A DNA stretch of 64,000 bases from Streptomyces sp. NBC_01591 (lineage in GTDB: Bacteria; Actinomycetota; Actinomycetes; Streptomycetales; Streptomycetaceae): positions 8,556,001 through 8,620,000 of the forward strand of contig NZ_CP109327.1 of the NCBI RefSeq assembly GCF_035918155.1, given 5' to 3'. Shown here one piece after another: positions 1-64,000 of the stretch (positions are counted from its first letter, which is position 1; every line of letters begins with the position of its first letter). The notes under the pieces were generated by a model, which saw only the letters and a list, made by a program, of their open reading frames with translations, searched no databases and was not told the DNA's origin. The position numbers and the translations under genes were made by a program.

Positions 1-680
1 GCCTTTCAAGCCCCTTCTGCGGCTCCCGAACATCACCTGTACGGCGTGGTCGCAGGTCTTCTGACCCCGCTCGTCCCGCCGCCCCACCACGCCCGGTGCT
101 CCTCACCGAAGCCGCACACACGCTCCCGGGGCCGGCCCACACCCGCGCGATCGGCGAACCGCCCCTCGAAGTCGCCCCCGCCCACCCCTCCGACCACCAG
201 GCGCCAGCATCCTCACCCCGTTCTGCGACGAAATCGGCACCGACCTCGACCAAGGCCTCGCCGCCTGCCGTCTGCCGCCATACGGATCCGCCCGGACGCT
301 CTCGGGGGACAGGCGGCACGGGCACCGCCGCCGCCACCGGTGCCAGCCGGCAGCCTGCGGTGCGAGGCGTTCCGCCGCCCGCTGGACCCGATCCTGGCGA
401 AGAACCGGCGGCACACCCTGTGTTGACGCCGTTGGACGCCCAGAGGCGCAACCGACCGATTGAGAGGTCGCGCAGATAGGCGTGCGTTCATGGCCGGCGG
501 ACTGGGCGTTCGTCCCATCGGTGGGTCGTCCGTGTTCGGACCCTCGTAGTGGCCTGCACGCCGCCCATTCTCTGCGGGTTGGGCCTGGATCCGAGCTGGG
601 TCCGGCTGCCTCGTTCACGCTGCGCGCAATTCGCCGTCGGCAGAAGTACCTGGACACTCGCCAGCCCCACGCTAGCGTCG
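1..680. other. No convincing gene
   Basis: Overlapping open frames exist on both strands here, but they are Pro/Arg/Ala-rich translations typical of shadow frames in very GC-rich DNA. No recognisable domain or ribosome binding site was seen. One frame around 200-300 reads weakly like a decayed protein tail, but I cannot assign a family. Treated as non-coding or degenerate sequence. Confidence 0.5.
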
Positions 681-684
681 CATC

Positions 685-1404
685 ATGGAACTCACCCAGG
701 TCACCCCTACTATCTGGCAGCTGGCCTTCCCGGTCGGGCATGTCTACTTCGTGCGCATGCCCGACGGTTATGGTCTGATCGACACCGCCATGCCGGGGTC
801 CGCCCCCGCGATCCTCGATGCCCTGACACGGCTCGGCGGCCGCTCACAGGACCTGCGGCAGATCGTGCTCACTCACTCTCACATCGACCACATGGGCTCG
901 GCTGCGGATCTCGTCGAGGCCACCGGTGCTCGCGTCCTGGCTGGAGCCCTGGACGCCCCGTTCATCCGCGGCACGGCACCCGAACCCCAGCCGGTATATA
1001 CCGCCCCGGAACGCGCGCTTCACGAGCAGATCGTGGCGGGTTTCTCCGAAACGTACGCCCGGCCCCTGCAACATGTGCCGGTGGACGTGGAACTGCACGA
1101 CGGAGACACCATTGACGACTGGGGCGAGCCCGTCCACGTCCTGCACGTGCCCGGACACACCCCGGGAAGCATCGCGCTACACCTCTCCTCCAGCGGCGTG
1201 CTGTTCCCGGGCGACATCGTCGCCACCGCGGAGGGCCGGGCGATTCTCGGCCCGTTCAACGTGGACAGGGAGCAGGCTATTGCCTCCTTCAGGCGGCTGG
1301 CCTCGCTGGAGGTGGAAGCTCTGTGCGTCCCGCACGGCGAGCCGGTGTTCAAGGGCGTGAGCGAGGTGCTGCGGGCGGCAGCTCCGGAGAATGACTGGGT
1401 GTGA
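685..1404 (+). CDS. MBL-fold metallo-hydrolase
   Basis: A 239-residue protein of the metallo-beta-lactamase superfamily. The diagnostic zinc motif HSHIDHMG lies near residue 65. A second metal histidine is in VPGHTPGS (about residue 155), an aspartate in LFPGDIV (about 177), and a late histidine in VPHGEPV. This is the complete glyoxalase II/hydrolase ligand set, and the length is normal for a single-domain family member. No signal peptide is visible, so it is probably cytosolic. The substrate cannot be predicted; typical family reactions are thioester, lactone or phosphodiester hydrolysis. The ATG start has only a weak upstream purine tract. It stands alone, followed by a transposase tail on the other strand. 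Confidence 0.85.
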   Translation: MELTQVTPTIWQLAFPVGHVYFVRMPDGYGLIDTAMPGSAPAILDALTRLGGRSQDLRQIVLTHSHIDHMGSAADLVEATGARVLAGALDAPFIRGTAPEPQPVYTAPERALHEQIVAGFSETYARPLQHVPVDVELHDGDTIDDWGEPVHVLHVPGHTPGSIALHLSSSGVLFPGDIVATAEGRAILGPFNVDREQAIASFRRLASLEVEALCVPHGEPVFKGVSEVLRAAAPENDWV

Positions 1405-1470
1405 GTCGAGCGCAGGTCAATCGATCACACGGATAGCTGGAGGGGTGAGAGGTCGTTTTCTCCCAGTGTT

Positions 1471-1760
1471 TTATCCCGGGATCTGCTGTTTGGTCTGTGG
1501 TGTCGGGTCGCGCCAGGAGATGGTGGCTTCGCCGGTGAGGCGGCGGGCCATGAGGTCGGTCATGGCGAGGTGGATCACGGCTTCGGAGCGGGTGGGCAGG
1601 GTTTCGTAGTCGCGGGCCAGGCGGCGGTGGAGCATGAGCCGGCCATAGGTCCGCTCGATGGCCCATCGCTTCGGAATGGGGGTGAAGTCCCTGGTCCCGG
1701 GGGTGCGGGCGGTAGCCGCCGTCGGCCCAGACCTTGCGGATGCCGGGGTGTTCGGAAGAC
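1471..1760 (-). pseudogene. IS5-type DDE transposase, C-terminal remnant
   Basis: Reading the minus strand, about 65 codons before the TAA at 1471-1473 give a transposase tail containing KRWAIERTYGRLMLHRRLA, then RSEAVIHLAMTDLMARRL. This is a well-known C-terminus of Streptomyces IS5-family transposases. The preceding conserved HPGIRKVWADGGYR lies just upstream but in another frame, so a frameshift lies at about 1690-1720. The catalytic core is gone. It is an IS relic between the MBL gene and the integrative-element gene. Confidence 0.75.
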
Positions 1761-1890
1761 TCCGGCGCTCGGTGTACGGCAGCCCGGTCAGGCTACCGGG
1801 CGTTGGCCGATCGGGCGCCGGTCGACCGGCTGCCGGGTGGCGTGTACGCGGAGCCGTCCGTCGGGCGGCCCACGTACGTGGCGCGTCGGG

Positions 1891-2091
1891 TCAGTTGGTG
1901 ATGTACCAATCGTTCTTGAGGTACTCCAGGGTGTAGCTGCCGAGGTCGCTCTCGGAGAAGGTGGCAGGGGCCCTGACCGCTTCGACCGGCATCTCGATCT
2001 TGTCGGGCGTGCGCACGACGACGTCGGTGTCTTCGAGCCGGACGAGGGCGTTCCCGCAGGCGAGTCGGGCGGGCTCGATGGGGACACTCAT
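1891..2091 (-). CDS. Small hypothetical protein downstream of rep
   Basis: A 66-residue acidic protein beginning MSVPIEPARLACGN and ending LEYLKNDWYITN. Its ATG overlaps the stop of the upstream primase/helicase gene in an ATGA arrangement (4 nt), so the two are probably translationally coupled. No family is recognised. The coupling and normal codon use support a genuine small gene of the integrative element, perhaps a replication accessory factor; that role is inference from position only. Confidence 0.55.
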   Translation of the reverse strand: MSVPIEPARLACGNALVRLEDTDVVVRTPDKIEMPVEAVRAPATFSESDLGSYTLEYLKNDWYITN

Positions 2092-4181
2092 GCGTTCTCT
2101 TCCAGCTCAGGGTTCAACGCGATACCGGGGTAGAACTTGCGTTGGTTGGACAGGATTATCTCTTTGGGTGTGGCGATGCCGACGGTCTCACGGACACGTG
2201 CGGCGAACGCTCGCGAGGAGACCGGGTTGGCGCCCTCCAGCTGGCACCAGTTCCGGTAACTGGTGTAGAGCTGGGTTTGTTCCGCACGCATGGCGGGGTC
2301 CACGGTGCAGCACTCGCTCAGGAACCGGCCCGTATGGTCTTCGGTCTTTGCGTACGTGTGGGTGGCGGTGCGCACCCGCGGGGGGCCGGTCAGGTCGCGA
2401 GGACCGTTCAGATAGCGGCGCGCGCCGGTGACGAGCCAGTGCAGGATGCCCGGTCCTTCTTCGGCGACCAAGACGTCGGCGAGGTTGTCGATCTTCCGGT
2501 CGTCTGCGACGACCCGGTCGAACGGGATCAGCCTCATCCGGCGCCAGAACGCGTAGCCGCCAGTGCTGACTTCAGGGCGCTGGTTGCCGAGCAGCCACAG
2601 TGTGTGGGTGGGGGTGAAACTGAAGAAGTCCTGTCGCATCCTGCGGGCCTTGATCCGGTCTCCGCCGGTCAGTAACTTGACGCGGGACTCGTCGAAGCGG
2701 TCACCGGGCTTGGGTTCGGAGCAGACGATAATGCGTCGGCCGTGCAGCTCGGCGAGATCGGTGGCGTGCACCACGCAAGACCGGGCCATCAGGAAACTGG
2801 GCGGGGCGGCATCCGCGTAGTCCCCAAGAAGTCTGACGATGACGTCCAGAAAAACGCTTTTGCCGTTTTTTCCCTGTCCATAAAGGAATGGCATGATCTG
2901 CCCGCCGACATCGCCGGTGATCGAGTAGCCCAGCAGCTCGTGCAGAAAGCCGATCATCTGACGGCCGTCGGCGTCGTCGCCGAACGTGTCGGTGAGGAAC
3001 CGCTGCCAGCGGGGTGTTCCCATCGGCCGGGCTTCCACGCTCGTGGCACGCGAGTGGCAGTGCCTCTCCGGATCCGGCGCGGCGACCAGACCGGTGTGGA
3101 GGTCGACCACCCCCTCCGGAGTGCACAGTGCATAGGGATCTGCGTTCAGCAGCGCAGCGTTGAGAGTCATCCCCGGCGCGGCCTTGGCCTGTATCAGCAT
3201 GGCCATCATTCCGGATGTTGTCAGAGCCCGCCGGCGGTGCCGGCGCAGCTCCGCTCCGCCGTGCCGCCCGTGCGGGTCGGTCTCCGCCAGCCTTTCGGCC
3301 ATCTCGCCGGCTGCCCACAGTACGGTGTCAGCCTCGTCGATCTCCCACCGATAGTTCGACCACCGGTACCAGCCCAGGCCCGGCACATGCCTGAAGCCCC
3401 GCCCGTACAAGGCGACGAACAGCTTGGCGTTGCCACGGTCACTGAGGGTGTCGGGCAGCAGACCGTGCTCGGTTGCCCGCATCGCCGTTGGCGCAGCTCT
3501 CTTGGTGGCCTGCGCCGGGACGGTGCTGGCGGGGGAGCCGGAGCCGAGCAGAATCTGACGTACGACCTTTTGAGGGTCGAACGGCCCGTCATCGTGGCTG
3601 GGTGCGTGGTTCACCTGCGGTCTCCCAGATCGAGCGGAAGGCGGCTGCCCGCAAGCAATCCCGGACTGGATGATGTGCGGTGTTCGGCGTTCCTGGCCCG
3701 GACGCATGTATACCGCAGCCTCCACCAGGGCCGCTTCCGCGTCCTGCGCCGCCAGACGGCCGGTGGTGGCCAGGCCGCCCGCGGTGTGAGCGGCTCGGCT
3801 GAACGTGGCGCTGGCGTTTTCCTTTTCTGCCACAACAGTGCAGTTGAGGACCGGGGGCCGCAGCGTCGATACGCTATGGGCCGGGTCCTTTGCACCCCGC
3901 AGCGCCGCGAGGCGGTGACATCCGTGCAGTGACCCCGACGGGGTAATCGCGATGCCGGGCAGCAGCTGGTTCCGTTCGGGCAGCGATGTCGCGTGGACAT
4001 CGATGACGACCGGACCGGCATCGCCGCATGCGACACCCACCCCGGGGTCAGACTGATGCGCCCACGCACCGGGATACACCGCGCACAGGTCGTCGAGGCG
4101 TGGAAGCAGTGACGCCAGCGGCCGACTGGGCGACGCGGGCACTCGCGGAAGCTGTGGCCCGGGCTCCGGCAGTCGTGGCAA
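2088..4181 (-). CDS. Damaged AICE-type prim-pol/D5 helicase (Rep)
   Basis: The C-terminal half (about residues 215-697) is a complete P4/D5-type replicative helicase. Walker A is GQGKNGKSVF (Lys at about 441), followed by IIVCSEPKPG and a sensor-like LWLLGNQRPE. The N-terminal part is a decayed bifunctional primase-polymerase domain. GVACGDAGPVVIDVHA, then LAALRGAKDPAHSVSTLR, and later FSRAAHTAGGLATTGRLA match conserved blocks of Streptomyces AICE Rep proteins. The stretch that normally joins the last two, about 80-100 residues including the GGLH region, is missing. The true N-terminus (PAHCHDCRSPGH block) lies upstream to about 4290 in another frame, implying a frameshift near 4100. It is a replication initiator of an integrative element, probably non-functional as a primase. 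Confidence 0.75.
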   Translation of the reverse strand: MPRLPEPGPQLPRVPASPSRPLASLLPRLDDLCAVYPGAWAHQSDPGVGVACGDAGPVVIDVHATSLPERNQLLPGIAITPSGSLHGCHRLAALRGAKDPAHSVSTLRPPVLNCTVVAEKENASATFSRAAHTAGGLATTGRLAAQDAEAALVEAAVYMRPGQERRTPHIIQSGIACGQPPSARSGRPQVNHAPSHDDGPFDPQKVVRQILLGSGSPASTVPAQATKRAAPTAMRATEHGLLPDTLSDRGNAKLFVALYGRGFRHVPGLGWYRWSNYRWEIDEADTVLWAAGEMAERLAETDPHGRHGGAELRRHRRRALTTSGMMAMLIQAKAAPGMTLNAALLNADPYALCTPEGVVDLHTGLVAAPDPERHCHSRATSVEARPMGTPRWQRFLTDTFGDDADGRQMIGFLHELLGYSITGDVGGQIMPFLYGQGKNGKSVFLDVIVRLLGDYADAAPPSFLMARSCVVHATDLAELHGRRIIVCSEPKPGDRFDESRVKLLTGGDRIKARRMRQDFFSFTPTHTLWLLGNQRPEVSTGGYAFWRRMRLIPFDRVVADDRKIDNLADVLVAEEGPGILHWLVTGARRYLNGPRDLTGPPRVRTATHTYAKTEDHTGRFLSECCTVDPAMRAEQTQLYTSYRNWCQLEGANPVSSRAFAARVRETVGIATPKEIILSNQRKFYPGIALNPELEENA

Positions 4182-4319
4182 TGGGCGGGGATGCCTTGCG
4201 ACGGGCAGCCGGTCGGTTGCGCCGGCCGGGCGCGTCGCAGCGCGGTCGACAGTACGTCAGGCAACCGAGTTGCCGGTCGAGAAGCTACGGTCCGGCCTGA
4301 GTTGCTGTCACGTAGGTGC

Positions 4320-6010
4320 AGATCAGGAACCATACGTACTCCTTTCAGCGACTGAAGCGACTCACATTGCAAATTGGTGGAGCGTGGATAGGAACGAATG
4401 CCTGAGGGCTGCAGGAGCCCCACCCAGCTCCTGTTGCCCCACGTTCATCCGGTTGCGCGGGGCAATATTCAATCGAGGAACTATCTGGCTGAACCGATGC
4501 GGTGGCGGCAAGGATATGCCTCGTGTTTCATCTGCAAGATCCAAGCTCGATCAACTGTACGTGGAAGACATTTTACTTTCCGTATGGATGTGGGTTCTCC
4601 GGGGGATCCGAGCGACGCAGCGCGGAAACGACTGGTGGTTATGCAGCTTTGGCTTCTGAGCATCGCATGGCTCAATCGCCCGACCTGAAGGATTCGTTGG
4701 AAGCTTGTCGCTCGGGCATCAGTTCCACGACTGAGTCCCTCGTCGGCATGCGACTTCATGGGCTGCAGAAATGAGGCTGCACTATTCCGTGACCCGGCGT
4801 CAAACGATCACTGCAGTGCCGCGGTACGAGTCGATGGCCGACTGTACAGATCGCGCCAAAATGCCTGCTCGCGACGGCTGGTTGGGCTGTCTCGCACCGT
4901 CTGTGGACCGGGTGATTCGCGGTGCCGGGGCGGCGATCTGACCTGTGACGGTACGGATTTCAGCCGAGTCATTGATGTCGGCCGCAGCGTCGAAGTGCAC
5001 GCAGTGCACAGATCGAGGGGTGCGATGTTGCGACACCTTAGGGCTTTGCTGTAGGGCGTTACCGGCCATCAAATTCTCTCACGGGATCAGGCCGAACAGA
5101 TCACGCCAAGAACTGGCAGGACAGGCGGTCGTTAAAGGAAGTCAGCAGAAGCGATTCGCCAAGCAGAATCGTTGCGTCGCGTGGCACCGATTCCGCGGCA
5201 TCGTGGGTTGCCCACGCGCATGAACCACTTCGTCCAGATGCTTGATGGTGGCCTACCCGAGGAGTCTTCGAGTGGTCCGAAGCGGAGGGCGTGGATATCG
5301 CCATAGGTACGCCATTCGGGTGACATCATGTCGGCTTTGTTGCTGTCATGTGCGCCCGAGAGGATAACTATCACTATCCAAACCGGTGGGCCGCCCACCC
5401 TCTCCGGGGGAGCGGCTGCTCATTTCTCTCGTAGCTGTCCAGGTGAGCTGAAAGCCTGGGGATCTGCCGGGTGGGACTGCCGCAATGGGCACCCCCGTGG
5501 GAGGGGTTTGGATCCGCCAGTCGGTGCCATTGGCACCGGCTGGTGCGGCGGCCCAAGTGACCTCTGTGGGGAAACCATGCGAGCTTCCTTGGCGACGGTT
5601 CCGACGTCCAGTGCCCGGTCTCGGACTCCTGAGTTCTGCGGTGAGACCGCTCAGGTCGATGCGGCGCGACGCCAGTCGGCAGGGGTACCCGTCGCTCTCA
5701 CGTTGTGCTCGGCCAACTCGCTCACCGTCGCGCACGGCGCAGGGGCTTTGCCGGAGCACGGAGTCTGCCGTCTCTCCGCGGCACCGAATCACCTCCGGGG
5801 CTGGTGGCCGGCATCGTCCGGACCCCGCCCTCCGTGTCGGCGTCGGGCGGGTGTGCCCCGCTTCCCGTCACTGAACCGCCCACTCGGCTCTCGGCACGGT
5901 TGTCCCCGCCCGGGCGAGCGCATCGGTACGGCAGGAATCCCCAGCCGGCGGTTTATGCCGCGTTGTGTCCGGAAGCGCAGACCTGCTGCCCCGCCACCTG
6001 GGCAAGGCCC
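4320..6010. other. Gene-poor stretch, no supported CDS
   Basis: About 1.7 kb with lower GC than its surroundings and many short frames on both strands. None shows a recognisable domain, a good ribosome binding site or consistent actinobacterial codon bias. It contains one copy of the ~34-bp dispersed repeat at 5376-5412. A frame beginning MRASLATVPTSS near 5578 resembles the start of a short frame near 9725, so a diverged duplicated segment may be present. Otherwise nothing can be supported. Confidence 0.5.
5376..5412 (+). repeat. Dispersed ~34-bp repeat, copy A
   Basis: Core aaccggtgggc, then gccc, then ctctccgggg. The same arrangement occurs at 9566-9599 (same strand) and, reversed, at 9158-9192. 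A ggataac sequence sits 10-20 bp upstream in both same-strand copies. A shared catgcgag lies about 170-215 bp downstream of both. This points to diverged copies of a larger segment rather than chance matches. Confidence 0.6.
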
Positions 6011-6030
6011 AGGACGAGAGAGGAAGGACT

Positions 6031-6525
6031 ATGCTGCCGACTGCTTGGTCGGGGGTGCAGATCGCACTGTCCCCCCAAGAGATTGAACAATGGCCGGATA
6101 CGGCGTCAGCCCGGGCCCTGGCCGACGGTTGCCCCAGCAGGCGACCGGTCTCGTTCCGCGTGCCGACATTGGAGCGAGCGGTGCCGGTCTGCCGTCAACT
6201 GGCCCGGCTGTGGATGGACTCCGAGGACATAACAGACGAAAGTGCCCGGTGTGCGGCCTTACTCGTGATCTCTGAGCTGATGACCAACGCCATCGTCCAC
6301 ACCAACAGCCTCTCGATCACGGGCCGTCTGCAAAAGGACGGTGACTGGCTTCTTGTGGAAGTCCAGGATGAGGGTGGAACCTCGTCCGTCCCGCACCGTG
6401 CTGGCAACGCCAACGAGTACGGTCGAGGCCTGGTGATGGTTGCGCAGTCCGCGCAGGCAATGGGAACGCGGCAGGAGACCGAGGGAGGCCGCACGTTCTG
6501 GGCACGGATCGCACTGGCCGGGTGA
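6031..6525 (+). CDS. RsbW-like ATP-binding protein (anti-sigma kinase fold)
   Basis: A 164-residue protein of the HATPase_c_2 type. N box ELMTNAIVH (about residue 83), G1 box VQDEGG and G2 box GRGLVMV are all present, and almost nothing else is fused to the ATPase fold. Streptomyces encodes dozens of these stand-alone proteins. Some phosphorylate anti-anti-sigma factors and sequester sigma-B-type factors, but most have no known partner. The start at 6031 is chosen because aggaagg lies 4-10 nt upstream; an earlier in-frame start at 5965 has no such site. No partner anti-anti-sigma or sigma gene is adjacent, so the target is unknown. Confidence 0.8.
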   Translation: MLPTAWSGVQIALSPQEIEQWPDTASARALADGCPSRRPVSFRVPTLERAVPVCRQLARLWMDSEDITDESARCAALLVISELMTNAIVHTNSLSITGRLQKDGDWLLVEVQDEGGTSSVPHRAGNANEYGRGLVMVAQSAQAMGTRQETEGGRTFWARIALAG

Positions 6526-6917
6526 AAACCGTCGCCAACTCACGTCCTCAGCCCGGTGAACAGCGCCCGCGGCGCCGGTTCACCTCGTCGGTCGGGCGCT
6601 CGATGGCGAGCCCGGTCGTCCGGTGACCTCGATCGATCACGTGCCGTATTCCGGAAGCATGAAGCACCTGAGAGCGAGGTCATCCTCGTGCGGCTGGAGG
6701 AGCCCCGCATGGCCCGGTTGAAGCAGACATCGGTTGTGGTGCCGATTCAGGTCCCACACCGGCCAACTGAACCAAGACCGTGCCGGTCCAGAGCTCTGCG
6801 TCCCGTGCGGTCTGTGCCGTCCGCCGGTTCCGTTGATGGCGCACAGGAGGTCATCTCGACAGGTGGGTGCTTCGCCGAAGCGCCCTGCCGGTTGAGGCGC
6901 AAGGTGTAGACGCGACG

Positions 6918-7650
6918 ATGCGGACATACCTGAGTCGAGGGCAGCTGATCGACGTCGAGGAACCGGCCTGGCCGGAACTCAGGGAGATACTCGGTGCCGG
7001 GCCGGTGTCCGTTGAGGTGCTTCCGCCTGAAAGCCCTGGGCGGGGCGTCGCTTCTCCAGCCGCAGGTGACGGCCAGATCGTACGTGGGCGCGGGCGTGCT
7101 GCACCGCGGCGGTTTCCTGGGCGACGGATGGTTGCGGGGCTTCGGCAGCCCCGTGGACGGGGCGGCGCACGGGGTGCCGAGCCTGGCTCGGGTCAATCAG
7201 TTCCCTGGAGCGCGTTCGACCCCGCATGGTGAGCGGGTACCAGCCGGGTGGTGGCACACGACGTGCTGGCCAGCGTCTTCTCTCAACGGCGGAGCTCCCG
7301 TCGGCGTCGGCTGTCCCGGTGCCTCTGGAGAGATGGTCTACTTCGCCCCGGATTCCTTTCGCCGGGAGGCTCTGGGCGTCGGCCACTCGGCGTGGATGGT
7401 CTGGCTGGTCTCCGGGGCGCTCGATGAGTTCTACGCGGATCTCCGCCGGCCCGGCCGGCAGGACGAGGTCCGAGCACTGAACAGCGACCAGGGCCTGTCA
7501 ACGTTTCCCCCGTTGTGGTCTGCCGAGGCACGCCAAGTTCTCTCCGCGGCCAGTCGTCGCGCCGTGCCCATGTCGGAGTTGCTCGGCCTCGCCCGGGACT
7601 CATGCCGACAGTTCGATGGAGTTGATCCGGGCTTTCTCGGCGCCGTGTGA
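6918..7650 (+). pseudogene. DUF2625 family protein, frameshifted
   Basis: Conserved DUF2625 blocks occur in order but in different frames. The N-terminal MRTYLSRGQLIDVEEPAW to VEVLPPESPGRG runs from ATG 6918. HRGGFLGDGWLRGFGSP follows after a shift near 7040. A VVAHDVLASVF segment in a third frame near 7255-7285 then returns to SLNGGAPVG, GEMVYFAPDSF, ALDEFYADLRRPG and LSTFPPLW, with the stop at 7648-7650. At least two indels therefore break a gene of about 240 codons. The family (related to E. coli YfbM-type and SMI1-like small proteins) has no firm function. The retained protein-level conservation suggests recent decay or sequencing indels. Confidence 0.7.
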
Positions 7651-8098
7651 ACTGGTCGCCCCGTCCAGTCGGCGGCAGCAGATCAGGTCCCGCACGGCTG
7701 CCTGCCGAGCCTTTCGCCGCTCCGAACCGCGGGATCGGTCGGGCGGCTCTCGCCGTCGCCGGGGTCCCGGGCTCGCCCCACGAGGGGCACAGGAATGGCG
7801 TCCTGCGAGGTCCCGGCCCGGCCGTGTCCTCGTGGATTGCCGGGAGGCGCGGGGGGAGAGGCCGGGCTGAAAGCGGCTCGGAAATGCCGAATCGGTGGTG
7901 AGTGGTTGCAGGCCGCTTGCGTCTGCTGGCTGGGGGGCGGCGCGGGGGCGTGGCGTCGGCGGCGGATCGTATCCCTGCGAACGCTCCGGCGGCGCCGCCT
8001 GATCGGGCGCAGCCCGCGTCGCAACGTTTCCTCTGCCGTTGCGCCTCGGGTCCGTCGCCGCCGGGTGGGCTGATCGCTACAGAATCGTCCCTGGTTCC

Positions 8099-8143
8099 GA
8101 ACAGCGCCGGCCTGCGCGAGGAACTCGCAGGCCGGCGCTGTTC
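8099..8143 (-). terminator. Strong 18-bp hairpin terminator
   Basis: A perfect 18-bp inverted repeat (8099-8116 with 8126-8143, core cagcgccggcctgcg) around a 9-nt loop. It lies 55 bp beyond the stop of the minus-strand IPT/TIG gene and is probably its terminator. It has no U-tract, as is usual in Streptomyces, so it could act in both directions. Confidence 0.8.
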
Positions 8144-8197
8144 ACAGCCCTGGCCAGTCGGCGTGGCGACGTGGCAGGAGAGGCCGTGAGGGGGTGG

Positions 8198-8782
8198 TCA
8201 GATGTAGGTGTACCCGCTGGGGACAGTGGTGGTGCCGGCCGCGGTGGTGACCACGACCGGGACGTTGCCCGCTGTGGCGCCGGCCGGGATGATCCCGAAC
8301 AGCAGGATTCCGGTCGGGTCGCTGCCCAGCACGGTGGCCGGAACTCCGTTGACGGTGACAGTGCCTCCGTTCAGATTGGTGCCGTTGATCACGAACGGAG
8401 TGCCGCCGGCGACCGGTCCCGAGGCCGGGATGATGCTGGTGGCGGTGGGAGGAACAGGCGTGGACGGGTCCACGTAGGTGTAGGAAACCGAGTTGCTGGT
8501 ACCACCGCCCGTGGTCACGGTGACCGGCACCGTGCTTGCGGCGTTCGCCGGGACCACGACCGTGACAGTGAGCCCCAGCACGTCCTGGGAGACGATGGTG
8601 GCCGGCGTGGTATCGAACAGGACGCTGGTGGCACCGCTGAGGCCCACTCCGAGGAGCTGGACCGTGTTGCCGCCGGCGACCGGTCCGGAGTTGGGCAGGA
8701 CCGCCAGGAGCAGCGGGCCGAAGGGGAAAGGCAGTTGGGCGACCGATCGTGACTGGTCGGACGAGGTTGCGATTGTGGACAT
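8198..8782 (-). CDS. Two-domain IPT/TIG protein
   Basis: A 194-residue protein made almost entirely of two IPT/TIG (immunoglobulin-like) domains: about residues 29-108 (LPNSGPVAGGNTVQLLG to SVSYTYV) and 115-194 (SIIPASGPVAGGTPFVIN to PSGYTYI). Each starts with the typical P-xSGPVAGG and ends in Y-TY. The start ATG is preceded by gcaggaggatccgcc, an excellent ribosome binding site. No signal peptide, membrane segment or catalytic domain is seen, unlike cell-surface proteins that carry these folds. It could be a secreted or particle-associated structural protein exported by a non-classical route; that is inference. A strong hairpin follows the gene. Confidence 0.85.
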   Translation of the reverse strand: MSTIATSSDQSRSVAQLPFPFGPLLLAVLPNSGPVAGGNTVQLLGVGLSGATSVLFDTTPATIVSQDVLGLTVTVVVPANAASTVPVTVTTGGGTSNSVSYTYVDPSTPVPPTATSIIPASGPVAGGTPFVINGTNLNGGTVTVNGVPATVLGSDPTGILLFGIIPAGATAGNVPVVVTTAAGTTTVPSGYTYI

Positions 8783-9157
8783 GGCGGATCCTCCTGCGAC
8801 AGGCGGACCGTTGCGGTCCGCACGGGAACCGGCCGAGAGCGAAGGCGGGCTTCCCTCCTGCCCGACGGGGCAGGGGTGAGAGGAAGAACGGCTCTCGGTT
8901 CCGGGAAGGCGACCGGGCAGTGGCTCGCGGCGATGAGTCCGCTCGGGACAGGGGCGGACCCGACGGCGATCGGGGGTCGACGGACATCAGCCGCGACGTG
9001 CGCACCATTGCCCGGTCTCAAGCACGGCGAGACGCTTCACCGGCCGATGTCGGGAGCACCCACCGGCCGGTGGCTCTCCGCGAGCAGCCTTGCAGTGGCT
9101 CTGCTCGCCGAAGCCCTGCCAGCAGGAAGGGCTGAAACGGGCGGGCCAATTGCCGAG

Positions 9158-9192
9158 CTCCCCGGAGAGGGATGGGCTACCCACCGGTTCAA
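9158..9192 (-). repeat. Dispersed ~34-bp repeat, copy B (inverted)
   Basis: Starts ctccccggagagg and ends acccaccggttcaa: the reverse complement of copies A and C with a few substitutions. Together with copy C it forms inverted arms about 375 bp apart around an AT-richer spacer. Confidence 0.6.
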
Positions 9193-9565
9193 CGACTTCA
9201 GTAACTCCAATTAATGAACTGTCATCAACCCCTGCGGTAATTAGTCACCCGATCGGATCAGTCTGAAATTTGCTCCGAGAGTGGCGGCCGGCTGTGGGCC
9301 GCTGCCGCCGTGACGGCGGCAGTCACGTAAAGATCATTTCACCGCAATCAGCCACTGCCGGATAATTGCCGGAGTGCGGGCTGTTTCCATTCGTGTGCGA
9401 CATCTCGGCGGCAAACCGTCACGAATGCGACTTCGTGGCCGGTGAGGTCGGATTTGCGGAGCCTGGCGAGAAGATGAACCCACAGTTCATCATATTACGC
9501 CATACGGGTGAATTGTAAGCGGCCTCATTGCGGGATTATTCAGCTCTGTGGGATAACCGTTTTGA

Positions 9566-9599
9566 ATCCAACCGGTGGGCTGCCCTCCTCTCCGGGGAG
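9566..9599 (+). repeat. Dispersed ~34-bp repeat, copy C
   Basis: Core ccaaccggtgggctgccc followed by ctctccggggag. Same orientation as copy A and opposite to copy B. Confidence 0.6.
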
Positions 9600-9982
9600 T
9601 GTGGCAACCGACGATCCGCCGCACAACTGGCCAGCCAGTTGCGTGCAGCATCGAGATCGTTCGTCGCAATGAGCGCCCCCGGGCAAGGAAGTGGCGGCTC
9701 GCATCACCTCGCCAAAGGGGCGCCATGCGAGTTCCCAGTGCTACCAAACCGTCATCAGGGCCTGTTTCCCGCCATCGGGGCCCGTTGTGATCCCGGCGGC
9801 GGTCTACGCCCGGACCCCCGCGCTGCGCCCTGAAACCGCGCTGGTCAATGCGGTCACGATGGCGCACGCTGCCGGCTTCGACCCCGCGGCGGCCATGTCA
9901 TTTCGTACGCGAGGCCAGTCGCCGACACCGTCCGCGCCGCCTCCGGACCGGCTCCCGCACCTTGGGGAGTGACGCGCCGCAC

Positions 9983-10099
9983 ATGGGATTCCTGGACCAG
10001 TTGCGCGGCATGGTGACACTCACCGTTCTGTGGTGGAAGCATTTCCAGCTGCACTCGAGGCGGCGTGGCAGAAAACGATCGAGCCAACGTATCCGCTGA
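9983..10099 (+). CDS. Possible 38-residue peptide upstream of DUF5988 gene
   Basis: An ATG frame encoding MGFLDQLRGMVTLTVLWW followed by a strongly basic tail rich in Arg and Lys. The layout, a short hydrophobic helix then a polybasic end, is plausible for a membrane-associated peptide. It lies 35 bp before the DUF5988 start. The nearest purine tract (gggag) is about 13 nt upstream, which is far. No homologue is recognised, and the frame may be fortuitous. Confidence 0.3.
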   Translation: MGFLDQLRGMVTLTVLWWKHFQLHSRRRGRKRSSQRIR

Positions 10100-10133
10100 T
10101 CACTCAGCGCTGATTCTCCGACTGGAGAGCACT

Positions 10134-10343
10134 ATGCCTCAATCGATTCGTGTAATGCTCAGCGGAGGGCCGGAGAGCTCTCCGTCGACCTGGGAAGTGA
10201 AATCACTGGAAACTGAAACAAGAGTGACTGTTCCCCACTGGAACGGTTATGAGCATTTTGAGTTCGCGGATCACCATGCCGAACTCGATGGTGAAATGCT
10301 TCCGGTCTACCGATGGATCTACCGCACATACATTGCCGAATAG
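10134..10343 (+). CDS. DUF5988 family small protein
   Basis: A 69-residue protein. GYEHFEF followed by the C-terminal VYRWIYRTYIAE matches the DUF5988 signature (GYEHFE, then P-V-FRW-RT-IAE). Start ATG 10134 is preceded by ggagag at 5-10 nt; an upstream in-frame start at 10065 has no such site and would overlap the previous frame. Members of this family are small actinobacterial proteins repeatedly found next to PKS and NRPS genes, with no established activity. Here it leads the polyketide locus in the same orientation, so it is probably part of that operon. Confidence 0.8.
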   Translation: MPQSIRVMLSGGPESSPSTWEVKSLETETRVTVPHWNGYEHFEFADHHAELDGEMLPVYRWIYRTYIAE

Positions 10344-10438
10344 ATCCCTGCTCGAATCCGGCCGCTGCGGAATCTCTTCCTCAGTAGCACACAGCCGATT
10401 ACGCGCGAGGGCTACCAACTGATCCGGAGGGGATCAAA

Positions 10439-10474
10439 ATGACGAATTCTCTGTTGCACGTAGGTGTGTCGTGA
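10439..10474 (+). CDS. Eleven-residue leader ORF coupled to ketosynthase
   Basis: ATG 10439 is preceded by ggagggg at good spacing. It encodes MTNSLLHVGVS and stops at TGA 10472-10474, which overlaps the GTG start of the ketosynthase (GTGA). The ketosynthase GTG itself has no good ribosome binding site, so its translation probably depends on ribosomes terminating here. Alternatively, a single indel has split off the original N-terminus. Confidence 0.5.
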   Translation: MTNSLLHVGVS

Positions 10475-11805
10475 GCGGGGCGGCCCCCCTCTCGGGAGGC
10501 GGCCGGAACGCGCGGGATGCCGTGGTCACCGGTATCGGGTTCTGCCTTCCCGGTGACGGGCGACCCGTCTTCACCGCGGACGACCTGTGGAACATCGCCT
10601 CCCGAGGGGCCTCCTGCCTCACGCAGAGCAATGCCTACTACGGCTCGGTAGACCTCTCGGACGCAATGTTCGACGAACTCCTCCCCGATGTCGCCCCCTT
10701 CTTCTCACGCCACTACACCGCAGCGCACCGGTTCGGCCTGGTGTCCATGGCGCAGGCATGCTCGGACGCCGAACTGGATCCCTACTCGGGCGACCTGGCC
10801 GACGCGGCGATCCTGGCCGGACGCGGCGGCGTCGACGCGAACATCGACAGTTACCTCGCCGTGCTGCGAGCCGATCCCGAGACCATTCGCGTGACGGAGG
10901 CGATGGAACTGTTCGTCGCGGCAGAACAGGCCGTCACTCCCTCCGACGTTGCCCTGGTCCAAGGCGCACTGTCCCGATCGAAAGGCCCCAACTTCACGGT
11001 CTCGTGCGGCTGCGCGTCATCCGCGGTGCAGATCGGCAACGCCCGACGCCTGATCGCCGACGGCGAGGTCGACATCGCCGTCGTGACCGGCGTCGACATC
11101 TTCAGCGTCAAACTGATCCGTAACATCCAGCGCCTGCTGCAGGGCGCGCAGAAGACGTACGAGATCATCCGGTCCGACGACATGCCCGCGCTTCTGCCGT
11201 CCTTCGACTCCCTCATGCGCCCCTACGACCGGCGTGCCGACTGCATCAACCACGGCGAGGGGTCGGTGACCGTCATCATGGAAAGCCGCGAGCACGCCAC
11301 CCGGCGCGGGGCCCACCTGTACGGTCAGGTGCTCGCCCAGGCCACGACCCGCGACGGGCTGACCAACCCTCTGGCTTCCGACGAGACGGGCCGCGAACTG
11401 GTGTCCGCCGTCCGCCGATGTCTCGCAGACCGCTGGGAGATCGGCCAGGTGCCCTACGTCCACGGTGGCAGCGACGGCAACGTGGTGGTCACCGCCTTCG
11501 AGGCGAACGCGATCAAGGAACTGTACGGCTCCGCCGCCCCGGACCTGCTGATGACGTCTCAGGAAGGCTGCTTCGGCCACAACGGCGCGCCCGCGGGCTG
11601 TCTCGGCGTCGCTCTTACCCTGCTCATGATGGAGCGCGGCGAGGTATGTCCCACCGCGAACTGCGAGCAGCCGGCAGACAACCTCACCTTCGACCCCGTT
11701 CCCGGCGTGCGCACCCGGCCTCTCGACTTCGACTACGCGCTGAGTTTCAACTACCAGGTCGGCGGGGTGAAGAGCGCGATTCTCCTGGGAAGCCCCGACG
11801 TCTGA
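10471..11805 (+). CDS. Free-standing beta-ketoacyl synthase, atypical active site
   Basis: A 444-residue KAS I/II (FabF-like) thiolase-fold protein. The nucleophile is Cys181 in SCGCASSAVQIGNA, and the two catalytic histidines are His331 (YVHGGSDGN) and His370 (CFGHNGAPAG). Five residues before His370, where FabF and PKS ketosynthases keep a conserved Lys, this protein has Glu365 (SQEGCFGH). The usual HGTGT is replaced by HGGSDG. It keeps the Cys needed for condensation, so it is not a chain-length factor, but it may act on a non-standard acyl donor or as a priming or transfer KS. It lies 137 bp before the type I PKS and probably works with it. The GTG start overlaps a short leader ORF. Confidence 0.85.
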   Translation: MSGAAPLSGGGRNARDAVVTGIGFCLPGDGRPVFTADDLWNIASRGASCLTQSNAYYGSVDLSDAMFDELLPDVAPFFSRHYTAAHRFGLVSMAQACSDAELDPYSGDLADAAILAGRGGVDANIDSYLAVLRADPETIRVTEAMELFVAAEQAVTPSDVALVQGALSRSKGPNFTVSCGCASSAVQIGNARRLIADGEVDIAVVTGVDIFSVKLIRNIQRLLQGAQKTYEIIRSDDMPALLPSFDSLMRPYDRRADCINHGEGSVTVIMESREHATRRGAHLYGQVLAQATTRDGLTNPLASDETGRELVSAVRRCLADRWEIGQVPYVHGGSDGNVVVTAFEANAIKELYGSAAPDLLMTSQEGCFGHNGAPAGCLGVALTLLMMERGEVCPTANCEQPADNLTFDPVPGVRTRPLDFDYALSFNYQVGGVKSAILLGSPDV

Positions 11806-11942
11806 GGCCCGCCCCGGTAACCCTCAGCCCTCCACGGCACCCGGTCCGACCCCTGCCCGTGCGCGTTGCGAGCCCGGATGAGCCGTCAGCAGAGCGGGAG
11901 CTCACCGCTTCCTTGCGCAGTCAATCGATAAGGAGAAACCCC

Positions 11943-14900
11943 GTGGGCCGACACAGGCATCCCTCGAACAAGGCAACGGACCCCATCGCTGTGATTGGCA
12001 TGGGCTGCAGGCTTCCTGGCGATATCGACTCACCCGCAGCCCTGTGGCAGCTGCTCACCGAGGGGCAAGAGGCGGTCGGGAATCCGCCGCCGGGACGCGA
12101 GACGCTCTGGGCACAACACGGCGCCGAGCGAACCCCCGGCGAGCCCACACCTCCTCAGCAGGGCGGCTACCTGAATGACGTGTCCGGTTTCGACGCGGAC
12201 TTCTTCGGTGTCTCCGGCCGAGAGGCGGACGTACTCGATCCCCAACACCGGCTGCTGCTGGAGGTGGCCTGGGAGGCGTTGGAGCACGCCGGATTGCCAC
12301 CGGATCGATTGACCGGCTCGCCGACAGGGGTCTTCACCGGTCTCAGCTACAACGACTACATGGATCAGCTCGCCGGACAGCCCCAGGAACTCGAGGGCTC
12401 CATTCTGACGAACGGGCACTGCGTCGCCGCAGGCCGTATCTCCTACCTCTTGGGCCTGCACGGCCCCTGCGTCGCCCTCGACACGGCCTGCTCGTCCTCG
12501 CTCGTCGCGTTCCACCTGGCCTGCCGGGCGCTGCTTCAGAACGAATGCGATCTCGCCCTCGCCGCCGGCGTCACACTCATGCTCCGCCCCAGGACAACCC
12601 TGTCCTTTGCCCGGATGGGAATGCTGTCGCCCACAGGGCGCTGCCACACCTTCGACGCAGCCGCGGACGGCTTCGTCCGAGGTGAAGGCTGCGGCGCGGT
12701 CGTACTCAAACGTCTGGCCGATGCCGAACGGGACGGCGACCGCGTCCTCGCCGTCGTCCGCGGGTCCGCCGTGAACCAGGACGGCAGGTCCGACGGCCTG
12801 GCCGCGCCCTCTCCCACAGCCCAGCAGGCCCTGTTTCAGCAAGCACTCACAAACGCCGGGATCGACCCGCAGGACATGGGGATGATCGAGGCTCACGGAA
12901 CGGGAACCCCGCTCGGTGACCCGATCGAGTTCGCCAGCCTGGCGCAGGTGTACGGCACCGGCCACGGCCGGTGCGCTCTGGGTTCCGTCAAGACCAACCT
13001 CGGCCACCTGGAGCCCGCCGCCGGGGTCACCGGACTGATCAAGACCGTCCTGTGCCTCCAACACGGGCTCATCCCCCCCAACGTTAACTTCACCCGCTGG
13101 AATCCGGCCATTGCCGCGGACAAGACACGCTTCTTCGTACCCACCGAGCTGACTCCGTGGCCCGTACAGGCGCCGACGAGGCTGGCCGCGGTCTCCTCCT
13201 TCGGATTCTCCGGCACCAATGCCCACGTCATCCTGGAACAACCGCCACAGGACAGCCGAACGGCCCTGTCACGCCGACGACAGACCCCTCCTGCCGCATC
13301 CGAAGTGCTCCTGGTTCCGGCCGGATCCCCCGCCGTACTACCGGCCGCGGCACTGCGTCTGGCCGACTGGCTGGAGAGCGACGGCGCGAAGGTACCGCTG
13401 AGCGACGTCGCGCACACCCTGGCCCTGCGACGCAGCGCAGGACGGGGACGTCTCGGAGTCGTGGCCCGTTCGACGCCCGACGCGGTCGGCGCACTGAGGT
13501 CGTTCGCAGCGGGCCGGGCCCACCCGGCCGTGGTGACGGGGCCGACGAGCATCACCGCCTCCCGGCAGCCCGTATGGGTATTCTCCGGGCAGGGCTCGCA
13601 GTGGCCGGGCATGGGACGGGGACTGCTGCAGGAACCGGCTTTCGCAGCGGCCCTGACCGAAGTCGACGCTCACATCTTCGCCGAGGCCACGTTCTCCGTA
13701 CTGGACGTGGTACAAGCCGGTGAACCGGTGACGGAATGTTCCAAAGTGCAGCCCGTGCTGTTCGCCCTGCAGATCGCGCTGGCCGCCACCTGGCGCGCCC
13801 ATGGAGTCGAACCGGCCGGTGTCATCGGCCACTCCATGGGAGAAGTCGCGGCCGCTGTCGTGGCCGGGGCCCTGTCGCTGAAGGACGGCGCCAAGGTGAT
13901 CTGCCGGCGCTCCGCGCTGCTCACCAGGATCGCTGGAGCCGGTGCCATGGCAACCGTAGGACTGGACCGGGCCGCGGTGGAGGCCGAACTCGCCGCGAAC
14001 AATGCCGAGTCAGTCTCCGTGGCGGTCCTTGCCGCGCCGAACTCCACCGTCGTGGCTGGCGACCCCATCCAGGTCGCAAGGCTCGTCGCCGGCTGGAAGG
14101 ACCGCGGTATCCCGGCACTGACCGTGGCGGTGGACGTCGCCTCCCACAGCCCTCAGGTGGACCCACTGCTCGCAGAACTTCTCACCAGCCTTGGCGACCT
14201 GACTCCTCAGCGCCCCAGGATCCCCTTCTACTCCACCGTGCTGAAGGACCCGCACGAGGTGCCGGCCTTCGATGCCGCCTACTGGTGCGCCAACCTGCGC
14301 AACCCGGTGCGCTTCTGCCCGGCGGTGGCCACGGCCGCCGCGGACCGCAACCTGGTGTATCTCGAGGTCTCCCCGCACCCAGTGGTCACACACGCCGTCG
14401 CGGAGAGCCTGCAAGACCTGACCGGCGAACCGGTCGTGCTGCCCACGCTACGCCGCGGAGAGGACGAACCCACCACGTTCCGCACCCAGCTCGCGGCCTT
14501 GCACTGCGCGGGTGTGAGCGTCGACTGGTCGCCGCTGTACGCGCGGGGCGACCTCGCTGACGTCCCCACCATTACCTTCGATCGCAAGCACCACTGGGTG
14601 GAAGCCGCCCGGCCGGCCACCCCCGCCGAGCAGCGCGCCGCGCGCTCGGCCGTCGCCCTGCCGGGCAGCCACACCGAGGTGCCCGGCGAGCAGGTGCGCC
14701 ACTGCTGGCAGGGGGACGCCGGAACCACGGGGCTGCCCTGGTTGACCGACCACCGAGTGCATGGAACCCCGGTACTGCCCGGCGCCGCCCACTACGCCAT
14801 CGCATTGACCACCGCCTGTGAGGTGTTCGACGCCACCCCCGCCGACGTAGAGATCACCGACGTCTCATTCCGGGAGCTGTTACGTCTGACCGAGCACACC

Positions 14901-17900
14901 GACCTCAGCACGACCGTCACCATGACCGCCCCGGACCACGCCACATGCGAGATCTTCGGACGCGGTGATGACGGCCAGTGGGTGACGTACGCCTCAGCCG
15001 TGCTGCGCCGTCTCTCCCGGCCCACGCGCACTCACACCGCGTCCGTCGCCACCCTGGCACGGAGGCACTCGGTCACCGACGATCCCGCAGCTCTCTACAC
15101 AAGACTTCGCTCCCGGGGACTGGAACACGGTCCGGCGTTCACCGGCATCACGGATCTGCATGTCTCCCGCAGCCGAGACAGTTTCTGGGCCCGTGTCGTT
15201 GTCCCGGAGCCCGCGCGGACCGGAGACCTCTGCTTACGGGTTCACCCTGTCCTCGTCGACCTCTGCCTGCAACTCCTGGTCGCAGGGCCCGTCGAGGACA
15301 TCGGCCAGGGGCTGATCCTTCCCGTCCAGATGGGGGCAGTACGGATTCTGGGGGATCCCGCGACCGCTGTGTACTGCCACGCCCGGATCGTTGAGACCAC
15401 AGCCGACAGCGTCATGGGGCATGCCCGTCTGCTGAACGAGACAGGCAATCCGGTTATGGCCATCGACGGAGTGAAGTTTGCACGCCGAAGCACTCGGAAG
15501 GCCGACCAGGTCGACCAGTGGTTCCTGGAGGCCGGCTGGCATCCGGTCCCACGTCCACAGGCCACCTCGCAGCCAGCGCCCGGAAAATGGCTCGTCATCG
15601 GGGAGGGCCAAGGAGACGCCGAGGCACTGGCCACCATCCTGCGCGAGGCCGGGGCTCAGGCCGAGGCGTGGGAAACCCCGCTGCGAGATGAGCGGCTCGG
15701 ACCGTTCGCTGAATCCGTCAGTACACACCTGGAGGCCATCGCGTCCCCCGCGCGCGCCGTCGTGATGCTGTGCGGCACATCGCCCACCACCACGGACGAT
15801 CCCACTGTGGGTGCCCAGCGGCGTGCCCGACGAATCCTCGCTACTGCCCAGGCAGCCGCCCGCAGTTCCACCCCTCCTCGCCTGTACGCCGTCACCCGGG
15901 CCGCCCGCGCGGTAGCGGCCGACGAGACCGTGGATCTTGAGCAAAGTGCCCTGCGTGGCGTGATCCGCGTCCTGGCGTTCGAACACCCGCACATGCGTGC
16001 CACCTTGGTGGACACGGACCACGGCGACCCAGGCCTGCGGAGCCTGGCCGCGGAACTGCTCGCCGATGGCCACGAAGACGAAATCGCCCTACGAGGCACC
16101 ACCCGGTACATCGCCCGTCTCGATCACGCCCCCCTTGCCGCCTCCGAACAGGTCGCAGCGGCCACCCGCACTGTGCGCTACGGGGTGGACGGATTCCGCC
16201 TCCGGGCGGGGCGGCTCGGGGATCTCGGCAGTCTGGAACTCGCCGCGACCGGGCGGCGGACTCCAGGACCGGGCGAAGTAGAGCTGTGCGTCCAGGCAGC
16301 GGGCCTCAACTTCCGCGACGTACTCACGGCTATGGGCCTCCTGCCCGGCGAGCAGGACATCCGGTACCGGATCGGCTTCGAGTGCGCAGGTGTGGTGACC
16401 GAGGTCGGGCCTGGCGTCGAGCACCTACGCGTCGGCGACCCGGTGCTCGCCGTTCACCTCGAAGGCGGAGCCTTCGCCTCGTTCGTCACTGTGCCCGCGA
16501 CCGTGGTCGCCCCGATTCCGGCCATGCTCGATCCTGTCGCCGCGGCAGGAGTGCCCACGGCCTTCCTCACTGCTTGGTACGCGTTGCGCCACGTCGCCCG
16601 GCTGCGCGCCGGAGAACGTGTCCTGATCCATTCGGCCAGCGGGGGCACCGGTCTGGCGGCGGTCGCCGTCGCCAAGCTGCTCGGCGCCGAGGTGCTGGCC
16701 ACAGCTGGCAACGAAGAGAAGCGACGATACCTACGCGGCAGCGGGATCAGCCGGGTGATGGACTCCCGATCCCTGGACTTCGCTGAGCAGACCCGCAACG
16801 CCACCCACGGCCAGGGCGTCGATGTCGTCCTCAACTCGCTCTCCGGTGCGGCAGTCCGCGCAGGACTGGAGACGCTTCGGCCCTTCGGCCGTTTCGTCGA
16901 ACTGGGAGTGCGCGACATCCTGGCCGACGCCCCTGTCGGGCTGGCTCCGTTCCGGCACAACATCACCTTGAGCACCGTTGATCTCATCGAACTCCAGCGG
17001 ACCCGCCCCGACATGTTCGCGACCGTGCTGCGTGAGGTCGTCACCGAGTTCACCGAAGGCCGTCTCAAGCCGCTGCTCTGCACCCCGTATCCGCTCGCCG
17101 AAGCCACCGACGCCTTCCGGCTGATGGCCAGCGCCCGCCACATCGGCAAGCTGGTCCTGACCATCCCGAACCGAGGGAAGACCACTGCGGTCCTTCCCGA
17201 GGGACCGCCTGTCGTTCACACAGATGGCGCCTACATCGTGACCGGCGGCCTGCGCGGCCTCGGCCTGGCAACCGCGCACTGGCTGGCCGAACAGGGCGCG
17301 AGCCACATTGTCCTCAACGGCCGCACACCTCCCTCCCTTGCCGCCGCGCGCGCGATCACGGAGCTGTCCGCCGGCGGCACCCGGATCACTGTCGTACTGA
17401 GCGACATCGTCAAACCTGGTACCGCGGAACGCCTGGTGGCCACCGCCACCGAAGACCGGACACCCCTACGCGGTGTCATCCACTGTGCCATGGTCCTCGA
17501 GGACGCCGCGATCACCAACATCCGAGACCCCCAGCTGAAGCGCGTATGGAACCCCAAGGTCACCGGCGCGTGGAAACTGCACAATGCCACCGCAGCGCAC
17601 ACACTGGACTGGTTTGTCGTCTTCTCCTCCATGGCCTCCCTGCTGGGCAACCCCGGGCAGGGCGTGTACGCAGCCGCCAACTCCTGGCTCGACGCTTTCG
17701 CCGCATGGCGGAGCCGCGCAGGCATGCCCACGCTCGCCGTCAACTGGGGGCCATGGGGCGAGACCGGTGTCGCAACCGACTTCGGCAGCCGGGGCTACGA
17801 GACGATCCCGACCGACAAGGGATTGCTGGCGCTTCAGTCGCTCCTGGCACACGGACGCGTCCAGACCGGGGTGATTCCCGGGAAGCCGAGCACCTGGATT

Positions 17901-18299
17901 CCCCTCACCGGAAGGCAGTCCTCGTTCTTCAGCCTCCTTGCCCCGGACAACGAACACTCGGTAGACGCGCCGGAGGATTCCCGCGACATCCGGAGCCGTC
18001 TCGAGGGCCTCGCGCCAGGTATTGCCCGGCGCGAGGCCCTCGAGACCTACATGGCCGAGCACATTCGCGGAGTTCTCCGGCTGGGCAGCACCACTCTTGA
18101 CCCGCAGACCCCTCTGAAGGCCCTGGGTTTCGATTCACTGTTGTCCATGGAACTACGGGTCCGTCTGGAATCTGACCTCGGGGTCGAGCTCGCCAACAAC
18201 TTTGTCTGGCAGCATCCGACGCTGTCGGCACTGGCCACAGGACTAGCCGAGTGCATGGGCCTGGAACTGCAGAGCACCGATCCTTACCGGAACGTGTGA
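11943..18299 (+). CDS. Type I polyketide synthase, KS-AT-DH-ER-KR-ACP
   Basis: GTG 11943 follows aaggagaa at 4-12 nt and gives 2118 residues; the open frame extends upstream only as a shadow of the KS gene. Domains: KS about 14-440 (Cys183 in DTACSSS, His318 in [10 protein letters not shown], Lys350 and His355 in KTNLGH); AT about 540-840 (Ser631 in GHSMGE, specificity motif VASH 732-735, not the malonyl HAFH); DH about 910-1190 (His937 in [12 protein letters not shown], Asp1106); ER about 1414-1742 (NADPH motif SASGGTGLA near 1566); KR about 1760-1945 ([10 protein letters not shown], Tyr1909); ACP (Ser2065 in LGFDSLLS). All reductive domains look active, so each cycle should give a saturated unit. 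With one module and no thioesterase it probably works iteratively or needs a partner for release. A methyl-branched or fatty-acid-like chain is the inferred product. Confidence 0.93.
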
Positions 18300-18398
18300 C
18301 GCAGCAGCAGCCGAGCGGCGCAGTCGGACAGCCGGACGACCGCTACCGTGGCAGTTCCGGGCCTCATATATTGCACGGCCCAAACCCTCCTGCGGGGC
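18300..18398. other. PKS-IS3 spacer
   Basis: A short spacer with no hairpin or gene seen. The PKS gene has no recognisable thioesterase or tailoring gene following it, because IS DNA begins directly here. Confidence 0.5.
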
Positions 18399-19094
18399 TG
18401 AATCGCCCCGGTTCGAATAGAGACTTGATTCCGTGAAGGGATTGAGTCATGGCACGCCCTTCTTCGTATCCCCTTGAGCTGCGTAAACGAGCGGTCCGTA
18501 TGGTCGCTGAGGTTCGTGGCGATTACCCGAACGAGTCGGCCGCGCTGAGGGCGGTCGCCCAGAAGCCCGGTATCGGCTCGGCCGAGACTCTGCGGAACTG
18601 GGTCAAGCGGGACGAGATCGACTCCGGGCAGCGTCCGGGGACGATCACGGAGGAGTCCGCGCAGATCAAGGCGATGAAGAAGGAGATCGCCGGGTTGAAA
18701 CGGGCCAACGACATCTTGAAGGCCGCGGCTCTTTCTTCGCGGCCGGGCTCGACCGGCCACACACTCGCTCGTAGCGTTCATCGACGAGCGCAAGGGCCGC
18801 TTCGGCGGCGTCGAGCCGATCTGCAGGACACTCACCGAGCACGACTGCAAGATTGCCCCGTCCACCTACTACGCGGCGAAGAAACGCGCGGTCACCCCCT
18901 CGGCCGGGCAGGTGCGGGATGCCGCCCTCAAGGAGCTGATCACCGAGGTCCACGAGACCAACTTCCGTGTCTATGGCGCCAGGAAGGTCTGGCGTGAGCT
19001 GCACCGCCAGGGCCACGAAGTAGCCCGGTGCACCGCCGAACGCCTGATGCGCGATCTCGGCATCACCGCCGCCGTCCGCGGAAAGAAGGTTTGA
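18399..19094 (+). mobile_element. IS3-family element, truncated
   Basis: The left end TGAATCGCCCCGGTTCGA at 18399 fits an IS3-family inverted repeat. OrfA starts at ATG 18449 with MARPSSYPLELRKRAVRMV and a helix-turn-helix, then a leucine-zipper-like region LKRANDILKAAA. A slippery ctttctt near 18728 leads into the OrfB frame: FFAAGLDRPHTR, IDERKGRFGG, STYYAAKKR, NFRVYGARKVWRELHRQG. OrfB stops after GITAAVRGKKV at 19092-19094, before the DDE integrase core, and the downstream sequence is unrelated. The element therefore lost its 3 prime half and cannot transpose. Confidence 0.85.
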
Positions 19095-19189
19095 GACACG
19101 TACTTCAGGCGTCGTTCGTCGGGTTCACTGAACATTCAGGTGTGCGTCGTTCCGATCGCACGAAGGGAATCTCCTGCCGCGCACGGCGC

Positions 19190-20200
19190 TCAGCCGGCGG
19201 ACGCGGGCCGGCCCAGTTCGTTCTGCAGCAGGCGCCGTACGTTCTCCCCCAGGACCGCGACGATGTCGCGCTCCGGCCACCCCCGCTGTTGCAGCGCATC
19301 GGTGACCAGCGGCAGCCCGGCCGGACCCGCAAGCCCGGGCAGATAGGCGTCGGCCGGCACTCCCTCGACGAAGGCCGGCTCGCAGCACGGGGGAGTGGTG
19401 TCGGCAAGTACTTCCTTGATGAAGTCGGGACCCAGCCCGATGTGCTCGACGCCGGCCACCCCGGCAATGTGCTCGATGTGGTCGATCAGTCGGCCGATCG
19501 AGTAGTCGCTCTCGTGCAGGTACGGAGCGAAGAAGTTCACGCACACCACTCCGCCGCCCGCGGCGACGCCCCGGATCTGCTCGTCCGTGAGGTTGCGGTG
19601 GTGGTCGAAGAGCGCCCGTGCGCTGGAGTGCGTGGCGATCAACGGCCGTGAGGACAGCTCCAGGACGTGCTCGACCCCGGGCGCGCCGAGATGACTGATG
19701 TCGTAGAGCATGCCGAGGCGCTCCATCTCGGCCAGCGCCGCGACCCCGGAGCGGGTCAGCCGGCCGCCCGTCGCGTCCTCGCCGCTGCCGTCGGCCAGGG
19801 AGGTGCGACCGAAGTGGGCCAGGGACGCGATCCTGACCCCCAGCCGGAACAGGGTCTCCAGTAGCTCCACGTCCTCGCCCACGCCGGGTGCGCTCTCCAG
19901 TGCCAGCACCAGGGCGATCCGGCCCTCAGCCAGCGTCTGGTCGACCTGGGCGCCGTCCGTGCACAGCGTGACGGCATCGGCGTTGCCCGCCGCGAGCCGG
20001 TGCGCCGCCTCGATCATGCGCAGCGTGCGGCGAAGCGCCCCCTCCGGCCGGTACGGATCTTCGACGAACACCGGCAGTGCCTGAAGGTTCACCCCGCCGG
20101 CCTGCAATTGCGGCAGCCAGCGCTCCCGGAAGAACTCCGCCCAGTGGTCCACCGGCCGGGCGACCACCGCACACAGCAGGTCGTTGTGCAGGTCTGCCAC
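19190..20200 (-). CDS. Membrane-dipeptidase family (M19) metallopeptidase
   Basis: About 336 residues of the peptidase M19/renal dipeptidase family. The N-terminal zinc motif is DLHNDLL (family consensus D-HND). The segment LESAPG supplies the bridging Glu. LYDISHLG, then PLIATHSSARAL carries the later metal histidines, followed by R-NLTDEQI and HIGLGPDF. The start chosen is GTG 20200 (MADLHNDLL), because upstream in-frame codons overlap the preceding gene and have no family similarity. The family cleaves dipeptides, including L,D-dipeptides, and dehydropeptides. No signal peptide is seen, so it is probably cytosolic. It lies 22 bp after a serine beta-lactamase-type gene and is probably co-transcribed with it. 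Confidence 0.88.
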   Translation of the reverse strand: MADLHNDLLCAVVARPVDHWAEFFRERWLPQLQAGGVNLQALPVFVEDPYRPEGALRRTLRMIEAAHRLAAGNADAVTLCTDGAQVDQTLAEGRIALVLALESAPGVGEDVELLETLFRLGVRIASLAHFGRTSLADGSGEDATGGRLTRSGVAALAEMERLGMLYDISHLGAPGVEHVLELSSRPLIATHSSARALFDHHRNLTDEQIRGVAAGGGVVCVNFFAPYLHESDYSIGRLIDHIEHIAGVAGVEHIGLGPDFIKEVLADTTPPCCEPAFVEGVPADAYLPGLAGPAGLPLVTDALQQRGWPERDIVAVLGENVRRLLQNELGRPASAG

Positions 20201-20222
20201 GATCGCGCGTCGGTGCTCTCGT

Positions 20223-21635
20223 TCATCGAGGTGCCCGCCGCTCGGCCCGGCCGGTGTGCAGATACAGCGCGTGTCCCTGCCCGTCGTCACCGAGGAAGGC
20301 AAGCGGCGCGTGGACCCCGCGCTCCGGCTCGACCGGGATCAAGGTGTCACCGCGCCTGCCGACCAGCTCTGTGCGGTTCGGCGCCTCGTCCAGTTCGGCG
20401 ATGGCTCCCCGGGGAGTGCGCTCCAGCCACAGCCGCCCAGCGGCGTCCCGGCTCACCGTGGTCTCGGCGGTGCTGGACGTGTACGTACCGACGTACCGGG
20501 ACGTCTCCGCAACGGGAGCGCCCACGTCCGGCACCGGCGAGGCGGGCAGACCGACCCCGGCGAGTTCACCGAGGACCCGGCCCGCGATCTCCGTGTACAC
20601 GCGCCGTGACAGGCCGCCGTTGGTGACGATCGCCACCGCGACATCCCGCTCCGGCACCAGGCGCAGGAAAGCCGACTGACCGATGGTGTTCCCGTCGTGT
20701 CCGATGACTGTGCCGCCCGACAGGTCGAAGAGCTCCCAGCCGAGCCCCCAGGCGGCGCCCTGGTCGATGTCGGGCAGCGTGACCTGCGGCCGCTGCATGG
20801 CCTGGACGGTCTCCGGGCCGAGCACGGTCACCCCGTCGGGGCCCCGGCCTCCGGCGAGGTGCATCCGGGCGAAGGCCAGCAGATCGCGCGCACGCATCGC
20901 CATCATCGATCCGGCCGGTGCGTTCGAGCGTGCCAGGGCCCACACCGGCGTCGGCTCGAGCGGCGCCCCCGGCACCGTTTCGATGTGACCCACTGCCGTG
21001 CGGTGGAGGATCGCCTCGTAGGGGTCACTCGCGGTGTGACTCATACCCAGCGGAGTGAACAGGTGTCGCCGGGCGCAGACGTCGAACGGCTCCTCGCGCA
21101 GCACCTCGACGATCCTCCCGAGCACGCAGTACCCGGCGTTGTTGTACGAGAACATCGCGCCAGGCTCGAAGAGCTGCGGCACGTCCCGCAGGACGCCCAG
21201 GTACTTTTCCAGGCAGTCGTCACCCTTGCCGGTGTCGGTGAAGATGTCCCCCTCGAAACCCGCGACGTGACTCAGCAAATGCCGCGTGGTGATCCCTCGC
21301 GTCGCTTCCTCGTCGGCGATCCGGAACTCTGGCAGGACGGCCCGTACGGGAGCGTCCAGATCCAGTCGTCCCTCGTCGGCCAACTGCATGACCAGCGTCG
21401 CGGTCATCACCTTGGTGATCGACCCGATCTGGAAGAGAGAGCCCACCGTGGCGTCGACTCCTGTGGCCGTGCTCAGCACACCGGCCGCGGATTCGACCCA
21501 TTCATCACCGGCTTGGACCGCCACGGCTGCCCCGGGCACCTGGCTCTCGATGAGCAGATCTGGCAACCGGCGGCGCAACCAGGCACCGACCTCCTCCAGC
21601 TTGTTCAGCTGATCCGACCCGTCCAGCTTCTGCAC
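20223..21635 (-). CDS. Serine beta-lactamase-family hydrolase (class C/esterase type)
   Basis: About 470 residues. Catalytic motifs of the class C beta-lactamase/DD-peptidase family are present: SxxK in IGSITKVMTA, YxN in FSYNNAGYCVLG and HxG in VIGHDGNT. A C-terminal beta-barrel domain of about 110 residues follows (YVGTYTSSTAETTV onward), as in the Pab87/lipocalin-type branch. GTG 21635 follows ggagggatgcc and is preferred over a start at 21710. No signal peptide is evident. The family hydrolyses esters, amides or D-amino-acid peptides, and the adjacent M19 dipeptidase suggests the pair processes small peptides. Direct beta-lactam resistance is unlikely. Confidence 0.87.
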   Translation of the reverse strand: MQKLDGSDQLNKLEEVGAWLRRRLPDLLIESQVPGAAVAVQAGDEWVESAAGVLSTATGVDATVGSLFQIGSITKVMTATLVMQLADEGRLDLDAPVRAVLPEFRIADEEATRGITTRHLLSHVAGFEGDIFTDTGKGDDCLEKYLGVLRDVPQLFEPGAMFSYNNAGYCVLGRIVEVLREEPFDVCARRHLFTPLGMSHTASDPYEAILHRTAVGHIETVPGAPLEPTPVWALARSNAPAGSMMAMRARDLLAFARMHLAGGRGPDGVTVLGPETVQAMQRPQVTLPDIDQGAAWGLGWELFDLSGGTVIGHDGNTIGQSAFLRLVPERDVAVAIVTNGGLSRRVYTEIAGRVLGELAGVGLPASPVPDVGAPVAETSRYVGTYTSSTAETTVSRDAAGRLWLERTPRGAIAELDEAPNRTELVGRRGDTLIPVEPERGVHAPLAFLGDDGQGHALYLHTGRAERRAPR

Positions 21636-21788
21636 GGCATCCCTCCCTGCTCGACTGCGCAGGAGCTTAGGACCTGCGGAAACCGCCCTCTTCGTCCACT
21701 CCCACCACATGCGGCCCTTGCGTTGGTGCGACTGGCTGAACCGGGCGGCTCGCCGCTTCGACGGGTGGGGGAGCAGGCTTGGGGCGCT

Positions 21789-22155
21789 GACCCCGGTTTT
21801 TGGACACCGGAGAGACTTGGATCTCGATGGTCCAGGAGAACGGAGTCCCCGTGGGGATGAAGCACTACCCCGCTGAGTTCAAGGCGGCCGCGGTCGCGCT
21901 GTACCGGTCCCGTCCGGGAGCGACGATCAAGTCGGTCGCCGCCGATCTGGGGGTGAACACCGAGACGCTGCGGAAACTGGATCCGGGCCGCCGACGGCGC
22001 CGGTCCAGCGCGCACTTCGCACCTGCGGCGCCGGCGCGGCCTGGTGATGACGCGGCTCAAGGGGAGCTGACCGCAGCGCGGAATCGGATCCGCGAGCTGG
22101 AGGAAGAATGCGACATCCTCCGCAAGGCAGCCCGGTGTTTCGCAGAGGAGACGCG
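21789..22155 (+). pseudogene. IS3-family OrfA remnant
   Basis: Begins near tgaccccggtttttggaca, an IS3-like terminal repeat. It encodes MKHYPAEFKAAAVALYRSR, then SVAADLGVNTETLRK (helix-turn-helix) and ELEEECDILRKAARCFAEET (zipper). The reading frame then passes directly into an unrelated IS1182 transposase, so OrfB is absent. The middle segment (KLDPGRRRRRSS) has lost the usual W-xx-W sequence, consistent with further decay. Confidence 0.8.
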
Positions 22156-22890
22156 CTGGTGGACCGTGAAGATGGCCCGGGCGAGTAATCCGCGTCGCAC
22201 GGCAGCGATGTGGATGCGTGACCGGCTCGACGAGCTGTTCGTGGACGAGGATTTCGCCGACTGGCATCCGGCGGACAGGCGCCCGGGTCTGTCACCGGCC
22301 CGGCTCGCGCTGGTGTCGGTGTTGCAATACACGGAGAATCTGACCGACCGGCAGGCGGCGGAGGCCGTCCGGTGCCGTCTGGAATGGAAGTACTGCCTGG
22401 GCCTGGAGCTGGACGACGCCGGCTTCGACTTCCCGGTGCTGAGCGAGTTCCGTGACCGGCTGGCCGAAGGGGACCGTGCAGACCGGCTGCTGGCTGTGAT
22501 GGTCGAACGTCTTGCGGCTGCGGGCCTGGTCAAACGCCGTGCCCGGGTCCGCACCGACTCGACCCACGTGCTGGCGGCAGTACGCCGGCCCAATTGGGGT
22601 GAACTCGTCGCCGAGACCCTGCGGGCGGCTCGGAAGAGCTCGTTGCGCACGGCGAGGAATGGCTGGCCGGACTCGTCACTGCGGACTGGGGTGACCGCTA
22701 CGACCACCCGGTCCGCTATGACCGGCTTCCCCGGGGAGGTGACGCCCTGAGGTTCCCCCGCATCTCGGGGGAACCTCATTCCCACGCAAGGCCTGCCGCG
22801 AATGCGTCGACCGGCTCAAATGCACCGGCAACAAGGCATGGACGAGCAGGCTCATGAAAGCGCGAGCTAAATGAGGCTCGGACCTGTCCG
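22155..22890 (+). pseudogene. IS1182-family transposase remnant fused in frame
   Basis: From about 22160 the frame reads TAAMWMRDRLDELFVDEDFADWHP, LTDRQAAEAVRCRLEWKY and DFPVLSEFRDRLAEGDRADR. This is the DUF772-type N-terminus of IS1182 transposases, and RTDSTHVLAAVRR holds the first catalytic Asp. A frameshift near 22640 moves the continuation (HGEEWLAGLVTADWGDRYDH) to another frame. After a deletion, KACRECVDRLKCTGN near 22790-22840 marks the cysteine-rich C-terminal part. The DDE core is gone. Confidence 0.8.
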
Positions 22891-22940
22891 TTGAGATCCA
22901 CTTGCAGCGGGCTCTGCATCAACGTCATCGAGTGGTGTGG

Positions 22941-23594
22941 TCAGGTTCCCAGGTCGGCGTCTCGTGCCAGCAGTGCGGCCTGCACTCGGTTCTGGCAGTC
23001 CAGCTTGGTCAGGATCCGGCTCACGTATGATTTGACCGTGGCCTCGCTCATATGGATCCGCTGACCGGCGTCCGCGTTGGACAGGCCCTCACCCAGCAGC
23101 GCCAGGACCTCCAGCTCGCGGTTGGTCAGCGCGTCCAGCCGGCGGCGGGCCTGCTCGGCACGGTGAGCGCTCTGGCTGGACGCCAACGAGTCCACGACAC
23201 GGCGGGTGGCACCCGGCGACAGGTACGCGTCTCCGGCCGCGGCAGCCCGGACCGCGCGCATGAGTTCCGCGGGCGCCGAGTCCTTGAGCAGAAAGCCCAC
23301 GCTGCCCCCGGTCAGGGCGCGCAGTACGTTCTGCTGTTCCCCGAAGGTTGTCAGGATCAGCACCCGCGTGTCAGGCACGGTCCGGTGCAGCTCGGCCAGG
23401 GCCGTCAGTCCGTCCATGACCGGCATCTGGATGTCGAGCAGCACGACGTCCACGCGGCGGGTCTGGGCCAGTTCGACCGCCTCTCGGCCGTTCACCGCCT
23501 CGGCGACGACTTCGATGTCGTCGGCGGAGGAGAGAATCATCCTGACGCCTGCCCGGATGAGCGGCTCGTCATCCGTGACGAGAACCCTGATCAT
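22941..23594 (-). CDS. NarL/FixJ-type response regulator
   Basis: A 217-residue two-component regulator. The receiver domain (about 1-120) has the acidic pocket DDE at 8-10, phospho-acceptor Asp54 in LLDIQMP, the switch Thr in ILTTF and Lys in LLKDS. A LuxR-type helix-turn-helix at about 150-215 contains LTNRELEVLALLGEGLSN and ATVKSYVSRILTKL. It is encoded 74 bp downstream of the histidine kinase gene on the same strand, so it is the cognate partner. Streptomyces has many such pairs controlling envelope stress or secondary metabolism; the target here is unknown. Confidence 0.93.
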   Translation of the reverse strand: MIRVLVTDDEPLIRAGVRMILSSADDIEVVAEAVNGREAVELAQTRRVDVVLLDIQMPVMDGLTALAELHRTVPDTRVLILTTFGEQQNVLRALTGGSVGFLLKDSAPAELMRAVRAAAAGDAYLSPGATRRVVDSLASSQSAHRAEQARRRLDALTNRELEVLALLGEGLSNADAGQRIHMSEATVKSYVSRILTKLDCQNRVQAALLARDADLGT

Positions 23595-23668
23595 GACTCC
23601 CCTGCGTGGTCCTTGAGTGTCTACCTGCGGTCACTCGCCATCATCCCTGATCGAGCGCCCGATACTCC

Positions 23669-25492
23669 TCAGTTCCTCACCTCGAAGGACTTCTTCTCGG
23701 TCAACTTGCCGTCCTTGAAGCAGAACCGGAAGACCGGCTCCATGTCCGGATTGTTGCTGGACTCCGTGGAAGTCAGGCTGAGGCACTTCGCGCCCTTGGG
23801 CACGGGCGGCGCACCCATTTCCAGGCCGTCGGTCAGGAAGGGGTCCTCCTTGGGCAACTGCTTGCGGATCTCTGCCTCGGACTGGCCCACCTTCACCGCG
23901 TCGTACTGCTTCGGCTCGATCCTGGCCTTTTCCGCCTTGTCCAGGAGGACGTATCCCCCGACGCCGACGGCGGCGATCACCAGCAGCAGAGGGATCAGTA
24001 CCGCCATCCCGCAGCCGATGGCCACGCCGCTTCCGTTCTTCCTGCTCATTGCCTTGGCCAGCTCCTTCAGACCGTTCCCGTTCATGACAGGACCACCCTC
24101 GTCCAAGGAGTCCCCCGGGGTCTGCTGCCAAAAGGCGCCTGTTGGATCAACGAACGTCGTCGCCACGTTGCCGGGCGCGGGGCTCGGGACACCGGCTTCC
24201 GGCGATGTGTACGGCAGCACGCCCGCCAGCCGGAAGCCGCCGTCCGCCGTCGGGCCCGCGTGCGCCATGCCCCCGATGAGCCGGGTCCGCTCACCGAGCC
24301 CGGTCAGCCCCTGGCCGCCGCTCACCATGCCCCGGCCGTTGTCCGTCGTCCCGGTTGCGGGTCCGTTGGCGACCTCCACGACCAGCGAGTCCGGCTCATA
24401 CCGCAGCTCGACGGTGATCGGGGCGCCCGGGGCGTGCTTGTGGGCGTTGGTCAGGCCTTCCTGGACGATGCGGTACGCCGCGTGATCGGCGGTCGGGGGG
24501 AGCGGGCACGGCTCGCCGGAGTGCCGCAGCTCCACGGCCGCGCCCGCGCTCCGGGACGTTCCTACGAGGCCCTCGATGCCCGCCACCCCGCGCGACAGCG
24601 CCGTGGTGTCCTCCGCCGCCGCAGCCGCGACGCCTGGGGCGGTGTGGTCCTCGTGTGGGGCCTCCGTGCTGTCCCGCATCACCTGTACCACCTCGCGCAG
24701 CTCGTGCATCGCGGCCACCGACGCCTCACGCAGCACCCCCACTGCCTCCCGCTGCCGTCCGGTCAGCTCGCGGTCCACCTCCAGCGCGCCCGCGTGCACC
24801 GAGATGAGCACCAGCTGATGGCCGAGGCTGTCGTGCATGTCCTGCGCAATGCGCTGACGCTCCCGCGCCCGGGCCTGTCCGGCGATCATTGCGCGCTCGC
24901 GTTGCTGCTGGGCGTCGTACTCCCGGAGCGTGTCGGTCAGCGTATGGTGCTGCGACCGGTAGCGGCCGGCTAGGCCGGGCGCTATGACCGCGACCAGCGG
25001 CCACAGGACGTCGAAGACCAAGCGGGGGAGTGAGAGGTGAGGCAGCGCCTGCACGACTGCCAGGCCGAGGTTGAGGACGTATGCGAGGGCGAAGGTGCCG
25101 ACGGCCTTGCCGACCCCGTCGATCCGCCGCCCCGCCGACCAGGCGGCGACAAGGACCAACGGAGCGAGACCGCCGAACAGGACAGAGCCGACGGCGGTCA
25201 CCAGCAGTACGGTCGCGGGCAGCGTTCGGCGCAAAAGTGACAGCCCCGCGATCGCCAGCCCGGCGGCAGCGATCCGTACGGTGCCGCCGTGGTCCAGGGC
25301 CGCGAGACCTGCTCCCAGCAGCCCGAACGCTACGCTCAGCAGCGATTCGCCCACGATACGCCAGGGAGACCACATTCCGGGAGCCAAGAGAGCCCTGCCC
25401 GGGGCAGCCAGCCGCGGGGTCGCCGAACGCAGCCTCGCCGCCAGTGCCTGGCGAGCCGATGCTTTAAGGGCCGTAGATTCCACACGAGTCAC
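23669..25492 (-). CDS. Histidine kinase with extra C-terminal membrane domain
   Basis: A 607-residue HisKA_3/NarX-type sensor kinase. Four to five N-terminal membrane segments (about 45-170) precede a dimerisation helix with phospho-acceptor His220 (RERQRIAQDMHDSLGHQ). The HATPase_c domain (N box EGLTNAHKHA, G box DNGRGMV, GLTGLGERTRLIGG) ends near residue 430. Unlike most family members, the protein continues with a Pro/Gly linker and one membrane helix (about 489-515, IGCGMAVLIPLLLVIAAVG). An approximately 90-residue extracytoplasmic domain with two cysteines (AKCLSL, FRFCFKDG) follows. That domain could sense an envelope signal. The GTG start is the first in frame. The kinase and its regulator form a two-gene operon. 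Confidence 0.9.
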   Translation of the reverse strand: MTRVESTALKASARQALAARLRSATPRLAAPGRALLAPGMWSPWRIVGESLLSVAFGLLGAGLAALDHGGTVRIAAAGLAIAGLSLLRRTLPATVLLVTAVGSVLFGGLAPLVLVAAWSAGRRIDGVGKAVGTFALAYVLNLGLAVVQALPHLSLPRLVFDVLWPLVAVIAPGLAGRYRSQHHTLTDTLREYDAQQQRERAMIAGQARARERQRIAQDMHDSLGHQLVLISVHAGALEVDRELTGRQREAVGVLREASVAAMHELREVVQVMRDSTEAPHEDHTAPGVAAAAAEDTTALSRGVAGIEGLVGTSRSAGAAVELRHSGEPCPLPPTADHAAYRIVQEGLTNAHKHAPGAPITVELRYEPDSLVVEVANGPATGTTDNGRGMVSGGQGLTGLGERTRLIGGMAHAGPTADGGFRLAGVLPYTSPEAGVPSPAPGNVATTFVDPTGAFWQQTPGDSLDEGGPVMNGNGLKELAKAMSRKNGSGVAIGCGMAVLIPLLLVIAAVGVGGYVLLDKAEKARIEPKQYDAVKVGQSEAEIRKQLPKEDPFLTDGLEMGAPPVPKGAKCLSLTSTESSNNPDMEPVFRFCFKDGKLTEKKSFEVRN

Positions 25493-25554
25493 CCGGCCAC
25501 GTTAAGACCCTCTCCACCCGCTCCGCGTCGGCCATTGGTCGCGACGGCCAACGA

Positions 25555-25787
25555 CGAAAGTCCAACCTGGCGCGGCGGCCCGGCATCCATCGGCCACCGA
25601 CAAGACCCCGGCCGCAGCAGAGCGCCGACGGGCTCGCCGGACCCTGCCCGGCCGTGGTCGACGAACGCGAACAGCGGGTGATGGTCGAAGGCCTTCCGAC
25701 AGGTCGCAGCCGCGTGTTCCTTCTGCGAGTGCGCGAGGACCAGGACCCCGTCGATGTCGAGCCGTGGCCCTCCCGCACCCCGACGGA
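25555..25787 (-). pseudogene. IS1380-family transposase remnant
   Basis: On the minus strand one frame reads DIDGVLVLAHSQKEHAAAT, then FDHHPLFAFVDHGRAGSGEP and VGALLRPGS. This block, containing the first catalytic Asp, is highly characteristic of Streptomyces IS1380 transposases. Only about 75 codons remain, and the reading breaks on both sides. The fragment abuts the MITE. Confidence 0.75.
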
Positions 25788-25957
25788 CTAGGGCCTGTCC
25801 GGCGGATCATGGCCGGGGTCGCGGCGTCTGGCACGGCACCTCGCGGCGTTGCCGAAACGTCCGAATAGCTCCGCTATTAAGACGCTCCGGCGCTTTGCGA
25901 TGCACCGCACCAGACGCCGCGCCCTGTCCGACCCTGATCCGCCGGACAGGCCCTAGT
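25788..25957. mobile_element. MITE, 170 bp with near-perfect terminal inverted repeats
   Basis: About 22 bp of terminal inverted repeat (outer end gggcctgtccggcggatca, mirrored by tgatccgccggacaggccc) bounded by TA on each side, as expected for IS630/Tc1-type insertion. The interior is itself largely self-complementary: gcggcgtctgg near 25817 mirrors ccagacgccgc near 25909. A central hairpin, cgtccgaatagctccgctattaagacg in two half-arms, completes it. It has no coding capacity. The non-autonomous element could be mobilised by an IS630 transposase, and an IS630 tail lies 240 bp away. Confidence 0.8.
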
Positions 25958-25963
25958 CTCTGC

Positions 25964-26188
25964 CCTGGCCCGCGCCGGAATGGAGCGTGCGGGACAGGCC
26001 CCCGTCCCCGTGACGGGAGGCAGTACGGCCGGGGCCGCCCCCTTCCGGCGCTGCCCTTCCCACTTCGCGTCCTGCGTCTGCTTCACCGGCCGCTCCTTCT
26101 CCCCGGCCGCCCAGGTCCCGAGGGTGTTCTCCACAAGCCACTGCTGTACGGGCAGGAGCTGTCTCCACCCGAACCGCTGCGCACTCAC
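25964..26188 (-). pseudogene. Helicase-associated-domain fragment
   Basis: The minus-strand frame gives QRFGWRQLLPVQQWLVENTLG followed by KERPVKQTQDAKWEGQRRKG. This is the same block as in the decayed helicase at 54.7-56.1 kb (QRLGWEQLLPAQQWLLEN, ERPVKRTQDDKW). It belongs to the C-terminal helicase-associated repeats of an actinobacterial DEAD-type helicase. It runs into the MITE, which may have interrupted it. Confidence 0.6.
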
Positions 26189-26192
26189 CCAC

Positions 26193-26325
26193 TGCCCGAG
26201 GCCTCGCCGCCGCGAACCTCGACCAGCTCGCCGCCGCCGTGAAACGCAGTCTCCAGAAGGCCCAGTACCGACCGCACCTCATCGACGGCTGCCTCATGGG
26301 CACCGGCCTGACCCTGACCAGCTGA
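26193..26325 (+). pseudogene. IS630-family transposase C-terminal remnant
   Basis: The plus frame ends GLAAANLDQLAAAVKRSLQK, AQYRPHLIDGCLMGTGLTLTS and TGA at 26323-26325. This is a conserved tail of Streptomyces IS630-type transposases. Nothing of the catalytic domain is present. Confidence 0.65.
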
Positions 26326-26556
26326 CACGATCAGGCCGACATCACACATTCAAGTTCAGTAGCCTGCACAACATCCCGCAGGCGGGATGGTTCTTCCGGA
26401 TGTTGCCTGTTTCTTCCCTGGACGCCAACGGTCGGGGCACGGCGCCGGTTCCTCGCGGATTGCGCTTCCGCCACGGGTTCAGGCAGCGAGATCTACTTTC
26501 AGGAACTCCCGGGCCGTCAGGCCGTGCTGTACCGCTCCCAGGTTCACCAACTGCGC

Positions 26557-26655
26557 GGTCAGGAGGACGTGCTCGGTGAATACGACAAGGACCGTCCCAC
26601 CTGTTCGTCAGCGGACATCAGGGGAGGCCGCGCGATGTCGATCTCATCAGCTGCG
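26557..26655 (+). repeat. ~98-bp direct repeat, copy 1
   Basis: Near-identical to 26955-27056 at an offset of 398 bp. The shared core runs from gctcggtgaatacgacaagg to gcgcgatgtcgatctcatcag with about three differences. Both copies encode the LGEYDKDRPT block of the transfer gene. Confidence 0.85.
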
Positions 26656-26954
26656 CAAGCCACTGGACACCTGCCTGCCTCCGCGGTGCTGATCGGCCTC
26701 GGCACCGACGGGCAGACGGTCTCCGTCAACTTGGACGCCGCCGCGCACATCCTGGTCTGCACGAGCAGTGGCGGCGGCAGCTCGACGATCCTGCGCACCC
26801 TCGCCGCCCAGTTCCTGCGCCACGGTGCCCATGCCCTGGTCCTCGACACCAAGCGGATCTCCCACCTGTGGGCGCGTCGCGACGGTGACGTACCGTCCCG
26901 ACGACGGCGACATCCACCACGCTGGCCGGCCTCGCGACCGAGCTCCGACTGTGC

Positions 26955-27056
26955 GGCCAGTAGGACATGCTCGGTGAATACGACAAGGACCGTCCCACCT
27001 GCTCGTCAGCGGACAGCAGGGGAGGCCGCGCGATGTCGATCTCATCAGCCTGCGCC
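26955..27056 (+). repeat. ~98-bp direct repeat, copy 2
   Basis: Second copy of the repeat. It lies where the block is expected after the GLATELR motif of the transfer protein, so this copy is probably in its original position and copy 1 is the duplicate. Confidence 0.85.
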
Positions 27057-27447
27057 CCAATGGAACTGGCCAGCGCCCGCACCGTGGCTGCATTGAGAGG
27101 AACCGGCTCTTCTCCGGGCGGTGCACGAGATCCTGTTAGCGGGCCGCCAGGCCTGCATCCACGTCTCGCCGTCCTGCTCGGGACGGCGGAACAGACCGCC
27201 CCGCGCTGCTACCTGCACGTCCCGCGCAACTTCTCCGACGACGACGCGCAGATACGCGTCGACCTACCAAGCGGATCATTCGGCGTCGCGTGGGGCTGGC
27301 CGGAGTGGAACACGAACGACCCCGAGGGTGAGGACGTCCACGCCGCCTTCATCGGCCAGCTGTCCGGCACCTACGTCATCAACCGGCTCACCCGGCATCT
27401 GTCCGTCCTGCACATCGCCTGGCTCGGCCGACCCATCCGACGAACAA

Positions 27448-27475
27448 CGCCTCGCCCCGGCACCGGGGCGAGGCG
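27448..27475 (-). terminator. Hairpin terminator of ABM gene
   Basis: A perfect 13-bp stem (cgcctcgccccgg with ccggggcgaggcg) and a 2-nt loop, starting 8 bp beyond the stop of the minus-strand monooxygenase gene. It could terminate transcription from either side. Confidence 0.8.
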
Positions 27476-27482
27476 CTCGCGT

Positions 27483-27812
27483 CTACGCGCTTTTCGGCGC
27501 CGCTTGCTGCACGACCTCGAAGGACCACAGGGCGGACCCGCTCGCCGCCGGCCTGGGGCGCTCGCTGCTCTCCGCGTCACCGCTCTGGTGTGCTGTCTTC
27601 ATGGGGCCCTCCATCCAGGCTTGGAAGGACTTTTCGTCGCGCCACCGCGTGTAGACGAGGTAGTTATTGGTCCCTTCGACGGGGCGGAGGAGTTCGAACC
27701 ACTCGAACCCGTCGGAGTTCTCCACGGCATGGGCACGGGAGGCGAAGCGCTTCTCCAGCGTCTCCCGCTGATCGGCGGGGACGGTCAGTACGTTGATCTT
27801 GACTACGCTCAT
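27483..27812 (-). CDS. ABM-domain (antibiotic biosynthesis monooxygenase) protein
   Basis: A 109-residue single ABM ferredoxin-like domain. MSVVKINVLTVPADQ begins strand 1, then RFASRAHAVENSDGFEWFEL and YTRWRDEKSFQAWM carry the conserved helix and W-x-x-x-xF-xW core. ATG 27812 is chosen because aggatgagg lies just upstream; an upstream in-frame extension has no family similarity. Members are cofactor-free monooxygenases or haem-degrading enzymes. Some actinobacterial members of about this length act as MhuD/IsdG-like haem oxygenases, but I cannot distinguish these from sequence alone. It is one of the few intact genes in a field of IS relics, with its own terminator. Confidence 0.85.
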   Translation of the reverse strand: MSVVKINVLTVPADQRETLEKRFASRAHAVENSDGFEWFELLRPVEGTNNYLVYTRWRDEKSFQAWMEGPMKTAHQSGDAESSERPRPAASGSALWSFEVVQQAAPKSA

Positions 27813-27899
27813 GACCTCATCCTGCCGTACGGCGATCCGCAGGATGAGGAACGGCTCGTGCATGACGCGGTTCCGCGGGGCGCGGGGCACGCGACGGCG

Positions 27900-28305
27900 C
27901 CCGCCCGGCTACGCCGCCCAGTCGAGCCCGAGGGCGGCCAGCTGTTGGAGCTTGTCGGCGGCGAGCTTGCCGCGCCTCGACTTTGTGTTCGACAGGAACA
28001 CACCGAGCTTCACGGCGTGCTCTTGGCCGTCGACGACAACGGTCTCTACATGGGCCCTGGGGACGGTCAGAGAGCCCGGTACGCGCCTCGTACTGCGCCA
28101 AGGGGCCGCCACGCCCCGCTCGAAGGCGCTCACGGGGGCCGAGGACGGCTTCGCGGGCATCTCCGGCTCCGGGGCCAGCGGCACGATACCGAGCTGCTCC
28201 AGGCGCTTGCGCTGCCCATCCGTCAGTGGCCTGCCAGACCTCCGGCTTCCGCTGCTTGGCCAGCCACATCCCGACGTTCATCCCGTGGATCGTGAACCCG
28301 GGCAA
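27900..28305 (-). pseudogene. Helicase-associated-domain fragment, frameshifted
   Basis: GFTIHGMNVGMWLAKQRKPEVW, then PLAPEPEMPAKPSSAPVSAFERG, then LTVPRAHVETVVVDGQEH and AVKLGVFLSNTKSRRGKL occur in two frames on the minus strand. They form one helicase-associated repeat plus linker, ending LAALGLDWAA. At least two indels break it. It is related to the other helicase-associated relics at 26.0, 54.7-56.1 and 57.0 kb. Confidence 0.65.
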
Positions 28306-28371
28306 GACCTACGCCTGGCCCTCTTCGTCGGCCACCAGCTCGCGCAGCGCGGCGAAGTGCCGCTGCCACTC

Positions 28372-28566
28372 CGCCGGCGCTGGCGCGAGACCGGGTTGAT
28401 CGCCGAGTTCCACGACCGGCTGCGGGGCCGGGTCCGGGAGGCTGCCGGGCGGGAGGCGGAGCCGAGTGCGGCGGTCATCGACTCGCAGCCGGTGAAGGCC
28501 GACGCGGTCGTCTGCTCCGGCAGCCGGGGCTATGACGGCGGCAAGAAGACATTCGATGCGAAGAAC
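28372..28566 (+). pseudogene. IS5-family transposase fragment
   Basis: The plus frame reads RRWRETGLIAEFHDRLRGRV, then EPSAAVIDSQPVKADAVVC and SRGYDGGKK. It covers the IDSQ-VKA first catalytic Asp and DGGKK of IS5-family transposases. Upstream codons are partly out of frame, and downstream sequence is replaced by an IS110 tail on the other strand. Confidence 0.75.
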
Positions 28567-28569
28567 GTG

Positions 28570-28752
28570 TCAAACAGCGAGCGTAAGACGGGGTTCTCGC
28601 GAGGTTGGAAAGGCCACAGCCTCGTTGAACGGGACGCGGTGAGACAGGCAGTGGTGAAGGCAGCCGATCACCCGGTTGAAGAGGTTTCTCTGGGCAGCCG
28701 TGTGACGGTCTCCGGCCTCACGTCGGCGGTCGTAGTGAGCCCGCGCTCCGGC
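28570..28752 (-). pseudogene. IS110-family transposase C-terminal remnant
   Basis: The minus frame reads GARAHYDRRREAGDRHTAAQ, NLFNRVIGCLHHCLSHRVPF, NEAVAF, and terminates at TGA 28570-28572. The RAHYDRRR, GDRH-AA-RNLFNR, LHHCL signature is the C-terminus of IS110/IS116-type transposases. Confidence 0.8.
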
Positions 28753-28913
28753 TGAGAGCCTGTCGGGTGGCCGGTTGATTACGCTGCGATGAGGTCCTCG
28801 ATGGTCTTGGTTCGGGCGGTCTTGCGGTGGGATTCATGGCTCCACCGTGATGGCTGCCCGGCGAGCCGGACGAGCATCAGGCGGATCATCGCCACCTTGA
28901 TCATGGCCTCGGA
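28753..28913 (-). pseudogene. IS5-type transposase tail cut by IS6
   Basis: The minus frame SEAMIKVAMIRLMLVRLAGQ, then KTARTKTIEDLIAA, ends at TAA 28779-28781. This is an IS5-family C-terminus. The adjacent gagagcctgtcgggtggccg looks like that element's terminal repeat. The other side is cut cleanly by the inverted repeat of the IS6 copy, so IS6 inserted into this older IS. Confidence 0.7.
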
Positions 28914-29775
28914 GGGCGCTGTCACGTTGGCTGGCCCGTGGGATGATCTTCGGGTTGATCACGTTGGGGGAGACGTCTGTGGTGGGTGCACCGCCGTCGT
29001 ACAAGGGGCGCCGACACCCGGTCGAGGTCATCTCGCACTGCGTGTGGCTGTACTTCCGGTTCCCGCTCAGTTTCCGTGAGGTGGAGGAGCTGATGTTCCA
29101 GCGCGGCGTGACCGTCTCCCATGAGACCGTGCGCCGCTGGTGTCTGAAGTTCGGCCAGGCGTACGCCGGCGCGCTGCGCCGCCGGCGGCCCCGCCCCGGG
29201 GACAAGTGGCATCCGGACGAGGTCTTCATCAAGATCAACAGCGAGCAGAAGTACCTGTGGCGGGCGGTCGACCAGGACGGCAATGTCCTGGACATCCTCG
29301 TTCAGAACCGGCGGGACAAGGCCGCAGCCAGGCGATTCTTCCGCAGGCTGATGACGAAGACGGGCAGGGTGCCGCGGGTGGTCGTCACCGACAAGCTGCG
29401 TTCCTGCGGCGCCGCTCACCGCGAGGTCATGCCCTCGGTGGAGCATCGCTCGCACAAGGGCCTGAACAACCGGGCCGAGAACAGCCACCAGCCGACGAGG
29501 CAACGCGAACGGGCGATGAAGGGCTTCCGCAGCGTGGGCGGGGCCCAGCGGTTCCTGTCCGCGTTCAGCGGTATCTCACCCCACTTCCGGCCCCGACGCC
29601 ACCTGATGACCGCATCCGAACACCGAGCCGAAATGACCATCCGCTTCACCATCTGGGAACAGATCACCAGCGTCACCGGCCGACCTACCGCGGCCTGAGC
29701 CCAGGCCGGCACCCAGCCCCACCACACCTCGACGCACCGTCAGACACCCACACACCCAACAACGTGACAACGCCC
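28914..29775 (+). mobile_element. IS6-family insertion sequence, copy 1 (complete)
   Basis: An 862-bp element with 16-bp terminal inverted repeats (GGGCGCTGTCACGTTG at the left, reverse complement of GGGCGTTGTCACGTTG at the right; one mismatch). No 8-bp target duplication is visible, since flanks gcctcgga and acccggga differ. A second, 5 prime-truncated copy lies inverted at 33529-34312. Confidence 0.88.
28982..29698 (+). CDS. IS6-family DDE transposase
   Basis: About 238 residues, normal length for IS6/IS26-type transposases. YKGRRHPVEVISHCVWLYFRFPLSFREVEEL is split here as YKGRRHPVEV and LYFRFPLSFREVEELM, then RGVTVSHETVRRW (helix-turn-helix). The DDE triad: Asp in GDKWHPDEVF, Asp in VVVTDKLRSC, Glu in LNNRAENSHQPTRQRE. 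GTG 28982 is the likely start. Probably active. IS6-family elements move by replicative cointegrate formation and commonly bracket cargo genes. Confidence 0.9.
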   Translation: MGAPPSYKGRRHPVEVISHCVWLYFRFPLSFREVEELMFQRGVTVSHETVRRWCLKFGQAYAGALRRRRPRPGDKWHPDEVFIKINSEQKYLWRAVDQDGNVLDILVQNRRDKAAARRFFRRLMTKTGRVPRVVVTDKLRSCGAAHREVMPSVEHRSHKGLNNRAENSHQPTRQRERAMKGFRSVGGAQRFLSAFSGISPHFRPRRHLMTASEHRAEMTIRFTIWEQITSVTGRPTAA

Positions 29776-29946
29776 ACCCGGGAGCTGTGACGGGACGGGG
29801 GGCTGCGCCTGACCGGACATCGGGGGCGGCGCCTGACCGGGGCCCTGCGCCGCGGGCCCCCAGGCCGGCGCGCCCTGACCGAGCGGCTGGGCGGGACGGT
29901 TCTCACCGAAGCCCTGCCGGGGGTCCACCTGCGGGTTCTCACTCAC
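29776..29946 (-). pseudogene. Truncated N-terminus of a Pro/Gln-rich protein
   Basis: From GTG 29946 on the minus strand: MSENPQVDPRQGFGENRP, then a Pro/Gly/Gln-rich run (GQAPPPMSGQAQPPVPSQLP). The frame is cut at codon 57 by the IS6 right end. The composition is that of cytosolic N-terminal tails of actinobacterial small membrane proteins. The rest of the gene is absent from the window, so IS6 activity deleted it or carried it elsewhere. Confidence 0.5.
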
Positions 29947-30148
29947 GAAACAGCTCGCTTTCCTACAGTTCACGCCCTCGGGACGGCAGGAACCCGTCCC
30001 AGGGGAATAGGCCGGAACGGAGATCGACCGGGACCGGACACGACGCGCCGAACTCTCTCGCGAGACACTGCAATGCCGATGAAATTCTGCTGAAGCAGAG
30101 GATTCGGCCCGCAGGGAAAGCGGGAGACTGCGGGGGACTGCGGGGATC

Positions 30149-33100
30149 ATGGGGGAGTCCGGAGTGGGCACGAACAGAGCGGACACAGCGAACACGATGA
30201 ACACAGCGGACGCAGCCGGCTCAGGCAGGGGCGCGTGGCATCCGGCTGACGCGACAGCTGCGGCAGGCACGGCAGGCACGGCAGGCACGGCAGGCACGGC
30301 AGGCACGACCGGTGCGGAGATTGCGGCGGACCGGCTGCGCTTCGCCCTGCTCGGCCCGGTCGGCGCCCACCGCGGCGTGGTGCCGCTCGACCTCGGGCCC
30401 GTGCGGCGTCAGGCGGTGCTGGCCGCACTGATCCTGCGTGCGGAGACGCTCGTCACCCAACAGCAACTCCTTGACGACGTATGGGGACTCGAACCACCGG
30501 GCACGGGCCGCCGGGTCCTGTCCAGTTACGTCTACCCCCTGCGCAAGGCACTGGACGTGCCCGGCACTGGCCCCACCGCATCCGTGATCCGCGGTGAGCG
30601 CGGCGGCTACCGCTTCGTACCCGGCGAAGCCCGCACGGACATCCGTGAGTTGACCGGACAGGCCGCCGCGGTACGCGGCGCGAAGGCCGCGGGTGACCTC
30701 ACCACTGCCCTCGACGGCTGTACGCGGGCACTGAACCTGTTCCGCGGGGAGCCGTTGGCTGGCCTGCCCGGCCCGCTCGCCGACGCCGAGCGGCAGCGTC
30801 TTGCCCGGCAGCGGCGCACCCTCCACCAGGAGCGGGTGGAGTCCCTGGTGCTCCTGGGCCGGTATGCGGAGGCCCTGGACGAGCTTCTGGCCGCGCCCAC
30901 GGCGCAGCCGCACGACGAACCACTCGCCGCCCTGCGTATGCGCGCGCTGTACGGCAGCGGCCGGCAGGCCGAAGCACTTGCCGCCTACCAGGAGACCCGG
31001 GACCGGCTGCGCGACGAGCTGGGCGTGGAGCCCGGCGAGGAACTGCGCCGGGTGCACGAGGGCGTGCTGCGCCGGGATGATCCGATGCTGCTCGGCCGGG
31101 CCCCGTCACCCCGTGCCACAGGCTCCGCCGCCGCGCAAGCACCGCCCCCGGCAGCCGCACCCACACAGCCATCGGCGCCCGAGCGTTCCCCGTCCCCGCC
31201 CCCGTCACGACCTCGCCGCAACGAACTCCCCGGCGACACCGCCTGGCTCGTCGGCCGGGAGGCGGAACTCGATCTGCTCACCGCGTCGGTGCCCGTCGGC
31301 TCCGTCTCCGTGGCTGCCGTGGACGGCACGGCGGGTGTCGGCAAGACCGCGCTGCTGGTCCGCGCCGCCTGGACGCTGCACGACCAGTACCCGGATGGCT
31401 GCCTGTTCGTGGACCTGCACGCGCACGGCGCCCCCCACGAGAGCCTGCGCCCGCAGCGCGCACTGCACCAGCTGCTGCGTGCCGTCAACGGCGCCGACGG
31501 CGAACTGCCTGACGAGCTACACGAGTTGGTCACCGCCTGGCGGGCGGCCACCAGCTCCTTGCGGCTGCTGTTGGTCGTGGACGACGCCCGCAGTGCGGAA
31601 CAGGTACGCCCCTTGCTGCCCGCGGGCCCGGGCAGCCGGGTGCTTGTGGCCGGCCGCCAGCGCCTGCCCGGCCTCGACGCCGACCGGCGGCTCACCGTGG
31701 AGCCGCTGGATACGGGCGAGGCGGTCACACTGCTCACGCGCCTCCTTGGCGAGACGCGCGCTGGACAGGAACCGGAGGCCGCGCAGGAGCTCGCCCGCCG
31801 TTGCGGCGGTCTCCCGCTGGCGCTGCGGATCGCCGGGGCCCGGCTGCAGAACCTCCCGTCCTGGACACTGACCCACCTGGTCGGCCGGATGTCGGACGAT
31901 GAACGCCGCCTGGGCGAACTCCGGGCAGAGGACCGCAGTGTGGAAGCCGCCTTCCGGATGTCCTACGATCTGCTCGCCCCCGAACTGCGCCGCGGTTTCC
32001 GGGCGTTGGGCCAGGTCCCGACCGCCGAGTTCGACGGGCTCACCCCCGCCGCCATGCTGGGCCGCTCGCTCCAGGACACCGAGGACCTCCTGGAGCGTCT
32101 GGTCGACGCGAGCCTGTTGCAGCAGCCACGGCCCAGCTGCTACCGGCTGCACGATCTCGTACGCGACCACACGCGCCTCCTCGCCGCCGCCGTGCCCGAG
32201 GAGGCCGCCGCGGACCGCGCCGCCGTGCTGCACCTCTACACAGCCGCCGGGCGTATCGCCAGCGACTGGGGCCCCGAGGGCTTCCCGACGGGCCCCGATG
32301 TCTCCCATTCCCCCTTCTCGGACTGGCGGGAAGCCGACGCATGGCTGGAGGGCCGCGGGCGGCCAACTGCTCGACGTGGTCGCTTTCGCGGCGGCCACCG
32401 GGCAGCGCGACCACGCCTGCTGGATCGCCGAGTCCCTGGTCGACTCGCTTGTCCGCCAGGGCCGCTTCCACGAGTGCCGCTCCGCCCTGGAGCTCGCGCT
32501 GCCCGGCGCCGACCTGGCTGACGACCGGCGGATGCCCTCCTCGCTGCGTAATTGCCTGGCCGTCGCGGACATCTATCAGGGGCGCTTCCAGCAGGCTCAC
32601 GCCTGGTGCACCAATGCGCTGCGCCTCGCCCGCCACCAGGGCGACCTGCGTGAACAGGCCCGGGCGATGGCCGTCATGGGTGCCGCGGAGCGTGCGCTGG
32701 GCCGTTTCCGGGAGGCGGCCGCCCACCTGCGCGAGGCCATGAGGCTGGCGGCCCGGCTCAACGACGACTGGCTGGCCGGGATGTCGAGCTGCAACCTCGG
32801 CGCTCTCCACGGCCAGCAGGGACGGCATGAGGAAGCGCTCACGTACTACGCCACCTCCCTCACCTTCGCCGAGAAGATCGGCCGCCCCAGAATGATCAGC
32901 AAGACCCTGTGCTTCACCGCCGAGGCCCACCTGGCACTCGGCCGGCACACCGAGGTCAAAGACCTGGCGCGGCGCGCGGCGGGCCTGGCCCAGGAGGTCG
33001 GTGACCTGCAATTGCGCGCGACGAGCCTGTCCCTGCTCGGAGCCGCGGAACACGGCCGCGGAGACCTGCCGTTGGCCATCACTCTCCAGCGAGAGGCCCT

Positions 33101-33242
33101 GGCCACACTCACCGAGCACACCAGCAGGCCGCTGGAGATGGAGGTCCGCCGTCGGCTCGGACGCACCTACGCGGCTGCGGGCCACCCGGCCAAGGCCGAG
33201 CAGCAGTTCCGCATTGCCCGGTCCTTGGCCGGGTCGACGTAG
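30149..33242 (+). pseudogene. AfsR/SARP-type regulator, single frameshift
   Basis: Domain order is that of AfsR: SARP winged helix (about 61-155, LRFALLGPVGAHRG, QQLLDDVWG, LSSYVYPLRKAL), BTAD helical domain (to about 300), Ser/Pro-rich linker, NB-ARC ATPase (Walker A GTAGVGKTALL near residue 394, GGLPLALRIAGARL), then C-terminal TPRs. The first frame runs to 32521. The true continuation (GGQLLDVVAFAAATGQRDHA, TPR helices, ending FRIARSLAGST) is in another frame from about 32355, in the ggccgcgggcggcc tract. Without the frameshift it would be about 1030 residues. The N-terminal part alone still holds DNA-binding, BTAD and most of NB-ARC. AfsR-type proteins activate antibiotic genes. It sits between two inverted IS6 copies. 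Confidence 0.85.
30262..30306 (+). repeat. Five 9-bp tandem repeats in regulator N-terminus
   Basis: Five exact copies of ggcaggcac encode (Ala-Gly-Thr)n before the SARP domain. In-frame copy changes would lengthen or shorten the N-terminal tail by three residues each, without disrupting the gene. Confidence 0.9.
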
Positions 33243-33382
33243 CGGCACTGGTACTGTGGCCCGGCCCGCCCCAGGGCGCCTGTTCTCACCCTCTCCTCAG
33301 ATTCCGGCGCTAACCTGTGGGGCTCGTAAAGTCATCGCTGCTGGTCAGTACCCGCCTCCAGGGTCGTCGGTGGGGACTTGTA

Positions 33383-33528
33383 ATGCTGCCCCTGATGATC
33401 GTGTCCCTGCTCTACTGCACCGCCCGCGCGCTACTGTCCGTCCCCGCGGTCCTACTGTGCCGAGATACCGCCAAGGATGCCGAACTGCTGGTGCTGCACG
33501 AGAATGCCATCCTGCGCAGGCATGTGAA
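33383..33528 (+). pseudogene. Integrase/transposase N-terminal fragment cut by IS6
   Basis: ATG 33383 encodes MLPLMIVSLLYCTARALLSV, then AKDAELLVLHENAILRRHV, the hydrophobic start plus K-D-E-L-VL-HE-A-LRR motif of actinobacterial rve-type (IS481/IS3-like) integrases. It breaks at the IS6 inverted repeat after 49 codons. The remaining 3 prime part is not on the far side of the IS copy. Confidence 0.7.
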
Positions 33529-34312
33529 GGGCGTTGTCACGTTGTTGGGTGCGTGGGTGTCTGACGGTGCGTCGAGGTGTGGTGGGGCTGGGTGCCGGCC
33601 TGGGTTCAGGCCGCGGTAGGTCGGCCGGTGACGCTGGTGATCTGTTCCCAGATGGTGAAGCGGATGGTCATTTCGGCTCGGTGTTCGGATGCGGTCATCA
33701 GGTGGCGTCGGGGCCGGAAGTGGGGTGAGATACCGCTGAACGCGGACAGGAACCGCTGGGCCCCGCCCACGCTGCGGAAGCCCTTCATCGCCCGTTCGCG
33801 TTGCCTCGTCGGCTGGTGGCTGTTCTCGGCCCGGTTGTTCAGGCCCTTGTGCGAGCGATGCTCCACCGAGGGCATGACCTCGCGGTGAGCGGCGCCGCAG
33901 GAACGCAGCTTGTCGGTGACGACCACCCGCGGCACCCTGCCCGTCTTCGTCATCAGCCTGCGGAAGAATCGCCTGGCTGCGGCCTTGTCCCGCCGGTTCT
34001 GAACGAGGATGTCCAGGACATTGCCGTCCTGGTCGACCGCCCGCCACAGGTACTTCTGCTCGCTGTTGATCTTGATGAAGACCTCGTCCGGATGCCACTT
34101 GTCCCCGGGGCGGGGCCGCCGGCGGCGCAGCGCGCCGGCGTACGCCTGGCCGAACTTCAGACACCAGCGGCGCACGGTCTCGTGGGAGACGGTCACGCCG
34201 CGCTGGAACATCAGCTCCTCCACCTCACGGAAACTGAGCGGGAACCGGAAGTACAGCCACACGCAGTGCGAGATGACCTCGACCGGGTGTCGGTGCCCCT
34301 TGCACGACGGTG
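33529..34312 (-). mobile_element. IS6-family insertion sequence, copy 2 (5 prime-truncated, inverted)
   Basis: Nearly identical to copy 1 from its right inverted repeat (GGGCGTTGTCACGTTG at 33529) through the transposase to about codon 5 (CKGHRHPVEV versus YKGRRHPVEV). All three catalytic residues are kept. Homology ends at about 34312, so the left inverted repeat and native start codon (about 75 bp) are missing. The open frame continues into flanking DNA to 34427 and could be translated from there, but the element lacks one end and cannot move alone. The truncation point is 15 bp from the stop of the neighbouring phosphodiesterase gene. Confidence 0.88.
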
Positions 34313-34326
34313 GTTTCCTGCCGGCG

Positions 34327-35187
34327 TCAGGCGGTCTGTGGTGTGAGGGAGTGGAAGGGCCGTCCGTCGAGCGTCCAGTGCGGGTCGGGCGCGATACCCA
34401 GGGCGGCGTAGACGTGGGCGGCGACATCGGCGTGGCGGAGGATGTCCGGTGTGGTGGAGGGGGTGATGCCGGGGCCGCTCGCGGCGATCCAGGCGGTGCG
34501 CTCCGATGTGCTGCGCCCGCCGTGGCCGCCTTCGTCGCGGTGGCCGTGGTCGGTCACTGCGATGACGGTCCACTCCTCGGACCGGGCGTCGGGACGTCCG
34601 CGTACGGCGGTGAGGAGCTGTCCGAGTCGTCGGTCGGCCATCTCGATCGCGTGCCGGTACTCGGGGCCGCAGCCGAGGAAGTGGGCGGTCTCGTCGACAG
34701 CGCCGAGATAGACGAAGGAGGCGTCCAGGTCTTCGCCGGAGCTGAGAACCCTTACGGCTTCGTCGGTCACGCTTTGGTCGCACTCCTCCCAGGCCTGCGG
34801 GGTGTCCTCGCGCGGGGCGATGTAGGCGAGCCTGCTCGGGGCCGCGAAGACCGGGCCGCCCTGCCGGGCCAGGAACAGGGGTTCCCAACCTCCGGCCGCG
34901 AAGGTCCGCAGCCCCTGCTCGGCGGCCAGCCGGGTGGTGAAGTCGGGGAACACCCCAAGCCGGTTTCCGGTGAAGTTGTTGCCCCAGACCCCGTGCTTGG
35001 CCACGCCGACACCGGTGACGACCGTGGTCCAACAGGGGCCCGACATGGTTGGTGTGTTGTCGTCGATGTGGACGGGCGCGAGGAAGCCGGCATTCGCTAG
35101 TTCGTCGAGGTTGGGCGTTTCCAACATCGGCAGCAGATCGAGGCGGACGCCGTCGATACCGACGACCAGGACGCGGGGTGTGGGCAT
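34327..35187 (-). CDS. Alkaline phosphatase-superfamily phosphodiesterase
   Basis: A 286-residue nucleotide pyrophosphatase/phosphodiesterase-type protein. Metal-binding Asp12 is in VVGIDGVRLDLL, the nucleophile region NTPTMSGPCW at 44-53 (probably Thr47), then GAVDETAHFLG, and late metal ligands in VTDHGHRDEGGHGG. No signal peptide is visible, so it is probably cytosolic. It is the last gene of the minus-strand arm of the glycan locus, 42 bp after the GH36 gene. It may hydrolyse phosphorylated or sugar-phosphodiester groups, by context. The stop lies directly against the truncated IS6 copy, but the reading frame looks complete. Confidence 0.87.
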   Translation of the reverse strand: MPTPRVLVVGIDGVRLDLLPMLETPNLDELANAGFLAPVHIDDNTPTMSGPCWTTVVTGVGVAKHGVWGNNFTGNRLGVFPDFTTRLAAEQGLRTFAAGGWEPLFLARQGGPVFAAPSRLAYIAPREDTPQAWEECDQSVTDEAVRVLSSGEDLDASFVYLGAVDETAHFLGCGPEYRHAIEMADRRLGQLLTAVRGRPDARSEEWTVIAVTDHGHRDEGGHGGRSTSERTAWIAASGPGITPSTTPDILRHADVAAHVYAALGIAPDPHWTLDGRPFHSLTPQTA

Positions 35188-35229
35188 GTTCTCGGTTCCT
35201 TCGTGGGTCGGGCAGAGAAGGGGGCGGGG

Positions 35230-37389
35230 TCAGACGGTGCGGCGCAGCCGGATCAGGCGGCTGGCGTAGTCGCCGGCGGGTAGCCGCAGGTCGATGCCCC
35301 GGCGGGTCAGGACGGCGCCGCTGTGGGTGATGCCCTCGTCGATGTCGAGGTAGCGGGCCGCGGGGTCCAGGGCCGGCAGGGCGAGCCCGGGGGCCGGGTG
35401 GCCGAAGCGGGTTGCGGGGCGCCAGGCGAGGACGGCGTGTTCGGTGTCGTCCTGGGACGCGTAGTGCACGGCTGTCACTCCGTCGGGCCCGTGGAGGCGG
35501 TACTGGCGGCCGTGCTGGACCAAGGGGCGGATCTGTTTGTAGCGGATGACGAGCGCGGTGGCCCCGTCGAGCTCCTCCTCGGACCAGGCGGTGAGATCCC
35601 CGCCGAGGCCGAGCGCTCCGGCCATGGCGACATGGAAGCGGAACCGGAGAGGGGTGGTGCGGCCGGTGGTGACATTGGGGTTGTCGGTCACCCAGGCCGC
35701 CATGGCCTGGGCGGGGAAGAGCTGGCTGAAGCCGTGCTGGATGCTGATCCGGTCGACGGGATCGGTGTTGTCGGAAGTCCAGGCCTGGTCGGTGCGGGCG
35801 AGGATGCCGAGGTCGGCCCGTCCGCCGCCGCCCGCGCAGGCCTCGATGCGAAGGCCGGGGTGGTCGGCACGGAGGCGGTCCATGATCCGGTAGACGGCGC
35901 GGGTGTGGTCGATCCACAGCCGGTCGGGGTCCGGATGGCCGGCCCATCCGGCCTCGGTGACGACCCGGTTGGCATCCCACTTGAACCAGTCGACGTCGTA
36001 GTCGCGCACCAACTGGTCCAGAGTCCGATGGGCCCAGGCCTCGACTTCGGGGCGGGCGAAGTTCAGCATGAGCTGGTTGCGCAGTTCGGTCGCGTCCCGA
36101 GTCGCCGCATGGACGACCCAGTCGGGATGGGCACGGTAGAGGTCGCTGTCGCGGTTGACCATTTCCGGCTCCACCCACAGCCCGAACGCCATGCCCAGGC
36201 GGTGCACTTCGTCGGCCAATGGGCGCAGCCCGTCGGGGAATGCCTCGGGCCGGGGTGTCCAGTCGCCGAGGCCCGCCCGGTCGCTGGTACGGCCGCCGAA
36301 CCATCCGTCGTCGAGGACGAAGAGTTCGGCGCCCAGACGTGCGGCCAGCCGGGCCAGGTGCAGCTGGCCGGGTTGGCCGACGTCGAAGCCGGTGGCTTCC
36401 CACGAGTTGTAGACGACGGGCCGGTCCTGGTCGGGGGCGGGCAGGACGCTGGTGCGGATGTGGGTGTGCCAGGCACGGCTGGCGGCGCCGAAGCCGTCGC
36501 GGGTGTAGAGGCCGGCGAAGACGGGTGTGTACAGGCTCTGGCCGGGCTGGATGGTCCAGCTGAGTCCTTCGTGACCGAAGCCGCCGGTCCAGGTGGTCCG
36601 GCCGACCGGGTCGCGGTGCACGGTGATGCGCCAGCTTCCGCTCCAGGCCAGGGCGGTGCTCCAGACCTCGCCGCGTTCCTCGTCGGCGGTGCCGTCGTCG
36701 AGGGCGAGCCAGGGGTTGGCATGGTGGCTGGTGACGCCGCGGCGGCTGGTGAGCACGGTCTCGGCGACTGGGAGCCGGTCGCGCTGCAGCTGGAACTCGC
36801 TGTTCCAGCCGCCCACGAGGTGGCTGAGCCGGTAGTCGGGCAGCGCCGGTACCGTCCAGGAGGCCGAGTCCAGCCGGTCGACGGTGATCGGGCCCGAATC
36901 GCCGGCTCCGGTGTGGGTGAGTTCCGCCCAGCGCTCGATGACGTCACTGCCGGGACGGACGCGATAGCCCAGTTCGGCGGCCAACGGGTAACGGCGGTCG
37001 GCCAGGTGCAGGCGAAGCTCCCCGTCCCGGACCGTGTGCCCGGTATAGGACCACTGGGCGCCGCGGGTGCCGTCGGCGAACCGCACCTGGAGACCGGCCG
37101 GCCCGAACCGCGCACCAGTCTGCGGGGCCAATTCGTCCGGGGCGGGGTCTGACTCGAAGCTGCTCGCGGCAGGTGAGGTGGCCGCGGGCAGTCCACAGAG
37201 GGCGTCGGTGTCGAGCATTTCCCCCCAGTGCAGATGCCGAGGGCTGCCGTCGGCGCCGATGCGCACGGCGTAGACGCTGTTCGGGGTCCGCAGGACCACC
37301 AGCCCGCGGGTGGGGTCGAAGGAAACGGATGAGGGCGTGGGAGGCACAGGAGGTCCCGAGGGGTGTCGAGCGTCGGTGAGGACCGGCAA
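35230..37389 (-). CDS. GH36 alpha-galactosidase
   Basis: A 719-residue enzyme with the GH36 layout: N-terminal beta-supersandwich, central (beta/alpha)8 barrel and C-terminal beta domain. The nucleophile is Asp472 in WFKWDANR and the acid/base is Asp540 in TSDNTDP. Also conserved are DDGWFGGR, VEPEMVN and CAGGGGRADLG. It hydrolyses alpha-1,6-galactosyl residues from oligosaccharides such as raffinose family sugars or galactomannan side chains. No signal peptide, so it acts on imported sugars. It is transcribed divergently from the ROK regulator, whose operator probably lies in the shared 112-bp promoter region. Confidence 0.92.
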   Translation of the reverse strand: MPVLTDARHPSGPPVPPTPSSVSFDPTRGLVVLRTPNSVYAVRIGADGSPRHLHWGEMLDTDALCGLPAATSPAASSFESDPAPDELAPQTGARFGPAGLQVRFADGTRGAQWSYTGHTVRDGELRLHLADRRYPLAAELGYRVRPGSDVIERWAELTHTGAGDSGPITVDRLDSASWTVPALPDYRLSHLVGGWNSEFQLQRDRLPVAETVLTSRRGVTSHHANPWLALDDGTADEERGEVWSTALAWSGSWRITVHRDPVGRTTWTGGFGHEGLSWTIQPGQSLYTPVFAGLYTRDGFGAASRAWHTHIRTSVLPAPDQDRPVVYNSWEATGFDVGQPGQLHLARLAARLGAELFVLDDGWFGGRTSDRAGLGDWTPRPEAFPDGLRPLADEVHRLGMAFGLWVEPEMVNRDSDLYRAHPDWVVHAATRDATELRNQLMLNFARPEVEAWAHRTLDQLVRDYDVDWFKWDANRVVTEAGWAGHPDPDRLWIDHTRAVYRIMDRLRADHPGLRIEACAGGGGRADLGILARTDQAWTSDNTDPVDRISIQHGFSQLFPAQAMAAWVTDNPNVTTGRTTPLRFRFHVAMAGALGLGGDLTAWSEEELDGATALVIRYKQIRPLVQHGRQYRLHGPDGVTAVHYASQDDTEHAVLAWRPATRFGHPAPGLALPALDPAARYLDIDEGITHSGAVLTRRGIDLRLPAGDYASRLIRLRRTV

Positions 37390-37501
37390 ACGGAAACGGC
37401 GAACGACGTTTGAAGTGGCCGGAGTTGGGCCAGAGCGTAGGGTCGCTCGAACGAGAAAATCAATACTGGACGAAGTTATTTATTTATCGTAGGTTGCCGC
37501 C
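37390..37501. promoter_or_regulatory. Divergent promoter between GH36 and ROK genes
   Basis: A 112-bp spacer with an AT-rich core, gaagttatttatttatcg at about 37472, unusual in this GC-rich region and suitable for -10 elements on both strands. ROK repressors usually autoregulate from such sites. No clean palindrome of more than 6 bp was found. Confidence 0.5.
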
Positions 37502-38659
37502 GTGTTTCCAAACCACTCGCGACCACTGGTGACGGCACCGGCCGAAACCGCCATCCTCGCCCTGCTGTTGGCCGAAAGCCCGCTCAGCCGGGTGGAGCTG
37601 GCCCGCCGGACGGGTCTGTCCTCGACCGCTGTGACCAAGGCCGCGCGACCACTCATCGACGACGGCTACCTCCACGAACTTCCCCCGGAGCGCACCGCTC
37701 CAGGGGCCGGACGCCCCGTGAACCCGCTGGCCGTCACTCCCGACCGGGAGTTCGTCGTCGGTGTGAAGATCAGTGCCGACACCCTCTACGGCGCGGTCTG
37801 CGACCTGCGGGCCCACATGCGCACTACCGCCAGCCGACCGTTGGGCGACCGCGACCCGGCCGCCGTGTGTGGGCTGCTGGCCGAACTCGTCGCCGAACTT
37901 CTCGACGCGAAACCCGAGTACCGGGCCCGCACCCGGCACCTGGGCATCGCGGTCTCCGGCGACGTGGACCGCCCCTGCGGGCGTGTCCGCTACTCCGCGC
38001 TCCCCAACTGGCGCGACGTGCCGCTGGCCGACAACCTCGCCGCGGCGACCGGCCTGACCGTCACCGTGGAGAACGACGTCAAGGCCATCACCGCCGCCGA
38101 GCACTGGTTCGGCGAGGGCATCGGCACCGAGTATTTCGCACTGGTCACCATCGGAGCGGGGATCGGTTCCGGGATCGTCATCAACGGTGAGCTGGTCGCC
38201 GGTGCGTACGGCGTCGCCGGAGAAATGGGGCACATCAGCATCGACCCGGCCGGGCCACGGTGCCACTGCGGCCAGGTCGGCTGCGTCGAGGCCGTCGCCT
38301 CCAGCGACGCCGTCCTCGCCGCCATCCGCTGCGCCACCGACGACCCGGACCTGGACTTCGACGGCGCCGTTCAACTCGCCCGTGGTGGAGACCCCGCCGC
38401 GCAGAGCGCCTTCGCGAGGGCGGGCCACGCCATCGGCGTCGGCATCGCCACCCTTGTGAACCTCGTAGGTCCCGAGCGCGTCGTCGTCACAGGCGAGGGG
38501 CTCGACACCTACGACCTTTTCGGAATGCACATCAGGGACGCCTACGAAGCGCACTGCTTCAAAGCAGCGGCGAAATGCCCGCTGACCCTGCGTCCGCTCC
38601 CCTGGGAGGAGTGGGCCCGCGGCGCCGCCGTCGTCGGCATCCAGGCCCTCTTCCCCTGA
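37502..38659 (+). CDS. ROK-family sugar-responsive repressor
   Basis: A 385-residue NagC/XylR-type ROK regulator. The N-terminal winged helix (about 12-65) has LSRVELARRTGLSSTAVTK, then RPVNPL. The C-terminal ROK kinase-like fold has the zinc motif CHCGQVGCVEAVAS, the EMGHISIDP signature and the acidic ENDVKAITAAEHWFGEG. It binds DNA in the absence of a sugar ligand. The GTG start at 37502 has no clear ribosome binding site, so the mRNA may be leaderless or nearly so. The position, divergent from GH36 and upstream of the transporter genes, makes it the likely repressor of the whole locus. Confidence 0.92.
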   Translation: MFPNHSRPLVTAPAETAILALLLAESPLSRVELARRTGLSSTAVTKAARPLIDDGYLHELPPERTAPGAGRPVNPLAVTPDREFVVGVKISADTLYGAVCDLRAHMRTTASRPLGDRDPAAVCGLLAELVAELLDAKPEYRARTRHLGIAVSGDVDRPCGRVRYSALPNWRDVPLADNLAAATGLTVTVENDVKAITAAEHWFGEGIGTEYFALVTIGAGIGSGIVINGELVAGAYGVAGEMGHISIDPAGPRCHCGQVGCVEAVASSDAVLAAIRCATDDPDLDFDGAVQLARGGDPAAQSAFARAGHAIGVGIATLVNLVGPERVVVTGEGLDTYDLFGMHIRDAYEAHCFKAAAKCPLTLRPLPWEEWARGAAVVGIQALFP

Positions 38660-38800
38660 ACGAGTGTCACCATCCCGTTCGCCGGCCCAAGCTTCCGGCG
38701 CAACCGATGTCCATCACCGTCTGCCAACTGTGAATGCCGGACACCGGCTGCGCCGGACAACAACACGTACACCCAACCCTCTCAACCTGAAGGACGCGAA

Positions 38801-40075
38801 GTGAGCGCACGGAGCTCCAAGCTTAGCCGCAGAGGATTCCTCGGCGGATCCATCCTGTTCGTCGCCGGAGCAGCGGTCGGCTGCAGTACCGACCCGACCG
38901 GCGGTGGCTCCGCCGGGGCGAAGACCACCCTGAACGTCTGGTCCCACGCCTACGGCGAGGCCGGCACCCAGCAGGCCCTCACCCGCTATGCCACCGCGTT
39001 CACCAAGGCCAACCCGGACATCGCGGTCAAGGTCACCTGGACCCCTGGCGACTACTCCGGCAAGCTCAACGCGACCCTGCTCACCGACGCCGCCCCGGAC
39101 GTCTTCGAGATAGGCGACTTCAGGGAGAGCCTCGCCCGGCAGGGCCAGATAGCCCAGCTGGACGACATCTACGGCAGCGCCAAGTCCGACTTCAACCCGG
39201 GCGCCCGCGACATGGTGACCGTCGACGGCAAGCTCTACGGCGTCAAGACGCTCGACGACGTCATGATGCTCTACTTCCGCAAGAGCGTGCTGTCCAAGGC
39301 CGGCATCACCCCGCCCGACAGCTTCGACGCGCTCGCCGACGCGGCCAAGGCCCTGAGCTCCAAGAAGACCAAGGGTCTGTTCGTCGGCCAGGACGGCCTG
39401 GGCGACAGCGCCATCCTGTCCGTGTTCTCCAACGGCGGCGACCTCGTCACCGCCGACGGCAAGGCGGGCTTCGGCTCCCCCCAGGCCGCCGAGGCCGTGG
39501 CCGGGCTCAAGCGCCTTCACGACGACCGGTCCCTGCTGCTCGGCTTCACCACCGACTGGTGGGATCCCGCCGCCCTCACCCAGAACGTCGTCCCGATGCA
39601 GTGGGGCGGCCTCTGGTCGATGCCCGCCATCAAGACCGCGCTCGGCGACGACTTCGGCGTCCTGCCGTGGCCCGCCTTCAAGCCCGGCGGCAAGCCTGTG
39701 GTGCGCGTCGGCGGCTGGAGCACCTGCGTCAACGCCAAGGGCAAGAACGTGGACGCGGCCAAGAAGTTCGTCCAGTGGCTCTGGATCCAGCAGACCGACC
39801 TCCAGACGGACTGGTCGCAGAGCTACGGCCTCCACATCCCGCCGCGCACCTCGGTCGCCGCCACCGCCGACAAGCTCACCCAGGGGCCCGCCAAGGAGAC
39901 CGTCGAGCTGGCCGCCAAGTACGGCAGGAACAACCCCAGCACCTGGAACACTGCTGTGAGCTCCCTCTTCACCGCAGCTGCGGCGAAGATCGTCAGCGGG
40001 AAGGGCGATGCGGAGCGGCTCCTGGCCGACGCGGCCAAGAAGGCCCAGGGCGAGATCGACAAGCAGCGCGCATGA
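38801..40075 (+). CDS. ABC sugar-binding lipoprotein
   Basis: A 424-residue family 1 extracellular solute-binding protein. The Tat-type signal SRRGFLGG (twin Arg 10-11) and lipobox AAVGC with Cys28 show it is exported folded and lipid-anchored. The mature part begins TTLNVWSHAYGE and follows the CUT1 sugar-binder pattern (AAPDVFEIGD, RVGGWSTCVN). It captures oligosaccharides outside the membrane for the two permeases that follow. Its stop overlaps the next ATG (ATGA), so translation is coupled. GTG start; the upstream aaggacgcgaa is a moderate ribosome binding site. Confidence 0.93.
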   Translation: MSARSSKLSRRGFLGGSILFVAGAAVGCSTDPTGGGSAGAKTTLNVWSHAYGEAGTQQALTRYATAFTKANPDIAVKVTWTPGDYSGKLNATLLTDAAPDVFEIGDFRESLARQGQIAQLDDIYGSAKSDFNPGARDMVTVDGKLYGVKTLDDVMMLYFRKSVLSKAGITPPDSFDALADAAKALSSKKTKGLFVGQDGLGDSAILSVFSNGGDLVTADGKAGFGSPQAAEAVAGLKRLHDDRSLLLGFTTDWWDPAALTQNVVPMQWGGLWSMPAIKTALGDDFGVLPWPAFKPGGKPVVRVGGWSTCVNAKGKNVDAAKKFVQWLWIQQTDLQTDWSQSYGLHIPPRTSVAATADKLTQGPAKETVELAAKYGRNNPSTWNTAVSSLFTAAAAKIVSGKGDAERLLADAAKKAQGEIDKQRA

Positions 40076-41064
40076 TGAAGTCCGCACCTCCACCCACGCT
40101 TCACCACGAGCGTGTCGAGTGCTCCCCGGCCGAGCCGCGGGGCACCGCCCCCGTCCGCCGTTCCCGCCCGGACTGGCGTGCCTGGGGAGCATTCGCACTG
40201 CTCGCCGGGCCCCTGCTGATCGGCCTGGGCCTCTTCAAGTACGTCGCCATCGGCTGGAGCTTCCTGCTCAGCCTCAGCGAGGCCCGTGGCACCATCGCCC
40301 TGGGTCACTGGGTCGGCCTGGACAACTACCAGACGCTGCTCTCCGATGCGGTGTTCCGCAAGTCGCTCGGCCAGATCCTGCTGTTCACGGTGTTCATCGT
40401 GCCGGTGACGTTCGCCGCCTCGCTGGGGCTGGCGCTGCTGGTGCACCGGATCCGGCGCGGCCGGGCCGTGCTGCGCACCGCCTTCCTGATCCCGGCCGCC
40501 GTCTCCTACGTCGCAGCCTCCCTGCTGTGGAAGATGAGCCTGTTCAACGGGCTGCCGAGCGGCATCGCCAACACGATCGGCGGATGGTTCGGCATGGATG
40601 CCGTCCCATGGCTGCAGACCACCTCGCCGCCGTTGTACTGGGTCGTCCTCGTCACTCTCCGCCTCTGGCTCCAGGTCGGCTTCTACATGGTGCTCTTCCT
40701 GGCCGGGCTCCAGGCCATCCCCAAGGAGATGTACGAGGCCGCCGCCCTCGACGGCGCCACCGGCCTGCGCCTGCTGCGCAGGATCACCCTGCCGATGCTG
40801 CGCAACACCTCGGTGGCCGTCCTGATGCTGCAGTTCATCGCCGCCTTCCAGGCGTTCGACGAGTTCTACAACCTGTTCAACAGCGGGCTGTCCGGATCGG
40901 CCGCGGCCCCGATCCGAACCCCCCTGGGCTACCTCTACGACACCGCGATGGGCTCCCAGAACTACGGCCTCGGATCGGCCGGAGCCTTCGTACTCACCGC
41001 CCTCATCGTCGGCGTGACCCTGATCCAGGGCCGGCTCACCGGCTTCGGCAAGGGGGAGGAGTGA
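40072..41064 (+). CDS. ABC sugar permease 1 (MalF-like)
   Basis: A 330-residue CUT1 permease with six predicted membrane helices. The conserved cytoplasmic EAA loop is EAAALDGATGLRLLRRITLP, which contacts the ATPase subunit. ATG 40072 overlaps the binding-protein stop by 4 nt; a second ATG at 40075 is possible. No ATPase gene is found in the operon. Streptomyces CUT1 systems commonly share the unlinked MsiK ATPase, so that is the expected energy source. Confidence 0.92.
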   Translation: MMKSAPPPTLHHERVECSPAEPRGTAPVRRSRPDWRAWGAFALLAGPLLIGLGLFKYVAIGWSFLLSLSEARGTIALGHWVGLDNYQTLLSDAVFRKSLGQILLFTVFIVPVTFAASLGLALLVHRIRRGRAVLRTAFLIPAAVSYVAASLLWKMSLFNGLPSGIANTIGGWFGMDAVPWLQTTSPPLYWVVLVTLRLWLQVGFYMVLFLAGLQAIPKEMYEAAALDGATGLRLLRRITLPMLRNTSVAVLMLQFIAAFQAFDEFYNLFNSGLSGSAAAPIRTPLGYLYDTAMGSQNYGLGSAGAFVLTALIVGVTLIQGRLTGFGKGEE

Positions 41065-41069
41065 GCAAC

Positions 41070-41915
41070 ATGACAACAACACGACAACTGCCGCAGGTAG
41101 TACGCCGGTCCGTGCGCGGCCTGCTGGCCGGCCTGCTGACGGCGGTGTTCCTGGCGCCCTTCTACCTGATGCTGCGCAACGCGCTGATGGACACGCAGGG
41201 CCTGACGTCACCGGACTGGACCTGGTGGCCGTCGACGATGCACTGGGAGAACTTCACCTCGCTCTTCAGCGACCCCGCACTGCACATGGGCCAGGCCCTC
41301 GGCAACTCGTTGCTGATCGCCGCGATCACCGCCCCGGTGTCGACGCTCCTCGCCTCGGCCGCCGGATACGCCCTCGCGCGCATCCCGGTACCCGGACGCG
41401 GCGTCCTGCTCGCCCTGGTGGTGGCCACGCTGATGATCCCCGGCTCGGTGACGTTCGTCCCCACCTTCGTTGTCGTGGGCTCCATGGGCGGGGTCAACAC
41501 GCTGTGGGGGATCATCGCACCCGGGCTGTTCAACCCCTTCGCCGTTCTGCTCTTCCGTAACTTCTACCTCCAGTTCCCCAGCGAGATCGAGGAGGCCGGA
41601 CGCCTGGACGGGCTCGGCTGGCTCGGCCTCTACCGCCGGATCGCGTTGCCGTCGTCCGGAGCGATGCTCGCCTCGCTCGGCGCGCTCGCCTTCATCGACA
41701 GCTGGAACGCCTTCCTGTGGCCGCTGGTCATCGGCCAGGACCCGTCCGCGTGGACGGCCCAGATCGCCCTGTCGACGTTCCTCACCTCACAGACCATCAA
41801 CCTGCCCGGCCTGTTCGCCGGAGCCGTCGTGACCATCGCCCCACTGGTGGCCATGTTCCTGGTCGCCCAGCGCTACATCGTCGAAGGCATCGCCACCAGC
41901 GGCCTCAAGGGCTGA
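41070..41915 (+). CDS. ABC sugar permease 2 (MalG-like)
   Basis: A 281-residue CUT1 permease with six membrane helices and an EAA loop EIEEAGRLDGLGWLGLYRRI. ATG 41070 is favoured because gggaggag lies 9 nt upstream; a GTG at 41061 that overlaps the previous stop (GTGA) is an alternative giving three extra residues. It pairs with the preceding permease to form the translocation channel for the imported sugar. Confidence 0.92.
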   Translation: MTTTRQLPQVVRRSVRGLLAGLLTAVFLAPFYLMLRNALMDTQGLTSPDWTWWPSTMHWENFTSLFSDPALHMGQALGNSLLIAAITAPVSTLLASAAGYALARIPVPGRGVLLALVVATLMIPGSVTFVPTFVVVGSMGGVNTLWGIIAPGLFNPFAVLLFRNFYLQFPSEIEEAGRLDGLGWLGLYRRIALPSSGAMLASLGALAFIDSWNAFLWPLVIGQDPSAWTAQIALSTFLTSQTINLPGLFAGAVVTIAPLVAMFLVAQRYIVEGIATSGLKG

Positions 41916-41928
41916 GCCGCACCTGACT

Positions 41929-41945
41929 CCGGACCACCGGTCCGG
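41929..41945 (+). terminator. Short hairpin after permease genes
   Basis: A 7-bp perfect stem (ccggacc, loop acc, ggtccgg), 13 bp after the permease stop. Probably a partial terminator separating the transporter genes from the secreted GH5 gene. Confidence 0.5.
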
Positions 41946-42002
41946 GCCGCACCACCTGAAGATCCAACCCCCACACCCACCCCACCCTTGGAGGGGACAA
42001 TC

Positions 42003-43970
42003 ATGAGATCCGACAGGTCGGCTCCCGCCGTCAGGAGATTCTTCTCCCGAATCCTGCCCGCCACGGCAGCCGCGGTCACCCTCGTTCTCGCGGGAACCAC
42101 CGGCTCCGTCGCAGCGCCCCCCAGCGTCGCCACCACCACCGCGACCACCACTCCAATGACCGGACCGCAGTTGGCAGCCTCCTGGACGGGGCCGTTGAGT
42201 ACCCGCGGGCGGTACATCGTCGATGCCAACGGCAACCGCTTCAAGCTGAAGGCCGGCAACTGGGCCGGTGCCCAGGGCACCTGGGAAGGCAGCGGCGACG
42301 TCAACGACCCCGCGAACCACCAGGCGGACCAGATGTCGCACAACCTCCCGTTGGGCCTGGACCGCGCGCCGATGACACAGATCATGGCCGACTTCCACGA
42401 GCTCGGGCTGAACAGCATCCGGCTGCCGTTTGCCAACGCGATGATGCGCGACACCACGGTCGTACCGGACTCCGCGGTCGCGGCCAACCCGCCGCTGAAG
42501 GGAAAGACCCCGCTGCAGGTGTTCGACGCGGTGGTGGCGGCCCTGACCGCTGAGGGGTTCGCGGTCATCCTCAACAACCACACCACCTCCTACCGCTTCT
42601 GCTGCGGCCTGGACGGCAATGAGCGCTGGAACAGCGGCCAGTCCGCCCAGCAGTGGCAGGACGACTGGCTCTTCCTGGTGAACCGCTACAAGGCGAACAA
42701 GCGTGTCGTCGGCGCCGACCTGCGCAACGAGATCCGCCGCGACACCTGGGACGACCCCAACTGGGGCTGGGGTGATGACCACGACACATACGCGGCCTTC
42801 GAGCTGGCGGGCACCCGCATCCTGCAGGCCGACCCCGACATGCTGGTCATCATGGAGGGCATCAACTGGTATGGCATCCCGCTGGACGGGCTGGACTACG
42901 GCAGGCCGATGCTGACGCCGGTCCGTGAACTCTCCAACACTCTGATCACCTCGGGCAAGCTGGTCTACGCCGCGCATTTCTACGGCTACACCGGCCCGAA
43001 CTATACGGGTGCCGACAGCGGACCGGGGCACACCAACGACTGGCCGTACGAGGACTTCCCGCTCGAAAAGCTGAAGCAACTGGTGCACGACGAGGCCCTG
43101 TTCGTCACCCAGTCCGGCCAGCACTTCACCGCCCCCGTCTGGATCAGTGAGTTCGGTGCCGGCGGCCGAGGGTCGCAGGACACCAAGGAGAAGACCTGGT
43201 TCGGCAACTTCACCGACATCCTGGTCGAGAACGACACCGACTTCGCCATCTGGCCGCTGGTCGGATGGACCGGTGCCAACGGCGCGCCGCAGGACACCTG
43301 GGCCCTGATCTCCTACGACACCGCCGGCAAACGACAGAGCCTCAGCGACTCCGGTGACTGGCGGTCAGCCGACTGGAACAAGCTGGTCAACGCCTCGGGC
43401 GTCTCCGGTCCGGTCGCACAGGTCAACCACTGGAACATGCTCAACCTCGACTTCCGCGACCACAACGTCTCCTCCCGCATGCTCGCCCAGGGCGACTGGA
43501 GCCCCGGCTACCGCAAGGGCAACTGCCCCGACAGCCAGCGCCTGACCGGTCTCGGCCGTAGCGACAAGCGCGGCCTGTGCACCGACGCGAACCAGCCCGC
43601 CAAGGGAGCCGGTGACTGGGTGGCCGTCCATGACGAGCGCTACGTCACCCACGGCGACTGGGCCTCGGGCTACAACAAACTCCAGTGCCCCGACAACACC
43701 TTCGCCGTCGGCTACAGCGTCAACGGCAACTCCATGGCCGGCCTGCTCTGCGCGCCGTCCGCTGCACCGCTGCCGCTCAACGGCCGCAACGTCTGGTTCG
43801 ACCAGGGCAACAACCGCCCGGCCACCGGCGGCTCGGTCGAAAGCGACTGGGCTCCCGGCTACTACAAGGGTCAGTGCGCCGACAACGAGTACGTCGCCGG
43901 CGTCGCCTTCACCTGGAAGTGGAACCACGGCGGAGTCCCCGACGCACTGCTCTGCCGCCCGCTGAGCTGA
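42003..43970 (+). CDS. Secreted GH5 glycosidase with C-terminal triple repeat
   Basis: A 655-residue protein; ATG 42003 follows ggagggg. The Sec signal peptide (basic start, hydrophobic LPATAAAVTLVLAG, cleavage near SVAA-PP) is followed by a GH5 barrel: NSIRLPFANAM, acid/base Glu243 in DLRNEIRRD, nucleophile Glu383 in ISEFGAGG. After residue about 480 come three repeats of about 50-60 residues, each with a GDW or SDW-x-PGY-K-xCPD/CAD core and a final LC (QGDWSPGYRKGNC, HGDWASGYNKLQC, ESDWAPGYYKGQC). This looks like a disulfide-stabilised binding module. It is the only clearly secreted enzyme of the locus, so it probably cleaves a polymer outside the cell. Confidence 0.9.
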   Translation: MRSDRSAPAVRRFFSRILPATAAAVTLVLAGTTGSVAAPPSVATTTATTTPMTGPQLAASWTGPLSTRGRYIVDANGNRFKLKAGNWAGAQGTWEGSGDVNDPANHQADQMSHNLPLGLDRAPMTQIMADFHELGLNSIRLPFANAMMRDTTVVPDSAVAANPPLKGKTPLQVFDAVVAALTAEGFAVILNNHTTSYRFCCGLDGNERWNSGQSAQQWQDDWLFLVNRYKANKRVVGADLRNEIRRDTWDDPNWGWGDDHDTYAAFELAGTRILQADPDMLVIMEGINWYGIPLDGLDYGRPMLTPVRELSNTLITSGKLVYAAHFYGYTGPNYTGADSGPGHTNDWPYEDFPLEKLKQLVHDEALFVTQSGQHFTAPVWISEFGAGGRGSQDTKEKTWFGNFTDILVENDTDFAIWPLVGWTGANGAPQDTWALISYDTAGKRQSLSDSGDWRSADWNKLVNASGVSGPVAQVNHWNMLNLDFRDHNVSSRMLAQGDWSPGYRKGNCPDSQRLTGLGRSDKRGLCTDANQPAKGAGDWVAVHDERYVTHGDWASGYNKLQCPDNTFAVGYSVNGNSMAGLLCAPSAAPLPLNGRNVWFDQGNNRPATGGSVESDWAPGYYKGQCADNEYVAGVAFTWKWNHGGVPDALLCRPLS

Positions 43971-44018
43971 CCCACCTTCACCAGTTCCATCAGTTCCATC
44001 ATCGAGGAGACCACGGCC

Positions 44019-45773
44019 ATGCCCCGACTCGAGGTTGCCGCAGACGGCTTCCGTCTCGACGACCGACCGCTGCGGATCATCTCCGGCGGGCTGCACTACT
44101 TCCGGATCCATCCGGAACAGTGGGCCGACCGGCTTCGCAAGGCGCGCCTGATGGGACTGAACACGATCGAGACCTACGTCCCATGGAACCTCCACTCGCC
44201 CCATCCGGGACCGTTCCGGCTGGACGCAGGTCTCGATCTTCCCCGATTCCTCGATCTGGCCGCCGCCGAAGACCTGCACGTACTGCTCCGCCCCGGCCCG
44301 TACATCTGCGCCGAGTGGGAGGGCGGCGGCCTGCCCTCCTGGCTGCTCGCCGACGAGGACATCGAACTGCGCAGCCGCGACCCGCGCTACCTGAAAGCGG
44401 TGGACGACTACCTCGCTGCCCTGCTGCCGCCCGTCCTTCCCTACCTCTCCACGCGTGGCGGCCCGATCCTCGCCGTGCAACTGGAGAACGAGTACGGCGC
44501 GTACGGCGACGACTCCGGCTACCTGGAGGATCTGGCGGAGCTGCTCCACCGGCACGGAGTCGACGTACCGCTGTTCACCTGCGACCAGCCCTCCGACCTG
44601 GAGCGCGGCGGCCTCGACGGCGTCCTGCGCACCGTCAATCTCGGCAGCCGGGTGGACGCCGGGCTCGCTGAACTGCGCAAGCATCAGCCGTCCGGGCCGC
44701 TGATGTGCAGCGAGTTCTGGATCGGCTGGTTCGACCGCTGGGGCGGCACCCATGTCACCCGCAGCACGGCCGACGCCGCGGCGGACCTCGACCGGCTGCT
44801 CGCGGCCGGCGCCTCGGTCAACATCTACATGTTCCACGGCGGTACCAACTTCGGATTCACCAACGGCGCCAACGACAAGGGCACGTACCGCCCCACCGTC
44901 ACGTCGTACGACTACGACGCGCCTCTGGACGAGGCCGGCGATCCCGCCCCCAAATACGCCGCCTTCCGCGAGGTCATCGCCCGGCATGCGCCCGTCCCCG
45001 AGGAGCCGGTACCCGCCCCCGCACCCAAACTCGCCCCGGCCGCCGTGGAACTCACCGCATGCGCCGGCCTCCTGGACCAGCGCGAGCGGCTCGGCAGCGC
45101 GGTGCACGCCGACCGCCCGCAGGTCATGGAACAGATCGGCCAGTCCTTCGGATTCATCCTGTACGAGACGGCGCTCCCGGCGGCCGGGCCGACCGTCCTC
45201 CGCATAGCCCAGGTGCACGACCGCGCCCAGGTCTTCGTCGACGGCCAGCCGGTCGGCGTCCTGGAACGCGAGAACCATGAGCACGCCCTCGCCTTCCACA
45301 GCCCCCGGCGCGGTGCGCAACTGGCCGTGCTGGTGGAGAACCAGGGCAGGGTCAACTACGGGCAGGGCATGCACGACCGCAAGGGACTGCTCGGCGAGGT
45401 CTCCGTCAACGCACTGGCGCCGGAGAGCTGGTACAGCCGGCCGCTGCCTCTCGACGACCTGGGCTGGCTGTCCTTCACCGCGTTCGAGCCCGCCTCGCCC
45501 CCGGTCGGCCCCACGTTCCACCGCGGGCACCTGGACATCGAGCAGCCGGCCGACGGCTGGATCGCCCTGGACGGCTGGACCAAGGGCCACGTCTGGATCA
45601 ACGGCTTCGCACTCGGCCGGTACTGGTCCCGAGGACCGCAGACCACTCTCTACGTCCCCGCACCGATCCTGAACGCCGGCCGGAACGAGATCACGGTCCT
45701 CGAACTGCACGGTGCCACCACCCGCACGGTGGAACTGCGGGGTACTCCCGATCTGGGCCCCGTCGAGGACTGA
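44019..45773 (+). CDS. GH35 beta-galactosidase
   Basis: A 584-residue GH35 enzyme. N-terminal barrel: ISGGLHYFRIHPEQW, acid/base Glu158 in VQLENEYGAYG, nucleophile Glu232 in MCSEFWIGWFDRWGG, and the GGTNFGFTNGAN signature. C-terminal jelly-roll domains end with KGHVWINGFALGRYW. It removes terminal beta-galactose from glycans. There is no signal peptide, so it is cytosolic and acts on imported oligosaccharides. It lies 48 bp after GH5, with tcatcgaggagacc upstream as ribosome binding site. Confidence 0.93.
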   Translation: MPRLEVAADGFRLDDRPLRIISGGLHYFRIHPEQWADRLRKARLMGLNTIETYVPWNLHSPHPGPFRLDAGLDLPRFLDLAAAEDLHVLLRPGPYICAEWEGGGLPSWLLADEDIELRSRDPRYLKAVDDYLAALLPPVLPYLSTRGGPILAVQLENEYGAYGDDSGYLEDLAELLHRHGVDVPLFTCDQPSDLERGGLDGVLRTVNLGSRVDAGLAELRKHQPSGPLMCSEFWIGWFDRWGGTHVTRSTADAAADLDRLLAAGASVNIYMFHGGTNFGFTNGANDKGTYRPTVTSYDYDAPLDEAGDPAPKYAAFREVIARHAPVPEEPVPAPAPKLAPAAVELTACAGLLDQRERLGSAVHADRPQVMEQIGQSFGFILYETALPAAGPTVLRIAQVHDRAQVFVDGQPVGVLERENHEHALAFHSPRRGAQLAVLVENQGRVNYGQGMHDRKGLLGEVSVNALAPESWYSRPLPLDDLGWLSFTAFEPASPPVGPTFHRGHLDIEQPADGWIALDGWTKGHVWINGFALGRYWSRGPQTTLYVPAPILNAGRNEITVLELHGATTRTVELRGTPDLGPVED

Positions 45774-45852
45774 TGTCCGTGACACCGGACAACAGGCCTC
45801 AGCCAGTTGGACCGACCGGCCACGCCGACATGAACCTCCAAAAGGACCGAGA

Positions 45853-47532
45853 ATGCCCCAGCCCCCTGCCAACGACCATGACATCGCCGCCCCGGCCGGA
45901 TCCTTGGCGAACTGGTGGAGAGAAGCCGTCATCTACCAGGTGTACCCGCGCAGTTTCGCCGACGGGAACGGCGACGGCATGGGCGATCTCCCGGGCGTGC
46001 GCAGCCGGCTGTCGTATCTGAAGGAACTCGGCGTCGACGCCCTGTGGCTGAACCCGTTCTACGCCTCCCCACAGGCCGACGCCGGCTACGACATCGCCGA
46101 CCACCGTGCGGTCGAGCCCACGCTCGGCACGCTGCTTGACGCCGAAGCGCTGATCCGGGACGCCCACGGGCTCGGGCTGCGCATCATCGTGGATCTCGTG
46201 CCCAACCACTCCTCCGACCAGCACGAGTGGTTCCTCCGCGCGCTGGAGGAGGGCCCGGGATCGGCGCTCCGGGAGCGGTACCACTTCCACCCCGGCAAGG
46301 GCGAGAACGGTGAGCTGCCTCCCAACGACTGGACGTCCGTCTTCGGAGGCCCCGCCTGGACCCGCACGAAGAACCCGGACGGCACCCCGGGCGTCTGGTA
46401 CCTCCACCTCTTCGCGCCCGAGCAGCCCGACTTCAACTGGGAACACCCGGCCGTCGCCGACGAGTTCCGCTCGATCCTGCGTTTCTGGCTCGACATGGGC
46501 GTCGACGGCTTCCGCGTCGATGTCGCCCAAGGCCTGATCAAGGCCGAAGGCCTGCCCGACATCGGGCGCACCGACCAGCGGAACATGCTGGGTACCGAGG
46601 AAATGCCGTCCTTCGACCAGGACGGGGTCCACGAGATCTACCGCTCGTGGCGCCGGATCCTCGACGGATATCCCGGGCAGCGGATCGCGGTAGCCGAGGC
46701 CTGGACGCCGACGGAAGAGCGCACCGCCCGCTACGTACGCCCCGACGAGCTGCACCAGACGTTCAACTTCTCGTACATGTACGCCCCTTGGAGCGCTGAC
46801 GAGTTCCGCCGGGTCATCGACGCCGCGCTGGAAGCCATGCGGCGCGTGGGCGCTCCCACGACCTGGGTGCTGTCCAACCACGACACCACCCGGCACTCCA
46901 CCCGCTTCGCCGGACCACAGACCGGCAGCCGGCTCGCTGAGGCGGGGGGCCGAGCACTCGGTCTGCGCCGGGCTCGTGCCGCCACGTTGCTGATGCTCGC
47001 GCTGCCAGGGGCCGCATACCTCTATCAGGGTGAGGAACTGGGACTCCCCGAGGTCACCGACCTGCCCGACGAGGTCCGCCAGGACCCGACCTTCGCCCGC
47101 ACCCGGGGGGAGGACGGTTTCCGCGACGGCTGCCGGGTACCGATCCCTTGGACGGTCGGGGGCACCTCGTGCGGTTTCGGTACGGGCGGCAGCTGGCTGC
47201 CGCAGCCCGAGGGCTGGGGAGCCCTCAGCGTCGAAGCCCAGACCGGCGACCCGGACTCGACGCTTGAGCTGTACCGCAGCGCGCTCACGGTACGGCGGGC
47301 GCACCCGGGGCTCGGCGCGGGAGACGCCGTCGAATGGACCGACGCGCCTGCGGGCGTACTCGTCTTCCGCCGCCAGGGCTTCGTCTGCACGATGAACACC
47401 ACCGATGAGGCGGTACGCATCCCCGCCCCCGGGCGTCTGCTGCTCGCCAGCTCCCCGGTCGGCCCCACCAACGGCTCCCACGGCGCGAGCTTCGAGCTGG
47501 ATGCGAACGCCACGGTGTGGTGGACGGTCTGA
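45853..47532 (+). CDS. GH13 alpha-glucosidase
   Basis: 559 residues from ATG 45853 (aaaggacc upstream); an earlier in-frame extension lacks family similarity. Oligo-1,6-glucosidase/alpha-glucosidase type GH13: IYQVYPRSFADGNGDG, nucleophile Asp223 in GFRVDVAQG, acid/base Glu282 in VAEAW, and third Asp344 in LSNHDTT. Cytosolic. It releases glucose from alpha-glucosides delivered by the transporter. Confidence 0.92.
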   Translation: MPQPPANDHDIAAPAGSLANWWREAVIYQVYPRSFADGNGDGMGDLPGVRSRLSYLKELGVDALWLNPFYASPQADAGYDIADHRAVEPTLGTLLDAEALIRDAHGLGLRIIVDLVPNHSSDQHEWFLRALEEGPGSALRERYHFHPGKGENGELPPNDWTSVFGGPAWTRTKNPDGTPGVWYLHLFAPEQPDFNWEHPAVADEFRSILRFWLDMGVDGFRVDVAQGLIKAEGLPDIGRTDQRNMLGTEEMPSFDQDGVHEIYRSWRRILDGYPGQRIAVAEAWTPTEERTARYVRPDELHQTFNFSYMYAPWSADEFRRVIDAALEAMRRVGAPTTWVLSNHDTTRHSTRFAGPQTGSRLAEAGGRALGLRRARAATLLMLALPGAAYLYQGEELGLPEVTDLPDEVRQDPTFARTRGEDGFRDGCRVPIPWTVGGTSCGFGTGGSWLPQPEGWGALSVEAQTGDPDSTLELYRSALTVRRAHPGLGAGDAVEWTDAPAGVLVFRRQGFVCTMNTTDEAVRIPAPGRLLLASSPVGPTNGSHGASFELDANATVWWTV

Positions 47533-47612
47533 CGTCCCCTGTTCCCACACCGCTCCTGTCGGCGAGCCGACCGCAATAAGATCACCGTCCTCCACCGACG
47601 ACAGAGGATTCC

Positions 47613-50600
47613 ATGCACAGCAAGCGACGCCTCACCGAGCAGCGGCTCTACCGGGTGCTGAACCAGCGCATCCGGCCCGCGGTCCACGCCCGCACCGTCC
47701 CGGTCGAGATCGCGATCTGGAGCGTGCCGGGCGAGCCGGTCCCCGTGGCCGACGGCCTGGCCGCACCGTACGAACCCGTGGCGCTCGGGCACCGGTGGGG
47801 GCCGCCCTGGTCCACGAGCTGGTTCAGGATCAGCGGCAGGGTTCCGCAGGAGTGGGCCGGCCTGCGGGTCGAGGCGGTCATCGACCTCGGCTTCAACGTC
47901 ACCGGCGCGGGCTTCTCCACCGAGGGCCTGGTCTACCGGGCGGACGGCAGCGTGGTGAAGGCCCTCAACCCCCGCAACGCCTACATCCCGGTCGCCGATC
48001 CGGCGGTCGGCGGCGAGGAGTTCACCTTCTACGTCGAGGCCGCCGCCAACCCGAACCTGAACGATGACCACGTCCCGTCCCGGACCGGGGACCGGCCCTC
48101 CTGGATGACGGGAGTCGGCTCCGAGAGCGCACCCTTGTACCAGCTGCTCCGACTGGAGTTGGCGGTCTTCGACGCACAGGTGTGGGAACTCGCCCAGGAC
48201 CTGGACGTCCTCGGGGGGCTCATGCGCGAACTGCCCGAGGCCGACCCGCGCCGCTGGCAGCTCCTGCACACCATCGAGCGGGCCCTGGACGCGGTCGACC
48301 TGCAGGACATCGCCGGCAGCGCCACCGCCGCCCGCGAGGTGCTGCGCCCGGCGTTCGCCGCCCCCGCGGCCGCCAGCGCCCACCGCTTGTCCGCCGTCGG
48401 ACACGCCCATATCGACACCGCCTGGCTGTGGCCGCTGCGCGAGACCGTCCGCAAGGTCGCCAGGACGCTCTCCAACGTCACCCATCTCATGGACGACCAC
48501 CCGGGCTTCCTATTCGCCATGTCCCAGGCCCAGCAGCTGGCCTGGCTCAAGGAGCACCGCCCCGAGGTCTACGGCCGGGTCCAGGAGAAGGCGAAGAAGG
48601 GGCAGTTCCTCCCCGTCGGCAGTCTGTGGGTGGAACCAGACACCAACATCACCGGCGGCGAGGCCCTCGCCCGGCAGCTGATCCATGGAAAGCGCTTCTA
48701 CCTCGAGGAGTTCGGCGTCGAGACCGAGGAAATGTGGCTGCCCGACACCTTCGGCTACAACGCGGCCATGCCGCAGCTGATGAAACTGGCCGGGGTCCGG
48801 TGGTTCCTCACCCAGAAGATCTCCTGGAACACCACCAACAAGTTCCCGCACCACACCTTCTGGTGGGAGGGCATCGACGGCACCAGGATCTTCAGCCACT
48901 TCCCGCCGGTCGACACCTACAACGCCGAGATCACCGGCGCCGAACTCGCCCATGCCGTCGGCAACTTCCAGGACAAGGAGGCAGCCAACAGCTCGCTGCT
49001 CCCGTTCGGCTACGGAGACGGCGGCGGCGGCCCCACCCGGGAGATGCTGGCCCGGGCCGAGCGTCTCGTCGACCTGGAGGGCTCGGCCAGGGTCGTCATC
49101 GAGAGCCCCGCGGACTTCTTTGAGCGGGCACATGCCGAATACCCCGACGCGCCGGTGTGGCAGGGGGAGCTGTACCTGGAGTTCCACCGCGGCACGCTGA
49201 CCAGCCAGCTGAGGACCAAGCAGGGCAACCGGCGCAGTGAGCACCTGCTGCGAGAGGCCGAGCTGTGGTCGGCGACCGCCGCCGTGCGCACCGGATTCGC
49301 GTACCCTTACCAGGCGCTGGACCGGCTGTGGAAGACGGTCCTGTTGCACCAGTTCCACGACATCCTGCCCGGCTCCTCCATCGCCTGGGTGCACCGGGAG
49401 GCGGAGCAGACCTACGCCGCCGTCACCGCCGAGCTGTGCGCGATCACGGACGCCGCCCAGCGCGCCCTGGCCGGCGAGGGCAACCTGCCAGTGGTCTTCA
49501 ACGCTGCTCCGTTCGCCCGCGACGGTGTCCCCGCCCTCGGCGCCACGCTCCGGACCCGGCCGCAGGGCCGACCCGTCGCCCCGGTCCCCTGCCGGGACGG
49601 TTTCGTGCTGGACAACGGCCTGGTCCGCGTCCGGATCGATGCCCAGGGCCTGGTGACCTCGGCGTACGACATCGCGGCCGAACGCGAAGCGCTGGCCCCC
49701 GGCACCGCCGCCAACCTACTCCAGCTGCACCAGGACTTCCCCAACGAGTACGACGCCTGGGACATCGACGCTTTCTACCGCAATACCGTTCACAACCTCC
49801 TCGACGCCGACTCGGTCAGGGCAGAGGAAGGCGGTGTCCGGATCGTGCGGACCTTCGGTGACTCCTGCATCGAACAGCTGCTCTCCCTGTCCGAAGGCTC
49901 CCGGCGTCTGGACATCGACACCGAGATCGACTGGCACGAGAAGGAGAAGCTCCTCAAGGCCTCCTTCCCGCTCGACGTGCGGGCCGACGACTCCAGTGCG
50001 GAAATCCCCTTCGGACACGTCCGGCGCCCCACCCACACCAACACCAGCTGGGACGCCGCCAAGTTCGAGATCTGCGCCCACCGCTTCATGCACCTCGGCG
50101 AACGGGGGTGGGGCGCGGCTCTGGTCAACGACTCGACCTACGGACACGAGGTCACCCGGGACGTCCGCGCAGACGGCGGCACCACCACCACCGTCCGGCT
50201 CTCCCTGCTCCGCGCTCCCCGCTTCCCGGACCCGGATGCCGACCAGGGCCACCACCGCCTGCGCTACGGGTTCGTCATCGGCGCCGACATCGCCGATGCC
50301 GTCCGCGAGGGCTACGCGTTCAACCAGCAGGAACGCAGCCTTCCCGGCTCGACCGAGGTCCAACCGCTCGTCACCGCGGACAACGAGGCCGTCGTCATCG
50401 AGACGGTCAAACTTGCCGACGATCGTTCCGGCGACATCGTCGTACGCCTCTACGAGGCCCACGGCGGACGCGCACGAACCGTTCTGACCGCCGGCTTCCC
50501 GCTGGTGTCGGCGGCCGAGACTGATCTGCTGGAGCGCGAACTCGACCCGAGCGAGAACGTGGACGCCGTACAAGCGGACGGCCGAAGGGTGCTCCTGGCA

Positions 50601-50654
50601 CTCCGCCCGTTCCAGATCCTCACTCTCCGGCTGAGGCCCCGGACGGGTGACTGA
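47613..50654 (+). CDS. GH38 alpha-mannosidase
   Basis: A 1013-residue class II alpha-mannosidase. The zinc-binding GHAHIDTAWLWP (His264, Asp268) is followed by nucleophile Asp378 in LPDTFGYNAAMPQ, LTQKISWNTTNKFPHHTFWWEG and the C-terminal GH38 beta domains. Length and order fit the family. No signal peptide, so it is a cytosolic enzyme removing alpha-mannose from imported glycans. Together with GH35, GH36 and GH5 it suggests a mixed mannose- and galactose-containing glycan as the natural substrate. Confidence 0.93.
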   Translation: MHSKRRLTEQRLYRVLNQRIRPAVHARTVPVEIAIWSVPGEPVPVADGLAAPYEPVALGHRWGPPWSTSWFRISGRVPQEWAGLRVEAVIDLGFNVTGAGFSTEGLVYRADGSVVKALNPRNAYIPVADPAVGGEEFTFYVEAAANPNLNDDHVPSRTGDRPSWMTGVGSESAPLYQLLRLELAVFDAQVWELAQDLDVLGGLMRELPEADPRRWQLLHTIERALDAVDLQDIAGSATAAREVLRPAFAAPAAASAHRLSAVGHAHIDTAWLWPLRETVRKVARTLSNVTHLMDDHPGFLFAMSQAQQLAWLKEHRPEVYGRVQEKAKKGQFLPVGSLWVEPDTNITGGEALARQLIHGKRFYLEEFGVETEEMWLPDTFGYNAAMPQLMKLAGVRWFLTQKISWNTTNKFPHHTFWWEGIDGTRIFSHFPPVDTYNAEITGAELAHAVGNFQDKEAANSSLLPFGYGDGGGGPTREMLARAERLVDLEGSARVVIESPADFFERAHAEYPDAPVWQGELYLEFHRGTLTSQLRTKQGNRRSEHLLREAELWSATAAVRTGFAYPYQALDRLWKTVLLHQFHDILPGSSIAWVHREAEQTYAAVTAELCAITDAAQRALAGEGNLPVVFNAAPFARDGVPALGATLRTRPQGRPVAPVPCRDGFVLDNGLVRVRIDAQGLVTSAYDIAAEREALAPGTAANLLQLHQDFPNEYDAWDIDAFYRNTVHNLLDADSVRAEEGGVRIVRTFGDSCIEQLLSLSEGSRRLDIDTEIDWHEKEKLLKASFPLDVRADDSSAEIPFGHVRRPTHTNTSWDAAKFEICAHRFMHLGERGWGAALVNDSTYGHEVTRDVRADGGTTTTVRLSLLRAPRFPDPDADQGHHRLRYGFVIGADIADAVREGYAFNQQERSLPGSTEVQPLVTADNEAVVIETVKLADDRSGDIVVRLYEAHGGRARTVLTAGFPLVSAAETDLLERELDPSENVDAVQADGRRVLLALRPFQILTLRLRPRTGD

Positions 50655-50662
50655 CCGAGGCC

Positions 50663-50684
50663 CTCCGGGAATGGGACCCCGGAG
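50663..50684 (+). terminator. Hairpin after GH38 gene
   Basis: A 7-bp stem (ctccggg and cccggag) with an 8-nt loop, 9 bp beyond the mannosidase stop. Likely an attenuating terminator before the HAD gene. Confidence 0.5.
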
Positions 50685-50738
50685 CCACCGACCCTACGAG
50701 TGATCAATCAAGCCATGACCAAAGAAGGTAGGACCGCC

Positions 50739-51410
50739 GTGCCTGTACTTCCCGCAGCTGTCCTGTTCGACATGGACGGCACGCTGGTCGACACAGAGCA
50801 TCTCTGGCTCCAGACCACGGCCGAACTCGCCGCCGGCCTCGGCCACACCCTCACCGAGGAGGACCTGCCCGAGGTGCTCGGCCGCGCTGTCGACCACACC
50901 GCCGCCCACCTGTGCCGCATGACCCGGACCAGCTTCACCGCGAACGCCTTGGCCGAGATCCTCAGCGACACGTTCAGCAGCAAGGTCGCCGCCGAGGTCG
51001 TCCCCCGGCCCGGCGCACTGGCGCTGCTCGCCGAACTGGGCGATGCCGCCGTGCCTACCGCGCTGGTTTCGGCCTCCCCTCGCCGCGTAGTGGACCTGGT
51101 CCTCGGCAGCCTCGGCGATCACTGGTTCACCGTCACTCTCGCCGCTGAGGACACCGAGCGCACCAAGCCCGACCCCGCCCCCTACCTGGCCGCCGCCGAT
51201 CGACTCGGGTTGGACCCTGCGGCCTGCGTGGCCGTCGAGGACACTCCGACCGGGGTCGCCTCCGCGCGCGCGGCCGGTTGCTCGGTGCTGGCCGTTCCCT
51301 CAGCTGTGCCGATCGCCAAGGCCGAACGGATCACCTTGCTGGACAGCCTCGAGCAGGCCGACCTGGCGCTGCTGTCCACGCTGATCGTGCCGACGACGCC
51401 GACCGCCTGA
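50739..51410 (+). CDS. HAD-family sugar-phosphate phosphatase/phosphoglucomutase
   Basis: About 223 residues of HAD subfamily IA. Motif I FDMDGTLVDTEH, motif II VSASPRR, motif III Lys in RTKPDPAPY, motif IV VEDTPTGVASARAAG, all as in beta-phosphoglucomutase/2-deoxyglucose-6-phosphatase-like proteins. GTG 50739 follows aaggtagg at good spacing and is preferred over ATG 50715. As the last gene of the glycan locus it may dephosphorylate or isomerise a sugar phosphate; the exact substrate is not predictable. Confidence 0.88.
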   Translation: MPVLPAAVLFDMDGTLVDTEHLWLQTTAELAAGLGHTLTEEDLPEVLGRAVDHTAAHLCRMTRTSFTANALAEILSDTFSSKVAAEVVPRPGALALLAELGDAAVPTALVSASPRRVVDLVLGSLGDHWFTVTLAAEDTERTKPDPAPYLAAADRLGLDPAACVAVEDTPTGVASARAAGCSVLAVPSAVPIAKAERITLLDSLEQADLALLSTLIVPTTPTA

Positions 51411-51570
51411 TGCGGGCGTGGTCTCGGCCGTGCTGCGGGAGGTGAGGTAGCGCTCGGTGTCGAGGGCGGCGGCGCCGGTGCCGACGGCGGTGATGGCCTG
51501 GCGGTAGGTGCGGTCGACGACATCGTCGGCCGGGTTCGTACGGGTGGAACCAGCACCCCCTGCGGGACCG
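51411..51570 (-). pseudogene. Thioredoxin reductase C-terminal remnant
   Basis: The minus frame DDVVDRTYRQAITAVGTGAA, then LDTERYLTS, matches the conserved FAD-binding tail of TrxB (D-V-D-YRQAITAAG-GC-AA-D-ERYL). Only about 50 codons survive. In Streptomyces arsenic-resistance clusters such a reductase (ArsT) neighbours a flavoprotein whose own tail follows here. Confidence 0.6.
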
Positions 51571-51926
51571 TCCACCCGCACGGGGTGATGAAGGGGCTCT
51601 CCCACCCGGAGTAGGGCGTGTACCTGGTCGGTATGAAGCCCTACGGCCGCGCCCCCACCTTCCTCGCTCTCACCGGCTGCGAGCAGGCCCGCGCCGTCGC
51701 CGCCGCACTTGCCGATGACCACGAAGCCGCCGAACGCGTCGAACTCGTCCTGCCCGAGATAGGCGTTTGCTGCGGCGTGGGACTCTTCGACCAGCCCGAC
51801 ACCGACCAGGCGACCGAGGACGGCTGCTGCGCCCCGGCCACCGCCCCGCAGCTGGTCCAGCTCGGCACCACGGCTGCTGCACCCACGGCCAACGAGCAGT
51901 CCACGGGCGGTTGCTGCGGCCCGTGA
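51569..51926 (+). pseudogene. Arsenic-cluster-type flavoprotein C-terminal remnant
   Basis: VTVHPHGVMKGLSHPE, an in-frame TAG, then VYLVGMKPYGRAPTFLALTG, EAAERVELVLPEIGVC and a cysteine-rich end (VCCGVG, DGCCAPA, GGCCGP). This resembles the C-terminus of the FAD-dependent monooxygenase-like proteins (ArsO type) found in actinobacterial ars operons. About 115 codons remain, and the FAD- and NADPH-binding domains are missing. From the GTG at 51618 the tail is open to 51926. Confidence 0.55.
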
Positions 51927-52152
51927 CCGACCTCAACACCCGCAGACGGGGCCGTGACCGGAGCAGGGGGCCGGTCGCGGCCCCGCGCCGCCTTGCCACG
52001 CTCTGCCTGACGCAGATCACCAGCCGAAGGGACAAGACCACGGCCTATGCCTCTCTGCGGCCAGTCCAGCAGGCGGAAGAGTTCAGGACCCGGTCCCTCA
52101 GCACATCACGGACTCTGCATGTTCATCCGGATGCGGCCAAGTGCGTTCGTGT

Positions 52153-52181
52153 ACCCCGACACAGATGGTCTGTGCCGGGGT
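52153..52181 (-). terminator. Hairpin terminator of GNAT gene
   Basis: A 13-bp stem with one A-C mismatch (accccgacacaga, loop tgg, tctgtgccggggt), 12 bp beyond the stop of the minus-strand acetyltransferase gene. Confidence 0.7.
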
Positions 52182-52193
52182 GGGTGCCTGGGG

Positions 52194-52736
52194 TTACAGA
52201 GCGGTGAGGAGCATGAGGACCTCGTCGTGGTCCTTGCCGTCCGTGAGGCGGAGGGCGCCGGGCCAGCGGCCTGTCTCTTTCCAGCCCAGCCGCCCGTAGG
52301 AGGTTTCCAGGCCGATGCCGCCGCGAGCGGCGAGGTGGAGTTGTTCCAGGTCCATCTCGTCGCGGGCGATGCGGCGTACTTCGTTCATCAGGGCGGCGCC
52401 GATGCCCTGTCCTCGCATGGTGGTGCGGGTCTGGACGTGGTGGAGGGTGCCCCAGTGGGAGATGAGTGCCCAGGGGTCGCGGCGCAGGCTGAGCCATCCG
52501 GCGAGCTGTCCGCCGAGGTGGGCGGTCAGCAAGCGGCTGGTTCTCGTATCGAGGCTGTTGATGACGGTCTCCAGGGCGGAAGCGGCCTCGGCGGTCTCCA
52601 CCGGCGGGAAGGGGAATCCGGCTGCGCCGCCCGCGTTGGTCACTTCCACCCAGCATTCGGTCAGGGCCTGCCGCAGGTCAGGGGTGACCTGGCCGGCAGA
52701 GGTGTACTGCGTGAAGACGGGGGCGGGGATGGTCAC
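52194..52736 (-). CDS. GNAT-family N-acetyltransferase
   Basis: A 180-residue GNAT protein. Strand beta4 and motif A are in GTLHHVQTRTTMRGQGIGAALM (acetyl-CoA loop RGQGIG), followed by LEQLHLAARGGIGLETSYGR and RLGWKETGRW (motif B). GTG 52736 follows aaggagagcat and is chosen; the open frame extends upstream only through the CDF gene shadow. The substrate is unknown; family members in Streptomyces acetylate small amines or antibiotics. It is 44 bp from the CDF gene on the same strand and probably co-transcribed. Confidence 0.85.
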   Translation of the reverse strand: MTIPAPVFTQYTSAGQVTPDLRQALTECWVEVTNAGGAAGFPFPPVETAEAASALETVINSLDTRTSRLLTAHLGGQLAGWLSLRRDPWALISHWGTLHHVQTRTTMRGQGIGAALMNEVRRIARDEMDLEQLHLAARGGIGLETSYGRLGWKETGRWPGALRLTDGKDHDEVLMLLTAL

Positions 52737-52780
52737 ATGCTCTCCTTGTGGCTCGGAAAGTGGCGGATTGGCCGTTGGTG

Positions 52781-53929
52781 TCAGGCGGCAGTGTGGTGGG
52801 CCAGCAGGTGGTGCGGGTCGCGCTCGCCCGTGTCGGGCTCGACGTCGGTATGGATGACGGCGGCGGCCAGCTTCGGGACGGCGTGCAGGAGCGCGTGCTC
52901 GGCCTCGACCGCGATGTGGTGTCCGGCCCGGACGTTGAGGTGGCCGTCGATGACGATGTCCGCCTCTGCGCGCAGGCGGTGGCCGATCCAGCGCAGCCGC
53001 AGCCCGCCGACCTCCCGCACGCCGGGCACCTGGCGCAGAGCGGTCTCGGCCGCGTCGACGAGGGCGGGATCGACGGCGTCCATCACACGGCGGAAGATCT
53101 CCCGGGCCGCGTCGCGCAGGACCAGCAGGATCGCCGCGGTGATCAGCAGCCCGACTACGGGGTCGGCGAGCCGCCAGCCCAGTGCGGCGCCGCCGGCGCT
53201 GAGGAGCACGGCCAGCGACGTGTATCCGTCGGTGCGGGCGTGCAGGCCGTCGGCGACCAGCGCGGCCGACCCGATCTGGCGGCCGACCCTGATGCGGTAG
53301 CGGGCCACCCACTCGTTCCCGATGAACCCGGTCACGGCCGCAGCCGCGACCACCCACAGGTGCTGCATCTCGCGCGGGTCGACCAGCCGGTCGATGGCGG
53401 TCCAGGCGGCGAAGACGGCGGAGGCGGCGATGGTGGCCATGATGACGATGCCCGCCAGGTCCTCGGCGCGGCCGTATCCGTAGGTGAAGCGGCGGGTCGC
53501 GGCGCGGCGGCCCAGAAGGAAGGCGATGCCCAGCGGGACGGCGGTCAGCGCATCGGCGGCGTTGTGCACGGTGTCGCCCAGCAGTGCGACCGAACCGGAG
53601 ATCACGACAATCACCGCCTGCGCGAGGGCGGTGACGCCCAGGACGGCCAGGGAGACCCACAGCGCACGCATCCCCCGCGCCGAGGACTCCAGCGCCGCGT
53701 CCAGTTTGTCGGCCGACTCGTGGGAGTGCGGCACCAGAAGATGCCCGGCCCGATGCCGCAGCCGGGCGAGCCGTCCGCCTTCCTGACCGTGCGCGAGGCC
53801 GTGAGGGTGGTGCCCGTCCTGGTGGTCGGGGTGGGGGTGGTGGCCGTGGTCGTGGCTCACGTGTTCCTCCTCGTGCGAGTGCGCGGGCAGGGCGAAGCCG
53901 CCCCCCCGGTGGACATGGGAGCAGCACAC
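52781..53929 (-). CDS. CDF-family metal cation exporter
   Basis: A 382-residue cation diffusion facilitator with a His-rich cytosolic N-terminus (HSHEEEHVSHDHGHHPHPD and further His clusters). Six membrane helices carry metal-site motifs DTVHNAADAL (helix 2) and DGLHARTDGY (helix 5). A C-terminal cytoplasmic ferredoxin-like domain (HLNVRAGHHIAVEAEHALL) follows. The two HxxxD sites fit Zn2+/Cd2+/Co2+ exporters such as CzcD or ZitB; proton antiport drives efflux. It is divergent from an ArsR/SmtB-type repressor across about 16 bp, so it is almost certainly that repressor's target. Confidence 0.92.
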   Translation of the reverse strand: MCCSHVHRGGGFALPAHSHEEEHVSHDHGHHPHPDHQDGHHPHGLAHGQEGGRLARLRHRAGHLLVPHSHESADKLDAALESSARGMRALWVSLAVLGVTALAQAVIVVISGSVALLGDTVHNAADALTAVPLGIAFLLGRRAATRRFTYGYGRAEDLAGIVIMATIAASAVFAAWTAIDRLVDPREMQHLWVVAAAAVTGFIGNEWVARYRIRVGRQIGSAALVADGLHARTDGYTSLAVLLSAGGAALGWRLADPVVGLLITAAILLVLRDAAREIFRRVMDAVDPALVDAAETALRQVPGVREVGGLRLRWIGHRLRAEADIVIDGHLNVRAGHHIAVEAEHALLHAVPKLAAAVIHTDVEPDTGERDPHHLLAHHTAA

Positions 53930-53937
53930 CCTCCATT

Positions 53938-53955
53938 ATGTGCGTATGAGCGCAC
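53938..53955. promoter_or_regulatory. Candidate ArsR operator over start codon
   Basis: GTGCG (53940-53944) and CGCAC (53951-53955) form an inverted repeat that surrounds the ArsR ATG at 53946. Being in the very short CDF/ArsR intergenic region, binding here would block both genes. It departs from the consensus SmtB 12-2-12 site, so the assignment is tentative. Confidence 0.4.
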
Positions 53956-54305
53956 GCACGCACCTATCAACTGCGCATGATGCGCACCCGCACAACCCCG
54001 GTGAGGAACAGTTCTCCCTCGCCGCCGAGATCCTCGCCCTCCTCGCCGACCGCACCCGACTCACCCTGCTGCACGCTCTCGCCCAGCAGGAAGCGGACGT
54101 CACCACACTGACCGAAGCATGCGGCGCCCAGCGCCCCGCCGTCAGCCAGCATCTGGCCCGCCTGCGACTGAGCGGCCTGGTCCGCACACGCAAGGAAGGC
54201 CGCCGCGTCATCTACACCCTGGCCGACGGACACCTGCGCCGCGTCGTGGACGAAGCACTGAACCTGGCCGACCACCAGCTCACCAACCGGCCCGCGCACG
54301 ACTGA
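53946..54305 (+). CDS. ArsR/SmtB-family metal-responsive repressor
   Basis: About 119 residues. ArsR winged helix: LAAEILALLADRTRLTLLHAL, recognition helix QRPAVSQHLARLRLSGLVRTR, wing RKEGRRVIYTLAD. A His-rich start (HLSTAHDAHPHNPGEE) and a C-terminal DEALNLADHQL helix with Asp and His at alpha5-type metal positions suggest zinc or nickel/cobalt sensing. GTG 53940 is an alternative start two codons upstream. Divergent from the CDF exporter; it would release DNA when metal binds. Confidence 0.9.
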   Translation: MSARTHLSTAHDAHPHNPGEEQFSLAAEILALLADRTRLTLLHALAQQEADVTTLTEACGAQRPAVSQHLARLRLSGLVRTRKEGRRVIYTLADGHLRRVVDEALNLADHQLTNRPAHD

Positions 54306-54307
54306 AA

Positions 54308-54680
54308 ACGCCGAGCTTTCCTCGATGTGGTCTGTTGCGCTGGCAGTTCGACCTGACCTGGTCGTTGTTCGAGTACCACCTGGAGCGTCTGGAGCCCAGG
54401 GACGTCCTGTGGGAGCCGACTGCTGAGTGCCGGACCGTTCGCCAGGACATCGAGGGCAACTGGGATCCGGACTGGGGAGACAAAGCCGGATCCGGTGCCG
54501 GTCCCCACTGTCGGCTGGGTGAGCTGGCACCTGGGATGGTGGCTGATCGTGGCCACTGACCCGTGCGCGTCCGGACACCTCGAGAGCGGGCGGGCATCGC
54601 GTGGCCGGGGGACACGACGCCCGCCCACTTCCTCTGCCGCCTGCCCACCGCGTCCTCGGTGTACGCATCCGCACTCATCC
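54308..54680 (+). pseudogene. DinB-family protein, frameshifted
   Basis: RWQFDLTWSLFEYHLERLEP, then VLWEPTAECRTVRQDIEGNW in one frame. The conserved continuation VPVPTVGWVSWHLGWWLIV is in a second frame from about 54490. ERAGIAWPGDTTP is in a third from about 54580. Together they are the actinobacterial DinB/MDMPI four-helix protein with its WHLGWW metal-site segment. Two indels and loss of the last part make it non-functional. Family members act in mycothiol- or bacillithiol-dependent metabolism or are uncharacterised. Confidence 0.7.
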
Positions 54681-56127
54681 CACCCGTCCAGATGCCCAGC
54701 GCATGCCGAGTTGGTCGAGTTCGGCTCGGCGTTCCGCGCTGAGCTTGTCGGCGCGTTTGCGGGTGTTGTCGAGCCATGTGCCGAGCTTGACGACCACGAC
54801 CCTTCCAGCACCTGCCTGACAGCCCGCCAAGCCCGCTTCCGTCCCCACCTGCTCGACGTGCTTACGGGGTACCCGCAAGTGCCCCTCGCGGGCGTGGAAC
54901 TGCCGTGCCGCACGCAGGTTGAGGGCCCACTTGTCGTCTTGCGTCCGTTTCACCGGCCGTTCTGCTTCCTCGGCGGGTTCGATCCCGAGGACGTTCTCCA
55001 GCAGCCACTGCTGTGCGGGAAGGAGCTGTTCCCACCCGAGCCGCTGCGCCGCGACCCATCGCCCGAGGTCCTCGCCCTGCACGATCACTTTGCCGACCAC
55101 CACCGGCAAGGCCCCGCCGTCCTGGAGGAGGTTCTGGATGAGCCGGAAACAGCGTTGCCATCCCGATGTCCCATACCGGGCACCAGCCCGGATCGATCTC
55201 CTCCAGCGCCGCTCGCCGCGCTTCGGTCAAGGCACCCGCACTGTTTTCGACGGGGAGGCCGGCCTGCCGACGTTGCGCGTTCTGATCTGCTGCCCGGGCG
55301 GCGTATCGCTGGTTCTTGACCCAGGTCCCGACCGGGTATCCGTCCCATGCCGCGGTCGTGGGTGGCAGCAGGTGTCCGTGCGCCGTGGCCCAGGCGCGGG
55401 CGGCTGTGAGGCCTTCTTCGAACGCGACGTCCTGGTGGGACCACACCATGCCCAGCCCGTCGAGCTGTTTCACCCGCCCCGCATCCAGGCACCCTGCCTT
55501 GTGGGTTTTCCGCTGGTCGGCGAGCCAGGTCCCCAGCGGGAACCCGGCCGGCACCCAGGTATCGGGGGTGATGTAGTCGTACGGCACCCGCAACTGCGCT
55601 GCCCCGGTCTCCTTCACGTACCGTACGCACGCCTGGATACCGCGCCGCCAAAACGTGTTCTCGGGTTCGATGACCCGCAGCTTCACGAACTGGGCCAGCA
55701 GTGCCGGATCCCTGGGTGTGCTGAACTTCAGCAGCTCCCGCGCGGGCACGCTCGGCCCCCGCTCACCCTCCGGCTCTTCCCGCTCAGCCTCCGCTTCGCC
55801 TTCCTCGGCTCCCTCCGGGTGCCAACTCCCGCCCGGATACGGGGATCCGCGAGGTGTTCGATCGTTTCGGTGTCGTGCGCCCGCAGCGCCCCGAGGACCT
55901 TCGCGAGGGTTCCGTAGGCGTCCGAGGTCAGCATTTCGCCCGGTATTTCACCCGGAGCGAGGAATACCGGAACAATCAGAGAAGCAATCTTCCCTTCCCC
56001 GGGCTTGATTCGCAGGGCGCGACCGACCATTTGCACGATATCGATCATCGACCCCCGCGCATCGCAGAACGCGACGGAATCACAATTCGCCGTATCGACC
56101 CCCTCGCCCAGCACCTTCACCGTGGTG
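54675..56127 (-). pseudogene. DEAD-type helicase C-terminal half, frameshifted
   Basis: Minus strand, in order: helicase domain 2 (VKVLGEGVDTANCDSVAF, motif VI region MVGRALRIKPGEGKIASL) from about 56127; a shift near 55840; helicase-associated repeats (ARELLKFSTPRDPALLAQF, RVPYDYITPDTWVPAGFPLG, TAHGHLLPPTTAAWDGYPVG); a shift near 55165; then QRLGWEQLLPAQQWLLEN, ERPVKRTQDDKW and LRVPRKHVEQ to the end at 54675. The N-terminal ATPase domain with Walker A is absent. Intact relatives are about 850-900 residues, often on linear plasmids and chromosome ends. At least two indels plus the N-terminal loss make it dead. Confidence 0.8.
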
Positions 56128-56129
56128 AT

Positions 56130-56446
56130 CGGTGTCGTTTTGTCGGTGGGTGTTCGTCATCGTTTTGTCAGTGGCTCGGTGGTGTTTCCTGGCCGATGAT
56201 GCGGGGTGCTGGGTTCTGACAGCGGATGCCGATGAAGGACTGTCGTTCTTGCGGGGCGTGGTGGTCGGTTTGCTGCTGATCGCTACGAGGGTGGGGTGTT
56301 CGTGCTGGTCAGTGGTGTGGTGTGGGCGGGTGTCCGATCCCGGTGAAGGTGGCGAACGGACCGCTGATCACGGCGAGCCGGTGAAAGGTCGAATTGAGTG
56401 TGCGGCAGAGTGGATCTGTCCGTCTCCTCCGTGGCCGTCCGATGGG
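56130..56446. other. No gene seen
   Basis: GT-rich plus strand with tcgttttgtc occurring twice (about 56140 and 56160). The Trp/Val/Cys-rich frame across it has no family match. It marks the breakpoint where the helicase lost its N-terminal half. Confidence 0.4.
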
Positions 56447-56968
56447 TCAGCGGCCGGGGCGTGGTGCCGCGCGCATGGATTCGCGTGACGCGTCCAGGAA
56501 GGCACTGCGAGCTTTCCCTGCATTCCTGTACATGTCGCGATATATGTCGTAGTTGGGCCAGCCCGAGGTTCCGGATTTCGAGCGCACCGAAGATCCCAGG
56601 GCCTCCAGCGCCTCGGCAAGGTTGATGCACGCCTTGTCCACAAGCTCCGGGACGAGAAGCAGCACCCGCTCCAGGGGACGCTGCACACCTTCAGAGATCC
56701 GATCCACATGGGCCGCCGTACTCTCTTCGTGGTCCTCCCAGAAGCTGTCGCCCATCCGAGCTTCCTCATGCGCCGCTATTTCGTCGAAGTACTCTCCCTG
56801 GTCGATCTCCTCTTGGAATTCCTTCACCGCGGTGTCCCAGGCATCAAGGAGTGCAACGTATGCGTCCTGACGCTGTCCACGGAGCCACTGGCCGTGCTCA
56901 ACCGCAGCTTGGTCCCTGACCTGCCGCCGACCGAGGAAGAAGCCACTAACCACTCCCGCCAACGCCAC
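56447..56968 (-). CDS. Hypothetical membrane-anchored protein
   Basis: About 173 residues from GTG 56968: a single hydrophobic N-terminus MALAGVVSGFFLG, then an alpha-helical, acidic body (VALLDAWDTAVKEFQEEIDQ, FWEDHEESTAAHVDRISEGV) and a basic C-terminus (KARSAFLDASRESMRAAPRP). The pattern is that of an N-anchored helical protein of phage or genomic islands; no family recognised. The start is approximate, because the frame is open well upstream over helicase-fragment DNA. Confidence 0.45.
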   Translation of the reverse strand: MALAGVVSGFFLGRRQVRDQAAVEHGQWLRGQRQDAYVALLDAWDTAVKEFQEEIDQGEYFDEIAAHEEARMGDSFWEDHEESTAAHVDRISEGVQRPLERVLLLVPELVDKACINLAEALEALGSSVRSKSGTSGWPNYDIYRDMYRNAGKARSAFLDASRESMRAAPRPGR

Positions 56969-57002
56969 CCCCTCGCCTATCTGCTGCGCCGTCCCCGCGG
57001 GG

Positions 57003-57238
57003 CGTCGCAACGTGCCTTCAGCAAGGGCCTGCATGCTGCCTACATGTTCTGGCGCCGCCACGAACACTTCGACGTCCCCTACGGTTACCTGCATGAGGAG
57101 GACGGCCAGAGCCTCCATCTGGGGCGCTGGATCGCGGAACGACGCCGGAACGTAACCCAGCTCAGAGCTGAGCAGATCGCCGCCCTCGAGGCCCTCGACA
57201 TGCGCTGGATCCCTCGCCCCAGCCACACAGGCGCTTGA
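57003..57238 (+). pseudogene. Helicase-associated-domain fragment
   Basis: The plus frame RAFSKGLHAAYMFWRRHEHF, then VPYGYLHEEDGQSLHLGRW and QIAALEALDMRWIPRPSHTG is a single helicase-associated repeat and C-terminal end. It is opposite in orientation to the larger helicase relic, so it comes from another copy or from inversion. Confidence 0.65.
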
Positions 57239-57289
57239 CCGGCCACACCCGCTTACGAACAGTCGTGCGTCGTACTTGACCAGCAACGG

Positions 57290-57450
57290 CCGCCGCAGCG
57301 GCTTGGCTGGCTCAGTCCCGTCGAGTTTGAGGAGAAGTATTGCGTCGGCCAGGTGACGGTCGAACAACTGAACCTGAAACCCCGTCAACCCGCCCTGACC
57401 AGCTGATCGGCACCTCCCGCACACCGGGGAAACCTCATGGCCGGCCCGGT
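57290..57450 (+). pseudogene. IS3-family OrfB 3 prime end
   Basis: LGWLSPVEFEEKYCVGQVTV, then LNLKPRQPALTS and TGA near 57404, followed by an inverted-repeat-like ggggaaacctca. It is about 80 percent similar to the end of the complete IS3 element at 58121-59446, so it is the scar of a sister insertion. Confidence 0.75.
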
Positions 57451-57583
57451 CCGTGCCGCTGGATCCGCGCTGGTCGGACGCGGAAGCGGCCTGCCCTATG
57501 CCCAGATGAGCGCTTGGACCGGTATTCCTGAAGACGACCTGGCCCAGCAGGTCCAGGACTATCACCGCCTCATGGCTCTCTGA
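57437..57583 (+). CDS. Possible 48-residue protein or C-terminal fragment
   Basis: ATG 57437 begins at the IS3 scar and encodes MAGPVRAAGSALVGRGSG, then YAQMSAWTGIPEDDLAQQVQ and DYHRLMAL. The regular amphipathic helices look like real protein, but it may be the tail of a gene truncated by the IS. No family is recognised. Confidence 0.35.
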   Translation: MAGPVRAAGSALVGRGSGLPYAQMSAWTGIPEDDLAQQVQDYHRLMAL

Positions 57584-57741
57584 GCTGCTGCACGATCGCT
57601 GTCGCGAGGCTCGACGGGTCGGACCCGGGGCTCGCACGCCCGATTCCTGAATGCTGGTCTGGTGGGTGAGGGCAGCGCTGGCGGGGCGGGTTGGTCACCT
57701 GGTGGCGGGGGCGAGTTGCACGCGCATGCTGCGAGAGTTCG

Positions 57742-58120
57742 TCACGTGACCGCAGAGTCATTCCCGGCGGTCACGCTCTGGTACCGCCTGGCCAACGCGG
57801 GCCCTAGAACCCACGTGATGTCGTCGGATCCCGGGTCGTACGACCACCCGTCCGCTACCCGGGCGGCAACCAGCCGGTCGAGGGTGGCAGTCAGGGCGCC
57901 AGGTGTGTCTGCTGCGCACACGCGCCCGAGTCGGTCTGCCTCGATGATGCCGTGCACGTGGCCGGGGGAGAGGTAGGTGGCCAGCGCGAGTCCGGCGAGC
58001 TGTTCTGAGGCCGACAGGCTGCGAAGCGCCGGGCAGGATGTCAGGCGCAGCGCTGCGTCGGCGGCATGGGCACGGTCCCGGCGCCCAGGGGCCTGTGTCA
58101 GGACAGCAGCGTCGAGAAGT
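57742..58120 (-). pseudogene. ATPase-like protein, C-terminal part (split by IS3)
   Basis: Minus strand from the IS3 left end to the stop at 57742: QLLDAAVLTQAP, RAHAADAALRLTSCPALRSL, ATYLSPGHVHGIIEADRLG, RLVAARVADGWSYDPGSDDI and TWVLGPALARRYQSVTA. Deleting the IS and one copy of its 15-bp flanking repeat joins this frame exactly to the segment at 59462-60136 (FAVQLLDAA). Confidence 0.6.
58106..58120. repeat. 15-bp direct repeat, left of IS3
   Basis: gcagcgtcgagaagt lies immediately outside the left inverted repeat and is repeated exactly at 59447-59461. Confidence 0.9.
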
Positions 58121-58189
58121 TGAGGTTCCCCCGAGATGCGGGGATGGGTGACAGAAGGTCAGATGGGTCTCATGAGAGGAGCCCAGACG

Positions 58190-58498
58190 ATGCCTGCGCC
58201 GAGAAAGTACCCGCTGGAGTTGCGTGAGCGTGCGGTCCGGATGTACCGGACCGCCGAGCCGAAGCCCGTGATCCGCCGCATGGCCGAGGAACTCGGCGTG
58301 CACCACGAGGCCCTGCGCAACTGGATCCGCCAGGCCGAGGCCGACGCCGGCGAACGCGACGACCTGCTCACCACCGCCGAGCGTGAGGAGCTTGCCGCCC
58401 TGCGCAAGGAGAATGCCCAGCTCAAGCGTGCGAATGAGGTCCTGCGGACGGCCTCGGCTTTTTTCGCGGCCCAGCTCGACCCGACCCGGCCCAGGTGA
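58190..58498 (+). CDS. IS3 OrfA
   Basis: About 102 residues from ATG 58190: MPAPRKYPLELRERAVRMYR, helix-turn-helix RRMAEELGVHHEALRNWIR, then leucine-zipper ELAALRKENAQLKRANEVLR. It stops at TGA 58496-58498, overlapping the GTG of OrfB (GTGA), with a ttttttc run near 58459 suitable for programmed -1 slippage to make the OrfAB transposase. Confidence 0.9.
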   Translation: MPAPRKYPLELRERAVRMYRTAEPKPVIRRMAEELGVHHEALRNWIRQAEADAGERDDLLTTAEREELAALRKENAQLKRANEVLRTASAFFAAQLDPTRPR

Positions 58499-59415
58499 CG
58501 GCGCTCGTTGACGAGCACCCGCATCTGGGGGTCGAGCCCGTACTCCGGGAACTGAACATCCCTTCCTCCACCTACTACCGGTGGCGCCAGGCCGAGAAGG
58601 AACCGTGCGAACGGCGCCGCCGGGACGCCGAGCTGACGGGCAGGATCCAGCAGGTCCACGACGAGTCCGGCGGGATCTATGGCTCACCTCGCGTGCACGC
58701 CGTCCTCAAGCGTGAGGGCGTCCACGTCGGCAGGAAGCGCGTCGAGCGGCTCATGCGGGAGGCCGGCCTGGCCGGGATCAGCCCCCGCCGGGGCACGGGT
58801 TTCACTCGCCGTGACCCGGACGCCGATCTGGCCCCTGACCTGGTGCAACGCGACCTCACCGCGAATGGGCCGAACCGGCTGTGGGTTACCGACTTGACCA
58901 TGATCTCCACCGGGGAGGGGCCGTTGTGGCTGTCCGCGATCCGCGACGCGTTCTCCCGCCGGGTGGTCGCCTGGGAGACCTCCGCCCGCGCGGACGCCGA
59001 CCTGGTCCTCACCTCGCTGGAGTATGCCCTGGCCAGCCGCGAGGTCGCCCCCGGTGAGCTCATTCACCACGCCGACCACGGCTGTCAATACACGTCCGTG
59101 AAGCTCACAACACGCCTGGTCAGGGCCGGTATCCAGGCGTCCATGGGCTCGGTCGGCGACTCGTTCGACAATGCCCTGGCGGAGAACCTGTGGATGGTCA
59201 TCAAGACCGAGTGCATCCGCGGCCGCGTCTTCGCCACCAGAGCCGAAGCGAACCTCGCGCTCTTCGAGTACATCGACGGCTTCTACAACCCCCGCCGCAT
59301 CCAGAAACGACTGGGCTACCTCAGCCCGATCGAGTTCGAGGAGAAGTACTACGCCGCCCCGGCAGCGACCGAACAAGTGAACCTGAAACCACGTCAACCC
59401 GCTCTGACCAGCTAG
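58495..59415 (+). CDS. IS3 OrfB transposase (DDE integrase)
   Basis: 306 residues. HTH_21 segment TGRIQQVHDESGGIYGSPRV, then rve domain with Asp in RLWVTDLTMIS, Asp in IHHADHGCQYTS and Glu in FDNALAENLWMVIKTE; C-terminal YNPRRIQKRLGYLSPIEFEE. Full length with the complete catalytic triad, so the element is probably active. Confidence 0.92.
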   Translation: MTALVDEHPHLGVEPVLRELNIPSSTYYRWRQAEKEPCERRRRDAELTGRIQQVHDESGGIYGSPRVHAVLKREGVHVGRKRVERLMREAGLAGISPRRGTGFTRRDPDADLAPDLVQRDLTANGPNRLWVTDLTMISTGEGPLWLSAIRDAFSRRVVAWETSARADADLVLTSLEYALASREVAPGELIHHADHGCQYTSVKLTTRLVRAGIQASMGSVGDSFDNALAENLWMVIKTECIRGRVFATRAEANLALFEYIDGFYNPRRIQKRLGYLSPIEFEEKYYAAPAATEQVNLKPRQPALTS

Positions 59416-59446
59416 TCAGCCACTCCCGCGCTGCGGGGGAACCTCA

Positions 59447-59461
59447 GCAGCGTCGAGAAGT
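59447..59461. repeat. 15-bp direct repeat, right of IS3
   Basis: gcagcgtcgagaagt directly follows the right inverted repeat, an exact copy of 58106-58120. Confidence 0.9.
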
Positions 59462-60136
59462 TGCACCGCGAACCCGCGCTGCTTTGCCCAAGGCGGGTTC
59501 GTAGCCAGACGCGTGAGCCAGCCGGATTGCTCCAGCTCTTGCCAGAGAGACGAATGACGATTCATGCGCAGGCCTCGCAGTAGCCCTGCCAGCATCCAGA
59601 GCCGGCCGGAGACAGTTGCCCGCAGCGCGCACTGCAGAGCCAGCAGCCGCGCAGCGGCACCGACCTCGGAGGGGAGGGCGGCTGCGAGGTAGCTGAGCAT
59701 TTCCTGGATCCGAACTGCCGCCCCTGGCCCGCGCTCCCGTTGCTTGCGGCGTTCTGGGAGAGCGTCGGGGTGGGGTGCCGTCGCGCGCGTCGTGGGTTCG
59801 GGGACGATGGCGCTGTGTGCGGTGGCCTGCGCGCAGGCGCTGCACCGCCCTGGCCTCGGCCACGAAGGCTGCGGGGGACTCCTCGAGACTCCGCCCGTCC
59901 AGCATCAGTACGGTGCGATCCGCTGCTGCGGCCCGCTGGGCGAAGCGTCCCAGCAGCGCCGACTTGCCGACACCGCCGGGGCCATGAATGAACAGCACTC
60001 GGCCGCCGGTGCACAGCGCCTCCTCGAAGGCAGCGAGCTCTTCCTTTCGTCCGACGAAGGCACGTTGCCTCGCGGCCTGGAGACGCCCCTCCAGGCGCCC
60101 GGCATGCTGCCCCTCGTCAACGAGCTTGCAGGGCAT
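59462..60136 (-). pseudogene. ATPase-like protein, N-terminal part (split by IS3)
   Basis: From ATG 60136: MPCKLVDEGQHAGRLEGRLQ, then FVGRKEELAAFEEALCTGG, Walker A FIHGPGGVGKSALLGRFAQR, LMLDGRSLEESPAAFV. A frameshift or deletion near 59830 removes the Walker B region. A second frame continues with EMLSYLAAALPSEVGAAARL and WQELEQSGWLTRLATNPP into the IS right flank. It resembles the NB-ARC/AAA16-type ATPases linked to regulators in Streptomyces. The gene was probably already defective before the IS insertion. Confidence 0.6.
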
Positions 60137-60668
60137 CGCGGATCTCCTGGGTCGTTGGTGGCACGTCGGCGTCCGGGCGGTACTCGAAGTGCCACCACTC
60201 GTTGTCGTAGATGCGGTAGAGGTCGTAGCGGGCACCGTGTTCCTCGAGCCAGCGCGCGCCTTCGAACGGGCGCACATCCAGCGCGGTGCCCTTGACGTGC
60301 CTGGATTCCGCCGGTGGCAGTACGAGCATCCGGGCCGCGGCCGGTGAGCCGACGCGGCGCACCTCCTCGTCGAACAACCGCTGCTGGACGAGGGGATCGC
60401 GGTATCCCGAGGTGAGGCCGACGAGCTGCCCATGACGCCAGAGCGCCTCAGCGCGTGCAGCGGTGAACGCCGCCCTGGCACCGTCGGTGAGCCCGGTGAG
60501 ATCCTCGGCAGGAAATCGGATCCCCAACGCCCAGTGGCAGGCCAGTTCACGGGCGCGGCCGGGATCGCGGACGAACGCAACGGGGAGCAGGAGCACGGCG
60601 AGCACCACCGCAAGTACGGTGAACAGCCGGTCACGGGGCCGAAGCGGGATAACGTGTGGCTCGTTCAT
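60117..60668 (-). CDS. VanY-like D-Ala-D-Ala (D-Lac) carboxypeptidase, M15
   Basis: About 183 residues from ATG 60668. An N-terminal membrane anchor (LFTVLAVVLAVLLLPVAFV) is followed by a peptidase M15B domain: LTSGYRDPLVQQ, zinc ligands His and Asp in SRHVKGTALDVRP, and NEWWHFEYRP. It would act outside the membrane, trimming the terminal D-Ala or D-Lac from peptidoglycan stem peptides and lowering glycopeptide binding. It is divergent from a VanR/VanS-like pair across about 86 bp, which is likely its controller. The stop overlaps the following minus-strand ATPase relic by about 20 bp. Confidence 0.85.
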   Translation of the reverse strand: MNEPHVIPLRPRDRLFTVLAVVLAVLLLPVAFVRDPGRARELACHWALGIRFPAEDLTGLTDGARAAFTAARAEALWRHGQLVGLTSGYRDPLVQQRLFDEEVRRVGSPAAARMLVLPPAESRHVKGTALDVRPFEGARWLEEHGARYDLYRIYDNEWWHFEYRPDADVPPTTQEIRDALQAR

Positions 60669-60754
60669 GCCCCCAGTCAAGGGGGCGTGATGTTGCCAGC
60701 CCGTATCCAGTTTTCGATATACCGACGATACGTACCGGCTCGTAACATCGGACT
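60669..60754. promoter_or_regulatory. Divergent promoter, VanY / response regulator
   Basis: The spacer contains a short palindrome gccccc-agtcaa-gggggc next to the VanY start. An AT-richer ttttcgatataccgacgatac follows before the regulator. Probably carries both promoters and the response-regulator binding site. Confidence 0.5.
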
Positions 60755-61442
<688 letters not shown>

Positions 61443-61450
<8 letters not shown>

Positions 61451-62564
61451 GCGTCAAGGGTTGAGCGTCCGCCTCAAGTTCACCCTCAGCTATGCCGGGT
61501 TCCTCGTGATCGCGGGCGCATTGCTGCTCGCCGCCGTGTGGGTGTTCCTTCTGCGGGGAAGGTCGAACAGCCTGGCCGTCCCCGATTGGTCCGACTTCCT
61601 ACGCGTCTTCAAGCCAAGCAATTTCGGCCCAGTCGTCTTCGTCCCGGCGGGAATCCTGGCGCTGGGGTTCCTGCTGGTGTTCGGTCTCGTGGGCGGGTGG
61701 ATTCTGGCCGGCCGGATGCTCGCCCCGCTGATACGCATCACCGACGCCACACACAGGGTGGCGAACGGACCGCTCTCCCACCGGATCCGCCTACCGGGCC
61801 GCCGAGATGAGTTCCGCGAACTCGCCGACTCCTTCGACACCATGCTCGCGCAGCTCGAAGCCCACGTCGCCGAACAGCAGCGATTCGCGGCCAATGCCTC
61901 TCACGAACTGCGCACCCCGCTGGCGGTCACGCAGACGCTTCTCGACGCGACCCGCAACGATCCGAACCGCGACACCTGTGAGCTTGTCGAGCGCCTCCGC
62001 GTGGTCAACACCCGAGCCATCGACCTCACTGAAGCACTGCTCCTGCTCAACCGCGCCAACCAGCGGTCATTCACCAGGGAAGACGTCGACCTGTCCCTCC
62101 TGGCGGAAGAAGCCACTGAAACGCTCCTCCCCTTGGCAGAAAAGCATGGCGTCACCATCGAAACCTCCGGCGACATGAGCACCACCATCGGCTCACAGGC
62201 GCTCCTGCTGCAGATGGTCATGAACCTTCTGCACAACGCGATCGGCCACAACCTGCCTGAACAGGGCACCGTATGGGTGCATACCAGCGTCCGCCCCGAC
62301 ACTGTTGTGCTCACTGTCGAGAACACTGGCGAGAAGCTCACCTCACAGCTGGTCTCGACACTCACCGAGCCATTCCAGCGCGGCACCGAACGCATACACA
62401 GCAGCCACGCAGGTGTCGGCCTCGGCCTGGCCATCGTCAAGACCATCACCCAGGCACACGACGGAACCCTCACCCTCACCCCCCGCCCCGCCGGCGGGCT
62501 CCGCGTCACGGTGCAACTGCCCGCCGCGTCAGCGCACACACAAACAGATGGCGATCAGGCCTGA
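61443..62564 (+). CDS. VanS-like sensor histidine kinase
   Basis: About 373 residues from GTG 61443 (ggggag 6 nt upstream; ATG 61425 is an alternative). Two membrane helices (FLVIAGALLLAAVWVFLL and AGILALGFLLVFGLVGGWIL) flank a short extracytoplasmic loop, then HAMP, HisKA (ASHELRTPLAVTQ) and HATPase (N box MNLLHNAIGHN, G box GVGLGLAIVKTI). The short sensor loop resembles Streptomyces VanS, which detects glycopeptides. It phosphorylates the preceding regulator. Confidence 0.9.
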
Positions 62565-62682
62565 AGAACGTCCGAATCTCACCGGGGAAACCCGCTGCCT
62601 GCTCACGCCCGAACTACGCCGGTCGCTGCTTCCACGCCCACTTCGCGTCTCGCCCGCCGAGTTCCGCCACCGACAGGCCGCC

Positions 62683-63230
62683 TCAGCCTCGATGGGATAT
62701 GGAGACGTCGAATGCCTTACAAAGCAGGCGATTCAGCGGCAGATCCCATTCGCCGAGATACTCCAAGGCTTCGCCGCCGGTGCCGACCTTGAACTGGATC
62801 AGGCCCAGGTGCAGGAAGTTGTCGTCCACGGCGCCGGTGATGCCGCGCAGGTCGTGGACCGTACATCCGGCAGCCAGAGCATCAGTGATCATCTTCCGCT
62901 GCACGGCGTTCGACCCACATACCTCCCGTTCGGCCGTGGCGGAGGCGCCGTAGCTGTACCAGGCGTGTTCTCCGACCCGGGCCCGCAGCTCGCAGCACTC
63001 CAGATGCGGGCCACCGCCGTCGACCCGATGCGTAGGGCGAAGGTGCCAGAGTGCTTCAGGTGGTCCACCAATGGGTCGAGCCAGCCGGCCAGATCATCCG
63101 AGGCCCAGTCGATCACCGGCCCTTCGGGCAGGTACGCCAGCGATGTCTTGAACCCGGGCAGCCGCCACCGCAGGTTGGGTCGCGTTGGACGAGGCGTGAT
63201 CGCTCACCGTGATGGCACGTACCCGAAAAG
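62683..63230 (-). pseudogene. FemX/VanK-like peptidyltransferase, internally deleted
   Basis: Minus strand: PGFKTSLAYLPEGPVIDWA, then DLAGWLDPLVDHLKHSGTFA and LRIG (N-terminal part) are followed in another frame by RARVGEHAWYSYGASATAER and NAVQRKMITDALAAGCTVHD, then FKVGTGGEALEYLGEWDLPL to the stop at 62683. These are the two ends of a FemABX-type transferase of about 370 residues. The middle, roughly 200 residues, is gone, with a frame change near 63005. Family members add amino acids to lipid II; VanK of S. coelicolor does so on D-Lac precursors. The position beside VanRS fits that role before it decayed. Confidence 0.75.
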
Positions 63231-63242
63231 CCACAGCCGCTC

Positions 63243-64000
63243 CTACCTGTCGTCCATCGGTCGACCTACCAGCACATCGTGGGGTCCGGACGCGAGCGCG
63301 GCGGCGACCTTGTCGAGGCGCGCCCCGCGGGAGGCCTTGACGAGCACCACATCGCCGGCAGTGAGCCGACCGCGCAGCCACTCGACGGCCGCGGCGTTGT
63401 CGGCCAGCGCCACCGCCCGCTCTCCGGCACCGTCGGCGAGCGGCCGGGTGCCGACCGCGACCACCACGTCGGCCCGGGAGGCGGCGTACTCCCCGATGGC
63501 GCGGTGCTCGGCCTCGTTGTCGTCGCCGAGTTCGAGCATTTCGCCGAGGACGGCGATGCGGCGCCCGCCCTCGATTGCCGCCAGCGCGTCCAGGGCGGCG
63601 CGGGTCGAGTCGGGGTCGGCGTTGAAGGAGTCGTTGAGCAGCGTTGCGCCGCCGACGAGGTCACGTAGTTCCAAGCGCCACTTCGACAGCGAGACCGTGG
63701 GCAGCGCTGCCGCGGCCCCATCGAGGGGAACGCCGGCCGCCAGCCCTGCCGCCGCGGCAGCCGACGCGTTGAGCGTCTGGTGAGTGCCCACGAGCGGCAG
63801 CCCGACGCGAGCCGAGGTGGCGGCGGTCCGCAGTGTGAAGGACGGCCGGGCGAGCCGGTCAAGGACTACGTCGAGTACGCGAACGTCGGCGTGTTCCGCC
63901 TGGCCGAACGTCAGCACCGGGCAGTCGGTGAGCGAGCGCATCGCGACCACCCGGGGATCGTCGGCGCTCAGGACCGCGGTGCCGCCGGGCGCCAGACCCT
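63243..64000 (-). CDS. murF: MurF-like Mur ligase, C-terminal part (runs off window)
   Basis: About 252 residues of the C-terminal two thirds: [36 protein letters not shown] (GH-x-N-A-A--A loop), then [20 protein letters not shown] (MurF ND-YNANP-S hallmark), [20 protein letters not shown] and [14 protein letters not shown]. MurF joins D-Ala-D-Ala (or D-Ala-D-Lac in resistance clusters) to UDP-MurNAc-tripeptide. The N-terminal domain and ATP P-loop lie beyond base 64000. With VanY, VanRS and a FemX remnant nearby, it is probably a second, resistance-associated MurF rather than the housekeeping dcw copy. Confidence 0.88.

Follow-up and report, generated by a model that had tools for sequence, protein, structure and literature searches.

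A divergent free-standing ketosynthase paired with a MAS-type polyketide synthase on a plasmid-related segment of Streptomyces: a candidate trans acyltransferase

How does a fully reducing polyketide synthase (PKS) that ends in an acyl carrier protein (ACP) part with its chain, and what does a ketosynthase (KS) encoded just beside it do? MAS-type lipids are best known in mycobacteria, where a separate acyltransferase removes the chain. In the window, i.e., the whole 64,000-nucleotide stretch of Streptomyces sp. NBC_01591 DNA that was analysed, three genes in a row encode a DUF5988 protein, a free-standing KS-like protein (hereafter, the lone KS), and a KS-AT-DH-ER-KR-ACP synthase (Table 1). 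This trio had been described in a sequence-only reading of the same DNA, and Pfam matches for each of its members confirm its presence. We propose that the last two form a two-enzyme lipid synthase on a plasmid-related segment, and we give this whole scheme a probability of about 0.5. Here, a protein of KS fold, its active site rewritten, may have taken the role of the separate acyltransferase, and two genes are all that is needed to test whether a KS can be converted to serve a fully reducing iterative PKS in release or loading.

Table 1. Features of the locus and its recurrent neighbours, in window coordinates
Feature	Position	Strand	Basis
P4/D5-type plasmid primase, at the left edge of the block colinear with plasmids	2088..4181	-	PF08706; match in 8/48 loci
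HATPase_c_2 (anti-sigma-like) protein, recurrent neighbour	5965..6525	+	PF13581; E<=1e-4 match in 24/48 compared loci, a count for a large family
IPT/TIG-domain protein, recurrent neighbour	8198..8782	-	PF01833; E<=1e-4 match in 28/48 compared loci
DUF5988 protein, 69 aa, optional companion	10134..10343	+	PF19450, 87 bits
Free-standing KS-like protein, 444 aa, proposed trans acyltransferase	10471..11805	+	Cys181 and His370 present; Glu365 in place of Lys, no HGT-His
MAS-like fully reducing PKS, 2118 aa	11943..18299	+	Pfam domains, end-to-end MAS homology, motifs
PKS ketosynthase domain	11979..13091	+	DTACSSS, HGTGT, KTNLGH intact
PKS acyltransferase domain	13572..14519	+	GHSMGE and VASH, matching MAS
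PKS dehydratase domain	14673..15485	+	Pfam match, motif check
PKS enoylreductase domain	16266..17159	+	Pfam match, motif check
PKS ketoreductase domain	17226..17759	+	Pfam match, motif check
PKS acyl carrier protein (GFDSL motif), not followed by a thioesterase	18054..18239	+	Pfam match, motif check

The PKS is carried by a single chain on which the Pfam matches run in the order KS, AT, DH, ER, KR, and ACP. Its open frame begins at 11418, and the likely start is the GTG at 11943, preceded by AAGGAG. All 12 motif sites that were inspected are intact, as had been claimed for the catalytic residues of the module, and the protein aligns with MAS from end to end (1593 bits, residues 12–2108). The single fully reducing module is thus borne out, and full-length MAS homology indicates that it probably works iteratively. 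The AT motif VASH, reported before, is found in all 38 PKS rows left after 4 of 42 had been filtered out, and is MAS's own; indeed, the AT motif of 12 protein letters is letter-identical in the MAS AT structures 5bp1 and 7agp. From this identity we infer, as is natural, a saturated chain that is likely methyl-branched, in line with the branched fatty-acid-like product suggested earlier. In the proposed mechanism, the PKS would extend an acyl starter iteratively with methylmalonyl-CoA, reducing every unit fully, and, by homology and motif, its ACP would hold the resulting methyl-branched saturated acyl chain. The first description also held that such a module seldom stands alone as a synthase in Streptomyces. 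This is doubtful: PMC9045324 describes a MAS-like PKS standing alone on a plasmid of S. rimosus, and refers to a 2020 study of stand-alone iterative PKSs in Streptomyces.

The lone KS lies above the Pfam cut-off of 20.8 bits (PF00109, 49.9 bits; PF02801, 44.2 bits), and is hence a genuine yet divergent KS. Its nucleophilic Cys and its GH His are kept, the Cys in 34/34 aligned sequences. On the other hand, the full KS catalytic set does not hold for it: the HGT histidine is replaced by Gly, Ala, or Ser, and the Lys of KxxxGH by Glu (Glu365 here), both in all 34 sequences. An identical residue pattern is seen in 30/30 rows of a wider KS set (14 of these rows are within the 34), while the third KS type found beside the lone-KS relatives displays canonical residues in 3/3 rows. 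In one definition, a non-elongating KS (KS0) has a kept Cys and a lost HGT-His, and this is the combination found in the lone KS; a type of KS0 without the Cys is described as well. Two residues ahead of the HGT position stands a His in 23 of the 34 sequences, which might replace the lost one, and an Asn in the 11 others. Simple acyl transfer leaves the invariance of Glu365 unaccounted for.

These residues bear directly on one of the roles first suggested, namely chain extension by the lone KS itself. A housekeeping FabF, a grouping named beforehand as evidence against the earlier interpretation, is ruled out by the lost His and Lys, by the score against the FabF profile (115 bits for a cut-off of 494), and by the KS tree, built without the rows own_L116 and own_L123, for which no reliable frame could be set; this tree rejects a FabF grouping (AU p 1.1e-55). 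Extension would agree with the KS fold and with the retention of the Cys and of one His, and is very improbable given that the two usual condensing residues are absent in 34/34 and that the FabF grouping is rejected. Judging from its residues, the lone KS probably does not elongate.

A non-catalytic partner, or a condensation chemistry of a new kind, would likewise agree with the lost His and Lys. In the first case, the lone KS would bind the PKS and set the chain length, like a chain length factor (CLF) or the cispentacin cyclization factor; in related clusters it is encoded beside a second KS-like protein, in the manner of a KS-CLF pair. Such a role is unlikely, the Cys being kept in 34/34 sequences and in 30/30 rows of the wider set, whereas it is missing from the two own-genome rows taken for CLFs; nor do these rows and the lone KS form a group in the tree, and a CLF proper was rejected on these grounds. 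In the second case, Glu365 would serve as the base in a Claisen reaction that joins two acyl chains without decarboxylation, the chemistry of OleA-like enzymes. Glu replaces Lys in every member seen, the Thr position of HGT is acidic in 27/30 rows of the wider set, and head-to-head joining would release the chain too. However, OleA is a KS of type III, and the predicted structure of the lone KS is of moderate quality (pLDDT 78.6), so that any active-site geometry would be tentative; we hold this chemistry quite improbable here.

The lone KS and the PKS are a real pair. A close KS (at least 65% identity) adjoins the PKS in 32/32 genomes carrying it, i.e., about 8% of the sampled Streptomyces genomes (32/392). 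The PKS comes next on the same strand in 30/30 short loci, and likewise in the two remaining genomes. Both genes are adjacent on 22/22 plasmid records, they occur in 17 and the same 17 among 199 genomes, and the locus comparison finds them together in 31 of 33 loci. Their divergences are correlated (r = 0.75 in 16 chosen loci), a value reached in none of 2000 shuffles, which ignore shared ancestry. PKS homologues lacking the lone KS and DUF5988 had been named as what would speak against the association, and this came out by half: KS-less relatives exist, but none of those encountered exceeds 48% identity. Both genes are under purifying selection (dN/dS of 0.18–0.33, five pairs each), which, with the intact frames, rules out that the window genes are pseudogenes. 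The start codon of the lone KS is at the same distance in 13/29 anchored sequences. Some relatives look broken (L023, L026, and NBC_00376).

DUF5988 behaves differently. The protein is well above its Pfam cut-off of 27 bits, was aligned with 18 homologues, and is predicted to be mostly beta (pLDDT 88); a fold search against the PDB gave no match at E<=0.001. It is absent (no match) from 9/33 loci, and is found in 66 of 150 genomes, 54 of them without a close KS. An obligatory third member is thereby ruled out, and the trio first described is not a fixed unit: DUF5988, optional at these loci and widespread elsewhere, would be an accessory.

How could the lone KS then serve the PKS? We infer that it would be a trans acyltransferase, i.e., a condensation-incompetent ketosynthase of which Cys181 would take the acyl chain as a thioester and hand it to another acceptor. 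We favour off-loading as the direction, since the last domain of the PKS is an ACP, with no thioesterase, and since no release gene shared by the loci was found; the lone KS would then act as PapA5 does on MAS in the tuberculosis bacterium. Thioesterase families gave zero matches among the 47 different window ORFs scanned; some 20 short called ORFs (up to about 100 aa) lie outside this set. The earlier statement that the window has no thioesterase or tailoring gene stands for the former; for the rest, it has to accommodate a metallo-beta-lactamase-fold protein (685–1404) and an ABM-family monooxygenase (27483–27890), both about 9 kb off and outside the conserved block. Across 34 loci, no common release or tailoring gene was recognised in the recurrent neighbour clusters (20 representatives scanned, several without family). 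Release could also be ensured by an unlinked thioesterase.

Loading of the starter is the main alternative direction: the lone KS would take a starter acyl group from CoA or from a fatty acid ACP and prime the PKS with it. The residue pattern is the same for both directions, the KS gene lies upstream of the PKS, and the clusters that hold relatives include CoA ligases and CoA transferases. Nevertheless, the PKS has its own intact KS, which can accept a starter as in MAS, and loading leaves the release gap open, so that we hold this direction possible but somewhat unlikely. Neither a loading ligase nor a PapA-type acyltransferase was found among the 47 window ORFs; their linkage is a feature of the mycobacterial locus, not of the enzyme. 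Candidate partner genes (AMP-binding enzymes, aminotransferase, acyltransferase genes) exist at some loci. In 7–9 loci of the violaceusniger-like group, AMP-binding enzymes, an aminotransferase, an AsnC regulator, and a DDAH-like protein recur, the first two upstream, and one plasmid carries acyltransferase genes about 6–12 kb from the PKS. Two loci carry a DyP peroxidase and an encapsulin, and L010, L012, and L014 carry aromatic (spore-pigment-like) PKS genes.

The pair is repeatedly sited near plasmid replication genes, and one may ask what makes a lipid synthase gene of 6.4 kb worth keeping for a plasmid. Positions 2103–18309 of the window are colinear with 0.9-Mb linear plasmids of S. atratus (96.4%, in 3–4 pieces). 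This block holds a P4-type primase, an ATPase, and an IPT/TIG protein, and begins at about 2.1 kb, versus 10.1 kb in the first description; the primase is colinear with both S. atratus and S. scopuliridis plasmids. Replication genes share the stretch with the pair in 10 of the 12 annotated plasmid stretches read. The 70-kb plasmid of NBC_01233 is a small one that carries DUF5988, the KS, and the PKS. However, the plasmid link is not universal, since 20/32 genome copies of the pair sit on chromosome-sized contigs (>7 Mb) and since neither DUF5988 nor the plasmid genes were seen in eight violaceusniger-like loci; it was not retained as a general rule. The segment (primase, ATPase, IPT/TIG, DUF5988, KS, and PKS) is shared with linear plasmids, as seen for the S. 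atratus group, and would have moved from plasmid to chromosome. No tRNA that could be an integration site lies within the window. A more speculative and rather doubtful extension would make the lipid pathway part of the linear plasmid's own backbone: the MAS-type synthase, the KS as chain-transfer or Glu-joining enzyme, the IPT/TIG protein, and the anti-sigma-like ATPase would alter the host envelope for the benefit of the plasmid (transfer, exclusion, or spore survival).

Among known systems, the MAS/Pks2-type mycobacterial PKSs share with the window PKS the domain order, the end-to-end homology, and the 12-letter AT motif. They differ in that here a KS-like partner, instead of a PapA acyltransferase or an acyl-AMP ligase, stands beside the PKS in the window, and the PKS remains below the cut-off of NCBIfam Pks2 (1910 of 2400 bits). 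BGC 1P of the S. rimosus linear plasmid (PMC9045324) likewise consists of one MAS-like module that stands alone; in the record of isolate R6-500, which is not the strain of that paper, the PKS is 42% identical and is followed by a P450, with no lone KS or DUF5988 annotated. The plasmid of YIM 121038, also linear, carries a 48% identical MAS-like module and DUF5988, with two Rieske proteins in the place of the lone KS. Unusual roles for divergent KS-like proteins of type II are illustrated by AmcF–AmcG of cispentacin (PMC10698177), with a weak profile similarity to the lone KS (94 bits versus a cut-off of 325). AmcF condenses, working with AmcG and a discrete ACP, whereas the lone KS would be condensation-incompetent. 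Finally, PMC7618002 describes KS0s, KS-fold parts by which type I PKSs hand a chain from one carrier to another with no extension. These are module domains, and the free-standing ones named there lack the Cys and decarboxylate, whereas the lone KS is free-standing, keeps its Cys, and carries Glu in place of Lys.

The lone ketosynthase (KS) and the mycocerosic acid synthase (MAS)-like PKS form a conserved pair that is under selection; the PKS motifs are intact and the KS motifs are altered. Among 33 loci found via the KS, the PKS lies immediately downstream in 31, the exceptions being a locus at a contig end (L030) and a distant one without PKS (L033, 45%). In the genus, 42 of 392 genomes gave a KS match at E<=1e-100, of which 32 were at least 65% identical (close KS) and the others 45-54%. 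The PKS comes next, on the same strand, in all 30 close-KS genomes given as loci, and is likewise present in the remaining two (L110 and L111); no such PKS was seen in 11 distant regions (seven of group B, four of group C). When the DH-ER part of the PKS was searched in 199 genomes, 17 matched at 57% or above; these are identical with the 17 carriers of the close KS, a correspondence that presumes these genomes to be G000-G198, as suggested by the listed rows. In one of the 17 (G150) the matched parts are on separate contigs, and four more genomes match the DH-ER part at only 41-42%, none with a KS at E<=1e-100. In the plasmid collection, the KS (at least 60%) and the PKS were each found in 22 records, 20 of them common to both listings; the last two records with both were confirmed by local search. 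Among 396 phylum genomes, a sample with few Streptomyces, the own genome was the sole match at E<=1e-60. The named loci belong to Streptomyces, Kitasatospora and Streptantibioticus.

The sequence-only reading had proposed a trio of DUF5988, KS and PKS. Its KS-PKS core stands, while DUF5988 is not a constant member: it occurs in 24 of the 33 KS loci (downstream of the PKS in two) and within the 1.5-kb flanks of 20 of 30 close-KS loci. DUF5988 is frequent, with 66 of 150 genomes carrying it, and it adjoins the close KS in nine of the 12 of these that also have that KS. A second DUF5988 gene of the own genome (G000:C2:350400-350600, L072) lies apart from the lone KS. In a plasmid locus that lacks the lone KS (L038, NZ_CP030772, 8698-18375), DUF5988 accompanies two Rieske proteins and a MAS-like PKS of 48% identity. 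Upstream of the KS, on the opposite strand, L021-L029 and L031 carry AMP-binding enzymes, an aminotransferase, an AsnC regulator and a DDAH-like protein (7-9 loci), which may serve substrate supply or be unrelated neighbours.

Features in and around the KS-PKS locus (window positions)
Feature	Positions	Strand	Remark
DUF5988	10134-10343	+	first of three consecutive genes
Lone KS	10471-11805	+	second of three consecutive genes
PKS	11943-18299	+	third of three consecutive genes
Metallo-beta-lactamase-fold protein	685-1404		outside conserved block
ABM-family monooxygenase	27483-27890		outside conserved block

The PKS frame is open from 11418, but AAGGAG precedes GTG 11943. An 11-residue mini-ORF (10439-10474), behind GGAGGGG, runs into the start codon of the KS (GTGA), and translational coupling is possible. 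An inverted repeat (17998-18046; 22-nt arms, 95% complementary, 5-nt loop) lies in the part of the PKS frame that links KR to ACP.

The PKS has the domain order KS, AT, DH, ER, KR, ACP, with 12 of 12 inspected motif sites intact. Its closest solved structures are mycocerosic acid synthases, with an end-to-end match (9d2z, 1593 bits, residues 12-2108). MAS structures 5bp1 and 7agp have the same AT stretch, [12 protein letters not shown]; in MAS entry 7agq, Phe replaces the Ser of VASH, which we take to be an engineered specificity change. VASH is present in all 38 aligned PKS rows (frames above 900 aa holding GHSMGE; L026, L030, L033 and L039 dropped from 42 candidates). MAS is described as a fully reducing iterative PKS with methylmalonyl-CoA as substrate, whose finished chain is taken by PapA5 (PMC12370991). 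The AT was thus correctly read as VASH rather than malonyl, and VASH is the ordinary MAS signature. Broken-looking PKS copies were observed in L142 (NZ_CP107961, 13529-21355), L023 and L026 (IS4 insertion; split frames); the pair therefore decays in some lineages.

The lone KS scores 49.9 bits against PF00109. Its 115 bits against the FabF model (cut-off 494) are the lowest score among the 26 matches in the own genome. In an alignment with E. coli FabF, C181 and H370 match the nucleophile and the GH histidine. In all 34 lone-KS sequences, window included, Gly, Ala or Ser stands where the HGT histidine would be, and Glu (E365) where the catalytic Lys would be; at the second residue before the HGT position, 23 of them have His and 11 have Asn. 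In a rebuilt tree of 50 rows, in which long branches separate the wider family from the P rows (tool warning), 13 close KS rows form a clade (100/100) nested in the wider family (100/100), and joining the close rows to two FabF rows was rejected (p-AU 1.1e-55), so that the lone KS does not group with FabF, in keeping with the sequence-only reading. The best matches of its predicted structure (pLDDT 78.6) are FabF-type folds (TM 0.73).

We propose that the PKS would iterate and would use methylmalonyl-CoA, and that Cys181 of the lone KS would transfer the acyl chain. Judging from mutant work on FabB/FabF, a KS that has lost the HGT histidine should be unable to condense by decarboxylation, while the Cys and the second His may be enough to transfer acyl groups. 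The altered motifs could also fit a rival reading of the lone KS as a non-catalytic partner, and E365 another, as a Glu-based joining enzyme. As far as sequence can tell, off-loading by acyl transfer is favoured over priming, because the PKS is without release domain and no release gene common to the loci was recognised; in the window, the 47 ORFs scanned gave zero thioesterase-family matches.

Wider-family members occur in other Streptomyces clusters (seven group-B regions, four group-C regions and L033), accompanied by a second KS-like protein, SDRs, a CoA ligase and CoA transferases, families checked in L033, L101 and parts of L107 and L108 only. The second KS-like type (rows L033, L100-L102, L107) also lacks the HGT histidine, and a third KS (rows L033, L101, L105) is canonical. 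In these clusters, as in the window, the altered KS is found together with an intact one. L100-L109, L112 and L033 resemble type II-like lipid clusters with lone-KS relatives; L033 and L101 combine the canonical KS, the second protein without HGT histidine, CoA ligase, CoA transferase and SDRs.

The source genome measures 10.25 Mb; the window covers G000:C1:8556001-8620000 and ends 186 kb short of the end of that 8.81-Mb contig. Window 2103-18309, which contains a P4-type primase, an anti-sigma-like ATPase and an IPT/TIG protein, is colinear both with three linear plasmids of S. atratus (~0.9 Mb; 96.4%, 3 or 4 pieces) and with five plasmids of 86-186 kb (83-85%); the S. atratus match ends 10 bases past the PKS. 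Just beyond, an HTH_Tnp_1 transposase gene (18449-18997) begins 150 bases past the PKS. Thirteen of 22 plasmid stretches were inspected, 12 of them annotated; they span 25-49 kb, so that the distance covered differs between them. A primase, primase-polymerase or DnaB-type helicase is found in 10 of the 12 annotated stretches (absent from NBC_00376 and K. cathayae) and an IPT/TIG protein in 11 (absent from NBC_00376). All 13 records but one, given as circular, are linear. One layout is common to S. goshikiensis, Mg1, ADI95-16 and NBC_01431, and another to S. atratus, S. scopuliridis and NBC_01525; these plasmids are therefore not independent. IPT/TIG matches occur at five places in the own genome, which suggests that chance is an unlikely cause of the repeated neighbourhood. 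Against a general plasmid link, contigs >7 Mb hold 20 of the 32 genome copies. In eight violaceusniger-like loci (L023-L031 minus L026; L027 and L030 short), the pair had neither DUF5988 nor a TIG or primase match next to it. Farther along the window, a glycoside-hydrolase region (34327-51410; GH36, GH5, GH35, GH38, alpha-amylase, ROK regulator, binding protein) has, for part of its length, close counterparts on plasmids of Streptomyces and Kitasatospora.

The literature searched covered MAS and iterative PKSs in Streptomyces, lone ketosynthases, stand-alone PKSs on linear plasmids, TIG with linear plasmids and KS-like transacylases, with subscription papers mostly outside coverage. It yielded no mention of DUF5988 and, among the best matches judged by title or start of abstract, no description of the KS-PKS pair, whose novelty is thus unproven. 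The points of interest are the altered KS and the plasmid link. The locus represents a variant of the MAS-type system that is real and widely distributed and of which the literature searched gave no description; the nearest published case is the S. rimosus plasmid PKS (PMC9045324).
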